Source: Bacillota bacterium
Lineage (GTDB): Bacteria; Bacillota_I; Bacilli_A; Erysipelotrichales; Coprobacillaceae
Reading direction: 5' to 3'
NCBI GenBank assembly: GCA_030540195.1
Contig: JAUNWT010000011.1
Coordinates: 1 to 43,958 of the forward strand
DNA length: 43,958 nt
The position numbers were made by a program, and so were the translations under genes. The notes beneath the pieces were generated by a model. It worked only from the letters and a program-made list of their open reading frames with translations, had not been told where the DNA came from and ran no database searches. Shown here in pieces: positions 1-43,958 of this stretch (the stretch's first letter is position 1; each line of letters opens with the position of its first letter).

Positions 1-582
1 ACATCAAGCAACGCAAATTAACATTCATGCAACGCCCAATATTACAAGGATTCATCGAGTCCTCTACAAAATCGGAATTTGCACTTCCTCACTCGTCTTC
101 TTTTTTATTGTTTCTACTAATATTCGAGCTTAACGATAAAATTCCAGAGCATAAAAATAATATCCACATTATAATATTTTCTTGATTTATCGCACTATAA
201 ATCAAGCATATTATGCTTAATATAATCTGTACAATTTAACAAATCACTCCTATTTTTTTTGTCTTTTTATCCATCATTGTCTTCTCCATAAATTCCGATT
301 TGTATAACAGTAGTCTAACACATGTTGATAAAATATACTATATACAAACTAATGTCCGTGATTTGCTTTCCATAAAAAGTTCCTTTCAAAAAATAAAATT
401 ATATTTTCTATATTGAGGTGTTGAAAAAACGGTTCATAGACATTATCTAAGGTGTGTACTCATTGCCTTAAATGTACAGCTACATGATGCGCAGACGTAA
501 AAATATTTATAGGCGCAAGAACAAAAATAGATGATTTTGAAATAGCCTGAATATTTCATATATTGTCAGAAAGTAGGTACCT
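1..582. other. Gene-free left edge
   Basis: No convincing coding region is visible. A near-perfect inverted repeat of about 14 bp (around 65-79 and 290-303, core AATTCCGATTT and its complement) flanks some 210 bp of very AT-rich sequence. It could be chance or a remnant of an insertion element. No terminator or promoter could be assigned with confidence. Confidence 0.4.
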
Positions 583-1020
583 ATGAGTACAACAGCAGTT
601 GAAAAAGGATTACAGTTTGAAAAAGCTATAGTAGACATGCTAAAAGCTGGATACGATTTGTGGACAAATCAAGATATCGAAGGTTATCTTGAAGTTGGCA
701 AAAGCGACGCTGAACGTGGAGATTATTTTTTACGTGTAGTTGGCGATTCTATGGTTGGATCACATATTTATGAAGATGATCTTGTTTTTGTTCAACAATG
801 TAACAGTGTTAATTCTGGAGATATAGCCATTGTAATGATTGATGAGGAAGTAACAATAAAAAAAGTGTATTTTAAAAATGATAATTTGATTTTAGTTGCA
901 AGTAATTTTAAATACGAGGACAGATACTTTGATCAAGAAGAAATCGAAAGACAAAATATACAAATAATAGGAAAAGTATTATTCGTAAGACGAGATTTTT
1001 TAATGCCACAAAATAATTAA
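583..1020 (+). CDS. S24/LexA-like peptidase domain protein lacking the DNA-binding half
   Basis: The 145-aa protein matches the self-cleaving C-terminal domain of LexA/CI-type repressors. A VVGDSM motif near residue 54 supplies the serine, and a lysine in TIKKV near residue 93 completes the Ser-Lys dyad. Family members are usually about 200 aa or more with an N-terminal helix-turn-helix; here the linker-like segment begins almost at residue 1 and a TAG stop lies in frame three codons upstream of the ATG. The start has a weak AGTAGG ribosome-binding site. It may be a truncated repressor, a regulator that acts by pairing with an intact repressor, or a UmuD-like S24 protein. The fold assignment is firm and the role is inferred. 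Confidence 0.75.
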   Translation: MSTTAVEKGLQFEKAIVDMLKAGYDLWTNQDIEGYLEVGKSDAERGDYFLRVVGDSMVGSHIYEDDLVFVQQCNSVNSGDIAIVMIDEEVTIKKVYFKNDNLILVASNFKYEDRYFDQEEIERQNIQIIGKVLFVRRDFLMPQNN

Positions 1021-1135
1021 ATAAAATAACAAGAAAAAATCTATAGAAATATATTTTCTATACAATATTTAAGTCAAGACTATAATAATTTTTATTTACT
1101 GTTACAATTAAAATAAATGAGGTGAATTTTTTAAT

Positions 1136-1411
1136 ATGGAAGCAACATTATACTTCAAAGATATCCGTAGTAAAGATCAAAACAACTACCCTTCTAAAAT
1201 TTACAAGGTAGAATATTCGAGAATGCTTATTGAAATTTTAGACACCGAACACATTAATGGAAGACCACGCTATTTCAGTAGTCCACGTTTAAGAGATGAG
1301 TTTATCAATAATATGAAAGATTATATCTTGCGTATTATTTCTGAAGAACTTTCTAAAATTCAATCTTATTGGAAGAAAAATCAACCTGATTTTTACCAAA
1401 TGAAAAAGTGA
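1136..1411 (+). CDS. Hypothetical protein, 91 aa
   Basis: A small soluble protein with a GAGGTG ribosome-binding site about 11 nt before the ATG and a strong terminator overlapping its stop codon, so it is probably a real transcription unit. The sequence is charged and aromatic-rich (ends with a basic helix containing YWKKNQPDFYQ). There is no signal peptide or membrane segment. I do not recognise a family. The gene downstream converges on it and shares the terminator. Confidence 0.6.
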   Translation: MEATLYFKDIRSKDQNNYPSKIYKVEYSRMLIEILDTEHINGRPRYFSSPRLRDEFINNMKDYILRIISEELSKIQSYWKKNQPDFYQMKK

Positions 1412-1435
1412 CTATAAAAATGCAGTCACTTTTTT
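1403..1435 (+). terminator. Bidirectional intrinsic terminator
   Basis: Arms AAAAAGTGACT and AGTCACTTTTTT surround a 10-nt loop and are flanked by A and T runs on the two sides. It can serve both the rightward gene ending at 1411 and the leftward gene ending at 1440. Confidence 0.85.
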
Positions 1436-1439
1436 AATA

Positions 1440-1685
1440 CTATGCAATTATTTTAGAAAATACAATTAAACTATCCAAAAGATTCAAACATTCATAAAGT
1501 TTATCCAATTCTTCGTCACAAAAAACTAGTGCTCCTATTTGATTATATAAAATCTTCGATATATTTTCTGGACAGTCATCACTTTGATGCACCAATTGCA
1601 ATGTAACTGTTGCAGACTCCAGTTGGTTCTTTATCCCCTTTTTTAATACTTCTATTGTATCTGTCATTTCTTCTCTATCTTTCAT
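1440..1685 (-). CDS. Hypothetical helical protein, 81 aa
   Basis: The start at 1685 has a strong AGGAGG site. The product is predicted to be all-helical and acidic, with a leucine-rich second half (DKLYECLNLLDSL). There is no membrane segment. It has the size and character of a small phage or ICE accessory protein, but no family is recognised. It converges with the preceding gene. Confidence 0.55.
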   Translation of the reverse strand: MKDREEMTDTIEVLKKGIKNQLESATVTLQLVHQSDDCPENISKILYNQIGALVFCDEELDKLYECLNLLDSLIVFSKIIA

Positions 1686-1929
1686 AGTCTATTCCTCCTA
1701 CAAGAACAAAATAACATATACTGACAAATATTATAAAAAATGGAACAAATTATTCTTTAATTTTAATATTTTCTCTATTATTTTTTCTATTAGCTGAATA
1801 TATTAATTCATTCAGGATTCTTTTATTGATCAAACATAGTTTGAGTAATTTGTTTAGCTTTATTAAGATATTTGAATGGTACGTAAAACTTATATTTACG
1901 AAAAACTTGGAACCAATAAATAAAATTCA

Positions 1930-2313
1930 TTATTTTTCTTCAAAAGTTGCATATTTAAAAACTTTTTTAAAATATACGCTATTTTTTGAAGAACTATTCA
2001 TCAGTAAAATATATTTTTCTTGAAGTATCAGCATATCAAAAGGTATTGAATCATCATGGAAAGTATAGACAATTTTGTCTATTTTTTTTAAAGATGCTTT
2101 GGCAGACATTTTTTCCCCATCTACTACATAATAATAATATAGTAAGTTATTATATAAGGAGATTTTATCGAATCTTTCATCTTGAAATGTCCCTTCTAAG
2201 CTTATATCATTAACTTTTTTGTCCACTTGATTTTGTTTTATAGAAAAACAAGTAAAATATCCAGAAATAAAACTAGAAACAATTATAACTATACATATTA
2301 ATTTCGATTTCAT
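1930..2313 (-). CDS. Membrane-anchored hypothetical protein, 127 aa
   Basis: The start at 2313 is preceded by a good AGGAGG site. Residues 4-24 form a hydrophobic signal anchor with no lipobox cysteine in the usual place, followed by about 100 polar residues predicted to be outside the cell. It contains a run of tyrosines (YNNLLYYYYVV) and no recognised domain. It is monocistronic and divergent from the secreted-protein gene at 2534, so the two could share a control region. Confidence 0.55.
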   Translation of the reverse strand: MKSKLICIVIIVSSFISGYFTCFSIKQNQVDKKVNDISLEGTFQDERFDKISLYNNLLYYYYVVDGEKMSAKASLKKIDKIVYTFHDDSIPFDMLILQEKYILLMNSSSKNSVYFKKVFKYATFEEK

Positions 2314-2533
2314 ACTAATTTCCTCCTTTTATTATATTATATTACATCAACTGTAATTCAGTCTATTAAAACACACGTTTAACCATTCTATCCAATGCGC
2401 TAATCTTTTCAATGTTATTATTTTAAATAAATATATATTTTCAACCAAATATTCAAATATTTATGATATACTTATTATAAAGATAGCAGGAGGAATTATT
2501 CTTTTATTAAGTATTGGTGAAGGAGGACAATTT

Positions 2534-3124
2534 ATGAAACTTAATAAAATAATTATTTCTTTAATCCTTATGCTTTCTTTCTGCTTTCCATATGGAAATG
2601 TTTCTGCTCTAGAAAATGAATATATTTATACTCCAACAAAAGAAGAATTTGAAAAAGAACAAGAAAAACAAATTGAGTTAATGAAAGCAACTTTTGGTAG
2701 CACTAGGGAATCTTATGCATATGATTACAGAAAAATAGGAAATCCAAAATTATCTTCATTTTCTGCATATAAAGATGCTTATGATCAACCTCCTGGAGGA
2801 TCAATTTTTCCAAACGAACGTAGTGGCTTTTATTGGTCAGATGATGATAGAAGCCCAGGCTCATTTTCTCTAGGAATAGCAATAGGTGGTCAAACCTTGT
2901 CTGTAAGTGCTGCTTATGCACCTGGTGCAACGAAAAATAGTGGTGGTGCTATTATTAGCATTAATTCTAATCAAGTAGGAAAAGCCGTAAAACTTAAAGT
3001 TGCAAGAAACTATTTAGTGCAAAGATATGATGTTTACAGAAAACCACAATATAGTGGAACTTGGACTTATCTTCGTTCATATGGAGTAGCAACAAAATAT
3101 CAAGCAAAATATAAAATATCTTAG
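2534..3124 (+). CDS. Secreted hypothetical protein, 196 aa
   Basis: A GGAGG site stands before the ATG. Residues 1-25 are a classical signal peptide (basic start, hydrophobic core, likely cleavage near VSALE). The mature protein begins with a charged helix (KEEFEKEQEKQIELMKATFG) and continues into a Gly/Ser/Tyr-rich beta-type region with repeated tyrosines. There are no cysteines after the signal region and no cell-wall anchor, so it is probably released. It has its own terminator. A bacteriocin-like or host-interaction role is possible, but no family motif supports it. Confidence 0.65.
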   Translation: MKLNKIIISLILMLSFCFPYGNVSALENEYIYTPTKEEFEKEQEKQIELMKATFGSTRESYAYDYRKIGNPKLSSFSAYKDAYDQPPGGSIFPNERSGFYWSDDDRSPGSFSLGIAIGGQTLSVSAAYAPGATKNSGGAIISINSNQVGKAVKLKVARNYLVQRYDVYRKPQYSGTWTYLRSYGVATKYQAKYKIS

Positions 3125-3229
3125 CTTTAAACTTATAATATTTCCTACTACTATCAATCAAAAATGGATTATTTCTTTAATCTAATAATTATAGAATAAT
3201 TTGAAATAGTCCTTAATAATATTTTTAAA

Positions 3230-3267
3230 AAGAGAACGATTAGATATATAAATTGTTCTCTTTTTAT
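3230..3267 (+). terminator. Intrinsic terminator of the secreted-protein gene
   Basis: Arms AGAGAAC and GTTCTCT, extended by weaker pairing, are followed by TTTTTAT on the plus strand, about 110 bp after the stop codon. Confidence 0.8.
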
Positions 3268-3524
3268 CAAACAAATCATAAAACATACCATTAAAAATAA
3301 GCATATTACTAAAAAAAATAACATTCATTTATGCATGTTATATATAAAGGATTGTTTGGAGCTATTGACATATTTTTTACATAATATATTTACTCTTTTT
3401 ATTATGAGTATTTTTCTCATAGATGAAGTCTATCACATTTAATACATCTATGAAAACTCCATATTTAGTATTCTATAGATAATATCAAACCTTAGTAATA
3501 TAAATTAATAAATGAAGGAAAACT
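3268..3524. other. Non-coding gap with inverted repeat
   Basis: No gene is visible. A perfect 9-bp inverted repeat, TCATAGATG at 3417-3425 and CATCTATGA at 3445-3453, encloses 19 bp. It lies downstream of the last leftward gene of the coupling-protein operon, so it may be a weak end-of-operon hairpin or a binding site. Confidence 0.45.
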
Positions 3525-4655
3525 TTATTTAAATAATACCTTATATCCAACAATTACACCATTTTCCTGATACGGTTCTACATAACCGCTTAAATCAATA
3601 TTGCTACTACTCAAAACTTGATTCATGTAGTTGTTTGCTGCTTGACTGCAAGAAGATAAATCATAATTGTAATCTCTTATATAAAATATCTTTGGTTCAA
3701 CATTTATTGTTTTAGGTGTTTCTTTAGTGACTAATTTATTCTTCTGTTCTTGATTCTTTTTAACTGGTGAATCTTCTTTATTTCTAACAGCAGTATTATC
3801 TTCGTTTTGAGATACTGTTCTGATGTGAACTATTAAAATAGATACGGCAACATTGCCGTGTTGATCTTTTAATTGATATTCGACTTCATAATCACCATCT
3901 TTATTTGTATCAACATTATTTTTTAGTACAACATTATCAGCTGATAACTGATCATAATTATCCTCTGCTTTTCTAATATAATCTTTTGGATTAAACTGTT
4001 CCCCATTATTAAGAGTAATTTCACTTTGTGTCAATTCAATTGTTGGTTTCGTTGTATCAACAACACTAACTATTAATGTTCTTTCTTTTGTTTTAACACC
4101 GTTCGTTACTGAATAAACAAATTTATAATCCTTTATCTTATCTAGCTTTTGATTCAAAGGAATTGTCAGTTGATGTGATTTGTCGTAATACTTTACATAA
4201 TCCATAAAATGAATATCTTCACCATATTCAACAGTTATTCTATCTGTTGTTAATTCTAGAGGAATAGGCTCAATATACTTATCAATTAACTCTTTGTTCA
4301 TTAAATAAACAACACTTGCAATAAAAGAAAATACCATTGTAAAAATGATTAAAGAAATTCTCTTAGTACGTTTCTTTTTTACCTCTTCTTTTGCATCTTC
4401 AAAAACACTTTGCTGATCCATAAGACTATATCTGATTTTTTCCATGGACTCAGCACTAATTTCAGGGTCACATAATGCATTTGGGTTTAATCCATATTCC
4501 ATGGCCAAAGAAATTTCTCGCATCTGCTCCCAGTTAAAATTAGAATCTTTCATTTTAGAAATATCAAGTCCTTTTTCATCAGCCAAACGGAGCTGTGTCT
4601 TCTGTCTTGAATCATAGGCATATGTTTCAAATAATTTATCTAATGTTTTTGACAT
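3525..4655 (-). CDS. Single-pass membrane protein with tandem Ig-like (DUF5011-type) domains
   Basis: The 376-aa protein has a cytoplasmic helical N-terminus of about 95 residues, one membrane segment near residues 103-120, and an outside region with two bacterial Ig-like domains. The second (about 200-280) shows the usual pattern: TKPTIELTQSEITLNNGEQF at its start and a GDYEVEYQLKDQHGNVAV end. A Lys/Asn/Gln linker and a C-terminal domain of about 50 residues follow. The ATG directly abuts the stop of the pentapeptide-repeat gene, so translation is probably coupled. One copy of the 16-bp palindrome lies in the Ig domain and encodes its HGNVAV. The context suggests an envelope accessory of the conjugation machine; the function is unknown. 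Confidence 0.7.
   Translation of the reverse strand: MSKTLDKLFETYAYDSRQKTQLRLADEKGLDISKMKDSNFNWEQMREISLAMEYGLNPNALCDPEISAESMEKIRYSLMDQQSVFEDAKEEVKKKRTKRISLIIFTMVFSFIASVVYLMNKELIDKYIEPIPLELTTDRITVEYGEDIHFMDYVKYYDKSHQLTIPLNQKLDKIKDYKFVYSVTNGVKTKERTLIVSVVDTTKPTIELTQSEITLNNGEQFNPKDYIRKAEDNYDQLSADNVVLKNNVDTNKDGDYEVEYQLKDQHGNVAVSILIVHIRTVSQNEDNTAVRNKEDSPVKKNQEQKNKLVTKETPKTINVEPKIFYIRDYNYDLSSCSQAANNYMNQVLSSSNIDLSGYVEPYQENGVIVGYKVLFK
3844..3859. repeat. 16-bp palindrome, copy 1 (in CDS)
   Basis: ACGGCAACATTGCCGT, a perfect palindrome inside the Ig-like membrane protein, where the minus strand reads HGNVAV at about residues 266-271. Confidence 0.9.
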
Positions 4656-5834
4656 CTAAACCATCTTTTCTTCAACTACACGATTGCTTGTTTTTGCTAT
4701 CAATTTCAAATATTCCGTATCATCCAAATGTAAAATATAATCAAGAACATCTTCCTCATCCACTTTTGTTTTTGCTATTAGTTCCTGCTGTAATACCTTA
4801 TCTTCTGATTTTAATATCTCATAAAGTTCATTTAATTTTTTCAATATTTCAGAATTATCGTTTGATTTTTTAACAAGTTCAATATTGCTTAGCTTTATCA
4901 AATTATTATCAAAATATTCAGCAGCGTTTGTATGATCAAACAAACAGGCAACAAATGTAGAATCTCTAATAAAAGATAGATTGCTAAACTTTGATCCAGC
5001 AAAGGATACATGTATAAAATTTCCTTTAAGAGAAACTTTTTCAAAGATACAGTCATCAAACGATGTTTTATCAACATCATCAAAATGAAGAGCATCGTTT
5101 AAAAAAGTACACTCTTTAAAGTCTGTTGTAGCATTCAATTTTACATTATCACTTACAGAACAATCTACAAAATGGCATTTATAAAAAAGCTTATTATTTA
5201 AAAAATCTTGTGACAATTCCTGACTGCTATAGATTTCATTTTTTATAATTTGTCTTTCATTTTCTTCTTTCATTTCCTGATCATCTACCTTTTTTTCTTC
5301 CAACACGGCAACATTGCCATGTTGAACTTCAAGCATTTCTTCTTGAATTAAAATATCTTCAAATCTGTTTTGTTTTTCTACCAGCTCATTTAAATTAACT
5401 TTGCTACCAATTACTGAGACATCCTGCATATTATTTTCCATAAAATCAACTGTCTCAATTCCTTTACAGTTAATAAAATAACTGTTTGCCAGTATTGAAT
5501 TTACAATTACTGAATTATTAAACCTGCAGTTATAAAAGACAGCATTTTTAAAATTACATTTGGAAATTTTAACATTGTCAAATATACAGTTATGAAAGAC
5601 TATTCTTTCTTTAATATCTAAACTTGACAGACTTGTTGCTTCAATCTTACAGTTTCTTAAAAACAGTTCTTTCTTTTTTCCAAGCATTGTATATTTAATT
5701 AATTTATTTTCAAAACATGTATTCTGATAAATATATTTTTCATCAATTTTTTCCAGATGATTTTCATCTACTAAAAAAGGGACTGAAAAATCAATCCCCT
5801 TTGAAATAAGATAAGTTTTTATTTTACTGTTCAT
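4656..5834 (-). CDS. Pentapeptide-repeat-like protein, 392 aa
   Basis: Two blocks (about residues 45-140 and 210-300) show the five-residue periodicity of right-handed beta-helix proteins, with hydrophobic, Cys and Phe residues in the core position (for example FHNCIFDNVKISKCNFKNAV). They are separated by a charged linker that carries a palindrome copy encoding HGNVAV near residues 172-178. The C-terminal 90 residues are helical. The ATG overlaps the end of the VirD4 gene by 11 nt and has a GAGGG site, so the two are made together. No signal peptide is seen. Pentapeptide proteins can mimic DNA or act as scaffolds; a link to the coupling protein is inferred from the operon only. Confidence 0.7.
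   Translation of the reverse strand: MNSKIKTYLISKGIDFSVPFLVDENHLEKIDEKYIYQNTCFENKLIKYTMLGKKKELFLRNCKIEATSLSSLDIKERIVFHNCIFDNVKISKCNFKNAVFYNCRFNNSVIVNSILANSYFINCKGIETVDFMENNMQDVSVIGSKVNLNELVEKQNRFEDILIQEEMLEVQHGNVAVLEEKKVDDQEMKEENERQIIKNEIYSSQELSQDFLNNKLFYKCHFVDCSVSDNVKLNATTDFKECTFLNDALHFDDVDKTSFDDCIFEKVSLKGNFIHVSFAGSKFSNLSFIRDSTFVACLFDHTNAAEYFDNNLIKLSNIELVKKSNDNSEILKKLNELYEILKSEDKVLQQELIAKTKVDEEDVLDYILHLDDTEYLKLIAKTSNRVVEEKMV
5305..5320. repeat. 16-bp palindrome, copy 2 (in CDS)
   Basis: ACGGCAACATTGCCAT within a longer near-perfect palindrome (CAACA and TGTTG flanks). It lies in the linker of the pentapeptide-repeat protein and reads QHGNVAV. Confidence 0.9.
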
Positions 5835-7785
5835 TCATATTTTCCCTCATTTCTATTTCTTTTTTAATATCAAAATATTTTGGTTCTTTTTTAGGAATGT
5901 CCCTTACGTTGTATTTTTTTAAATTCTTATAATAGTTATATTTATTAAAAGGCAATACGTTAGTAATTAAGGATTTTCCTCTATCTCCCATAATCAGTAC
6001 TTCTCCAAGCTTAAAGTTTTTCAGACGATCAACTGTAACAACTCTTTCTTCTTTAGCTTTAGATGTCTTCTTAGTTCCCAATGTTTTTGAAATTTCCTCT
6101 AAAGTCTGATAATCTTTTGAAAGCAAATAAACAAGATTGGTTGCATTAGATCGTATTGTCTGTGCTTCATTTTTTCCATAGGCAGATTCAAGTTGATCAA
6201 ATCCCTGAACAACCATGTTCATCCTTACACCTCTTGAACGTCCAGCAGTAAGAATATTTGTAATTTCCTGAAACTTAGGAAACTGTCCCATTTCATCGAA
6301 CAATATGTTAAAAGGATGTTTCAATCTCAAATTTGAGTTCTTTCTGGTTTCTTTAACAAGACATTGCCAAAGCTGTTTAATAAACAAAGTAACCAAAGGA
6401 TAATACGTCTGCTTTTCATCATGTACTTTCAAAAAAATCATTGTTTTATAGGAATCAATATTTTCCAAATCAATTGTGTTATTAGAAAGAATTTTTTTAA
6501 TTGCATCATTTGTTACGATGGATGTAAGATGTTTCGTTAAAACATTACGTGATGATTTTCTTGTCTGTTCAGCGCTGTCTACGTACGAAGACAATCGCTC
6601 TTTTGAAATATCAAAATTTGTTTTATAGTTTTTTAAATAATACTGAAGAAAAGTAATTTCTGATCGCGTTGTTTTTCTTTTAACTTCATCACCATCCAAC
6701 ATTAACTTATTGATCGCTGGTATATTAACAACGTTTATATTGCCTGTTTCACATAGCAAATGAACATAACCTTCCAGAATTCTCCCTGCTTCCTGATTCC
6801 AAAACTCCTGATCCTGTCCCTGTTTCTTTCCTTCTGTTATTGCCTGTACTACATCACGAAGATACTCCTGCGCTTGTGAAAAATCAGCATCAGTCAAAAA
6901 TGAGTTGTTTTCTTCATTATAAATATAATCATCTGCTTCATTTCTACCTATAAACTCTTTACCATCAAACACGGCAACATTGCCATGTAATATTTCAAAC
7001 TCTTCTTTTCCCTTTTCAAGCTTATTTTTCAAATAATTTTCCTGCTCATTTTTAGTCTTAAGTTGTTTCATATATTCGTGAGATCCCAAGTACAAAGGAT
7101 TCCAGCAGTCACTGTTTTGTGGTTCGATAAAATCAAGAAAATAAACTCTGTATCCTTTACTTTTAAAAAGTTCTGCTGTTGCCTGACTTAATTCACCCTT
7201 GATATCAACACATAATCCTGATTCTCCTGTCATAGCAAGTAGACATAACATTGGAAGTATAAAGCTGAAAGATTTACCTGAACCAGTTGTACCAATAATC
7301 AGAGTATGATGATCCGCATTATCAACATACACGTAATTTTTCCCTGTAACAAAAAAAATACCAAATCCTAAATTTTGTTTAGAAAGTGGTATTTTTAAAA
7401 ACTCAAGTTTATGTTCTTTTGTCCATATATTGATCTGAGTTCTTATATCATTGGTCAAAAACAGTTGTCTGTTTTCAACTATTTCTGCATTTTGATTGAA
7501 AATGATTTTATTAAAGTTTTCTTTAAAGTAATTAACATTTACAAGTTTAGAATAATTTCGGTTATCTTTTCCTAGGGTTTCAAGATTGTTTAAAATTAAC
7601 ATTATTGCAGGTATCGTCCCAAAAGAAATGCAGCCTAATAATAAATAGAAGTTATCAAAAGCATATAAAGGATTAAATGTTATACCCGTATTTGAAAGAT
7701 TATAGGTAATCTGCATTGCTGCAAATACTGAAAAAACGAAACCTGTTACAAAGACATATTTTATTCTGTTATCTATTTTAATCAC
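5824..7785 (-). CDS. VirD4/TraG-type coupling protein
   Basis: A 653-aa type IV coupling ATPase that delivers the relaxase-DNA complex to the secretion channel. Two N-terminal membrane segments (about 10-30 and 45-66) are followed by a Walker A motif GTTGSGKS near residue 165-172 and a Walker B segment ILFDEMGQF near 495. The later motif GRSRGVRMNMVVQGFDQL is typical of this family. A Lys/Glu-rich stretch near 235-300 contains a palindrome copy encoding LHGNVAVFDG; it looks like a tolerated surface insertion. The reading frame opens with a GTG that is itself part of the GAGGTG ribosome-binding site, so the true start may be a rare ATT or ATA a few codons later. Confidence 0.92.
   Translation of the reverse strand: MIKIDNRIKYVFVTGFVFSVFAAMQITYNLSNTGITFNPLYAFDNFYLLLGCISFGTIPAIMLILNNLETLGKDNRNYSKLVNVNYFKENFNKIIFNQNAEIVENRQLFLTNDIRTQINIWTKEHKLEFLKIPLSKQNLGFGIFFVTGKNYVYVDNADHHTLIIGTTGSGKSFSFILPMLCLLAMTGESGLCVDIKGELSQATAELFKSKGYRVYFLDFIEPQNSDCWNPLYLGSHEYMKQLKTKNEQENYLKNKLEKGKEEFEILHGNVAVFDGKEFIGRNEADDYIYNEENNSFLTDADFSQAQEYLRDVVQAITEGKKQGQDQEFWNQEAGRILEGYVHLLCETGNINVVNIPAINKLMLDGDEVKRKTTRSEITFLQYYLKNYKTNFDISKERLSSYVDSAEQTRKSSRNVLTKHLTSIVTNDAIKKILSNNTIDLENIDSYKTMIFLKVHDEKQTYYPLVTLFIKQLWQCLVKETRKNSNLRLKHPFNILFDEMGQFPKFQEITNILTAGRSRGVRMNMVVQGFDQLESAYGKNEAQTIRSNATNLVYLLSKDYQTLEEISKTLGTKKTSKAKEERVVTVDRLKNFKLGEVLIMGDRGKSLITNVLPFNKYNYYKNLKKYNVRDIPKKEPKYFDIKKEIEMRENMNEQ
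6971..6986. repeat. 16-bp palindrome, copy 3 (in CDS)
   Basis: ACGGCAACATTGCCAT inside the coupling-protein gene, reading HGNVAV near residues 267-273, between the two Walker motifs. Confidence 0.9.
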
Positions 7786-7797
7786 CTCTTTATATAT

Positions 7798-7832
7798 AGC
7801 AAAACTGACGTAAAAATGACTACGCCAGTTTA
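7798..7832 (-). terminator. Hairpin before the VirD4 gene
   Basis: Arms AACTGACGTA and TACGCCAGTT (one G-U pair on the minus transcript) with a short U-rich 3' side. It overlaps the stop of the zinc-ribbon gene and lies about 15 bp before the VirD4 start, so it may act as a terminator or attenuator. Confidence 0.55.
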
Positions 7833-8420
7833 TTTTAATGTTTTATTGATATCAGGGACTGTTAACAGAAAATCTAATACGAGATTATCTATTGTACCAC
7901 CTGAAATGTCTCCACTGTGTTTTTTTGTCTGATTACTAGTATAAGTTATTATCAGTTCATAACTGCATCCATCCTCTACTGGGTTTTCTATTGCATAGCT
8001 CCATGGTTTGAACTGAAACAGTAAATCCTCATAAAACTCTTTGACTTTTATCACGTCTATGCAAGATTCAAATTTATTAATTGTCTTTTTGCTGTTTACA
8101 GGATAGGAACAATACTTAATTTTGCCATTTGAATATATATCATAAACCCACTGGTTTTCTTCTTTAGAATCTGCACAACAGAAATTTTTCCAAAATTTAA
8201 AACGTACTTTTTTGATTTCATCACATTTAAGATTATCAACATGCCAATCATAATGACAATCCTTACAAAATCTGTTTGATTGCATATATCCAAATACTTG
8301 TTCGCATCCACCCAATTTAACTTTTCCCTGCTCGCTTAATTCAAATAACTCTGATGATGAATAACCATACACAATAGGAATAATATTTTTAGACTTACAT
8401 TTAGGGCAGATTATCTTCAT
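7830..8420 (-). CDS. Zinc-ribbon hypothetical protein, 196 aa
   Basis: The N-terminus carries CPKC at residues 5-8 and CKDC around residue 52-55, followed by HYDWH, a plausible zinc ribbon. The remaining 140 residues are mixed alpha/beta with a Trp-Ser-Tyr segment (FKPWSYAIENP) and no known catalytic motif. Its ATG overlaps the stop of the upstream HNH gene by 4 nt, with AAGGAG placed for reinitiation, so the two proteins are probably produced in step. The function is unknown; a DNA-binding or partner role with the nuclease is inferred from the coupling. Confidence 0.6.
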   Translation of the reverse strand: MKIICPKCKSKNIIPIVYGYSSSELFELSEQGKVKLGGCEQVFGYMQSNRFCKDCHYDWHVDNLKCDEIKKVRFKFWKNFCCADSKEENQWVYDIYSNGKIKYCSYPVNSKKTINKFESCIDVIKVKEFYEDLLFQFKPWSYAIENPVEDGCSYELIITYTSNQTKKHSGDISGGTIDNLVLDFLLTVPDINKTLK

Positions 8421-9001
8421 AATTGATTCTCCTTATCATCAAAAAAATTTTTTGATAAATGATACCAACGATATATATAGGAATCATTAAGAAGTGTTTC
8501 ATCTGCCTCTACCAATTGAACAAATAGGCTTGTCAATCCATCATAAACTTTAAAATCACCTGATTCATACAACTTCCAGTTAAGTTGCTTCAATGTCCAA
8601 TTGCTTTTAATCGAATTGTGAAGCATTGAAGTTGTCGTCCAGTTTTCTTTATCATCACTGCCACCTAAAGCAATTGGAAATATATGATCAAGTGTTGGCA
8701 CTAGTTCCCAATAAGCGTTATGACAATTTTCCATTTTCCAATGCGAATGATATGGAAACACATCAGGCATATAGTAAGATAGTACCTTCAGTAATCCTGG
8801 ATTTACCAGTTTCTGACCACTATAACGATCAATAAATCCATCTTTAACAAACTGCTCCATTTTTTCTTTATCTGTATACTTTCGAATTTTTACTATTGGT
8901 TTTTTAAATGGATAATGTGTTTCAATTATTCGTTTGGCTCCATTAATATTATTTATCAAAATATATTTTGAAACATCTTCTAAAATCTCTACCTTATCCA
9001 T
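8417..9001 (-). CDS. HNH endonuclease family protein
   Basis: A 194-aa protein with a clear HNH core: TLDHIFPIALGGSDDKENW followed by SMLHNSIKSN around residues 115-150, giving the catalytic His and metal-binding Asn/His residues. Upstream residues form a mixed domain with no cysteine zinc knuckles. I chose the ATG at 9001 because AAAGGTGAG precedes it; the reading frame stays open further upstream only through a TTG. It forms a coupled pair with the zinc-ribbon gene. It may be a homing-like, defence or element-maintenance nuclease; its target cannot be read from the sequence. Confidence 0.78.
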   Translation of the reverse strand: MDKVEILEDVSKYILINNINGAKRIIETHYPFKKPIVKIRKYTDKEKMEQFVKDGFIDRYSGQKLVNPGLLKVLSYYMPDVFPYHSHWKMENCHNAYWELVPTLDHIFPIALGGSDDKENWTTTSMLHNSIKSNWTLKQLNWKLYESGDFKVYDGLTSLFVQLVEADETLLNDSYIYRWYHLSKNFFDDKENQL

Positions 9002-9184
9002 AATCTCACCTTTATCTTCATTGTTTAATATTCTGTCCATAAAATAATTATACTCTATTACTTTCAATTCTTGTTAATTTTTTGATATTTGTGTTTTTAA
9101 GTCATATTTTCTGTATTTTATGCAAGATTTCTTCTTTTCAAAAGAAATTTACATCATAATTAAAGGTATAAGGAGGAATGCAAA

Positions 9185-9463
9185 ATGGATGAAAGAAAAA
9201 TAATATTTGAAGTCTACGATGAAATAGATAAAATAGCTTACACATTGAATGGAATATATCAGACACTTTACAGTATGGATTTAGAAACGCTTACTTCGTT
9301 TGTCGATGGTCAAGGAAAAGCTTCTAAAGCATTTCTATGTGATCAGTTAAGCTATAATATTTCAAAGCTTAATGAGTATAATGAAAAACTGTATGACGTT
9401 TTACATAAGTCTGTATTCGATTTAACTGATGACATTGACGATATAGAATCATCAAACGATTAG
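9185..9463 (+). CDS. Small acidic helical protein, 92 aa
   Basis: A strong AAGGAGG site precedes the ATG. The protein is acidic and helical with no membrane segment, ending in DDIDDIESSND. It runs opposite to its surroundings, and its last 12 bases overlap the end of the relaxase gene in a convergent arrangement. Upstream, TTCTTTTCAAAAGAA forms an inverted repeat that might be an operator. No family is recognised. Confidence 0.55.
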   Translation: MDERKIIFEVYDEIDKIAYTLNGIYQTLYSMDLETLTSFVDGQGKASKAFLCDQLSYNISKLNEYNEKLYDVLHKSVFDLTDDIDDIESSND

Positions 9464-10597
9464 ATTGCTTTCCATACGTTTGTAGTACTCATCAATGGAT
9501 TTATTTATATTATTTTGTTGTTCAAGAGCAACACTGTAAATAAATCCTTCCAGTCTTTTTTCATTAAGATATTTAACTTTCCTTATTGTTTTTGTCTCCT
9601 TCTTCACCTTTACCTTCTCAGTTTTTTTATAATTCTTTAAGATATGGTTTCCAATTCTTTCATGCAGTTTATTTAACTCTGCTTCTTTCAATGTCGAAAT
9701 GCCAGCTGATTCATCATTCATAACTCCTTCTAAAACATCAATTCTTTCTAATAAAATGTCATATTGTTTTTTCAGATCAGGACTGTTAAAAATAATGTCA
9801 TCTATTATTCCGTCAATGACGGGTTTAAAATCTTTCATATTGTATGAGTTGTATTGCAGTCTTCCCGTTTTAGGTAAAGCATCCAACAACTGATTTAATG
9901 TTTTCACATTTGATAAATCTTTCCCTTTAACAAGTGTCACGAGCTGATTAAATTCCTGATCCTTGATTTTAAAATACTCTCTGTAATCATATCCCGTTTT
10001 TTCAGCAAGCTTTTGTCTTGCAGCAATACAGGTATAAATAGACCTTTTTACATTTTCCAGTTTTGCTTTTGATATTTTACCTTTAAATCTTGTCTGATGT
10101 TTTTCCATAAATGCCAGATGGACATGTGGATGTTCCGTATTTCGATGAACATCAAACCACCATAGAACATTATTATATTCCAAATCATACTGTTTAAATA
10201 TTTTTGGAAGTACGTCAGACATAACGCTATTCCAGTTATCTACTGTTTCTAAACCTAGCTTGGCTGCTTCAGTATCATTTTCCAGCGAAATAACTAGATC
10301 CCAGCAGATATTGCCTTTTTTATTAAAATACTTTTTGATTTCCTTTTTGAATTTTTTTCTGTCTTCTCTTGTATTTAATATGCCCATTGAACTAGATGTT
10401 CCAACAGTATGGCTTCCTGTATAGCCAAAATAGCCTGTTTCATTTTCTTCAACGTCTTTTGAAACATCTTTGGCTTCATCTCTTCCTGTATATTCAAAAT
10501 ACCCTGAAATAGAATCCATAGATACTTCTTTCTTCATTCTAGAATTAGCTGGTGGATTATAACCATTCATCATAAAACGTGCTTTTGTTATTTTCAT
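9452..10597 (-). CDS. MobL-like relaxase
   Basis: A 381-aa relaxase that would nick oriT and stay bound to the transferred strand. The N-terminus has GYFEYTGRDEA, and residues about 150-165 contain HRNTEHPHVHLAF, the histidine-rich metal-binding motif of Mob relaxases. The C-terminal half is helical and basic. This combination and length fit the MobL group of Firmicutes; assignment to another MOBP subgroup is possible. A palindrome copy lies in its leader between an AAAAGGAG sequence and the ATG, leaving about 40 nt between them, so the ribosome-binding arrangement is unusual. A terminator-like hairpin lies further upstream. Confidence 0.8.
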   Translation of the reverse strand: MKITKARFMMNGYNPPANSRMKKEVSMDSISGYFEYTGRDEAKDVSKDVEENETGYFGYTGSHTVGTSSSMGILNTREDRKKFKKEIKKYFNKKGNICWDLVISLENDTEAAKLGLETVDNWNSVMSDVLPKIFKQYDLEYNNVLWWFDVHRNTEHPHVHLAFMEKHQTRFKGKISKAKLENVKRSIYTCIAARQKLAEKTGYDYREYFKIKDQEFNQLVTLVKGKDLSNVKTLNQLLDALPKTGRLQYNSYNMKDFKPVIDGIIDDIIFNSPDLKKQYDILLERIDVLEGVMNDESAGISTLKEAELNKLHERIGNHILKNYKKTEKVKVKKETKTIRKVKYLNEKRLEGFIYSVALEQQNNINKSIDEYYKRMESNLIV

Positions 10598-10615
10598 ATT
10601 TCTATTTTTAATTAC

Positions 10616-10631
10616 ACGGCAATGTTGCCGT
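10616..10631. repeat. 16-bp palindrome, copy 4 (relaxase leader)
   Basis: ACGGCAATGTTGCCGT, perfect, 18 bp upstream of the relaxase ATG and downstream of the only visible AGGAG sequence. Confidence 0.9.
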
Positions 10632-10656
10632 CTTCATCTCCTTTTTAGTAGAAAGT

Positions 10657-10685
10657 AAAAAAAGTAAAGCAACATACTTTACTTT
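10657..10685 (-). terminator. Intrinsic terminator upstream of the relaxase gene
   Basis: Arms AAAGTAAAG and CTTTACTTT with a 7-nt loop, followed on the minus strand by a U run. It separates the relaxase from genes further upstream. Confidence 0.7.
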
Positions 10686-10791
10686 AATCTAAAACTGTCT
10701 TTTCAGTAATAATTTTCTTATTTATCATTTCTCTAATTCGATGATCATTTTCTGATATTTCATTTGTAATCAAGTACAGATAAAGATATAA

Positions 10792-11163
10792 CTAATTAAC
10801 GTCATCATTGGATAAACTAATTTTGAAATAATGTCGTGTCAATTCATTATCTTTATTTATTATTCTGATATTAATATTCATCCATAATTCTTTAGAAAAT
10901 GTAAAAAAGTCAATATCCAAATATGGTTCAGTAGAAGAATATCCTCGTATATCTTCATCAAGTTCATAATTCAAGTAATCTTTCAGATAGCTTTTAAATT
11001 TATCTACTTCAATACTGAAAAAAATTTCTTCTCTGTCTGCTGAGTAATTTATAAAATCTCCACATTTAATTTTACATGATATCTTTGTCCAGTTATCATT
11101 AGAATACATTCGTCCATTTTTTATTTGAAAGGTAATCTTCAATTTTAATACTGAAAAATACAC
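10792..11163 (-). CDS. Hypothetical protein, 123 aa
   Basis: A beta-rich, aromatic and acidic protein with no signal peptide. The longest frame opens with GTG at 11163 and has only a weak site; an internal ATG (MYSNDNW, residue 19) is an alternative start. The alternating strand pattern and the genomic setting recall small immunity-type proteins, but no specific family is recognised. It is separated from both neighbours by terminator-like hairpins. Confidence 0.4.
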   Translation of the reverse strand: MYFSVLKLKITFQIKNGRMYSNDNWTKISCKIKCGDFINYSADREEIFFSIEVDKFKSYLKDYLNYELDEDIRGYSSTEPYLDIDFFTFSKELWMNINIRIINKDNELTRHYFKISLSNDDVN

Positions 11164-11306
11164 CTTGCGGACACAAATTCAACCACATAACTCTATCACC
11201 TACTTATTAATAGAATATCTGTTATTTACAATGTACTATAAATATCTAAGATGTCTTTATATCCAAAATAATTATAGCATTTATTATTTCCTGATACCAA
11301 TTAATA

Positions 11307-11330
11307 AAAATAGGTAAAAATAGCACCTAC
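11307..11330 (-). terminator. Short intrinsic terminator
   Basis: TAGGT and ACCTA arms followed by UUUUU on the minus strand, about 30 bp after the stop of the 166-aa gene; a palindrome copy lies between stop and hairpin. Confidence 0.55.
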
Positions 11331-11337
11331 TTTAACA

Positions 11338-11353
11338 CGGCAATGTTGCCGTC
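11338..11353. repeat. 16-bp palindrome, copy 5 (gap)
   Basis: ACGGCAATGTTGCCGT, perfect, beginning 7 bp after the stop codon of the 166-aa gene. Confidence 0.9.
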
Positions 11354-11360
11354 TTAAAAC

Positions 11361-11861
11361 TTAATTAAGACTCATTCCTTCATCTTTTACATCAGCAGGA
11401 TCAAAAAGTTCAGCCATCAGTGAATCATCTTTTTTTATTTCATCATATTTTTTTATAAAAGAATCTTGAGAAATATGAAACTTTGGATCATTTTTCTTTT
11501 TAGGTTTGTTTTCCTCATTAACCATATAATCAGCTGTCATCTTTAAAGCTACTTCTTCATTGACTGCAAGAGAATCTGGTGATTTACCAATATCCATTAA
11601 CAATAATGACTGATAGAACAGATGTGGTTCTTCTTCCTTTAAATTTTTTAGTTGTTTAAACATAACGTTCAGAAATTGCCTTTTGACCTGTTCTTCTACC
11701 ATTACTTCGACTGGCTGTTTTAAAATATCCTGATAATGTTTTGCTGGAACATCTGTAGGCTTTTTTGTTTCAGGATTAATGTACGTGTATGTCATATCAT
11801 GAATGGTCTTACTCATCTCAGTAATTTTCATTTTTACAAAGACATCAAATTGTTTATTCAT
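11361..11861 (-). CDS. Hypothetical transfer-region protein, 166 aa
   Basis: Helical, charged, soluble protein. The ATG at 11861 has GGAGG nine bases upstream; an ATG two codons earlier (11867) is also possible. The start overlaps the end of the preceding gene by 8 nt. The central part (VMVEEQVKRQFLNVMFKQLKNL) is amphipathic, and a Lys/Pro linker (NKPKKKNDPK) separates a C-terminal tail. It belongs to a tightly overlapped four-gene run upstream of the relaxase, so a relaxosome or transfer-regulation role is likely by context. No family is recognised. Confidence 0.6.
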   Translation of the reverse strand: MNKQFDVFVKMKITEMSKTIHDMTYTYINPETKKPTDVPAKHYQDILKQPVEVMVEEQVKRQFLNVMFKQLKNLKEEEPHLFYQSLLLMDIGKSPDSLAVNEEVALKMTADYMVNEENKPKKKNDPKFHISQDSFIKKYDEIKKDDSLMAELFDPADVKDEGMSLN

Positions 11862-12174
11862 TTTCATATTCCTCCAATCCATAAAAATAATCATCTGTTT
11901 CTAATTCTTTAACAAAATAATCATAATTTTCAATAAAACTGACTATTGTCTGTATAATTGCATCTTTGATTTTTTCTTCGACTTCATCAAGTTCTTCTAT
12001 AACAACTTCATAAAGAAACTTAGTCAAAGAAGTTTGCTTATTTGCTGTTTCTTTTAAATCCTCTTTTTCTTTTTTGACTAATAAAAAAATCTTAAACTGT
12101 AAAGCAACAACCACTTGATCTTCCAATTTAAGATTTTTAAAATTATATATTTTTGGATCTATCTCATTTATCAT
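11854..12174 (-). CDS. Hypothetical helical protein, 106 aa
   Basis: An acidic all-helical protein with heptad-like leucine/valine spacing (residues 35-85) that could form a coiled coil. It overlaps the upstream gene by 11 nt and the downstream gene by 8 nt, indicating translational coupling. AAGGT lies upstream of the ATG. No family is recognised. Confidence 0.55.
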   Translation of the reverse strand: MINEIDPKIYNFKNLKLEDQVVVALQFKIFLLVKKEKEDLKETANKQTSLTKFLYEVVIEELDEVEEKIKDAIIQTIVSFIENYDYFVKELETDDYFYGLEEYENE

Positions 12175-12451
12175 CTTTATCTTTACCTTCTTTCTTTATA
12201 ATTTCTATGATGTGATTGAGCATCTTTGCATTTTCAATCATGTAAAGCTGCAAGTTGTTACGCAATTCTTCCTTAAATAATTCATCAAGAATGTTAGATT
12301 TTAACATGATCCTGCAATAGTAAAGTTCTATCATTTCATCCAGCAGTTCTTTTTGGCTCATTTCCAATCCTAGTTCGTTCTTATAATAATTTTGAATCAT
12401 TTCAAGCTGTTTCAAAAACTTTTCTGAGACTCTAAAGGATCTTGATGGCAT
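12164..12451 (-). CDS. Ribbon-helix-helix-like accessory protein, 95 aa
   Basis: The N-terminus SRSFRVSEKFLKQLEMI followed by MSQKELLDEMIELYY fits a ribbon-helix-helix DNA-binding fold, as seen in relaxosome accessory factors. The remainder is helical. It overlaps the DpnD/PcfM-like gene by 20 nt and the next gene by 11 nt. By position between the oriT candidate and the relaxase it could help the relaxase recognise oriT; this is inferred. Confidence 0.6.
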   Translation of the reverse strand: MPSRSFRVSEKFLKQLEMIQNYYKNELGLEMSQKELLDEMIELYYCRIMLKSNILDELFKEELRNNLQLYMIENAKMLNHIIEIIKKEGKDKDDK

Positions 12452-12788
12452 TATCTTCTTTCACCTTTTCTTTTGTTATATTCAGATGACGATACACAAT
12501 GTTATAAGCTTCTTCCATTGCTTCATCCCATCCTTTTGAATATTCATCACTAGCATCACAACCACCAGCATTCATTAAATCCTGCAACAGATTTTGTGTA
12601 TTAAAATTTTCTTTGATCATTTCATCCGTTGATTCTCTAAATTCAACCCTAACAAAATCATTTTCATTAAGAATAATATTACAGTTTTTGTATTCTTCCT
12701 GAAGTTTTTCAAGTGCTTGATTGAGAGAATCGGCTTCTATTACCTTTTTTCTTTTTAAAGTTTCAATAACTTCAACCTCATATTCCAT
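12432..12788 (-). CDS. DpnD/PcfM-like protein
   Basis: Residues 1-55 (YEVEVIETLKRKKVIEADS, then EKLQEEYKNCNIILNENDFVRVEF) match the small DpnD/PcfM family found in conjugative plasmids and ICEs. The family is usually about 60 aa; here a C-terminal extension of about 60 residues adds a helical domain (KGWDEAMEEAYNIVYRHL). An AGGAGG site precedes the ATG, and a palindrome copy lies 22 bp upstream of the start. It heads the four-gene overlapping run. The biochemical role of the family is not known to me. Confidence 0.7.
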   Translation of the reverse strand: MEYEVEVIETLKRKKVIEADSLNQALEKLQEEYKNCNIILNENDFVRVEFRESTDEMIKENFNTQNLLQDLMNAGGCDASDEYSKGWDEAMEEAYNIVYRHLNITKEKVKEDNAIKIL

Positions 12789-12810
12789 AAAATTCCTCCT
12801 GTATACTTAT

Positions 12811-12826
12811 ACGGCAACTTTGCCGT
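12811..12826. repeat. 16-bp palindrome, copy 6 (upstream of DpnD/PcfM gene)
   Basis: ACGGCAACTTTGCCGT, symmetric except for the central dinucleotide, 22 bp upstream of the ATG at 12788. Confidence 0.9.
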
Positions 12827-12835
12827 CTAACAGAA

Positions 12836-12867
12836 AAATAAAAAAAGAATGAACTTAATCATTCTTT
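12836..12867 (-). terminator. Intrinsic terminator of the toxin-antitoxin operon
   Basis: AAAGAATGA and TCATTCTTT arms with a long U run on the minus strand; the stem starts inside the end of the toxin gene. Confidence 0.85.
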
Positions 12868-13160
12868 CTCCTGTTTTCTTTAAACGCTTTTAAATCAAAA
12901 ATAATAATTGTATTGCTATCTTCATGGATTTCATAATATAAAACACTTTTTATATCCAATATGACATACTTGTATATATTGTCATCAATCCTTCTTCCAA
13001 TATAGGGATTATCTTGAATTGTTTCTTTAGCATCTTTCAATTCTTTCGTTAACAGAATTCCCATTTCAAAATTGCCAAATTTTTCAAAATAGTAATAGTC
13101 AATATCATCAACTTTGGCAATAACATAAGGATCTATTTTAACTTTAAAATTTGACCCCAT
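12855..13160 (-). CDS. RelE/ParE-type toxin
   Basis: The 101-aa protein fits the RelE/ParE fold: an N-terminal strand (FKVKIDPYVIAKVDDI), two helices, then NPYIGRRIDDNIYKYVI and YYEIHEDSNTIIIFDLKAFKENRR, the beta sheet and basic C-terminus that form the active face. It may act as a ribosome-dependent mRNA interferase or a gyrase inhibitor; the sequence alone does not decide. Its ATG overlaps the upstream antitoxin gene by 17 nt, the usual coupled order. It probably stabilises the element. Confidence 0.8.
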   Translation of the reverse strand: MGSNFKVKIDPYVIAKVDDIDYYYFEKFGNFEMGILLTKELKDAKETIQDNPYIGRRIDDNIYKYVILDIKSVLYYEIHEDSNTIIIFDLKAFKENRRKND

Positions 13161-13323
13161 ATTTCTTTTCTCTCTCTTCTAAAAAATCATCAAAATCTAT
13201 TGGTTCAAAAGTTTTATTCTTTTTTCGTTCTTCATATGCGATTACAGTTTTTAAATCTTCTAATTCTTCATCTGTAAAGCAGTTATAAGTAACTCCATCA
13301 AATGTCATTTTTCTATTTTCCAT
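13144..13323 (-). CDS. Antitoxin of the RelE/ParE pair, 59 aa
   Basis: A small acidic reading frame starting MENRKMTFDGVTYNCFTDEE and ending EKKYGVKF, with AAGGAG nine bases before its ATG. It overlaps the toxin gene by 17 nt and precedes it, as antitoxins usually do. I see no ribbon-helix-helix or helix-turn-helix motif, so it may neutralise by wrapping the toxin without binding DNA, unlike many RelB or ParD antitoxins. Its role rests on position and size. Confidence 0.7.
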   Translation of the reverse strand: MENRKMTFDGVTYNCFTDEELEDLKTVIAYEERKKNKTFEPIDFDDFLEEREKKYGVKF

Positions 13324-13444
13324 GTGTAATCACTCCTTCTTTATATTATCTATTATAATACTATTCTTCTTAAATTTAATATATAATATTCATTTTTAAA
13401 TAGCAATATTTTTGTGATCCCATAATTTAAAAACATCTTATAAA

Positions 13445-13470
13445 CTATAAAAGAGCACTCTACCGTGCTC
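13445..13470 (-). terminator. Intrinsic terminator
   Basis: GAGCAC and GTGCTC arms with a 6-nt loop and a U-rich tail on the minus strand, downstream of the 113-aa ribbon-helix-helix-like gene. The rest of the gap at 13324-13560 holds nothing else I can support. Confidence 0.7.
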
Positions 13471-13560
13471 CATTAGATTTTGAACAGTTCAAAGTGGTGT
13501 TTAGAATGAAAGAACTGTCCAAATAAAATTCTACAGTAAATAATCTGTTGTGTCAAAAAA

Positions 13561-13902
13561 CTATCTGGTCGGCAAACTTGCCGTGTTAATTTTATTCATG
13601 ATAGCCAGATGATATTTTGATTTTGCCTTTACAATTTTTTCAATCTCTGTCATATCTTTTGGCAATTCTTTACAATAGCTTTTAACTGGAAGCTGCACAT
13701 ACTCATTAATGATATTCAGCAATTCAAGCATATAAGCTATCTTTTTATCTAATGAGTTATATTCATCATTATTCAATAGCAAATATGAATCAATTAAATC
13801 ATTCATCAGTTCCTGTTTGTTTTTATGAGTAGTCAATACCAATTTTTCAAATCGCTCTTTTGTATTCTGATTACTTCTGAAGTTGATCCATGTATCCTTC
13901 AT
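13561..13902 (-). CDS. Ribbon-helix-helix-like protein, 113 aa
   Basis: The N-terminus TWINFRSNQNTKERFEKLV followed by a helix with KNKQELMNDLIDSYL fits a CopG/Arc-like DNA-binding fold. The rest is helical. The site GGGGTGAG precedes the ATG. A palindrome copy lies just upstream and another covers its last codons, giving NTASLPTR at the C-terminus. It is the first gene on the relaxase side of the candidate oriT, so a relaxosome accessory or transfer regulator is likely by context. Confidence 0.65.
   Translation of the reverse strand: MKDTWINFRSNQNTKERFEKLVLTTHKNKQELMNDLIDSYLLLNNDEYNSLDKKIAYMLELLNIINEYVQLPVKSYCKELPKDMTEIEKIVKAKSKYHLAIMNKINTASLPTR
13569..13584. repeat. 16-bp palindrome, copy 7 (gene 3' end)
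   Basis: TCGGCAAACTTGCCGT overlapping the final codons of the 113-aa gene; the frame differs from the HGNVAV copies and gives TASLPT. Confidence 0.85.
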
Positions 13903-13926
13903 TTAAATTTTCTCACCCCTTTTTAC

Positions 13927-13942
13927 ACGGCAATGCTGCCGT
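13927..13942. repeat. 16-bp palindrome, copy 8 (upstream of 113-aa gene)
   Basis: ACGGCAATGCTGCCGT, 24 bp before the ATG at 13902 and upstream of its ribosome-binding site. Confidence 0.88.
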
Positions 13943-14036
13943 GCATCATTTTTTGAATAATTTTTATACTTCAAAACAACTAGAATATGGTTATGAAATC
14001 ATTATAGAAAATAACAGACACATTTAGCAGGATAAG

Positions 14037-14240
14037 GAAAATGTAACTCATTTGTTTACACAAATGTGCTACATTTTCATGTTGAACAACTCAACAACGT
14101 TGAGTTTTAGCCATTTTTTCATCTTTAAAATGTACCACTTACGTACTACATGTTGTAGTTTCTCAATTATCAATTATTGAACAGTTGAAAACAGGAATCT
14201 CCTGTTTATAAAAACATTCTCTGATGGTTTTACCAGAGCG
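14037..14240. other. Hairpin-rich gap, candidate origin of transfer
   Basis: This lies in the gap 13943-14343, the largest in the transfer region. It carries, in order: an imperfect 42-bp hairpin (arms GAAAATGTA at 14037-14045 and TACATTTTC at 14070-14078, with inner arms CATTTGT and ACAAATG); AACTCAAC/GTTGAGTT at 14088-14106; CTACA/TGTAG at 14146-14158; AAACAGG/CCTGTTT at 14189-14207; and a bulged TGGT/ACCA stem near 14224-14234. No reading frame fits. Clustered inverted repeats beside relaxosome-type genes are typical of oriT; the exact nick site cannot be read. Confidence 0.5.
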
Positions 14241-14343
14241 AGTTGCCTTTTCCCACAAATAAAATCGAGCATACTCTCTTTTACAAACCCACCCATATTA
14301 TTTCATTCCAATACAAACACTATCACTCATCTGTGTTAACTTT

Positions 14344-15642
14344 TTATTGTTGCCCACTTAATACATCACCTTCTTTTTTATTCAGCAAATCATAACAGTC
14401 AATTGAACTCATTAAGTCTGTCATCCACATATATGCAAGCAACGCATCCTTTTCTTCAAATCTTTCAATGAACAAATCACCTTCACGATTATCAACACAA
14501 GTAATTGTTTCTCCATCAAAGCAGTAAAAAACACGTCCCATAATACTTGCTTTGTCTTGTTCCCAAAGATTAACAATATGTGCTGTTTCTTCTTCATCCA
14601 GACAAGGTATATTTTTAATTTTCAGACTTTCTTCAAGCTGATCCATTGTGATACTGTTTGATTCATACTTATCTTCCTGAATGACTTCTTTACATAACTC
14701 CCCAAGTTTATGTTTCAACTCAAAATTACCTTTTTCTAAAACATAGTTTGCTATTCCATCGGCATCCTTAATTGCTTTAAACAGATCATTTGAATTATTA
14801 TTTAATACATTCAGAAATGACTGAACATAAGCAACACTGTTTTCCAGATAATCTCTGTTAGGTTTTGAAACAATTCCTAAACTGTTGCATATGAAAGCTG
14901 ATCCTATTTCAGCTCTTAATTCTTCAACAGCATAATCTTTTTCTCCATATCTGCTTTTTAAATCTCTTTTCAGTCTTTTTGCATGTCCAGTAGAATGCGC
15001 TATTTCATGATAAGTATCCGAGAAAAAGGCTTCTTCATCTATATAACGATGCCTGTCAGGTACAACAACTTTATCTTCTGACGGCTGGTAATATGGTGTA
15101 TTTACCCCATCATCTTCAATCATTTTTAAATCTGTATTCTCACAAAAGTCATTCATTACTGATAAAGGTATTTCATACTTTTCTTCATCAAATGCTATAT
15201 TTTTATTCTGATTTTTATAAGGTGGTATACCTTCCATCTGTGTTGCGTTAAATACAGTATAAACTCGACAGATATACGTGATATCTTTTGATCTTTCCTT
15301 ATCTTCTTCAATAATTCTTTTTGCTTCCGCACTGGTAATTGATTTTCTATTTTTATTATCATAAAGACTCCAGTACTCTATAGGAACACCTTTACTTCCT
15401 TTTTTTATAAGATATCCTTTTGAACTTGCCTGATTGAAAGTCATCCAACGTGGATCCTTATAACCATTAACATACTCGTTCATATAAAGAATAAAACGAT
15501 TGCTGTTACGATAAACGGTATTGGTTATAGGATTGAAACTTGGTTCTGCTGGCATAAATCCCTGATACCATGGAATCTTTCCTTTATTAAGACAGCCAAT
15601 AAATAGTTCTACAACTTGCTGTCTTGCCTTATTCATTTTCAT
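14344..15642 (-). CDS. ArdC-like antirestriction/ssDNA-binding metalloprotease-fold protein
   Basis: The 432-aa protein has an N-terminal ArdC/DUF1738-type ssDNA-binding domain (about 1-130, with KIPWYQGFMPAEPSFNPITN and RWMTFNQASSKGYLIKKGSKG) and a zincin-like domain with HEIAHSTGH near residue 212-220. ArdC proteins of plasmids protect entering single-stranded DNA from host restriction. The C-terminal part (about 330-425) is an extra helical extension without a motif I recognise. It starts inside the end of the small acidic gene upstream and is the last gene before the candidate oriT, so it would be among the first leftward-operon products affected by transfer. Confidence 0.82.
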   Translation of the reverse strand: MKMNKARQQVVELFIGCLNKGKIPWYQGFMPAEPSFNPITNTVYRNSNRFILYMNEYVNGYKDPRWMTFNQASSKGYLIKKGSKGVPIEYWSLYDNKNRKSITSAEAKRIIEEDKERSKDITYICRVYTVFNATQMEGIPPYKNQNKNIAFDEEKYEIPLSVMNDFCENTDLKMIEDDGVNTPYYQPSEDKVVVPDRHRYIDEEAFFSDTYHEIAHSTGHAKRLKRDLKSRYGEKDYAVEELRAEIGSAFICNSLGIVSKPNRDYLENSVAYVQSFLNVLNNNSNDLFKAIKDADGIANYVLEKGNFELKHKLGELCKEVIQEDKYESNSITMDQLEESLKIKNIPCLDEEETAHIVNLWEQDKASIMGRVFYCFDGETITCVDNREGDLFIERFEEKDALLAYMWMTDLMSSIDCYDLLNKKEGDVLSGQQ

Positions 15643-15763
15643 TGTTTATCAACTCATCTTTCCTATAAACAGTCTCATATGAAGGAATTTCCATTAAAAA
15701 AGGATTATCCTCATCAAAGGGATAATCCTCAATAATTGTATTTATATCATTAAAATCATTCAT
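15629..15763 (-). CDS. Small acidic protein, 44 aa
   Basis: The ATG at 15763 opens a frame rich in Asp, Glu and Asn (NTIIEDYPFDEDNPFLMEIP). It begins 4 bp after the stop of the last DprA-like gene and overlaps the ArdC-like gene by 14 nt, which favours a real coupled gene. The ribosome-binding site is weak. Acidity and position suggest a partner of the ArdC-like protein, but this is a guess. Confidence 0.45.
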   Translation of the reverse strand: MNDFNDINTIIEDYPFDEDNPFLMEIPSYETVYRKDELINNENE

Positions 15764-15767
15764 ATTA

Positions 15768-16259
15768 TTATACCAACGAATTTTCCATTTCTTTGCTTTT
15801 TGAATAATCAACAAATTTATAATGTGGATTACGCTCAATAAAATTTTCAACTACAAAAGATAAATCACTTTCATCCTCTACTCCTATGCAATAATCCATT
15901 TGACCATTATTTTCTTCTAAAGCAAAAAAACATCTATGATAGTTTTCCTCATCTACAGGCAAAGATATTTGAATTCCTTTTTTATCCATAAGTTCTAGAT
16001 TTCCTTCATAATAGAGTACAAATGGTGGATTAGGAATTTCTTTAAGTGGTGAAGGATATTTATCGGATAAGATTGTTTCGTTCATCTCTTCAACATCTTC
16101 CAAATATAGTTTGATATCTTTATTTGTAAGTCTTTCCTTTTCCCTTAATGCTTCTAAAATTTTAAAAAAATGACCATGATATTTTTGAGAAAAAGCAACA
16201 AGTATTTCATTCATAGTTATATTTTCAAAATGTTTTTCTTTGGAGTTACTTTCTTTCAT
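15768..16259 (-). CDS. DprA-like mini-protein, array member A (163 aa)
   Basis: Last and most diverged member of the five-gene array. The central motif ILSDKYPSPLKEIPNPPFVL followed by YYEGNLELM is the clearest in the array and closely resembles the stretch of DprA/Smf that precedes its Rossmann fold. The GSR nucleotide/DNA-binding motif that should follow is absent. The C-terminal half has the array motif MDYCIG in place of DWCI. The ATG has AAGGAG ten bases upstream and overlaps the end of the 51-aa gene. The function is unknown. Confidence 0.72.
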   Translation of the reverse strand: MKESNSKEKHFENITMNEILVAFSQKYHGHFFKILEALREKERLTNKDIKLYLEDVEEMNETILSDKYPSPLKEIPNPPFVLYYEGNLELMDKKGIQISLPVDEENYHRCFFALEENNGQMDYCIGVEDESDLSFVVENFIERNPHYKFVDYSKSKEMENSLV

Positions 16260-16401
16260 TAGATTTCATCTCCTTTTTATATTCTTCTATAGCTTTCATC
16301 ATATCCTTATAGTCTTTACTTTCTTTTTGTTCATTAGGACATTCGATTTTTTTATAGCCTTTTTGTTTTAATATATTTTCTAATTCTTTATCTAATTTCA
16401 T
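16246..16401 (-). CDS. Small basic protein, 51 aa
   Basis: A frame of 51 codons beginning MKLDKELENILKQKGYKK, lysine- and glutamate-rich, with one Cys (IECPNEQ). AAGGT lies about 10 bases upstream, and its last 14 nt overlap the start of array member A, whose ribosome-binding site lies within this gene. It interrupts the otherwise regular array of DprA-like genes between members A and B. No family is recognised. Confidence 0.55.
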   Translation of the reverse strand: MKLDKELENILKQKGYKKIECPNEQKESKDYKDMMKAIEEYKKEMKSNERK

Positions 16402-16442
16402 TTTTATTTACCTTATACAGAAATTATCTGTTCCTTTCTTTT

Positions 16443-16901
16443 TTAAGACATAGTTAAATCTTTTTCTTTTGAGTAATCTTTAAAATTAAGTATCTTCAAT
16501 TCACTTTGTACTTTTTCAATTAAGTCATTCAAATGTTCCTGATTTTCGCACCCAATCATCCAATCACATTCACCATTTTCATCTTCGGCTACAAATAAGA
16601 ATCCTCTTTTTTCAGTACCAAACAATCCATTAAAAATTAGCAGATCTGCATTATTACAGATATCCAATTTACCATCATAGAAAACCACAACAGGTGGCTT
16701 ATTTTCTACTTTCAATGCTCTAGGATAATCAGATGAGTTATGTGTTACATATTTTTCAGTTGCACTGTTTATATATCCAAATAATTCATCCGCTTCCATG
16801 ACTCTGTTATTCATCATTGCATCTGCTACCTTCTCTAAATCATTGTCATATTTCATTGCCAGTGCAAAAACAATTTCATCATCCGTAATGTCATCTTTCA
16901 T
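16443..16901 (-). CDS. DprA-like mini-protein, array member B (152 aa)
   Basis: The layout is the same as in the other members: an N-terminal helical part of about 50 residues (ITDDEIVFALAMKYDNDLEKV), then NSSDYPRALKVENKPPVVVF and YDGKLDI, then a C-terminal half with CDWMIG and the ending KDYSKEKDLTMS. GAGGTG precedes the ATG, and the gene starts 12 bp after the stop of member C. The DprA-like Rossmann motif is missing. Confidence 0.72.
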   Translation of the reverse strand: MKDDITDDEIVFALAMKYDNDLEKVADAMMNNRVMEADELFGYINSATEKYVTHNSSDYPRALKVENKPPVVVFYDGKLDICNNADLLIFNGLFGTEKRGFLFVAEDENGECDWMIGCENQEHLNDLIEKVQSELKILNFKDYSKEKDLTMS

Positions 16902-16913
16902 TTCTTCACCTCA

Positions 16914-17366
16914 TCAATTCAATACAGCGCTTTGGGGCTGTTTATATTTTTTAAACTCTAAATTATCATTTCTTTCAAATACTTCTTCAACTACAGGCTG
17001 AAGAACTTCTTGATCTGTAGTGGCAACACACCATTCTGCTTCATCACCTTTATTAACTATTCCAATAAAAATCTTGTCTGCTTTATTAACAACACTTTCA
17101 TAAACATGTATATCTTTTTGAAATACATCAAGATCACCATCGTAAAACAGACACACTGGTGGATCATCAAGACCCCCAAGTATAACGGGGTAGTCATCTG
17201 AAAGAAAAGAAATATAATTTTCATGCACTTCATTTAAGTAATATTCTTTTTCCTTGTCTGTCATAAAAATTTTTTTATCGATTACATCATCTATAATCTC
17301 AGTACTGTTTCCAAACTTCTGACAGAGTGCAACAAGAATGTCATCACTTGTAAATTTATCATTCAT
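16914..17366 (-). CDS. DprA-like mini-protein, array member C (150 aa)
   Basis: Start chosen at 17366 (MNDKFTSDD) because AAAAGGA lies just upstream; an ATG at 17384 is in frame but overlaps the end of member D. It carries FLSDDYPVILGGLDDPPVCL then FYDGDLDVF and the C-terminal motif AEWCVA. The ending differs slightly (KQPQSAVLN). It is separated from D by 17 bp, with no promoter or terminator between them, so the array is probably one transcript. Confidence 0.72.
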   Translation of the reverse strand: MNDKFTSDDILVALCQKFGNSTEIIDDVIDKKIFMTDKEKEYYLNEVHENYISFLSDDYPVILGGLDDPPVCLFYDGDLDVFQKDIHVYESVVNKADKIFIGIVNKGDEAEWCVATTDQEVLQPVVEEVFERNDNLEFKKYKQPQSAVLN

Positions 17367-17383
17367 TTTAATTTTCCTTTTCA

Positions 17384-17833
17384 TTAAGATAAGCTTAATT
17401 CCTCTTTTTTTACATAATTCTTCAGATTATATCTATCGCCGTAATCTTCAAAAAATTTATTGATTTCAGGTACTAACTGCTTTTCATTTTCTGTCACGAT
17501 ACACCAGTCAACATCATTTCCTTTTTGATTGATTGCAAGGTAACATTTTCTTCCATCTACTGTTTTTTCAAAATAGTGATCACATTGATCAAATAATTCA
17601 AGATTTCCTTCATAAAAAAATACAAATGGTGGATTATCGACCCTATGAAAAAAATCAGGGTAGTCATCTGATGTAATAACAACATATTTTTCTTCTACTT
17701 TTTTGAGTATCTCATCGATTTCTTCTACAGATACTGGTGTTCCTTCAAAAAGTCTTTGTAAAATTACAGGTGCATTATTTTCAAATTTTAAAGCAAACGC
17801 CAAAATCAGCTCATCCATTGTATAATTATCCAT
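17384..17833 (-). CDS. DprA-like mini-protein, array member D (149 aa)
   Basis: The ATG at 17833 (MDNYTMDELILAFALKFENN) has AAAGGA eight bases upstream; the longer frame would need a TTG. The motif TSDDYPDFFHRVDNPPFVF then FYEGNLELF is followed by the C-terminal VDWCIV and the ending KEELSLS. It is closest to member E by eye. Confidence 0.72.
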   Translation of the reverse strand: MDNYTMDELILAFALKFENNAPVILQRLFEGTPVSVEEIDEILKKVEEKYVVITSDDYPDFFHRVDNPPFVFFYEGNLELFDQCDHYFEKTVDGRKCYLAINQKGNDVDWCIVTENEKQLVPEINKFFEDYGDRYNLKNYVKKEELSLS

Positions 17834-17851
17834 AAAATCATTCCTTTCCAA

Positions 17852-18316
17852 TTATGATAAATTCAATTCATTCTTATTCGCATATTTTTTAAAATCTAAA
17901 TCTTCTTCTAAATCATTTAAAAATTTATTAACTACTGGCAAAAGGTCTTCTTCATGAGTGACCGCAATACACCAGTCCACTTCATTTCCACCATCTTCTG
18001 ATACTGCCAGATAGAAATCTTTTGTTGAATCCAAAGGATTTTCAAAAGTTGCTCCATTATTATTGAACAATTCTAGATTTCCCTCGTAAAACAGAGCAAA
18101 TGGTGGCTGAGAGAAATTTCTAAAATACTCTGGATAGTCATTTGAAAACAATATGACATATTTTTCTTCGACATCTTTCATATATTTTTCAACTTCCTCA
18201 TAATTGATTTTTGCACCTTTTTTCATTTCACCTAAAATTGTTTCAAAATCGTTATCATATTTTAATACGAATGTCAGAAAATATTTTTCTTCTTCTTTGC
18301 TAAAAATCGTAATCAC
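17852..18316 (-). CDS. DprA-like mini-protein, array member E (154 aa)
   Basis: First gene of the array, just after the terminator of the secretion operon, so a promoter should lie in 18317-18350. It has FSNDYPEYFRNFSQPPFAL then FYEGNLELF, the C-terminal VDWCIAVT and the ending KNELNLS. The only standard start is a GTG fused to its GGAG ribosome-binding site; an ATT a few codons downstream would have normal spacing. The start is therefore uncertain. Confidence 0.7.
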   Translation of the reverse strand: MITIFSKEEEKYFLTFVLKYDNDFETILGEMKKGAKINYEEVEKYMKDVEEKYVILFSNDYPEYFRNFSQPPFALFYEGNLELFNNNGATFENPLDSTKDFYLAVSEDGGNEVDWCIAVTHEEDLLPVVNKFLNDLEEDLDFKKYANKNELNLS

Positions 18317-18344
18317 TCCAATCTTATATAAATAGTAATAAAAT

Positions 18345-18381
18345 ATTAAAAGTCTTTTGACTTTGATGTAATCAAAAGACT
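18345..18381 (-). terminator. Intrinsic terminator of the secretion operon
   Basis: Perfect arms AGTCTTTTGA and TCAAAAGACT at 18351-18360 and 18372-18381; the stem contains the TGA stop of the NlpC/P60 gene. The U tract is modest. Confidence 0.75.
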
Positions 18382-19523
18382 CTTCTGCAACTTAACACAT
18401 GTGATTTATAGTAATTTGTCATATTCTGTCTTTTAACTGTATATTTTGAAGAATTTCCTTTGACAGAAGCATTTCCATTTGCGTGTATCATGTAATTATC
18501 TCCTGCATAAATTGATACATGATCTGCTTTCTTATCTCCATTCCAGTCAAAAGCAATCAGATCTCCAACCTTCAGTTCATTAACCGATATGCTTCTTCCG
18601 TAATTTGCAAATCCATCTGCTGTCAGTCTTGGAACTGTAATACCTGCCTGATTCAATGTCCAGTAAACAAGTCCTGAACAGTCAAAATAATCTGGGCCAC
18701 TTTTACCCCACCAGTAACGGCATCCAATTTTTGATGATGCAATGTTAATGATATTTGCTCCAGCACTTCCATCATTACTGAAAGAATAAACATTCAGATA
18801 GGAAAGTACCTGATAAACATAAAACATATTTCCATAGTTCCATCTCCAGTTTCCACCGTCCCAGTATTTATTGATTTGTAAATTAAACATCAATCTTAGC
18901 TTTGAAGCCGTTGAATAACCTTTTTTATTGTTGTTAAAACGATGCTCATAACAATATCTGCATGATTCTTCAAAACTATATTTTTTATTTTTGGAATGTC
19001 TTTTGATAATGCCTAATCCCTTGTTGTAGGCATCAACTGTAGTAAACAAAGCATCATTATTAACAAGTCCCGAAGTAACACTTTGTGAAAGTGCATCCGC
19101 AAAATCTTTGACTCCACATTCTATAGAGTATTTTGGATCTTTGATTGAATTTGGTTTCTTAGAATATTTCGTATTTTTTGAACATTCAGAAGATTGCATA
19201 GGATCATTACCTTCTCCACCTGATTCAACCATCATGATTGCCAAAATAACATTTACATAGTTTGAAACATCTAAGTAGCCATTCATATCCTTTGCACACC
19301 ATTTTTCTACTTCACTTTTATATTTCAACACTTTTACATTGACATTTTCCTTCAGACTGTATGAACTGTTATCACCAAAGATAATATCAACTGTAGTTGA
19401 AATTGGATGTTCCAACCACTCATTTAAGGCAACAAAGGGCGTACACAGTGCGCCCATAAATAAAATAAAGCCAAGAATAATAATTCCTGACTTTTTTCCT
19501 ATTCTTTTTAAAATGAGATTCAT
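18372..19523 (-). CDS. Bifunctional peptidoglycan hydrolase (lysozyme-like plus NlpC/P60)
   Basis: The 383-aa protein opens the cell wall for the conjugation channel, like CwlT of ICEBs1 and Orf14 of Tn916. An N-terminal membrane anchor (about 12-32) precedes a lysozyme-like domain with the catalytic glutamate in MMVESGGEG near residue 97. The C-terminal NlpC/P60 domain begins near 262: the catalytic Cys is in DCSGLV near residue 280 and the His in DHVSIYAG. It follows VirB4 by 10 bp, with AGGT before its ATG. Confidence 0.92.
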   Translation of the reverse strand: MNLILKRIGKKSGIIILGFILFMGALCTPFVALNEWLEHPISTTVDIIFGDNSSYSLKENVNVKVLKYKSEVEKWCAKDMNGYLDVSNYVNVILAIMMVESGGEGNDPMQSSECSKNTKYSKKPNSIKDPKYSIECGVKDFADALSQSVTSGLVNNDALFTTVDAYNKGLGIIKRHSKNKKYSFEESCRYCYEHRFNNNKKGYSTASKLRLMFNLQINKYWDGGNWRWNYGNMFYVYQVLSYLNVYSFSNDGSAGANIINIASSKIGCRYWWGKSGPDYFDCSGLVYWTLNQAGITVPRLTADGFANYGRSISVNELKVGDLIAFDWNGDKKADHVSIYAGDNYMIHANGNASVKGNSSKYTVKRQNMTNYYKSHVLSCRRVF

Positions 19524-19533
19524 TTTTTACCTG

Positions 19534-21414
19534 TTATGCCCCAAAGAATTCTTTTTCTCTTTCCGACATTAGAATATGCACTGGAATTTTCCTATTTCCA
19601 TTTTGAAAAAGGCAGTAATGAGGAAGAAGAAAACGAATCGTATCCATTTCCTGATCTGTTAGATAAACAAGTTTTCCATACTCTAGAATGCCATCCAGCT
19701 CCATGTTGAATGTTACTTTGTAGGTAGCATTATTAAAAATTGCAGTTCCATGTACATGGATTTTGTCATTGTTATAATCTTTAACTTCCTGTGTCCCAGA
19801 GATAGTTACCGTATTGTATTTTCTGGCACGTCTTTGAAACTGCGCCTTTAAAGCTGCAATAGGTTCATTTTGAATATAGGTATGATCTTCATCAGTCACA
19901 AAAACAGTCTGATCATCTGTTGAAAGACAGTTCGACCATGCATATTTAAAAACGATTCTTAACAATGCATTTCCGATGTTATCTGGTGCTTCTATCAGAT
20001 GTTTTGTTCCAAAAGAAACAAGCCCAACTGTATCAAGTGCTGTCATATCAATGTTTGTTGTTCCATTGAAATATCTTGCAAGATGTCCTTCTATCAGTCC
20101 TTCGTCTGTTTGAACTCCAACAAGACTTCGCATCTTCATTTGCAGATTCAAAAGAGCTTCAATGACTTTTTTATTTTTCAAGGCACTGTTTTCATACTCT
20201 TCTAGCATCTGATCAATTACTACTGAAAATGTCGTAAAAGTGGGATAATCTTCAGGTTTAAAATGTTTGAACGATTCAATTCCATCAATTCCAGCAACTC
20301 GGTATGTTCTTTCAGTAATTTCATCTAGAACATTGATTTCATCTTCCGTAATATTTGACCATAGCGTTTTGAACATAATAATCAAATCTTCAACAACATT
20401 TTTTATGGCAATCTTTGTATCATACATCACTTCTTCTGATTCTTTTTCGTCGGCATCTGTTGATACGGGTTGCAAATCGAATATATTAATGATACCTCCA
20501 TCAACTCCAAATTCAATATAATTTCCTTCAAGCTTTCTTGTCAGCTCCCTGTTTTTATTTTCAGGATCTAACCAGATGATTTTACGATGATTGATGATAT
20601 GAGAACATATAAGAAGTGTCATAAATACTGTTTTCCCCATGCCTGTTTTACCAATGACGAGCATATTACCAGCTGTTCTTCCCTGTGCCTTTGCATTTTC
20701 AGTATCATTTAGATAAGCAAACTGATCAAAGATGATTTTCCCACCTGTGTTGGCTTCAACACCAATGAAGGTTCCGTATTTATCATCGATACTGTCATAG
20801 AAAAATGGCCATAATGCTGCACCCGTAAGTGTAGGTAACATAACACCAATGTGATAGTCAACATATTTGTTTAAAGAATTGCCAATAAATAGTGGACTGT
20901 TTTTTTGCATTGCTCCTACCTGTAATCGAGGGAGAGCATGAAGTCTCATATGATTATCCGTCTGAATCCTGTTTTTAACTGCGATTGTTTTTTCATTGAG
21001 CTTTTGAAGATCATCAGCAGTTATATAGATATTAATAACAACATTCATGGTTCTGCTTTTGTTGGCAACCATCTGTTTGATCGTTTCCTGCATCGTATAA
21101 TATCTGGTAATCAGTTCTTCTCTTGCTGTATCCGTATTGGTTTTGTTAATTTGTTCTTCCAAATGATTGATTTCCTTTTGCATATAACTTGCAAAATCTA
21201 TATTCATTAAGGATGTTGAAAAATCAATGTGGTAATCAGGTGAGTTGATAAACTGTGCCAGAAAACCTTCAGTAATTGCTTTAGGCATAGCCGATACAGT
21301 TAAAACTCTTACATACTTATCACCTATAATATAATAAGTATCCTTTTCAACAAGTCCATGAGGGGCAAGTGTTGTTCTTCTGGCCTTTTCAGTTCTTTTC
21401 AATTTCATTTTCAT
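19534..21414 (-). CDS. VirB4-family conjugation ATPase
   Basis: A 626-aa cytoplasmic ATPase that powers the type IV secretion channel. Walker A GKTGMGKT lies near residue 252-260 and the Walker B region VFVTDEDHTY near 508, followed by FQRRARKYNTVTISGTQEV, typical of VirB4/TraC. The start at 21414 has AGGAG four bases upstream and an in-frame ATG six bases later; the longer frame would need a TTG. It overlaps the upstream gene by 26 nt. Confidence 0.92.
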   Translation of the reverse strand: MKMKLKRTEKARRTTLAPHGLVEKDTYYIIGDKYVRVLTVSAMPKAITEGFLAQFINSPDYHIDFSTSLMNIDFASYMQKEINHLEEQINKTNTDTAREELITRYYTMQETIKQMVANKSRTMNVVINIYITADDLQKLNEKTIAVKNRIQTDNHMRLHALPRLQVGAMQKNSPLFIGNSLNKYVDYHIGVMLPTLTGAALWPFFYDSIDDKYGTFIGVEANTGGKIIFDQFAYLNDTENAKAQGRTAGNMLVIGKTGMGKTVFMTLLICSHIINHRKIIWLDPENKNRELTRKLEGNYIEFGVDGGIINIFDLQPVSTDADEKESEEVMYDTKIAIKNVVEDLIIMFKTLWSNITEDEINVLDEITERTYRVAGIDGIESFKHFKPEDYPTFTTFSVVIDQMLEEYENSALKNKKVIEALLNLQMKMRSLVGVQTDEGLIEGHLARYFNGTTNIDMTALDTVGLVSFGTKHLIEAPDNIGNALLRIVFKYAWSNCLSTDDQTVFVTDEDHTYIQNEPIAALKAQFQRRARKYNTVTISGTQEVKDYNNDKIHVHGTAIFNNATYKVTFNMELDGILEYGKLVYLTDQEMDTIRFLLPHYCLFQNGNRKIPVHILMSEREKEFFGA

Positions 21415-22075
21415 ATTTCTCCTTGTCAATAATCAGTGAAACAAATTCATACTGATTAACAATTTCAGTTTTAAAATCATGTGAAATAACGGCCTCATAA
21501 TCGGTGATGGACATTAAAGATGTTGTAAATCCAGCATAGCGTAACATGGCTTCGAGCTTAGAAAGTCGATTATCAACAACATTTTCACTTTCCTGAATGA
21601 GTACATAAAATGCCAGTTCATGACGTTCTTGAATAGCATTATCCATCTTATCTATCTGAAGTTCTGTCAGTTTTTTACAACCAGCAATATCTTCTACTTT
21701 CAGGTTTTCGATATACCTGTTGAGATGTTTATGCAGTTTCAAAGGACTTTTTACAATCTTAAAAAACAGTTCTCCTCTGTAATTATCAAAACAGCTGGAC
21801 AGATTAACAATCATCTGAACTTTCTGCCTTTCTGAAATTGTAAGTATATTAGGACACGACAACTGCAACCCTCTTACAACTTTTTCAGTATCCTGATTTT
21901 GCAGATAAATTCCATAATTATCTGCTTTTTGAATATGCATCCACTCAAGAATGCTCTTTAAATTCTTATCTTTTTTCTTCAGCTTTTGAAATTCCTTTTC
22001 TTTTTTCTTCTTATCCTTTTGTTCCTTCAAAATCTGTTTTTCTTTATTTATTTTTCCTTTTTTCATTTTCATCAT
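21389..22075 (-). CDS. Conjugation-operon protein with basic coiled-coil N-terminus, 228 aa
   Basis: The first 40 residues are almost entirely Lys, Glu and Gln and probably form a basic coiled coil. The rest is a mixed alpha/beta domain with VRGLQLSCPNILTISERQKV and a TSLMSITDYEAVI segment. No membrane segment is present. GGAG lies eight bases before the ATG. It sits between the PrgI-like gene and VirB4 and overlaps VirB4 by 26 nt. In other systems the N-terminal domain of VirB4 is attached; here this separate protein may supply part of that function. That is an inference. Confidence 0.65.
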   Translation of the reverse strand: MMKMKKGKINKEKQILKEQKDKKKKEKEFQKLKKKDKNLKSILEWMHIQKADNYGIYLQNQDTEKVVRGLQLSCPNILTISERQKVQMIVNLSSCFDNYRGELFFKIVKSPLKLHKHLNRYIENLKVEDIAGCKKLTELQIDKMDNAIQERHELAFYVLIQESENVVDNRLSKLEAMLRYAGFTTSLMSITDYEAVISHDFKTEIVNQYEFVSLIIDKEKYENEIEKN

Positions 22076-22077
22076 CG

Positions 22078-22425
22078 TTAATTCTCCACATCATCCTTTT
22101 CTTCGTAATTATTGTAGTTGATACCACACCAAGGATAGTTTTTTTGTCTCAAATGATAATCAATTTCAACTATAAGTCTTTGGAACAAATTATGGAACAT
22201 CGGCATTGGCATGAACAAAACAAAATTCAGACAGTCGATAATTAAACCAACAATAAACAGAACCATACAGTAATTAAATGATTCATCAGACATCATTGAA
22301 ATTGAAGCAATAGAAATCAAAGTACCAATAATCACACCAGGTACTAAAATAAGAAGATCCAATACCCCATATTTATTAAAGAAATATTTTCCGTTTTTAA
22401 AATCTTTAGGACAGCTGTATATCAT
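22078..22425 (-). CDS. PrgI/VirB3-like membrane protein, 115 aa
   Basis: Two adjacent membrane segments (about 22-45 and 52-72) follow a short N-terminus with YSCPKDFKNGKYFFNKYGVLD, and a cytoplasmic tail ends in acidic residues. The size, topology and position just before the VirB4 module match the PrgI/VirB3 family. Its ATGA start overlaps the stop of the VirB6-like gene by 4 nt, and GGAGG precedes it. Confidence 0.7.
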   Translation of the reverse strand: MIYSCPKDFKNGKYFFNKYGVLDLLILVPGVIIGTLISIASISMMSDESFNYCMVLFIVGLIIDCLNFVLFMPMPMFHNLFQRLIVEIDYHLRQKNYPWCGINYNNYEEKDDVEN

Positions 22426-24326
22426 TTCTTCATCCTCCTTTTGTTTCTTTCCATATTTCTTTGATAGGCTGATTTAAAAGTGTAAGGTTTCGTTTCTCTT
22501 ACAGTTTGAATTCTGTAACCTCTATTTTCCAATTCTTTTTGAAGCTTCTCTCGTGGCATATTTTTAGCATTTTCGATGCCGTAATATTTAGCTGCATCCA
22601 GTTCCTGATTGTAAATTGGATCAATTTTACTTTGACTGCTACTATTCCCATAACTGCTGTTTGAAGGATTAAAATCTGTACTGTTTGTACCAGAAGTACT
22701 TCCATTAGAAATATTGGATGACATTCCAGAACTGTATGAAAAATCCGATGAATCCGAAAAATCAATATTATCAAAAGATGGAGCAGACAGATCCGAACCC
22801 AATGGTGATATACCATTCATGCCCATTGTCATTCCAGTACCATCATTAAAAGGATTTGATTGACTTGTCCTAGAACCTTCATTGTTATTTCTTTTATTTA
22901 CATCACTGTTTGAACTTTGTCCTTCCTTGCCTTTATCAAACTTTCTTGAAAAATCATTTGATCTGTTAGGGTTTGCTGAAGAATACCCTTTATAACCGCT
23001 CTGTTGCATTTTATTTGCTGCTTTATTTTTTACACTGTCCATGGTGAATTTTCCGACATCGCTTAACCCGTCACGAATACTGTCCGCACTTTGAATGGTA
23101 TCTTTCATTCCTTTTAATGAGTTGTATCCATTTCCAATCTTGGCAGCACCTTTAAATCCAGCATCTACTCCTGTTTGGATACCACCTTTTAAAGCTGAAA
23201 GACCTCGTTTTGGTGCAGCTAAAACTGAACCCATAAACATCGTCTGTCTGAATGTTTCCATCATCGACTGACCGCTTGAACCAAAGAACTGTGCTATAAC
23301 ATTTGGTATTTCCTGAACAGCAAGCAGTCCACCTATAAATAGAGCAATCTTACTGAAAATACCTATCCAGTCATTTCCAAGTGTATTTTGAATTGCGCTA
23401 TTGGAACAGAGCATCAAAACAAAATAGGTAAAATAGATCTGGCAAAAGTTAGCAATCAGATCACCTGAAATGCTTCTTACCCACGTTCCAAAGCTCTTAT
23501 CTTCGGGATCAATAATGCTAGCAACCATATAAGGGGCTAACAGATACTTCATCGAACAAATAACAGATCTCATGGCAATTTGTAACGCTGTCATTGCAAA
23601 AATAAACAGGGCAACAATTGAAAGCAGAATTTCTAAGATAATTGATGACCATGTAGGAAAATACTTATAGACTGTACTGTTCCAACCCATTACTCCTGTA
23701 ATACCTGAAACAATAGACAAAGCATTTTCGCTAGTCATTCCTTCATCATCAAGGTATGAAATGTTATCCAGCAATTCCTTTTTATAGTCCTCTTCTGTTT
23801 TTGTTGCATTAATATCAAAGTTTTCATCAAGTTTGATTTCTTCACTTAATTCCTTATTACGATTCGAAAGATTGACTCTGCCTGACTGAATCAGCACATC
23901 CGACATATTCATATCCTCTGCACTTTTCTTTTCATCCGCAAAATCACTTGGAATCCAGTAGTTGACATGTTCAATAGCATCACTTGTCATTGAACAAGCT
24001 GATTTGTAGATCAATGGAACACCTGAAATAAGCATAGAAGCAAGTGAGAGAGAAACTAGAATTTTAGAAAGATTAATGTTTTCACGATACTCATTATCTA
24101 CAAAAAACTTGATATAAATTTTTACCAGCTTAAAAACAATAAAAATCAGCATACACGCTGACATCAGAATAAAGAATTTAGATGTTATTGTACTTCCACC
24201 TATATTTAAAGAGCCAATTTTCAAAACAACTTTCCACAGACAATCCAGCAAAAACAGAAATATTTCAGCAATCGCCCATAATAATGATCTGAACCATTGA
24301 GTGATTGCAGTTATAATCTTCGACAT
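22422..24326 (-). CDS. VirB6/TrbL-like polytopic membrane protein, 634 aa
   Basis: At least six membrane segments occur in residues 1-360 (near 15-30, 47-75, 88-110, 225-255, 290-315 and 320-345), which form the inner-membrane core of the channel. The C-terminal 250 residues are a low-complexity Ser/Asn/Gly region (for example NPFNDGTGMTMGMNGISP) ending in a basic helix KRRMKK. AGGGTG precedes the ATG. The hydrophilic tail is probably cytoplasmic and may contact VirB4 or VirD4. Confidence 0.8.
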   Translation of the reverse strand: MSKIITAITQWFRSLLWAIAEIFLFLLDCLWKVVLKIGSLNIGGSTITSKFFILMSACMLIFIVFKLVKIYIKFFVDNEYRENINLSKILVSLSLASMLISGVPLIYKSACSMTSDAIEHVNYWIPSDFADEKKSAEDMNMSDVLIQSGRVNLSNRNKELSEEIKLDENFDINATKTEEDYKKELLDNISYLDDEGMTSENALSIVSGITGVMGWNSTVYKYFPTWSSIILEILLSIVALFIFAMTALQIAMRSVICSMKYLLAPYMVASIIDPEDKSFGTWVRSISGDLIANFCQIYFTYFVLMLCSNSAIQNTLGNDWIGIFSKIALFIGGLLAVQEIPNVIAQFFGSSGQSMMETFRQTMFMGSVLAAPKRGLSALKGGIQTGVDAGFKGAAKIGNGYNSLKGMKDTIQSADSIRDGLSDVGKFTMDSVKNKAANKMQQSGYKGYSSANPNRSNDFSRKFDKGKEGQSSNSDVNKRNNNEGSRTSQSNPFNDGTGMTMGMNGISPLGSDLSAPSFDNIDFSDSSDFSYSSGMSSNISNGSTSGTNSTDFNPSNSSYGNSSSQSKIDPIYNQELDAAKYYGIENAKNMPREKLQKELENRGYRIQTVRETKPYTFKSAYQRNMERNKRRMKK

Positions 24327-24330
24327 CTAA

Positions 24331-24645
24331 TCACCCTATTCCTGAAGATGTAATTCCAAGTGCTTTGAAAATGGCTACGATACCAGTCCCCACAAATGCC
24401 CAAAAGACAATTTTTTTAATGATTCGGCTGGGTTTTTCACGCTCCTTAAGTTCATCATCTTTAGTAAACCAGACAGCTAATGTAGCAAGACTAGCAAGAA
24501 CAGCACCAATAGGAATAAGCCAGATGAGAATATCAATAACAGGATCCGTATAACCTTTGATCCATTTTTGAAGCTCAGCCTTATTGATTGCTCCAACAAT
24601 TGGATGAATCGTCAAGTTATCCCTTAATAAAATTAATTTATTCAT
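24331..24645 (-). CDS. Small two-segment membrane protein, VirB2-like position
   Basis: The 104-aa protein has hydrophobic segments at about 34-58 and 80-98 and a short polar loop with KDDELKEREKPSR. GGAGG precedes the ATG. Its size, topology and place directly before the VirB6-like gene fit the small VirB2-type or pilin-like subunits of Gram-positive conjugation systems. No cleavable signal is evident, so the assignment is by position. Confidence 0.6.
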   Translation of the reverse strand: MNKLILLRDNLTIHPIVGAINKAELQKWIKGYTDPVIDILIWLIPIGAVLASLATLAVWFTKDDELKEREKPSRIIKKIVFWAFVGTGIVAIFKALGITSSGIG

Positions 24646-24985
24646 TTGAACCTCCTTTAAAATCCTTGTACTTTTTTACAGACGGCAAATTTGCCGTGTT
24701 GTTTAATTCATTCCTGAATTCATCTCTATATTTTCTAGTAACAGTCCTAAATTTTTTTAAAATAACTGAAACAGCAAATAAAAAAAGTGCTATCTCGTAT
24801 AGAAATAGCACTACTGGAAAAAATATCATAAATCCAGTTTTCAAATTATTTATATAGACTGTAATTAAAGAAATCATCAAAGACAGATTCAATGGAACAA
24901 ATATCCAATACTTATATCTTTTAATATTTTTTAATACCTTCAAATCTTTCAACCTCTTCATCACTTTCAGATGTTTCTTTATCAT
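24638..24985 (-). CDS. Small membrane protein, 115 aa
   Basis: A basic N-terminus (KRLKDLKVLKNIKRYKYW) is followed by two membrane segments (about 28-48 and 52-76) and a basic tail ending DFKGGSNE. It overlaps the upstream gene by 65 nt, and an alternative ATG at 24961 would shorten this; neither has a good ribosome-binding site. Its middle contains a strong terminator-like hairpin, and its tail a palindrome copy that reads NTANLPS. It is probably a channel component. Confidence 0.5.
   Translation of the reverse strand: MIKKHLKVMKRLKDLKVLKNIKRYKYWIFVPLNLSLMISLITVYINNLKTGFMIFFPVVLFLYEIALFLFAVSVILKKFRTVTRKYRDEFRNELNNTANLPSVKKYKDFKGGSNE
24682..24697. repeat. 16-bp palindrome, copy 9 (in CDS)
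   Basis: ACGGCAAATTTGCCGT, a perfect palindrome in the tail of the 115-aa membrane protein. It is read in the TANLPS frame rather than the HGNVAV frame. Confidence 0.9.
24775..24812 (-). terminator. Terminator-like hairpin inside a coding region
   Basis: On the minus strand AGTGCTATTTC pairs with GAGATAGCACT around a 5-nt loop and is followed by seven U residues. It lies in the middle of the 115-aa membrane protein gene, in the direction of transcription. Confidence 0.7.
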
Positions 24986-25481
24986 TAACTAAAATTACCT
25001 GAACGATTTCTTCGCAAAGATTCTTATTTTCAAGTCTTCTATATCCTGCACACTCTAGAAGATATTGCATCTCATCCCAAGTATCCTTATGCATAAAGCT
25101 TGCGATCACATCTGGATGGTATCCGAATTCTTGCTCAATAACATCAATCAACAGCATATGATACATCCCATCAAATTGCGGTTCAATCATGCCAATCTGA
25201 TTGTTATTGAAAAATACATGATGAGCATTCTGAAGATATTTTTTTACTTCATAGCACATATCTAACATATCGCCATCAACAGAATCACAAATATCATAAA
25301 AAGTCGCATAATCATTTGCCTGTATGAAATAACATTCCATTTTTTCCTTATGAGAATTATTGGCACTCAAACGAATCGTCAGCTGTATAGCTTTTGAATA
25401 ATCTGTATCAAAACTACCCTTATCATAAGGTTCTGTTTCAACATCAATTTTATAACCGCCGAGCATTGTATATTGACTCAT
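24921..25481 (-). CDS. Hypothetical protein, 186 aa
   Basis: A soluble acidic alpha/beta protein beginning MSQYTMLGGYKIDVETEPYD. It has aromatic- and His-containing segments (NAHHVFFNNNQIGMIEPQFDG) and no membrane segment or catalytic motif I recognise. AAGGAAG precedes the ATG. It opens the secretion operon and overlaps the next gene by 65 nt. An accessory role in conjugation is inferred from position. Confidence 0.6.
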   Translation of the reverse strand: MSQYTMLGGYKIDVETEPYDKGSFDTDYSKAIQLTIRLSANNSHKEKMECYFIQANDYATFYDICDSVDGDMLDMCYEVKKYLQNAHHVFFNNNQIGMIEPQFDGMYHMLLIDVIEQEFGYHPDVIASFMHKDTWDEMQYLLECAGYRRLENKNLCEEIVQVILVNDKETSESDEEVERFEGIKKY

Positions 25482-25503
25482 TTTTCTGTCTTCCTTTCTT
25501 TAT

Positions 25504-25549
25504 AAAAGGATAAGAAGTTCGTTAATAAACTAAACTGTCTTATCCTTTT
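25504..25549 (-). terminator. Intrinsic terminator after the adhesin gene
   Basis: Arms AAAAGGATAAGA and TCTTATCCTTTT with a 22-nt loop and a U-rich 3' side on the minus strand, between the adhesin stop and the next gene. Confidence 0.7.
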
Positions 25550-25567
25550 TCATATATTAATATTTTA

Positions 25568-28500
25568 TCATTCATCTTTATGCTTGAAAATGACTAAAGC
25601 AAATACAAAACATCCTAGAGCCATTAAAACATAGCCAAATGCTCTTGTATTATCACCTGTTTTAACAACTTTAGCAGCTTCAGGAAGAAGTTCATCATAC
25701 ATGACTACTTTTTGTACAGCTCCTGTATCTTCTACTTTAAAATTAACTGATTCAGCAATTTTATATTTTGCTGGTGCAATAGTTTCAGTTAAAGTATAGC
25801 TCTTACCAGCTACCAAGTTTTTAATGATATGAGATTCTTCTTTAGATACCCATTCATCAACTGTATTACCTTCTTCATCGGTTACTTTTAAGTGTGCACC
25901 AGGCAATTCTTTTTTCGTTGTGATGTCTTGTTTAGATACTTCTACTTTAGTGTCTTCATCTTTCATTTTTAAAAATGTATCCTTATTTTCATCTGCAACG
26001 AATTCTTGTTCTTCAAATGTTGCATAGCCATCAGGTGTTTTAGTTTCTCTTAGAATATAAATTTCACCTGCAACAAGACCTTTGATTCTATGACTTGTTT
26101 CATTACCTTCTAAGTCGATATTAGAATAAGTTGTAACACCATCTTTGACGATCATTAAAGTGTAATCATCTTTATTTTTAGAAATACTGTAAGTAACAGT
26201 TGAATCTTCATCATCAACATACATTCCTTCAGCTTTTCCATTTTCAGCTAACTGAGATTTCATATCGTCTGTTAAATCAAAGATGTGTTGTCCACTGATC
26301 CATTTATCTACAATTTGCTTAGTTTTCATTGAAACAACTGTTAATTCAGCATCTTTTAATAATGTTCCATCTTCTTTAACTTTTGATACTTCATTGATTG
26401 TATCAACCATTTCAACTTTTTGATTTTCTTTTTCTTCAGTAACTGCAAATACAATATCATTTGCTAAAATTAAACCTGTTGGAGCGAGATCTTCATGAAG
26501 TGTATAAGAATGTCCCTCTTCTAAATTGCTGGCATAATGTTCTTTTCCTTCTGAAATCCATTCGTCAACAATATTTCCATCTTCATCTAGAATTTGCATT
26601 GATGCCCCAACGACTTCATCACCGCTAACCATACTTTTTGAAATGATGACCTGTTTGTCTTTCATATTGACCTTTTGATCAACTTTGTCTTTTGAAACTG
26701 TAAATTCAATTTCAGTCGATTTTACATATTCTTCAGGAGAAACTGTTTCAGATAAAACATATATTTTACCTTCTTCTAAGCCGTTAATGAAATGAGATTC
26801 TTTTGTAGAAGTCCATTCATCAATTACTTTTCCTGTTTCTTTTTCTTTAACTGTAATTGTAGCACCTTCGACTTCTTTTTCACCTGTCACATCAGTTTTA
26901 GTAAAAGATACTTGTTTATCCTTCATTGTAACTGTTTCTAATTCCGAAGAATTTTTAACAGTGAATCTGATATCACTTGCTTTAACATAATCTTTTGCTG
27001 AAACAGTTTCAGATAAAGTGTATGTTTTACCAACAACTAACCCTTCAATGGAATGAGGCATGTCAGTTGAAATCCAATGATCAATAACATTTCCTTTTTC
27101 GTCAGTAATTGTTAATTGAGCTCCTTCAACTTCCTTATCCCCTGTGACATCCGTTTTATTGAAATTAAAATGTGTTGTTTTATTTTCAACATTTAACTCT
27201 TTACTGTAGTTTTTAGTTGTAAAATCCTTTTGTTTGAATGTAAAGGCATGTTTAGTTTCATCCAATACACATCCATCAAGTGTTTTTACTTCTTCAAAAT
27301 AGTATTTTGCTTCACCTATACCCATAGGAAGATTTGAAATATCTAATTGGCCTTCTTTTGATAAAGAATAAATACCTTTTTCAATTTCAGTACCTACATT
27401 GACAACAGCTCCTGAATTTTCAGTCGTAATCTTTTCATTTTTTGCAAACATTAAAGTTCCATCTACTGGTGAATAGATGTTATCCTTTGCCTTCAATACA
27501 AACTGAATTTTAGAAAGATCTGAACGGTCTACTAAATCAGTATCAGTATCTAAATCATCTACTGTCTTTGTTAAATGCACAGAACCTTTTGGCTGTTCAT
27601 CTTTAACTGTAACTGTATAGATTGGATCACCATCCTCATCTTTCGAAAAATCTAATAAACCTGTCATTTCAAAAGATTGTGTTTTCCCTAGTCCAATAAA
27701 TCCTTCAGGAACTTTTACTTCTTCAAGATGATACTTACCAGCAAAAAATTGAAGTGGTAAGAATACTTCTCCTTTATCATCGTCGTCATTGGTATATTCA
27801 GTTTTGACAATGACCACATTTTTACTGTTAGTTGTAAACGTATCATATTTTTTTCCGCCTACTTTTTGAGTAATTGTCTGTCCTTTTTTATAAACTACTT
27901 TTCCACCTTCTAAGATGTCTTCATCTGCTACGATTTTAAAAGAGGCTGAATTTAATGAGACATTTTTACAAGTTTCCTGATCTTTTTTAACAAGTTTTAA
28001 TTGTGTTTCCACTGGACGGTTATTTAAGATAACTTTCTTAACCTTATCTTCATCCTTTTTGATTTCACTTGTATCTTGTGTAATTGAAACAGTGAAATCA
28101 GGATTTGTATAAAAATCCTTTGGTGTTACAGTTTCTCTGACTAAATATTCTCCATAAGGCAAATCCTTTGTAATAGCCCAGCCATTTTCATCTGTGGTAA
28201 TGACATCATAGACTTTTGCACTATCCCAACCTACATGATCAACTTCTGACTTGAGCTTAAAGGTAAAACTAGCGCCTTGTAATCCTTTAACAACTTCAGA
28301 GATTCCATTGCGATAACCTGATTTAAAAATAGTTACTTTTTGTTTCTTAACTTTTTCTTGTACGACCATTTGGTTTGCATCATTACCGAATTGTAATTTA
28401 GCACCTTTATATTCTTTCGTAATCTTAGCAACAAATTTTCCATCAGTTACTGATGTTACTTTACCTGTTGCAGTATCCGTTACTGTTAATTTGTAACCTT

Positions 28501-30043
28501 TTAACAAATACCCTTTGGGTGCCTTTGTTTCTTCAATTGAGATTGTACCTAAAGGTAAGCATGGGTTTTCATCATCATAGTAAAGTTCATCTGATCCTTC
28601 TTTTAAAAATGATTTAGCAAGACCAGCAACATATTTGCCACTAGCCTGTTTCTTTGTTTTTAAGACCCAAGTTCTAATTGCTTTAGAAGGAAGATTATCC
28701 TTGTCATATTCTTTATTGTAATATTTAACTGTAAATTCAGCATCTTCTAATGTGGCATCACCTTGTGGTTCCCCTAATGTTTCAGCATCGTTTTTTACAA
28801 TTTCAATTCCGATAGGGTCATTCTTTGGTTTTTCATTTGAATTTGCAGTTACAGTCTGATCTTTTACAACTGTGACATTGTAGCTTCCTTCATCAACATC
28901 ATAACCTGTACTTGCATCTGTTTCTTTAACAACGTATTTACCAACAGGTAGAATATCTGATTTAGCATAGCCATTTTTATCAGTTGTAAGTGTACCTACC
29001 AATGTATTTTCTGAGTAAATACCATATTTAGCACCTTCCAACGTATAGCATGTATTTCCATTTGTCATAGTTTCGTTGGCTGATTTTTTATGCAAATCAA
29101 TATATCCAAAATCCAACCAGTTAACTGAATATTTTAATGAATCAATTGCCTCTTGAGCCCATGATCCATGTGTCTGACTGGCACTGTTTCCTGAACTGAT
29201 GGCTAAAGCACAAAATTTTCCTTTTGCAGAACTGTTTAACGTTCCACTTTCATAATCACTAGGACTGTTTTTAAGTGGAGCCGTTAAATAAAATGATTGT
29301 CCACCATAAACTGTTGCAGTTCCACCTGTTTGTTGTGTACTTGTTCCTTCAATATGAATCGTAACATTACTTTGTAAAGGTAACTGTACTGTTTCATTGG
29401 AACTTGCGTTGAATTTAATACTGTTTGTTTTTTGAATCATGTTCATTTTATCAAAAACAGCCGTAAATGCAGCACTGTTTCCAGTTGAAAAACTTGCGCC
29501 ATTAGATGGATCAGGCAATCCTTCTACGTATTGCCATGTTGACTTTAAGCCAATACCTGCCTTTTCCAAGTCATCAATATTGGCACCACACATATCACCA
29601 GAGTAAGCTAAACTTAGTAAAACATGTGTATATAAATATCCTGTTTCTTCTTCATTTAAGCCATCATCTGTTAAAGCTTGTCCTTTGAAAAGACATTGTG
29701 CTGGGCCACCAAAACCATAATAAAGAAATTTTCTGACCATCACGTTGTTTTCAATAACGGATGCCGTATAATTTCCTTCTGCTGGTGTCTTCTTGCTGGC
29801 TTCTAAACAATACGACCATTGACCATTATATTTACACATATAGGTTGACCATTGTTTGGTGATCTGAGGACATTTTCGCTTCCACCACTCTGGATACGTT
29901 ATCGATTTTACTTTTGTAAATTCATGAGGAATATTACCATCCCAAGCATTAACTGATATGTTTTCTGCAGAAAAACATATCGAGAAAATCATGCCTATCA
30001 CAACAAGTATTTTTGATAGCTTATCAAAATATTTTCTGATCAT
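25568..30043 (-). CDS. Large surface adhesin with thioester-like and SpaA/Cna-B domains
   Basis: The 1491-aa protein has a signal peptide (about 1-32), a thioester-domain-like head (40-200, with YCLEASKKTPAEG) and then many SpaA/Cna-B-type beta domains with isopeptide-type motifs such as KYVVKETDASTGY. Five or six related repeats of about 85-100 residues fill about 980-1440 (pattern KTDVTGEKEVEGA, LSETVSPEEYVKS). The C-terminus has VVKTGDNT, a membrane segment and KHKDE, a sortase-type anchor with Val where Pro is usual. The Gln expected for the thioester bond appears as His in LYTHVLLSLAYSG. AGGAG precedes the ATG. It probably promotes donor-recipient contact. Confidence 0.88.
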   Translation of the reverse strand: MIRKYFDKLSKILVVIGMIFSICFSAENISVNAWDGNIPHEFTKVKSITYPEWWKRKCPQITKQWSTYMCKYNGQWSYCLEASKKTPAEGNYTASVIENNVMVRKFLYYGFGGPAQCLFKGQALTDDGLNEEETGYLYTHVLLSLAYSGDMCGANIDDLEKAGIGLKSTWQYVEGLPDPSNGASFSTGNSAAFTAVFDKMNMIQKTNSIKFNASSNETVQLPLQSNVTIHIEGTSTQQTGGTATVYGGQSFYLTAPLKNSPSDYESGTLNSSAKGKFCALAISSGNSASQTHGSWAQEAIDSLKYSVNWLDFGYIDLHKKSANETMTNGNTCYTLEGAKYGIYSENTLVGTLTTDKNGYAKSDILPVGKYVVKETDASTGYDVDEGSYNVTVVKDQTVTANSNEKPKNDPIGIEIVKNDAETLGEPQGDATLEDAEFTVKYYNKEYDKDNLPSKAIRTWVLKTKKQASGKYVAGLAKSFLKEGSDELYYDDENPCLPLGTISIEETKAPKGYLLKGYKLTVTDTATGKVTSVTDGKFVAKITKEYKGAKLQFGNDANQMVVQEKVKKQKVTIFKSGYRNGISEVVKGLQGASFTFKLKSEVDHVGWDSAKVYDVITTDENGWAITKDLPYGEYLVRETVTPKDFYTNPDFTVSITQDTSEIKKDEDKVKKVILNNRPVETQLKLVKKDQETCKNVSLNSASFKIVADEDILEGGKVVYKKGQTITQKVGGKKYDTFTTNSKNVVIVKTEYTNDDDDKGEVFLPLQFFAGKYHLEEVKVPEGFIGLGKTQSFEMTGLLDFSKDEDGDPIYTVTVKDEQPKGSVHLTKTVDDLDTDTDLVDRSDLSKIQFVLKAKDNIYSPVDGTLMFAKNEKITTENSGAVVNVGTEIEKGIYSLSKEGQLDISNLPMGIGEAKYYFEEVKTLDGCVLDETKHAFTFKQKDFTTKNYSKELNVENKTTHFNFNKTDVTGDKEVEGAQLTITDEKGNVIDHWISTDMPHSIEGLVVGKTYTLSETVSAKDYVKASDIRFTVKNSSELETVTMKDKQVSFTKTDVTGEKEVEGATITVKEKETGKVIDEWTSTKESHFINGLEEGKIYVLSETVSPEEYVKSTEIEFTVSKDKVDQKVNMKDKQVIISKSMVSGDEVVGASMQILDEDGNIVDEWISEGKEHYASNLEEGHSYTLHEDLAPTGLILANDIVFAVTEEKENQKVEMVDTINEVSKVKEDGTLLKDAELTVVSMKTKQIVDKWISGQHIFDLTDDMKSQLAENGKAEGMYVDDEDSTVTYSISKNKDDYTLMIVKDGVTTYSNIDLEGNETSHRIKGLVAGEIYILRETKTPDGYATFEEQEFVADENKDTFLKMKDEDTKVEVSKQDITTKKELPGAHLKVTDEEGNTVDEWVSKEESHIIKNLVAGKSYTLTETIAPAKYKIAESVNFKVEDTGAVQKVVMYDELLPEAAKVVKTGDNTRAFGYVLMALGCFVFALVIFKHKDE

Positions 30044-30164
30044 TGTTCTTCTCCTTTTTTTATTCTTTTTGTATTTTCATTCCTAAAAACATAATAATTT
30101 TGCAAAATTACTTCTTTTTAATTTTTTAATCCTTTTGAATAGGCTTTACAGTCAAACATGACAG

Positions 30165-30203
30165 ACCTTTAATAAAAATAAAAGACAATCCGAAGATTGC
30201 CTT
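30165..30203 (-). terminator. Intrinsic terminator with UUCG loop
   Basis: Arms AAGACAATC and GATTGCCTT close on a UUCG tetraloop on the minus strand, followed by a U-rich tail. It sits in the 296-bp gap before the adhesin gene; a promoter for the adhesin should lie between it and 30043. Confidence 0.85.
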
Positions 30204-30270
30204 AAGGTTTGAACACCCATTTTTCCATATATATTTTTGTAATCATTTAATTTCCTTTCTCTTCTTTTTT

Positions 30271-30310
30271 CAAAAATAAAAAGGACATATCTTAAATATC
30301 TTATGCCCTT
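30271..30310 (-). terminator. Intrinsic terminator, second in tandem
   Basis: Arms AAGGACATA and TATGCCCTT with U-rich tail on the minus strand, 30 bp after the stop of the His/Cys-containing protein. Confidence 0.65.
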
Positions 30311-30339
30311 GATTGATTTACTGAATTTTTTTAATGAAA

Positions 30340-31194
30340 CTATTTAGTTTTACCACACGAACATCTGTAGCCTGTTACTTTTTCTTCGTCGTAAGCAGGT
30401 GTCACAACAATTGTCTTTGTTTCCTGATGTGTAATTGCAGCGTGATGTTTTGTCCCCACTTTAACACTTGTAGAATGATAGGAATGTCCTGTTTCTACAC
30501 TATGATTGATAGCTTCAACTGTAGCATTTTCACCCTTACCAAAATCCTTATTGCATACTTTACAAACCTGATGTGATTCGTAAATTGGTTCATCATATGC
30601 TGCCTGATCTACGACCGTAACTGTTTCTGTTTTTGTCACTGCATCATGATGAACCTTTTGAGTGACAGGAATATTGTAAACATGTTCATGTGATGGTTTT
30701 GAAACAGAACTACTCGAATTATTTAAACTATTTGTACTGTTTGAACTAGAACTATTCGATTTATTAGAGATATTTGATTTATTTGAACTATTAGAATTGT
30801 TCTTTTGAGTCGAGTTGTTTGTTTCAGCATTACTCTTTGTACTTTTTTGGCTGTTATTTTTCTTTTCATCATCGCTTTTTTTGCCTGAATTGACTGAATC
30901 ATCTGATTTTTTTGAAATATTTAACCCGTTTTTAGAAATAACCAAAGTATCTTCACTGTCTTTATCTTCTTCTTCAATCGCCCCTTTAGAATCTTCTTTT
31001 TCATTCTGTTTATCTTTTTCTTTAACATTGTTTGAAATCTTACTTGCAATATTTCCTTTGTTGTCTAATTTAGCAGAAGAATTATCAGTAGCGTTAAAAA
31101 TAAGAAGTCCTGCTATTCCGATAATTAAAATACAAATAACAGCAATAAAAATGATTTTACTATTTTTTAGTTTTGCCTGAATAATTTTGTTCAT
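30340..31194 (-). CDS. Membrane-anchored protein with low-complexity stalk and His/Cys head, 284 aa
   Basis: The ATG at 31194 lies nine bases after GGAG; a longer frame would begin with TTG. A membrane segment at about 14-34 is followed by a 140-residue Ser/Asn/Lys-rich stalk (for example NNSNSSNKSNISNKSNSSSS) and a C-terminal head with HEHVYNIP, two repeats of the type KVHHDAVTKTETVTVV and KHHAAITHQETKTIVV, CKVC and a final YRCSCGK. The paired Cys and His residues suggest metal binding. It is probably outside the cell. The function is unknown. Confidence 0.7.
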   Translation of the reverse strand: MNKIIQAKLKNSKIIFIAVICILIIGIAGLLIFNATDNSSAKLDNKGNIASKISNNVKEKDKQNEKEDSKGAIEEEDKDSEDTLVISKNGLNISKKSDDSVNSGKKSDDEKKNNSQKSTKSNAETNNSTQKNNSNSSNKSNISNKSNSSSSNSTNSLNNSSSSVSKPSHEHVYNIPVTQKVHHDAVTKTETVTVVDQAAYDEPIYESHQVCKVCNKDFGKGENATVEAINHSVETGHSYHSTSVKVGTKHHAAITHQETKTIVVTPAYDEEKVTGYRCSCGKTK

Positions 31195-31267
31195 TAAATT
31201 CATCTCCTTTAATTCATCATATCCTTTTGTATTTTTAAACAAAAATGTACAAAATTACATAAATTAA

Positions 31268-31891
31268 TCATTCAGCCTTGAGCATCCAGCTTTTCATATT
31301 TTCAAACATTTCTTTTACATTGTTCATATCATTTTTATCACTGTATTTAACAATCATTAACGTTGGTACTTTATAATGACCTACTGATGGGATTTCCAGA
31401 TCACTTTGAAAACTGATCATATAATAATATTTTTTAACATTATCCTTTGAAGATGTACCATATTCATCATAAAATTTAATGTTGTTTACATAATTCATTT
31501 TACTGTCTTCAGGTGTTAAAGAACCTAAGTATTTTTTTATTTCTTCTTGCATACAGCTCTTTAGTTCATGTCCATCTAATGATTTATCTACCTTGTTTAA
31601 GAAATTAAGATAATTTTTCCTAATGACATAAAACTCAGCATCATTCGATTTATTTACTTTCATAGAACTTTCACGTTCTAACTGTTTAGATACACTCCAT
31701 TTTCGACTCAAAAAATTGGGATAGATATAATCTATGCCATCATTTGAAAGCTTTTCATAATTGCTGATTGTAGTATCAGTATTTAGCTTATAATAATTCT
31801 CATTTCTTTGATTGACTTTATTTTCCTGATGAAAACCACAACCTGATATCAAAGCTGCAACTAATAGCAAAGCAATAATTTTCCATTTCAT
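31268..31891 (-). CDS. Lipoprotein, 207 aa
   Basis: The start at 31891 (MKWKIIALLLVAALISGCG) has a GGCGGTGA-type site and gives a lipobox LISGC with the lipidated Cys near residue 18. The mature part is a mixed alpha/beta domain with no recognised motif (NYEKLSNDGIDYIYPNFLS). It lies between the primase-like gene and the His/Cys-containing protein, in the same direction. ICEs often carry lipoproteins for entry exclusion or envelope attachment; no evidence here decides. Confidence 0.7.
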   Translation of the reverse strand: MKWKIIALLLVAALISGCGFHQENKVNQRNENYYKLNTDTTISNYEKLSNDGIDYIYPNFLSRKWSVSKQLERESSMKVNKSNDAEFYVIRKNYLNFLNKVDKSLDGHELKSCMQEEIKKYLGSLTPEDSKMNYVNNIKFYDEYGTSSKDNVKKYYYMISFQSDLEIPSVGHYKVPTLMIVKYSDKNDMNNVKEMFENMKSWMLKAE

Positions 31892-31907
31892 TCTTTCACC
31901 GCCTTTT

Positions 31908-32864
31908 TTAAAATATGATTGTATATGCATCAACCTTTTCTCGTTGATTTATTTGATAGACCAAATAATCATTCCAGTCTTTTTCTTTTGGAGGATATTC
32001 AACACTGATCCTGATATGAGGAAATTGTTCTTTAAGTTCTGAACATACTTTTTTATTCAATTTGATTCCTGCTTTATCATGATCTACTCTCATCAATACA
32101 CTTTTGATTTTAGGATCATTTTTTAAATGTTCGAAAATAGCTTGATATTTTGTTACAGAGTTTATTGAAAGATAGTTGTATCTTTTATAATCTTCTGCAA
32201 GTTCCATAAGAGACATCATATCTACTATGGCTTCGGTAACAATTAAACAATCTGAACCATGATCAATATAAAAACAATGATTGTAGTCATTGGCACTGTA
32301 TTCTTTCATGAATCTCTGCTCCTGAATAATCCCTTTTTCGCATACAAAAACAGGCTTATCCTCTTTATAGGAAACAAATACAAGATTGTCTGTGTACCTG
32401 TTTTGATAAAGCCATCTGTTATATACAAAATAATCTATGATTTCTTCTGAAATACATCTGTTTCGAAGATAAGAATAGACTTTTTTGTTATTATTTGCTG
32501 AAAATGGTAATTTCAAAGTTTCTGGATCTTTTTTTACATTTTCATGAGGTTTTATATTATCAATAATAATATTATCCTTCATTTGCAGATATAGTTTTTC
32601 AAGATAATCAACTGAATAACTGTAGCTTTGAAATCTTTTATCGACTTCAGCACCTAAATACATACACATCGAAATGGCATTTCCATAATTTCCTCTTGAA
32701 TACCATTGAAAGGTATTATCCTGAAGCTTTATCATAAAAGAATCATGTTCTTCTAAGGTATAATACTTTGAGCTTTTGCTGACAGGAGTAAATCCAAGGT
32801 GAGAGGCTAGAAACACAAGATCAATTTTCTTTAGTTTTTCAATCAGTTCTTTATCTTTTTTCAT
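31908..32864 (-). CDS. DUF3991/Toprim primase-like protein, 318 aa
   Basis: The N-terminal half (about 20-110, HLGFTPVSKSSKYYTLEEHD and WYSRGNYGNAISMCMYLG) resembles the DUF3991 region that accompanies Toprim domains. The C-terminal half has the Toprim signature: LIVTEAIVDMMSLMEL near 195-210, then LMRVDHDKAG near 255-265 and KDWNDYL near 300. It would act on element DNA, for example priming the complementary strand after transfer. The ATG at 32864 has GAGATGG upstream; the frame could open with GTG one codon earlier. Confidence 0.82.
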   Translation of the reverse strand: MKKDKELIEKLKKIDLVFLASHLGFTPVSKSSKYYTLEEHDSFMIKLQDNTFQWYSRGNYGNAISMCMYLGAEVDKRFQSYSYSVDYLEKLYLQMKDNIIIDNIKPHENVKKDPETLKLPFSANNNKKVYSYLRNRCISEEIIDYFVYNRWLYQNRYTDNLVFVSYKEDKPVFVCEKGIIQEQRFMKEYSANDYNHCFYIDHGSDCLIVTEAIVDMMSLMELAEDYKRYNYLSINSVTKYQAIFEHLKNDPKIKSVLMRVDHDKAGIKLNKKVCSELKEQFPHIRISVEYPPKEKDWNDYLVYQINQREKVDAYTIIF

Positions 32865-32882
32865 CACAAAGCCATCTCTTTT

Positions 32883-33623
32883 TCATCTTCCAGTTTTTTT
32901 TGACTGTTTGTTTAAATAATCGTTTATTTCATTAGCAAATCTCATTCGATATTTTAATCTTACATTTACAGGAACTTCTTCTTTTAATTTCATAAACCAT
33001 TCAAGTTCGTTCATTTTCCATTTAGGAACATCCTCACCACCAAAGCGTCCATAGTCATACTGATCCACATACAAGTTCTTATTTGTTTTGGCCACATCCC
33101 AGATTTTATTTATTACTGCATCTTCTATATTTTCGTTTGCAAGCATTTGAACTGGTATCTGTTTGAAATAATGATATGGAATATAAGTTTCATATTTAGT
33201 TGTTGTCAGTTCATCAATGATATCTTCTTTTATTAATTTATAATCATTTGTTATTAAATCTAAATATTCCAAAATATTATTGTCATGATTAAATTTACCT
33301 TTTTTCAAAATAAAGAAATCATGATTTTGATTGAATTCTGATTCTCTTTGCAAATCAAAATAGATATCAATATCAGGATTACTGAATTTGCTTCCAATCC
33401 TGTCTCCTTCATCGTAAGAAACGATTAAGACTGTTGGATTGTTATCAGAAAAATTATAGATTGATCTGTTTGTTTCATAAAAATCTGTACTATAAAGAGC
33501 ACAATAAATATCATGTGGATTATTTATAAAATTTCTATCTATATATTCAATAATCTTGTCAGGTTCATTTGTTTTAGCGTATTCTAATAAATCTATGACC
33601 TTTTTCTTTAATTCTTCATTCAT
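32883..33623 (-). CDS. Hypothetical protein, 246 aa
   Basis: An acidic soluble alpha/beta protein with AAGGAG before its ATG. Features include DPDIDIYF-like acidic strands (FSNPDIDIYFDLQRES), YIPYHYFKQIPVQML and a conserved-looking YGRFGGEDVPKW near residue 195. It lies just ahead of the Toprim gene in the same direction, so a role with the primase-like protein in DNA replication is possible. I do not recognise a family. Confidence 0.6.
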   Translation of the reverse strand: MNEELKKKVIDLLEYAKTNEPDKIIEYIDRNFINNPHDIYCALYSTDFYETNRSIYNFSDNNPTVLIVSYDEGDRIGSKFSNPDIDIYFDLQRESEFNQNHDFFILKKGKFNHDNNILEYLDLITNDYKLIKEDIIDELTTTKYETYIPYHYFKQIPVQMLANENIEDAVINKIWDVAKTNKNLYVDQYDYGRFGGEDVPKWKMNELEWFMKLKEEVPVNVRLKYRMRFANEINDYLNKQSKKTGR

Positions 33624-33645
33624 TTTTTAGACTTCTCCTTATCAA

Positions 33646-33678
33646 ATAAAAAAGTGCTACTCAATTATGAATAACACT
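33646..33678 (-). terminator. Intrinsic terminator of the parAB-ssb operon
   Basis: On the minus strand AGTGTTATTCA pairs with TGAGTAGCACT (two G-U pairs, 4-nt loop) and is followed by a U run. It lies between the SSB-like gene and the 246-aa gene. Confidence 0.85.
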
Positions 33679-33744
33679 AAATTAATCTATTAAATTATTT
33701 TCATTAGATATCGTTCATTCATATAGAGATGAAAACATTATATC

Positions 33745-34038
33745 TTAAGTCAATATCTGATAATTTTCACAATTGACTGTGAAAACATAATTATTTAAGC
33801 CATTTATATTTCTTAACTGTTTATTTAAACCACTGCCTTCAATAAATATATCTTTTTCTTCATTAACTTCATAAAAAAATCTTGATGCTTTTTTACCCCA
33901 AATAGCACATCTGACATAAGAATTATCTTTATCAAATTCATTTCTACAACGTATAGTAAAATTGCAAACATCTCTGTTTGCAACTCTTTTAAGTCTAGGT
34001 TTTCCATCCAATCTTCCTGATATTTGAACTTTAAACAT
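33745..34038 (-). CDS. Single-stranded DNA-binding protein-like OB fold, 97 aa
   Basis: Begins MFKVQISGRLDGKPRLKRV and has FTIRCRNEF and YVRCAIWGKKA, the strand pattern of a short SSB-type OB fold, but lacks the acidic C-terminal tip of housekeeping SSB. The start at 34038 is nine bases after AGGAG; an ATG at 34047 directly abuts the AGGAG and is less likely. It overlaps the end of parB by 8 nt and probably coats transferred single-stranded element DNA. Confidence 0.72.
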   Translation of the reverse strand: MFKVQISGRLDGKPRLKRVANRDVCNFTIRCRNEFDKDNSYVRCAIWGKKASRFFYEVNEEKDIFIEGSGLNKQLRNINGLNNYVFTVNCENYQILT

Positions 34039-34744
34039 TTTTGACATCTCCTATGGTTTCACTTTTTTCTAATGCACCCATTAAATCAAGAACTCTGTTA
34101 AGATCATCAATACCTGTATAAGAAACAGTTATCTTTTTTTCAGTAATTTTTACTTTGGTAGATAATCTGTCTCTTAACAACCCTTCTGCATATTCTAATT
34201 TAGGACTGGGTTCTTTAAAAACTTCTTTTTTCTTTCCTTTCAATGTATTGATATATTTTTGAACTGTTCTTGCAGAGCATCCTAGATAACCTGCTATCCA
34301 TTGTCTTGTTTCCATGCCTGCAGGTTTCTTTGTAGGATTACCTTCTAAAATATTAAGAAGCTTTTGAGTAAGCATTAATCGTAATTGATCATTCATTGGA
34401 CGTTGCGCATTAGAAGAAATAATCATCAGCTCTTCATCTGCATTATCTTTAGGTTTTGCACTGATTATACAGTTAACATCAGGATCGATTTTATCATCCA
34501 TTAAAAGTTCAACTAGAGCATTATATCTTCTATGTCCTCCAAGTAAGACAAAATGATCTCCATCCTGATAGACTTCCAAAGGTTTCTGTAATCCTTCAGA
34601 AAATATATTTTCTTTCAATTCTTCAATATCATCTTGAGGAAAACTGTTTAAGGTATTTGGTCTGATATCTAGAAGATCAATTTTTTTCATTCCAATAATT
34701 CTGTTTCTTTTTGCTTTTAAGTTTTGTAAGTCCGTTAAACTCAT
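34031..34744 (-). CDS. parB: ParB-family partition/DNA-binding protein
   Basis: The 237-aa protein has the ParB N-terminal domain with LLGGHRRYNALVEL near residue 75 (the CTP-binding region of the family) and a helix-turn-helix at about 145-165 (IAGYLGCSARTVQKYINTL). The start at 34744 has GGGTGA upstream and lies one base after the parA stop; the longer frame would need a GTG. Together with ParA it probably partitions the excised circular element. Its centromere may be the dispersed 16-bp palindrome, two copies of which lie just upstream of parA. Confidence 0.88.
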   Translation of the reverse strand: MSLTDLQNLKAKRNRIIGMKKIDLLDIRPNTLNSFPQDDIEELKENIFSEGLQKPLEVYQDGDHFVLLGGHRRYNALVELLMDDKIDPDVNCIISAKPKDNADEELMIISSNAQRPMNDQLRLMLTQKLLNILEGNPTKKPAGMETRQWIAGYLGCSARTVQKYINTLKGKKKEVFKEPSPKLEYAEGLLRDRLSTKVKITEKKITVSYTGIDDLNRVLDLMGALEKSETIGDVKNV

Positions 34745-34745
34745 A

Positions 34746-35621
34746 TTAATCACCCGCTTCCTCTTCTAAAACTTCTTTAACAAGATTTCTGTAATCTTCA
34801 GCAATCTTGCTTTTTGAATCTATAATCATTTTACTTGATAAACTTGATTTAGCAGCAACTGCTTCTTGATAACCAACCGTGCTGTTTAAAACCTGTATCT
34901 GATAAAATCCATCGAAACTATCAAATAATGCTTTAAATTTATTCATAAATGCATGATAGGAAGCTCGTCTTCCTCTTGGAATCATATTAAAGAGAATATT
35001 TATCTTATACTGACATTCAAAATCAATCATAAGATTTTCTAATTCCTTCATTGTCTGTATAAATCCTGCAACTTCAAATCTTCCAACTTTTAATGGAATA
35101 ATAATTTCATCACTTGCATATAAAGTATTTAATGTAATCGTATTGAATGTTGGTGCATTATCAATGACTACATAATCATATTTGTTTCTAATATCTCTCA
35201 AAGCTTTTTTTAGTCTGTTATGTTGTAACTTATTTGAAGTTTTTATAAGCTGATCTGTTTTAATCAGTTTTGTTTCCGTTGATGGAATAAAATGAAGATT
35301 TTCATACTCAGTAATATATATAGCATCATTTACATTGCACTCACCTAATAACAGATCATTAATGTCATTGTCAAAATATGGTGCGCCTAATGTTTCTTCT
35401 AACCATTCAATTGGCTTTTTATCATTAAAATCTGATGTAGCAAATTTGATCAGATCCAGATTATTAACATCCTTACAAAAATAATTGGTCGCATTTCCTT
35501 GTGCATCTGCATCAATAAGAAGAACTTTTTTCCCTGTTCGAGCAAGTCCTACTGCGAGATTAATTGATGTTTGTGTTTTACCAACTCCACCTTTTTGATT
35601 TATAACGCTTATTGTTTTCAT
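34746..35621 (-). CDS. parA: ParA-family partition ATPase
   Basis: A 291-aa ATPase with the deviant Walker A KGGVGKT at residues 10-16, VLLIDADAQGN at about 34-44 and YDYVVIDNAPTFN near 150. It lacks the N-terminal DNA-binding domain of large plasmid ParA proteins, as in the smaller chromosomal/ICE type. AGGT precedes the ATG. It is coupled to ParB. Two palindrome copies lie 94-142 bp upstream of its start and may be its control region or centromere. Confidence 0.93.
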   Translation of the reverse strand: MKTISVINQKGGVGKTQTSINLAVGLARTGKKVLLIDADAQGNATNYFCKDVNNLDLIKFATSDFNDKKPIEWLEETLGAPYFDNDINDLLLGECNVNDAIYITEYENLHFIPSTETKLIKTDQLIKTSNKLQHNRLKKALRDIRNKYDYVVIDNAPTFNTITLNTLYASDEIIIPLKVGRFEVAGFIQTMKELENLMIDFECQYKINILFNMIPRGRRASYHAFMNKFKALFDSFDGFYQIQVLNSTVGYQEAVAAKSSLSSKMIIDSKSKIAEDYRNLVKEVLEEEAGD

Positions 35622-35714
35622 TTTAGTTTACCTATCCTGATAATTAACTATCAGTACCTTTCGTCATTTATTTTCATACATTTAAGATGATTTTTTAAAT
35701 GTACAAAAAGCTAT

Positions 35715-35730
35715 CCGGCAGTGTTGCCGC
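35715..35730. repeat. 16-bp palindrome, copy 10 (upstream of parA)
   Basis: CCGGCAGTGTTGCCGC, the most diverged copy but with GGCA and TGCC arms kept. It is 94 bp upstream of the parA start. Confidence 0.75.
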
Positions 35731-35742
35731 CTTCTGTTTTTA

Positions 35743-36681
35743 TTACATGGCAAAGTTGCCGTCTGAAATGTTCTTATGCCACCATTTATTTAAAAACTGT
35801 TCTACATCTTCAATTTTTCTGTTAAGTTTATGAATCATATTATCAGCTTTTCTAACAAATTCATCATTTAAATCTTCTACTTCATCACTGTCAGCAATCT
35901 TTCCAAAAGTCATTGATTCAATAAATCTCATAATTTTTCTATTGATTTTTCTAATTTCGATATTTCTTTTTCTTTTTTTTGCTTTTATATGTTTACTGTC
36001 GTCATCTTCAATGGTAATTCTTGAAACAACTTTAGTAATTACAGGAAAAGAAGTCATTTGATTGACCGTGGATATCACACAAGATTTTAATTTTTCAGTT
36101 AAATCCTGTATTTTTTTATAAGTAAATATCCTGTCTTCTTTTTCGGATACTTCCATTACCTCATATACTTTTTCTCCATTATCGTCTAACACATGACTTC
36201 CTTTTTTAATTTTTAATACAGCATTCGGATTTGTTTTAAGACAGAGTTTTTTGGTTTGACTGTCATAATAAAAATCCCTTTTATACTTTTTAGCAACTTT
36301 CTTTGATTTTTTATAAACATATCGAGTAATTGCCATAATTTCAGCAAAGACTCCTTTTCCTTTTTGAATAAATTTAAATACATACATATTTCTTATAAAT
36401 CTCTTATCAATATTTTCCATATAATTCTTTACAAATTCTTCTTTCTGATTTTGTAATTCAATAGGTATCAATACCGTTAAATGATAAGCATATATATTTC
36501 TGTAATTGGATTCCTCACTGTATTTTTTTAAGTGTTTATCTTTGTAACTTATATATTTTTCTAAATCTTCTTTCCAATTGTTAATATTTGAATTTAAATC
36601 TTTCTCATCATAAACAAAATCCAATACTTCATCTCTTGTATTGAATGTATCAAATTTTACATAAACATTTTGACTGATCAT
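35743..36681 (-). CDS. Hypothetical basic protein, 312 aa
   Basis: A strongly basic protein with KKSKKVAKKYKRDFYY near the middle and IKAKKRKRNIEIRKINRK near 245. An N-terminal segment IYAYHLTVLIPIELQNQKEE recalls the first strand-helix of Mob-type relaxases, but the histidine motif is replaced by GVFAEIMAITR, so it would be inactive if related. The ATG at 36681 has AGGAAAGG upstream; the frame could open at a GTG three codons earlier. Its last codons lie in a palindrome copy (DGNFAM end). It sits between the two ParB genes. A nucleic-acid-binding role is likely from the charge alone. Confidence 0.6.
   Translation of the reverse strand: MISQNVYVKFDTFNTRDEVLDFVYDEKDLNSNINNWKEDLEKYISYKDKHLKKYSEESNYRNIYAYHLTVLIPIELQNQKEEFVKNYMENIDKRFIRNMYVFKFIQKGKGVFAEIMAITRYVYKKSKKVAKKYKRDFYYDSQTKKLCLKTNPNAVLKIKKGSHVLDDNGEKVYEVMEVSEKEDRIFTYKKIQDLTEKLKSCVISTVNQMTSFPVITKVVSRITIEDDDSKHIKAKKRKRNIEIRKINRKIMRFIESMTFGKIADSDEVEDLNDEFVRKADNMIHKLNRKIEDVEQFLNKWWHKNISDGNFAM
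35747..35762. repeat. 16-bp palindrome, copy 11 (gene 3' end, upstream of parA)
   Basis: ATGGCAAAGTTGCCGT, overlapping the last codons of the 312-aa gene (DGNFAM) and 32 bp from copy 10, centre to centre, about three helical turns. Confidence 0.87.
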
Positions 36682-36735
36682 ACTGACCACCTTTCCTGCG
36701 GGTAAATAGACATTAAAGCTTTCTTTAATATATTT

Positions 36736-37605
36736 TTATATCTTTAAGTCGATACCATCTTTAATAAAATCTTTTTCAAAATCATTTTCCTCTAATAAAT
36801 AATGTATCCACTCCGTCATTTCTTTGGGAGTTGTACCTCTAGGAAAAAATTTTGATAACGATTCTAAATCTATTTTTAATTTTTCTTTTTGATTTGCTTT
36901 TTGCTCTTCTAAAACCTCATAAACAATATCTTCATTTATCTCACCATTTTTTGACAAATACTTCAAATATTGAGCTTGTGATAAAGATGGTGTAGCATTT
37001 ATATCTTTAATAGCATCTAATAAAAGCTCTTGCTCATCATCTTTTAGATAGGATAATTCTACAGCAGGGTTAAACGAGATTATCCCCTGATCCAAATACT
37101 CTAATAGTTCTTTGTTTAAATTGGTTAGATGAATATATCTATATATTTGTCTTCTGCTCGTTCCTTCTTGTCTTGCAATATGCTCTGCTGAATCAGTATT
37201 GTACTTAGTGCCAACTGGGCACATAGTTAAATCATCTTTAACTTTTCCTTGATGTTTAAGTGCATCAAACTTCATTTTATAAGCAAATGCTAATTCACTA
37301 TGTAATACATTTCTTCTATGCAGATTACTATCTACAAGCATAATGGCAGCTTGATCATCATCCAAATCCACAATTCTTACAGGTATGTTTTGTAGATTTG
37401 CTAATTTACTAGCTAAGAATCTTCGATGTCCTGATATTATTTGTAATTTGTCATTAACTCTTCTCACTATTAATGGTTCATCAATACCTCTTTCTTCAAT
37501 GCTATGCTGTAAATTTCTTAAATCCTCATTTATATCAACCTTATAGGGATGATTGGGAAAAGGCACTAATTCATTGAGCGATACAAGCTCTGCATTGTAA
37601 TTCAT
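36736..37605 (-). CDS. Second ParB-like protein, 289 aa
   Basis: The N-terminal domain has ELVPFPNHPYKVDINEDLRN and IISGHRRFLASKLAN near 60-75, followed by the region LVDSNLHRRNVLHSELAFAY and a helix-turn-helix EHIARQEGTSRRQIYRYIHL near 140-160, and a C-terminal domain of about 80 residues ending in FPRGTTPKEMTEWI. AAGGTGG precedes the ATG at 37605. It has no ParA of its own and faces the integrase operon across a shared control region, so it may be a regulator (Noc/KorB-like) rather than a partition protein. Confidence 0.85.
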   Translation of the reverse strand: MNYNAELVSLNELVPFPNHPYKVDINEDLRNLQHSIEERGIDEPLIVRRVNDKLQIISGHRRFLASKLANLQNIPVRIVDLDDDQAAIMLVDSNLHRRNVLHSELAFAYKMKFDALKHQGKVKDDLTMCPVGTKYNTDSAEHIARQEGTSRRQIYRYIHLTNLNKELLEYLDQGIISFNPAVELSYLKDDEQELLLDAIKDINATPSLSQAQYLKYLSKNGEINEDIVYEVLEEQKANQKEKLKIDLESLSKFFPRGTTPKEMTEWIHYLLEENDFEKDFIKDGIDLKI

Positions 37606-37630
37606 GTCAATCACCACCTTTGTAACAAAT

Positions 37631-37658
37631 AAAAAAGAACATTTTCTAAAAAATGTTC
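37631..37658 (-). terminator. Terminator-like hairpin in the leader of the second parB gene
   Basis: GAACATTTT and AAAATGTTC arms with TTAG loop, then six U residues on the minus strand, about 30 bp upstream of the ATG at 37605. Since no minus-strand gene lies immediately upstream, it may be an attenuator. Confidence 0.7.
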
Positions 37659-37834
37659 TAAAAAATAATTAATTTATTTTAATGATATTTAAAGATAATC
37701 AACTAACATGAACTATATAAAAGATAATAAGATACTGAATTATTTTGCACCTTTGAAATAAAAAATTTTCTATTTTAAGCTTTTATTGTAGTTAACTGGT
37801 TGTACTACTAAATCAAAGAAAGGACAAAAAATTT

Positions 37835-38224
37835 ATGACAATTTACTATAAGGATAAAACATTGCCTAATAGGTTTAAAGAATGCAGGATTGCTAACAAT
37901 TTAACTCAGGCAGAATTATGTAAACTCTTAGGATTCACTGGAAACAAATATACAGTTTACAATTATGAATCAAATAAGAGATTACCTAATATCAAGACGA
38001 TGATTAAAATGCATAAGATATTCGATGTTTCTTTGAATTACTTGTTATGTCTTGATGATTTCAAAAATCATTATGACTACATTGTTAATCAATTAGGAAT
38101 GTCTGAAAAAATGATTCAACTTTATATGGAATTAACTTGTGATTACAAACTCATTAAAAGAATTAACAAATATATTCATAATCATTATAAGGAATATTCT
38201 GATGAAATTGAAAATAAGCAGTAA
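37835..38224 (+). CDS. XRE-family regulator 1, 129 aa
   Basis: An N-terminal helix-turn-helix at about 13-65 (RFKECRIANNLTQAELCKLL, then YNYESNKRLPNIKTMIKMHKIFDVSLNYLL) is of the Cro/CI type. The C-terminal half is helical and may oligomerise. It is the first gene of the rightward integrase operon, divergent from the second ParB gene, and probably controls excision or integration. The gap 37659-37834 should hold both promoters; GTAGT and ACTAC near 37790-37810 form a weak inverted repeat that could be an operator. Confidence 0.82.
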   Translation: MTIYYKDKTLPNRFKECRIANNLTQAELCKLLGFTGNKYTVYNYESNKRLPNIKTMIKMHKIFDVSLNYLLCLDDFKNHYDYIVNQLGMSEKMIQLYMELTCDYKLIKRINKYIHNHYKEYSDEIENKQ

Positions 38225-38567
38225 CAGATATAAATATGCAAGAATTAATGCTGGATATTCTCAAGTTGATGTTATAAATATTTTAGGTTTTCCTACTAAA
38301 GCAGCTCTATCCAATTATGAAAAAGACTTATCTCTTCCTAGCAATAGAATTATTTATGCTTTATCTAGCCTTTACGGTGTTTCATTAGATTATTTAGTTA
38401 AAGAAGATAATTATATGAATCACGATGATTTCGTGAAAGAAACCATGCAATTAGAACAGGAAACAATAAATATTTTAAAAAATATAAAAAATTCAAATCA
38501 GTCTTTACATGATTTTGAAACTTATTTACTAAAACTTAAGGAGGAATGTTTACATGTCAATTACTGA
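38202..38567 (+). CDS. XRE-family regulator 2, 121 aa
   Basis: Start chosen at 38202 (MKLKISSNRYKYARINAGYS) with AAGGAA seven bases upstream; it overlaps the end of regulator 1 by 23 nt. A Cro/CI helix-turn-helix at about 8-60 (QVDVINILGFPTKAALSNYE, SLYGVSLDYLV) closely parallels regulator 1, so the two are probably an old duplication. It overlaps the integrase start by 14 nt. A role in setting integrase expression or as an excision factor is likely. Confidence 0.8.
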   Translation: MKLKISSNRYKYARINAGYSQVDVINILGFPTKAALSNYEKDLSLPSNRIIYALSSLYGVSLDYLVKEDNYMNHDDFVKETMQLEQETINILKNIKNSNQSLHDFETYLLKLKEECLHVNY

Positions 38568-39759
38568 AAGAAAAAATAAAGATGGTACCATCTCTTTTAA
38601 AATTGTGGCTTCTGACGGATATAAAATAGATAAAAATGGACATTATGTTCAAGTAAGAAAATATAAGACCTTTCGCCAACCACCTACTATGGGTATTAGA
38701 GAAGCTCGAAAAATAGCTAAAGAATTAGATTTAGAATTTCAACGTCAATTTGAAAGAGATCAAAATACTGGTGTAGAAATGAGACTTGAAGAAGTCTGGT
38801 ACTGGTATAAAAACTATTATGCTCCTAATAAATTACGAGATACGACTTTTTATAATCTCAAAAACATGGTAGAGATAAAAATACTTCCTGAATTAGGTCA
38901 TCTAAAAATTGGTCAGATTACTACTAATAGAATTACTATGTTTTTAAATGATGTATCCATTAAAAAAGATAAAGAAACTGGAAAACCCTTAAAACCTAAA
39001 CAATATTATAAAGATTCATACATACAAGCAATATATTCATCACTTTTCAGAATCTTTAATGTTGCTATCTCTAATGGCTGGATTAAAGAGAATCCATGTA
39101 ACAATGCAATAAAGCCTAGAAAGAATAGAACTGCTAAGAAAAAACCTTTAGAAATTGAGCAAATTAAAGACATATTAAATAAAACGAACGAATATACTAC
39201 TTATAATGCCATTATTCAGTTTCAAATATATACTGGTATGCGTATAGGAGAAACACTTGCGTTAACATGGGATGATATTGATTTCAAAAAAAGAGAAATA
39301 AATATTAATAAAACTGTAAACTTCATAAAAACAGATTTTATTGTTGGTCCTCCAAAAACTGAAAATAGTTATCGCACTCTTGGAATGAATAATGCAATTT
39401 ATCATTTGTTAAAGTTGACAAAAAAAGAACAGAATGTAAGAAAAAGAGAATTAAAAGATCAATATGATGATCATAATTTAGTCTTCAGTCAAATCACAGG
39501 TAATTATATTTATAGAACAGAAATTAATAATAGATTGAATACTATAAAAAAAGGAACTGATTATGAATATATAACAGTTCACTTTCTAAGACATGCAAAT
39601 GCAACATTATTATTAAATAGTGGTGTAGATTTAAAAATAGTTTCCGCTCATTTAGGACATAATGATATAAAGACAACAGCAAATATTTATGCAGATGTTT
39701 TAAAATCTCAGCAACAAAAAGTAGCTCAAATCATTGAATTTAACTTAGAAAATGATTAA
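38554..39759 (+). CDS. Tyrosine recombinase (ICE integrase)
   Basis: A 401-aa Tn916/phage-type integrase. The N-terminal arm-binding domain (about 3-55, ITERKNKDGTISFKIV) is followed by a SAM-like core-binding domain (about 65-165) and the catalytic domain: Arg in TGMRIGET near 230, HFLRHANA near 343, HLGH near 365 and Tyr in NIYADV near 377. AAGGAGG precedes the ATG. It reads toward the right end of the element, 90 bp from the fakA stop, the usual place for an integrase. Confidence 0.95.
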   Translation: MSITERKNKDGTISFKIVASDGYKIDKNGHYVQVRKYKTFRQPPTMGIREARKIAKELDLEFQRQFERDQNTGVEMRLEEVWYWYKNYYAPNKLRDTTFYNLKNMVEIKILPELGHLKIGQITTNRITMFLNDVSIKKDKETGKPLKPKQYYKDSYIQAIYSSLFRIFNVAISNGWIKENPCNNAIKPRKNRTAKKKPLEIEQIKDILNKTNEYTTYNAIIQFQIYTGMRIGETLALTWDDIDFKKREININKTVNFIKTDFIVGPPKTENSYRTLGMNNAIYHLLKLTKKEQNVRKRELKDQYDDHNLVFSQITGNYIYRTEINNRLNTIKKGTDYEYITVHFLRHANATLLLNSGVDLKIVSAHLGHNDIKTTANIYADVLKSQQQKVAQIIEFNLEND

Positions 39760-39760
39760 A

Positions 39761-39792
39761 TAAGCGATTTTAAGCGCCAAATAAGCGCCAAA
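39761..39792. repeat. TAAGCG repeats at the right end, candidate integrase arm or att sites
   Basis: TAAGCG occurs at 39761, 39771 and 39782; the last two are a perfect tandem TAAGCGCCAAA. They lie just after the integrase stop and before the fakA terminator, where attR is expected. I found no matching copy near the left edge. Confidence 0.5.
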
Positions 39793-39807
39793 TAGATGAC
39801 GCATTTA

Positions 39808-39838
39808 AAAAAAACGTTGATATATTCAACGTTTTTTA
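39808..39838 (-). terminator. Intrinsic terminator of fakA
   Basis: AAAAAACGTTGA and TCAACGTTTTTT arms, bidirectional in form, directly after the fakA stop on its transcript. It could also stop integrase transcripts. Confidence 0.88.
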
Positions 39839-39848
39839 AATTATTATT

Positions 39849-41513
39849 TTATTCAACACCTATAATAAATGAATAAACAGGTTGTTTTCCTTCAATAACA
39901 TCTACTTCTGCATCAAAGTTATCTTCAATATAACTTTCGATTTCTTCTACTTCTTCATCAACAACATCTTCACCAACAAGTAAAGTGATTAATTCAGAAT
40001 CTTCATCTACTAATTTTTCTAAACATACTTTTAAAGCATCCAATTTATTTGGTTTACAAGCAACGATATCTTTTTCAACTAAAGCCATGTAATCATTTGC
40101 TTTAATTTCAACACCATCAATGTTTGTATCTTTAATTGCGAATGTTACTTGTCCAGTTTTAACATTAGCAACAGCATCTTCCATTTCTGCAATATTGTCT
40201 TCTAATGAAACTTCTGGATTATACATAACACATGCTGATAAACCTTGAGGAATTGTTTTTGTTGGAATAACAATAACATTTACTTCATCTTCTAAAATTG
40301 TTGCTGTTTGTTGAGCAGTCATCACAATGTTAGAGTTATTTGGTAAAATAATTACATTTTTAGCATTTACTTCTTTAACTGCTGCAACCATATCTTCAGT
40401 AGATGGGTTCATTGTTTGTCCACCACTAACAACATAATCACAATGTAATTCTAAGAAAGCATCTTCAACACCTTGTCCTGCGCAAACAGAAATGATTGCT
40501 GTTTCTTTAGCTTCACGTTTTGGTTGAGGATTTTTATCATCAACACCAACGATACTTCCTTGGCTTGCAGCAGCATTTTGTAAATTATTTGCTTGTTCTT
40601 GCATGTTTTCAATTTTTAATTTAACAAATTCACCAAATCTTTGTGCTAAGTTTAAGGCTTCACCTGGTTTTAATGTATGTACGTGTACTTTAACGATTTC
40701 TTCATCTTGTACAACGACAATACTGTTTCCTGGAATTCTTTCTAATTCTTTCTTTAATTGGTTTTCTGAGAATTTATCAACTAATGAAGGTTCAAGACGA
40801 ACAATAAATTCTGTACAATATCCATATCCTTCTTCACCTGATTCTAATTCAGTTCCTGCATTTACTTGACCTTCTGATTTAATATCAACAAAATCAACAC
40901 GATCACCTGTTAAAGCAGCCATAAATCCTGTTAAGACAAGTAATAAACCAGCACCACCACTATCAACAACACCAACTTCTTTTAATACTGGAAGTAATTC
41001 TGGTGTTCTTTCTAATGAGTTTTCTGCTTCTTTAACAAAATATGAGAATACATCTTCAATTTCCATTCCTGGTTGTGTATATTCTACGATTTTTTCACTT
41101 GATTCTCTAATAACTGTTAAGATTGTTCCTTCAACTGGTCTCATAACAGCTTTATAAGCCACTTCTGCTCCACTTTTCCAAGCATTCGCAAAAGCAACAG
41201 CATCAACACTTTCATGACCTTCTAAGCCCATTGCGAATCCTCTAAAGATTTGTGATAAGATAACACCTGAGTTTCCACGTGCTCCCATTAATAATCCTTT
41301 AGATAATTTCTTAGCAATATCATAGATATTGTCTGTATCCATGTCTTTTACTTCAGCAGCACCTGCATTGAAAGTCATTGACATATTTGTCCCAGTATCT
41401 CCATCAGGTACAGGGAATACGTTTAAAGCATCAATTTCAGGATGATTATTATGAAGAGTATTCGCACCACATAAAACCATCTCTTTAAATAGCTTTCCTG
41501 TAAGTATTTGCAT
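39849..41513 (-). CDS. fakA: Fatty acid kinase subunit A (DAK2 domain)
   Basis: The 554-aa protein matches FakA/YloV: an N-terminal DAK2 kinase domain with PVPDGDTGTNMSMTF near residues 33-47 and MGARGNSGVILSQIF near 77, a middle domain, and a C-terminal DegV-like region with VVSGGQTMNPSTEDM and IILPNNSNIVMTA. It phosphorylates exogenous fatty acids held by a FakB partner. GGAGG precedes the ATG. It follows the Asp23-family gene by 12 bp, the conserved order in Firmicutes. This host gene is intact despite the adjacent element. Confidence 0.93.
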   Translation of the reverse strand: MQILTGKLFKEMVLCGANTLHNNHPEIDALNVFPVPDGDTGTNMSMTFNAGAAEVKDMDTDNIYDIAKKLSKGLLMGARGNSGVILSQIFRGFAMGLEGHESVDAVAFANAWKSGAEVAYKAVMRPVEGTILTVIRESSEKIVEYTQPGMEIEDVFSYFVKEAENSLERTPELLPVLKEVGVVDSGGAGLLLVLTGFMAALTGDRVDFVDIKSEGQVNAGTELESGEEGYGYCTEFIVRLEPSLVDKFSENQLKKELERIPGNSIVVVQDEEIVKVHVHTLKPGEALNLAQRFGEFVKLKIENMQEQANNLQNAAASQGSIVGVDDKNPQPKREAKETAIISVCAGQGVEDAFLELHCDYVVSGGQTMNPSTEDMVAAVKEVNAKNVIILPNNSNIVMTAQQTATILEDEVNVIVIPTKTIPQGLSACVMYNPEVSLEDNIAEMEDAVANVKTGQVTFAIKDTNIDGVEIKANDYMALVEKDIVACKPNKLDALKVCLEKLVDEDSELITLLVGEDVVDEEVEEIESYIEDNFDAEVDVIEGKQPVYSFIIGVE

Positions 41514-41525
41514 ATTTTTCCTCCA

Positions 41526-41882
41526 CTAATCAATATTACGAAGCCCTTGAACATAAACATTAACAGCTTCGACATTTACATCTAACGTTGATTCAACGAC
41601 ATATTTTACTTTCTTTTGAACTTCAACTAAAATTTCATTAATTTTAATACCATATCCTAAAATGATATATAAATCTAAAATTAAGCCAGTTTCTCCATCA
41701 CTTGCAATAATCCCTTTAGAAAAGTTTTCTTTCTTAAGTAATTCATAAAATCCATCTTTTAATTTCTTTTGGCTTGCCATTCCTACAACACCATAACATT
41801 CAGTTGCTGCACCACCGGCAACAGTAGAAACAACATCTAAAGAAATATTTACTGATCCTAAATTTGTATTTTTTTCAATCAT
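41526..41882 (-). CDS. Asp23/Gls24-family envelope stress protein
   Basis: A 118-aa protein with the family pattern NISLDVVSTVAGGAATECYG and IILGYGIKINEILVEVQKKVKY. The ATG at 41882 has AGGAGG upstream; a TTG one codon earlier is less likely. It is similar to YloU, which pairs with fakA/yloV in Firmicutes. It is co-transcribed with fakA and divergent from rpmB, the typical arrangement. Confidence 0.9.
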   Translation of the reverse strand: MIEKNTNLGSVNISLDVVSTVAGGAATECYGVVGMASQKKLKDGFYELLKKENFSKGIIASDGETGLILDLYIILGYGIKINEILVEVQKKVKYVVESTLDVNVEAVNVYVQGLRNID

Positions 41883-42099
41883 CAAGTTATCCTCCTTAAA
41901 ATGATTTCATGTTCAAAATTAATTATACCTTAAAAATAGAATATTTACAAATTATTAACTCTCTTTTAGTATCTTTTTCAAATCTTTGCAATCATATCAT
42001 AACTTTACTTAAAAAAATAGAATTTAAAGATTTTTTATTAGTATTTAAATTATTTTTAACAAACAAATGACAAAATATGTGTTTTTTATTAAAAAACAT

Positions 42100-42128
42100 T
42101 TGCATTATATAAATAAAAATGCTATTAT
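42100..42128 (+). promoter_or_regulatory. Likely sigma-A promoter of rpmB
   Basis: TTGCAT and TATTAT with a 17-bp spacer, about 40 bp upstream of the rpmB ATG. The rest of the 41883-42168 gap holds only AT-rich sequence and must include the asp23 promoter. Confidence 0.6.
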
Positions 42129-42168
42129 AACACAGTACGTAGAACAACTACTAAAGGAGGGAAAAAAC

Positions 42169-42354
42169 ATGTCAAGAAAATGCCAAATCAGTGGTAGAGG
42201 TCCATTATCAGGAAACACTCGTTCTCATGCGTTAAACTCAAGTAGAAGAAAATGGAATGTTAACTTACAAAAAGCTACTATTTTAGTAGATGGTAAACCT
42301 ACAAAAGTTAGAATTTCTGCTAAAGAGTTAAGAACATTAAGAAAAGCTGGATAG
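42169..42354 (+). CDS. rpmB: 50S ribosomal protein L28
   Basis: The 61-aa protein begins [20 protein letters not shown] and ends with the family's [25 protein letters not shown] precedes the ATG at 42169; the longer open frame upstream would not encode L28. Its length is normal for Firmicutes. It is monocistronic with its own promoter and terminator. Confidence 0.97.
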
Positions 42355-42364
42355 ATAATAGATT

Positions 42365-42391
42365 AACAGTACAATATGTACTGTTTTTTTA
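42365..42391 (+). terminator. Terminator of rpmB
   Basis: ACAGTACA and TGTACTGT arms followed by a run of seven or more T residues. Confidence 0.92.
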
Positions 42392-42403
42392 TTGCCCTTT
42401 TGT

Positions 42404-42440
42404 AAAAAAAGATTTCAATCCATATTGGACTGAAATCTTT
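42404..42440 (-). terminator. Terminator of dnaJ
   Basis: AAAGATTTCAGTCCA pairs with its complement around a short loop and is followed by U residues on the minus strand, just after the dnaJ stop. Confidence 0.92.
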
Positions 42441-43562
42441 TTATTTTTTAAATTGTTTTTTAAACGAATCAAAAATAGATTCTTTTTTATTTAACTTTTG
42501 TAATTGTTCATAAAGTGATTTTTCTTTGCTAGAAAGTTTTGTTGGAATCTTAACATCCACTTTAACCATTTGATCTCCATAGCCACTTCCTCTTAAATCC
42601 TTAACCCCTTTACCTTTTAAACGTAAAGTTGTTCCAGATTGAGTTCCTGCTGGAATTTTAACTTTTACATCACCTTGTACAGTTGGAACATCTACTTCGC
42701 ATCCTAAAGTTGCATCAATTGAACTAATAGGAATTGTCACATAAATATTTCTACCTTCTCTTACAAAGTGTGTGTTATTTCTAACACGAATTTCTACAAA
42801 CAAGTCACCGTTAGGTCCACCATTTGCACCTCTACCACCTTTACCAGCAACACGTAATTGTTGACCATCATTGATACCTGCAGGAATATCTAATTGAACA
42901 GTGACTGTTTTATTGATATATCCTTTACCATGACAATCTGGACATTTAACCTTAATTTCTTTACCAGTACCATTACAGTGTGGACAAGTTGTTTGCGTTA
43001 CAAATGTACCAAATGGAGATTGTTGTTGTTTAGAAACTGTTCCTGTCCCATTACAATGAGAACATGTTTGTACATCGTTTGGTGTTTTTGCACCACTACC
43101 ATGACAATGTGAACATTCTGCATCGTCAGTTACTTTAATATCTTTTTTAACACCGTTGATTGCATCCATGAAATCAATTTCTAGACGCATTAAATGATCA
43201 TCACCACGACGTGGTCCATTTTGTCTTTGACGACGACTTCCCCCGCCTCCAAAGAATGATCCAAAAATATCTCCTAAATCGACATCTTCAAAACCGAATC
43301 CACCAAAGCCACCAGCTCCAGCACCACCTGCACCTTGTTCAAAAGCAGCATGTCCATAACGATCATACGCCGCTCTTTTATTATCATCAGATAAAACTTC
43401 ATAAGCTTCTTGAACTTCTTTAAATTTTTCTTCAGCATCTGGTTCTTTACAGATATCGGGATGATATTGTTTTGCTTTTTTACGGTATGCACGTTTTATT
43501 TCATCAGCATTTGCTGTTTTTGAAATCCCTAAGACTTCATAAAAATCTCTTTTACTTGCCAT
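42441..43562 (-). CDS. dnaJ: Co-chaperone DnaJ
   Basis: A 373-aa type I DnaJ (Hsp40). It has a J domain with HPD (YHPDICKEP) near residue 33, a Gly/Phe-rich linker (about 75-110), and four zinc repeats CxxCxGxG ([32 protein letters not shown]) at about 150-215, followed by the substrate-binding C-terminal domains. It delivers unfolded clients to DnaK, encoded directly upstream. Confidence 0.97.
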
Positions 43563-43588
43563 AAAATCATCCTTTCTATAATACTTTT

Positions 43589-43618
43589 AAAAAACCAAGG
43601 AAGAACCTTGGTTTTTTA
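43589..43618 (-). terminator. Terminator between dnaK and dnaJ
   Basis: AACCAAGG and CCTTGGTT arms with flanking A and T runs. It may limit dnaJ expression relative to dnaK. Confidence 0.85.
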
Positions 43619-43623
43619 ATTGA

Positions 43624-43958
43624 TTAGTTCTTTTCTTCGAAATCAGCATCAACAACGTTGTCATCATTATTGTTTGATGTTGTTTGTCCAGCTCCACCAT
43701 TAGGGTTAGCTTGTTGTTGTTGATAAGCATAAGATGCCATTTGTTGAGCCATTTGTTCTAATTCTGACATTTTAGCTTCAAGTGTAGCCATATCATTATT
43801 ATCTAAAGCAGTTTTTAATTCAGTTTTTAATTGTTCTGCTTGTTGTTTTTGATTAGCATCAATCTTGTCACCTTGTTCAGCTAAAGCTTTATCAATTTCA
43901 TTGATCATTTGTTCAGCTTTATTTCTTGTTTCGATATCTTTACGTTTCTTTTCATCTT
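43624..43958 (-). CDS. dnaK: Chaperone DnaK, C-terminal part (cut by window edge)
   Basis: The frame stays open to the end of the window, and only the last 110 or so codons are present. The helical lid region (ALAEQGDKIDANQKQQAEQL) and a Gln/Asn/Gly-rich tail ending DDNVVDADFEEKN match the DnaK C-terminus. It lies upstream of dnaJ in the usual order. Confidence 0.93.
   Translation of the reverse strand, partial: DEKKRKDIETRNKAEQMINEIDKALAEQGDKIDANQKQQAEQLKTELKTALDNNDMATLEAKMSELEQMAQQMASYAYQQQQANPNGGAGQTTSNNNDDNVVDADFEEKN

Follow-up and report, generated by a model that had tools for sequence, protein, structure and literature searches.

Five DprA-derived mini-proteins encoded in tandem beside ArdC on an integrative conjugative element of Coprobacillaceae

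The genome of a Faecalibacillus-like gut bacterium (Coprobacillaceae) contains an integrative conjugative element (ICE) with an array of five small genes whose products are derived from DprA, yet are not DprAs. Each protein keeps the N-terminal domain of DprA, and the Rossmann domain with both of its signatures for binding single-stranded DNA (ssDNA) is replaced by a beta-hairpin-helix of about 65 residues. The identity of these proteins as DprA-derived mini-proteins (here called mini-DprAs) is solid, and they form a new variant, carried by mobile elements and narrow in its distribution, of a known family. Given that their relatives reside on other mobile elements, the mini-DprAs probably help the incoming element to survive in a new host. 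Our tentative proposal is that the family acts with ArdC on entering ssDNA, most likely as decoys for the host's DprA or DprA-like sensors.

The window is the whole stretch of DNA that was analysed, 43,958 nucleotides in length. The array sits in it between conjugation genes of the integrated element, and the features that are needed here are listed by position.

5824-7785, minus strand: coupling protein of the same element
9452-10597, minus strand: MobL relaxase of the same element
14219-14238, minus strand: terminator-like hairpin downstream of ArdC
14344-15642, minus strand: ArdC-type antirestriction gene (ArdcN PF08401, E 1e-21, and MPTase-PolyVal PF18818, E 9e-31)
15629-15763, minus strand: 44-aa acidic open reading frame (ORF) between copy 5 and ArdC
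15768-16259, minus strand: mini-DprA copy 5, 163 aa, the copy nearest ArdC
16246-16401, minus strand: 51-aa ORF between copies 4 and 5, outside the mini-DprA family
16443-16901, minus strand: mini-DprA copy 4, 152 aa, with DWMI replacing DWCI
16914-17384, minus strand: mini-DprA copy 3, 156 aa, with an alternative ATG at 17366
17384-17833, minus strand: mini-DprA copy 2, 149 aa from the ATG at 17833 (the listed ORF starts at the TTG at 17851)
17852-18316, minus strand: mini-DprA copy 1, 154 aa, with a GTG start, exact start uncertain
18348-18384, minus strand: terminator-like hairpin of 15 pairs with a T-rich tail, lying between copy 1 and the CHAP/lysozyme gene
18372-19523, minus strand: lysozyme-like/NlpC-P60 gene, a conjugation gene just upstream of the array
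19534-21429, minus strand: VirB4-like ATPase, a conjugation gene upstream of the array

The first-pass annotation, which was made from the sequence by itself, had described five adjacent genes of about 149-163 aa, and these were found as intact, co-directional ORFs on the minus strand at exactly 15768-18316. Their description as strongly diverged relatives was also correct: all-against-all BLASTP gave 27-44% identity over 123-152 residues with E values of 1e-16 to 2e-40, which is far above chance, and copies 1 and 2 were the closest pair. The core S-x-x-YP...PP...(F/Y)Y(E/D)G-x-L was present in all five copies, as had been claimed, and the C-terminal (D/E)(W/Y)C(I/V) motif that had been assigned to every copy was present in four, copy 4 being the exception. 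The reported spacing of 12-41 bp was wrong. Counted from its ATG at 17833, copy 2 lies 18 bp from copy 1; copies 2 and 3 share 1 bp, or have 17 bp between them if copy 3 starts at the ATG at 17366; copies 3 and 4 are separated by 12 bp, and the gap of 183 bp between copies 4 and 5 contains the 51-aa ORF. By eye, ribosome-binding sequences are legible before copies 2-5, and copy 1 has no good ATG and a listed GTG with a poorly placed ribosome site. The array is real and is no artefact.

The location of the array on an ICE, between the secretion operon and an ArdC-like gene, was borne out by the neighbours identified with profiles; the window also holds TrbL-like, tyrosine integrase and ParAB genes. 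A consensus scan found six terminator-like hairpins in the region, compared to 1.5 +/- 1.4 expected. With one such hairpin before copy 1 and another after ArdC, the array, the two tiny ORFs and ArdC look like a transcription unit of their own, in which ArdC would be the last gene.

The relationship to DprA was examined with profiles, structure models and secondary-structure comparison. The Pfam profile DNA_processg_A (PF02481) matched the array proteins over profile positions 3-46 of 212 only (E 2e-6 to 1.4e-4, below the gathering score), and the NCBIfam dprA profile TIGR00732 also matched at the start of DprA only, below its cut-off. A profile of the array matched the dprA of the same host genome (253 aa, L006) with an E value of 1.7e-23 over the N-terminal 80 aa or so, and alignment of full-length relatives with Coprobacillaceae DprAs by hhalign gave a probability of 99.9 (E 1e-32) over 81 columns, at which point the match ends. 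An AlphaFold model of mini-DprA built from 23 relatives had a pLDDT of 87 and a pTM of 0.83. In a comparison with known folds, Foldseek ranked the DprA of S. pneumoniae (SpDprA, 3uqz) and the DprA-like antitoxin ShosA (8zva) at the top with probabilities of 0.94-0.96, and the others among the matches listed had 0.12 or less. VIA-align gave SpDprA and ShosA Z scores of 3.8-4.2 amid unrelated chains of similar Z, a result that, unlike the Foldseek probabilities, is non-discriminating by itself. Among viral structures, no fold matched the model with E <= 0.001.

The order of helices (H) and strands (E) is identical in the mini-DprA model (H2-11, H16-24, H31-38, E45-47, H55-58, E66-71, H73-76, E81-84) and in the host DprA model (H2-13, H18-26, H33-42, E46-49, H57-60, E68-73, H75-79, E82-87) up to the first Rossmann strand. 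The core residues K-Y-x-G and YP/PP/G are conserved in the N-domains of both. DprA ancestry of the first 84 residues or so is therefore well supported by all three kinds of comparison, which upholds and refines the relation to DprA noted in the first-pass annotation.

Beyond the first Rossmann strand come the GxR loop and a helix in DprA, whereas the mini-DprA model has a beta-hairpin and a helix. A complete Rossmann domain was not found, the PF02481 match stopping at about position 46 of 212. A scan was made for the two ssDNA motifs of DprA as defined in PMC9769556, namely G-S/T/A-R (motif 1) and F/L/Y-x-x-R-N/D (motif 2). Motif 1 was absent from all five copies, so that the earlier statement that no GSR follows the core still stands. 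Motif 2 was absent from four copies and from the DprA position in all of them; the FIERN of copy 5, which resembles it, sits in the C-terminal helix. In three relatives, of the ParAB-type or other, the loop that follows the first Rossmann strand contains a G-K/T-R tripeptide; a G-K-R-like tripeptide there in some ParAB-type relatives makes residual DNA contact in that branch conceivable. The C-terminal domain is conserved across the mini-DprA family. Two candidate origins for these 65 aa were rejected: a remnant of the DprA Rossmann domain (a loose match to DprA at about 137-171, TIAVLG..DYCYPK.., in global and local hhalign had a probability of only 0.1) and kinship with the C-terminus of ArdC (hhalign probability 0.7, E 0.08).

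In the genomes sampled, the C-terminal domain was strongly found only when attached to the DprA N-domain. It was present in about 15 of 43 Coprobacillaceae genomes and in one sister-family MAG (contamination 7%). Matches elsewhere among 295 genomes of the order were few and weak or short, and there were none beyond Coprobacillaceae in a 392-genome sample of the phylum. Phage and plasmid records contained no stand-alone relatives, the only three DprA matches being in plasmid records. A ParAB-type member on one short contig of IMG/VR (L036) is nearly identical to one in Faecalibacillus intestinalis.

The relatives occur in several settings. A single mini-DprA lies directly before ArdC in a related ICE (L037), another lies beside a relaxase fragment (L038), and in L056 the mini-DprA forms the C-terminus of ArdC in one 546-aa polypeptide with the order ArdcN-MPTase-mini-DprA. 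Copy-number variation between ICEs, which had been raised in the first-pass annotation, is thus seen as one copy in L037, one in L038 and five here, and a tandem array was absent from every other genome searched. In two further loci (L043 and L055) the mini-DprA is fused to DUF3846 (PF12957), the former near a relaxase and a coupling protein. In the ParAB-type, known from at least 10 loci beside differing chromosomal genes, the mini-DprA is the first gene before ParA-ParB at the edge of other ICEs, and the module often includes a large thioester/SpaA-like surface protein. A reading of these members as part of a chromosomal, origin-linked parAB operon was rejected, because the chromosomal neighbours of the module differ between genomes and because the contigs L057-L060 carry a relaxase, a coupling protein and a giant methylase-helicase. 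A test of array, ParAB-type and fusion members as one clade, based on the N-domain sequences alone, gave an AU p of 0.467.

ICEs also carry DprAs that are separate from the mini-DprA family. L175 encodes a full-length DprA of 264 aa inside the T4SS operon, 7 bp after ArdC and with GTV for GSR; the dprA of L157 contains an in-frame stop, and its Rossmann motifs are eroded; and L156 has a DprA N-domain of just 97 aa. In the N-domain tree, the DprAs of L175 and L157 fall among host DprAs (L122, L102), away from the mini-family. Further ICEs that have ArdC and a T4SS of this type (L176-L179) had no DprA gene nearby. A DprA-family gene was found within 5 kb in three of ten Coprobacillaceae ArdC loci, whereas random placement would give 0.006 for each (P 2e-5 in a naive binomial test, whose null ignores that both are mobile-element genes). 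The other seven loci have no such gene within that distance, so ArdC does not depend on a DprA-family gene.

The five copies and the single copies of L037 and L038 formed one group in the tree (97/81), within which copy 5 grouped with the single copies (98/72) and the other four copies grouped together (97/79). Since copy 5 is the one next to ArdC, the simplest reading is that the array was amplified away from an ArdC-adjacent founder. Most close pairs of relatives had dN/dS values of 0.12-0.28 in both protein halves (one pair, with few substitutions, had 0.42), which indicates that the relatives are working proteins under purifying selection. The branches of the array are longer than those of host DprAs, and diversification or relaxed constraint in the array is possible; saturation precluded a positive-selection test on it.

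The array proteins have net charges of -15 to -18, similar to the single copies of L037 (-19) and L038 (-15) and to the ArdC-fused domain (-14). The DUF3846 fusions have -9 and -10, the ParAB-linked members have -5 to +4, and the host DprA N-domain is near neutral, with a mean of -0.013 per residue. Strong acidity is thus a feature of the conjugation-linked branch and not of the whole mini-DprA family. The ParAB-linked relatives are neither acidic nor near ArdC, so the common function of the family cannot need either property.

The decoy reading is the best fit to these data and, with the N-domain kept, the parts for DNA binding, RecA contact and Rossmann dimerisation lost, and the proteins strongly acidic, it is the most likely of those considered, though at less than even odds. 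A mini-DprA consists of the Coprobacillaceae DprA N-domain (three helices and the first extended-Rossmann strands) with a short beta-hairpin-helix added, and a single ArdC-adjacent copy would have been tandemly amplified on this ICE and then diverged. For timing, partner, action and copy number we infer the following. The proteins would be made with ArdC and would act on single-stranded ICE DNA during entry or copying in the new cell, where they may occupy the partner surface of the host DprA or of DprA-like sensors. The entering strand would then be neither handed to RecA nor sensed, and five diverged copies would broaden the range of host partners. Against this reading, the residues for dimerisation and RecA contact in studied DprAs lie largely in the part that has been lost, and a decoy would therefore need to act through the N-domain or through SAM-SAM contacts. 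Such SAM-SAM contacts of DprA have been seen in a crystal. Potential targets exist in the host genome, which encodes a second, PsyrA-like DprA besides dprA and comEC. In transformation, DprA places RecA on the incoming ssDNA, and its Rossmann domain is responsible for DNA binding and dimerisation; in pneumococcus, the SAM domain contacts ComE~P, the only direct partner documented for the N-domain (PMC4489622). The ArdC N-domain is regarded as binding and shielding ssDNA that enters the cell, and for pSa, ArdC moves together with the DNA (PMC5512222).

The main rival, which we consider unlikely though appreciable, is that the mini-DprA is an adaptor that brings a recombination or protection factor of the host (DprA, RecA or SSB) to ArdC-coated entering strands, with ArdC supplying the lost ssDNA binding. 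The direct fusion and adjacency to ArdC, the ssDNA binding and co-transfer attributed to ArdC (PMC5512222) and the conserved K-Y-x-G and YP/PP/G residues would fit an adaptor; however, the strong acidity of the ArdC-linked clade suits blocking better than loading, and most family members are not found with ArdC. Next comes DNA mimicry, slightly less probable again, in which small acidic proteins bind restriction or defence proteins and several copies serve several targets. In the loci examined, about 3% of similar-size ORFs are as acidic as -0.10 per residue and about 3% or fewer reach the net charge of the array, and the presumed operon with ArdC and the fast branches of the array would also agree with mimicry. 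This reading leaves the conservation of the DprA core unexplained, the ParAB-linked relatives are neutral, and no ArdA, Ocr or other anti-restriction match was found with Pfam, NCBIfam, PHROGs or PADLOC; the strong negative charge is what the array shares with the ArdA/Ocr mimics.

The element might instead dampen DprA so that imported DNA can neither delete it nor bring in competitors. Although dprA and comEC are present in the host and the SAM domain is involved in shutting off competence in pneumococcus (PMC4489622), such a transformation block is improbable, as natural competence in Coprobacillaceae is only putative and the ArdC linkage indicates conjugative DNA entry rather than long-term residence. 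Less probable still are antitoxin or immunity proteins that each counter a toxin, as DprA homologues do in shosTA, syrTA and rqlHI (PMC9122126). ShosA was among the best structural matches, but the PADLOC ShosA matches are weak and cover 38-57 aa of 303, and the matched part is only the 40 aa or so that are common to all DprAs. No PRTase or RecQ-like toxin was present among the window genes scanned, the neighbours of the array being the lysozyme-like/NlpC-P60 gene and ArdC, and the nucleotide-binding Rossmann domain is missing. Least probable of all, and very much so, is that the copies are decaying, functionless remnants of an ICE-borne dprA. L157 and L156 show that such genes can degenerate, whereas each of the five reading frames is open and, read by eye, preceded by a ribosome-binding sequence of its own (copy 1 as qualified above), the added C-terminal domain is conserved, and the low dN/dS of most relative pairs already disfavours decay.

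Diversified arrays had been taken by the first-pass annotation as a pointer to exclusion, immunity or anti-defence. No evidence for exclusion or immunity was found: the proteins look soluble, no cognate toxin is near, no homology to entry exclusion families was found, and the single-copy relatives adjoin ArdC or ParAB rather than exclusion genes. An anti-defence role is suggested indirectly by the ArdC fusion, the ArdC adjacency and the acidity, short of a direct demonstration.

Compared to known systems, mini-DprA shares with DprA/Smf (PF02481, TIGR00732; 3uqz) the N-terminal helical domain, the first extended-Rossmann strands and the YP...PP...Y.GNL core. It lacks the Rossmann domain with ssDNA motifs 1 and 2, and with it presumably the RecA contact and the dimer interface, and it differs in its added C-terminal domain and in being ICE-encoded in several copies. 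ShosA, PsyrA, RqlI and the DprA-PRTase defence pair, which protects against phages (PMC9122126), are likewise DprA-derived and act outside transformation in mobile-element conflict; these retain the entire Rossmann domain and have a partner toxin, neither of which applies to mini-DprA. The mini-DprA at the C-terminus of ArdC in L056 is a polyvalent-protein architecture (PF08401 and PF18818; PMC5512222). The survey of such proteins mentions DprA once, in host uptake systems, and describes no DprA-derived domain (PMC5512222). DUF3846, a domain of mobile-element proteins, is fused to mini-DprA in the two loci mentioned and is absent from the array. The literature searched on DprA with ArdC, the leading region or conjugative elements described no such proteins, and no DprA-derived module of conjugative elements was found in it.

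It is conceivable, though doubtful, that Coprobacillaceae ICEs recruited the DprA N-domain repeatedly, as mini-DprA and as separate full-length or cut DprAs, and use acidic decoys, made with ArdC or fused to it, to keep host DprA or DprA-like sensors off entering ssDNA. With similar reserve, the acidic decoys might form a new class of establishment or anti-defence proteins, of which this array would be the diversified version. An ArdC-coupled DprA N-domain that lacks the DNA-binding half would offer a direct way into the function of the N-domain, and into the question of whether an element that enters as ssDNA by conjugation has to escape DprA. With five diverged copies, specificity for partners can be examined one gene at a time.

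A second DprA homologue of 336 aa is encoded on the chromosome of the host and its relatives (L185:1315-2325, corresponding to G000:C75, and L039:2362-3354). Its top PADLOC match was PsyrA, the DprA-like antitoxin of syrTA (E 7e-48), and its gene is adjoined by that of a rhomboid-like membrane protein. No RecQ or PRTase toxin was found near it within the approximately 1.3 kb examined.

DprA genes are also carried by ICEs. The copy at L157:9131-9952 is interrupted by a stop in its reading frame; its Rossmann motifs are degenerate and its N-domain is intact, and it looks like an intermediate on the way to losing the DNA-binding half. On a Candidatus Stoquefichus element (L175:9057-11052), ArdC is followed after 7 bp by a full-length DprA with an altered GxR motif, both within the T4SS operon.

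The window itself contains the following additional genes and ORFs:
12855-13160, ParE-like toxin gene (PF05016, E 2e-5)
15629-15763, tiny ORF of 44 aa, inside the array-ArdC unit, without a family assignment
16246-16401, tiny ORF of 51 aa, inside the same unit, likewise without a family assignment
25568-30043, thioester-domain/SpaA-repeat surface protein of 1491 aa, on the ICE

Large surface proteins resembling this 1491-aa protein are also present on ICEs in which mini-DprA precedes ParA-ParB. One ICE with mini-DprA and ParAB encodes a 2726-aa protein with N6-methylase and SNF2/ResIII helicase domains (L059:9244-17424).

Fusions of mini-DprA with the domain of unknown function DUF3846 occur at L043:8942-9754 and L055:7949-8746, and they could supply functional context for this domain.
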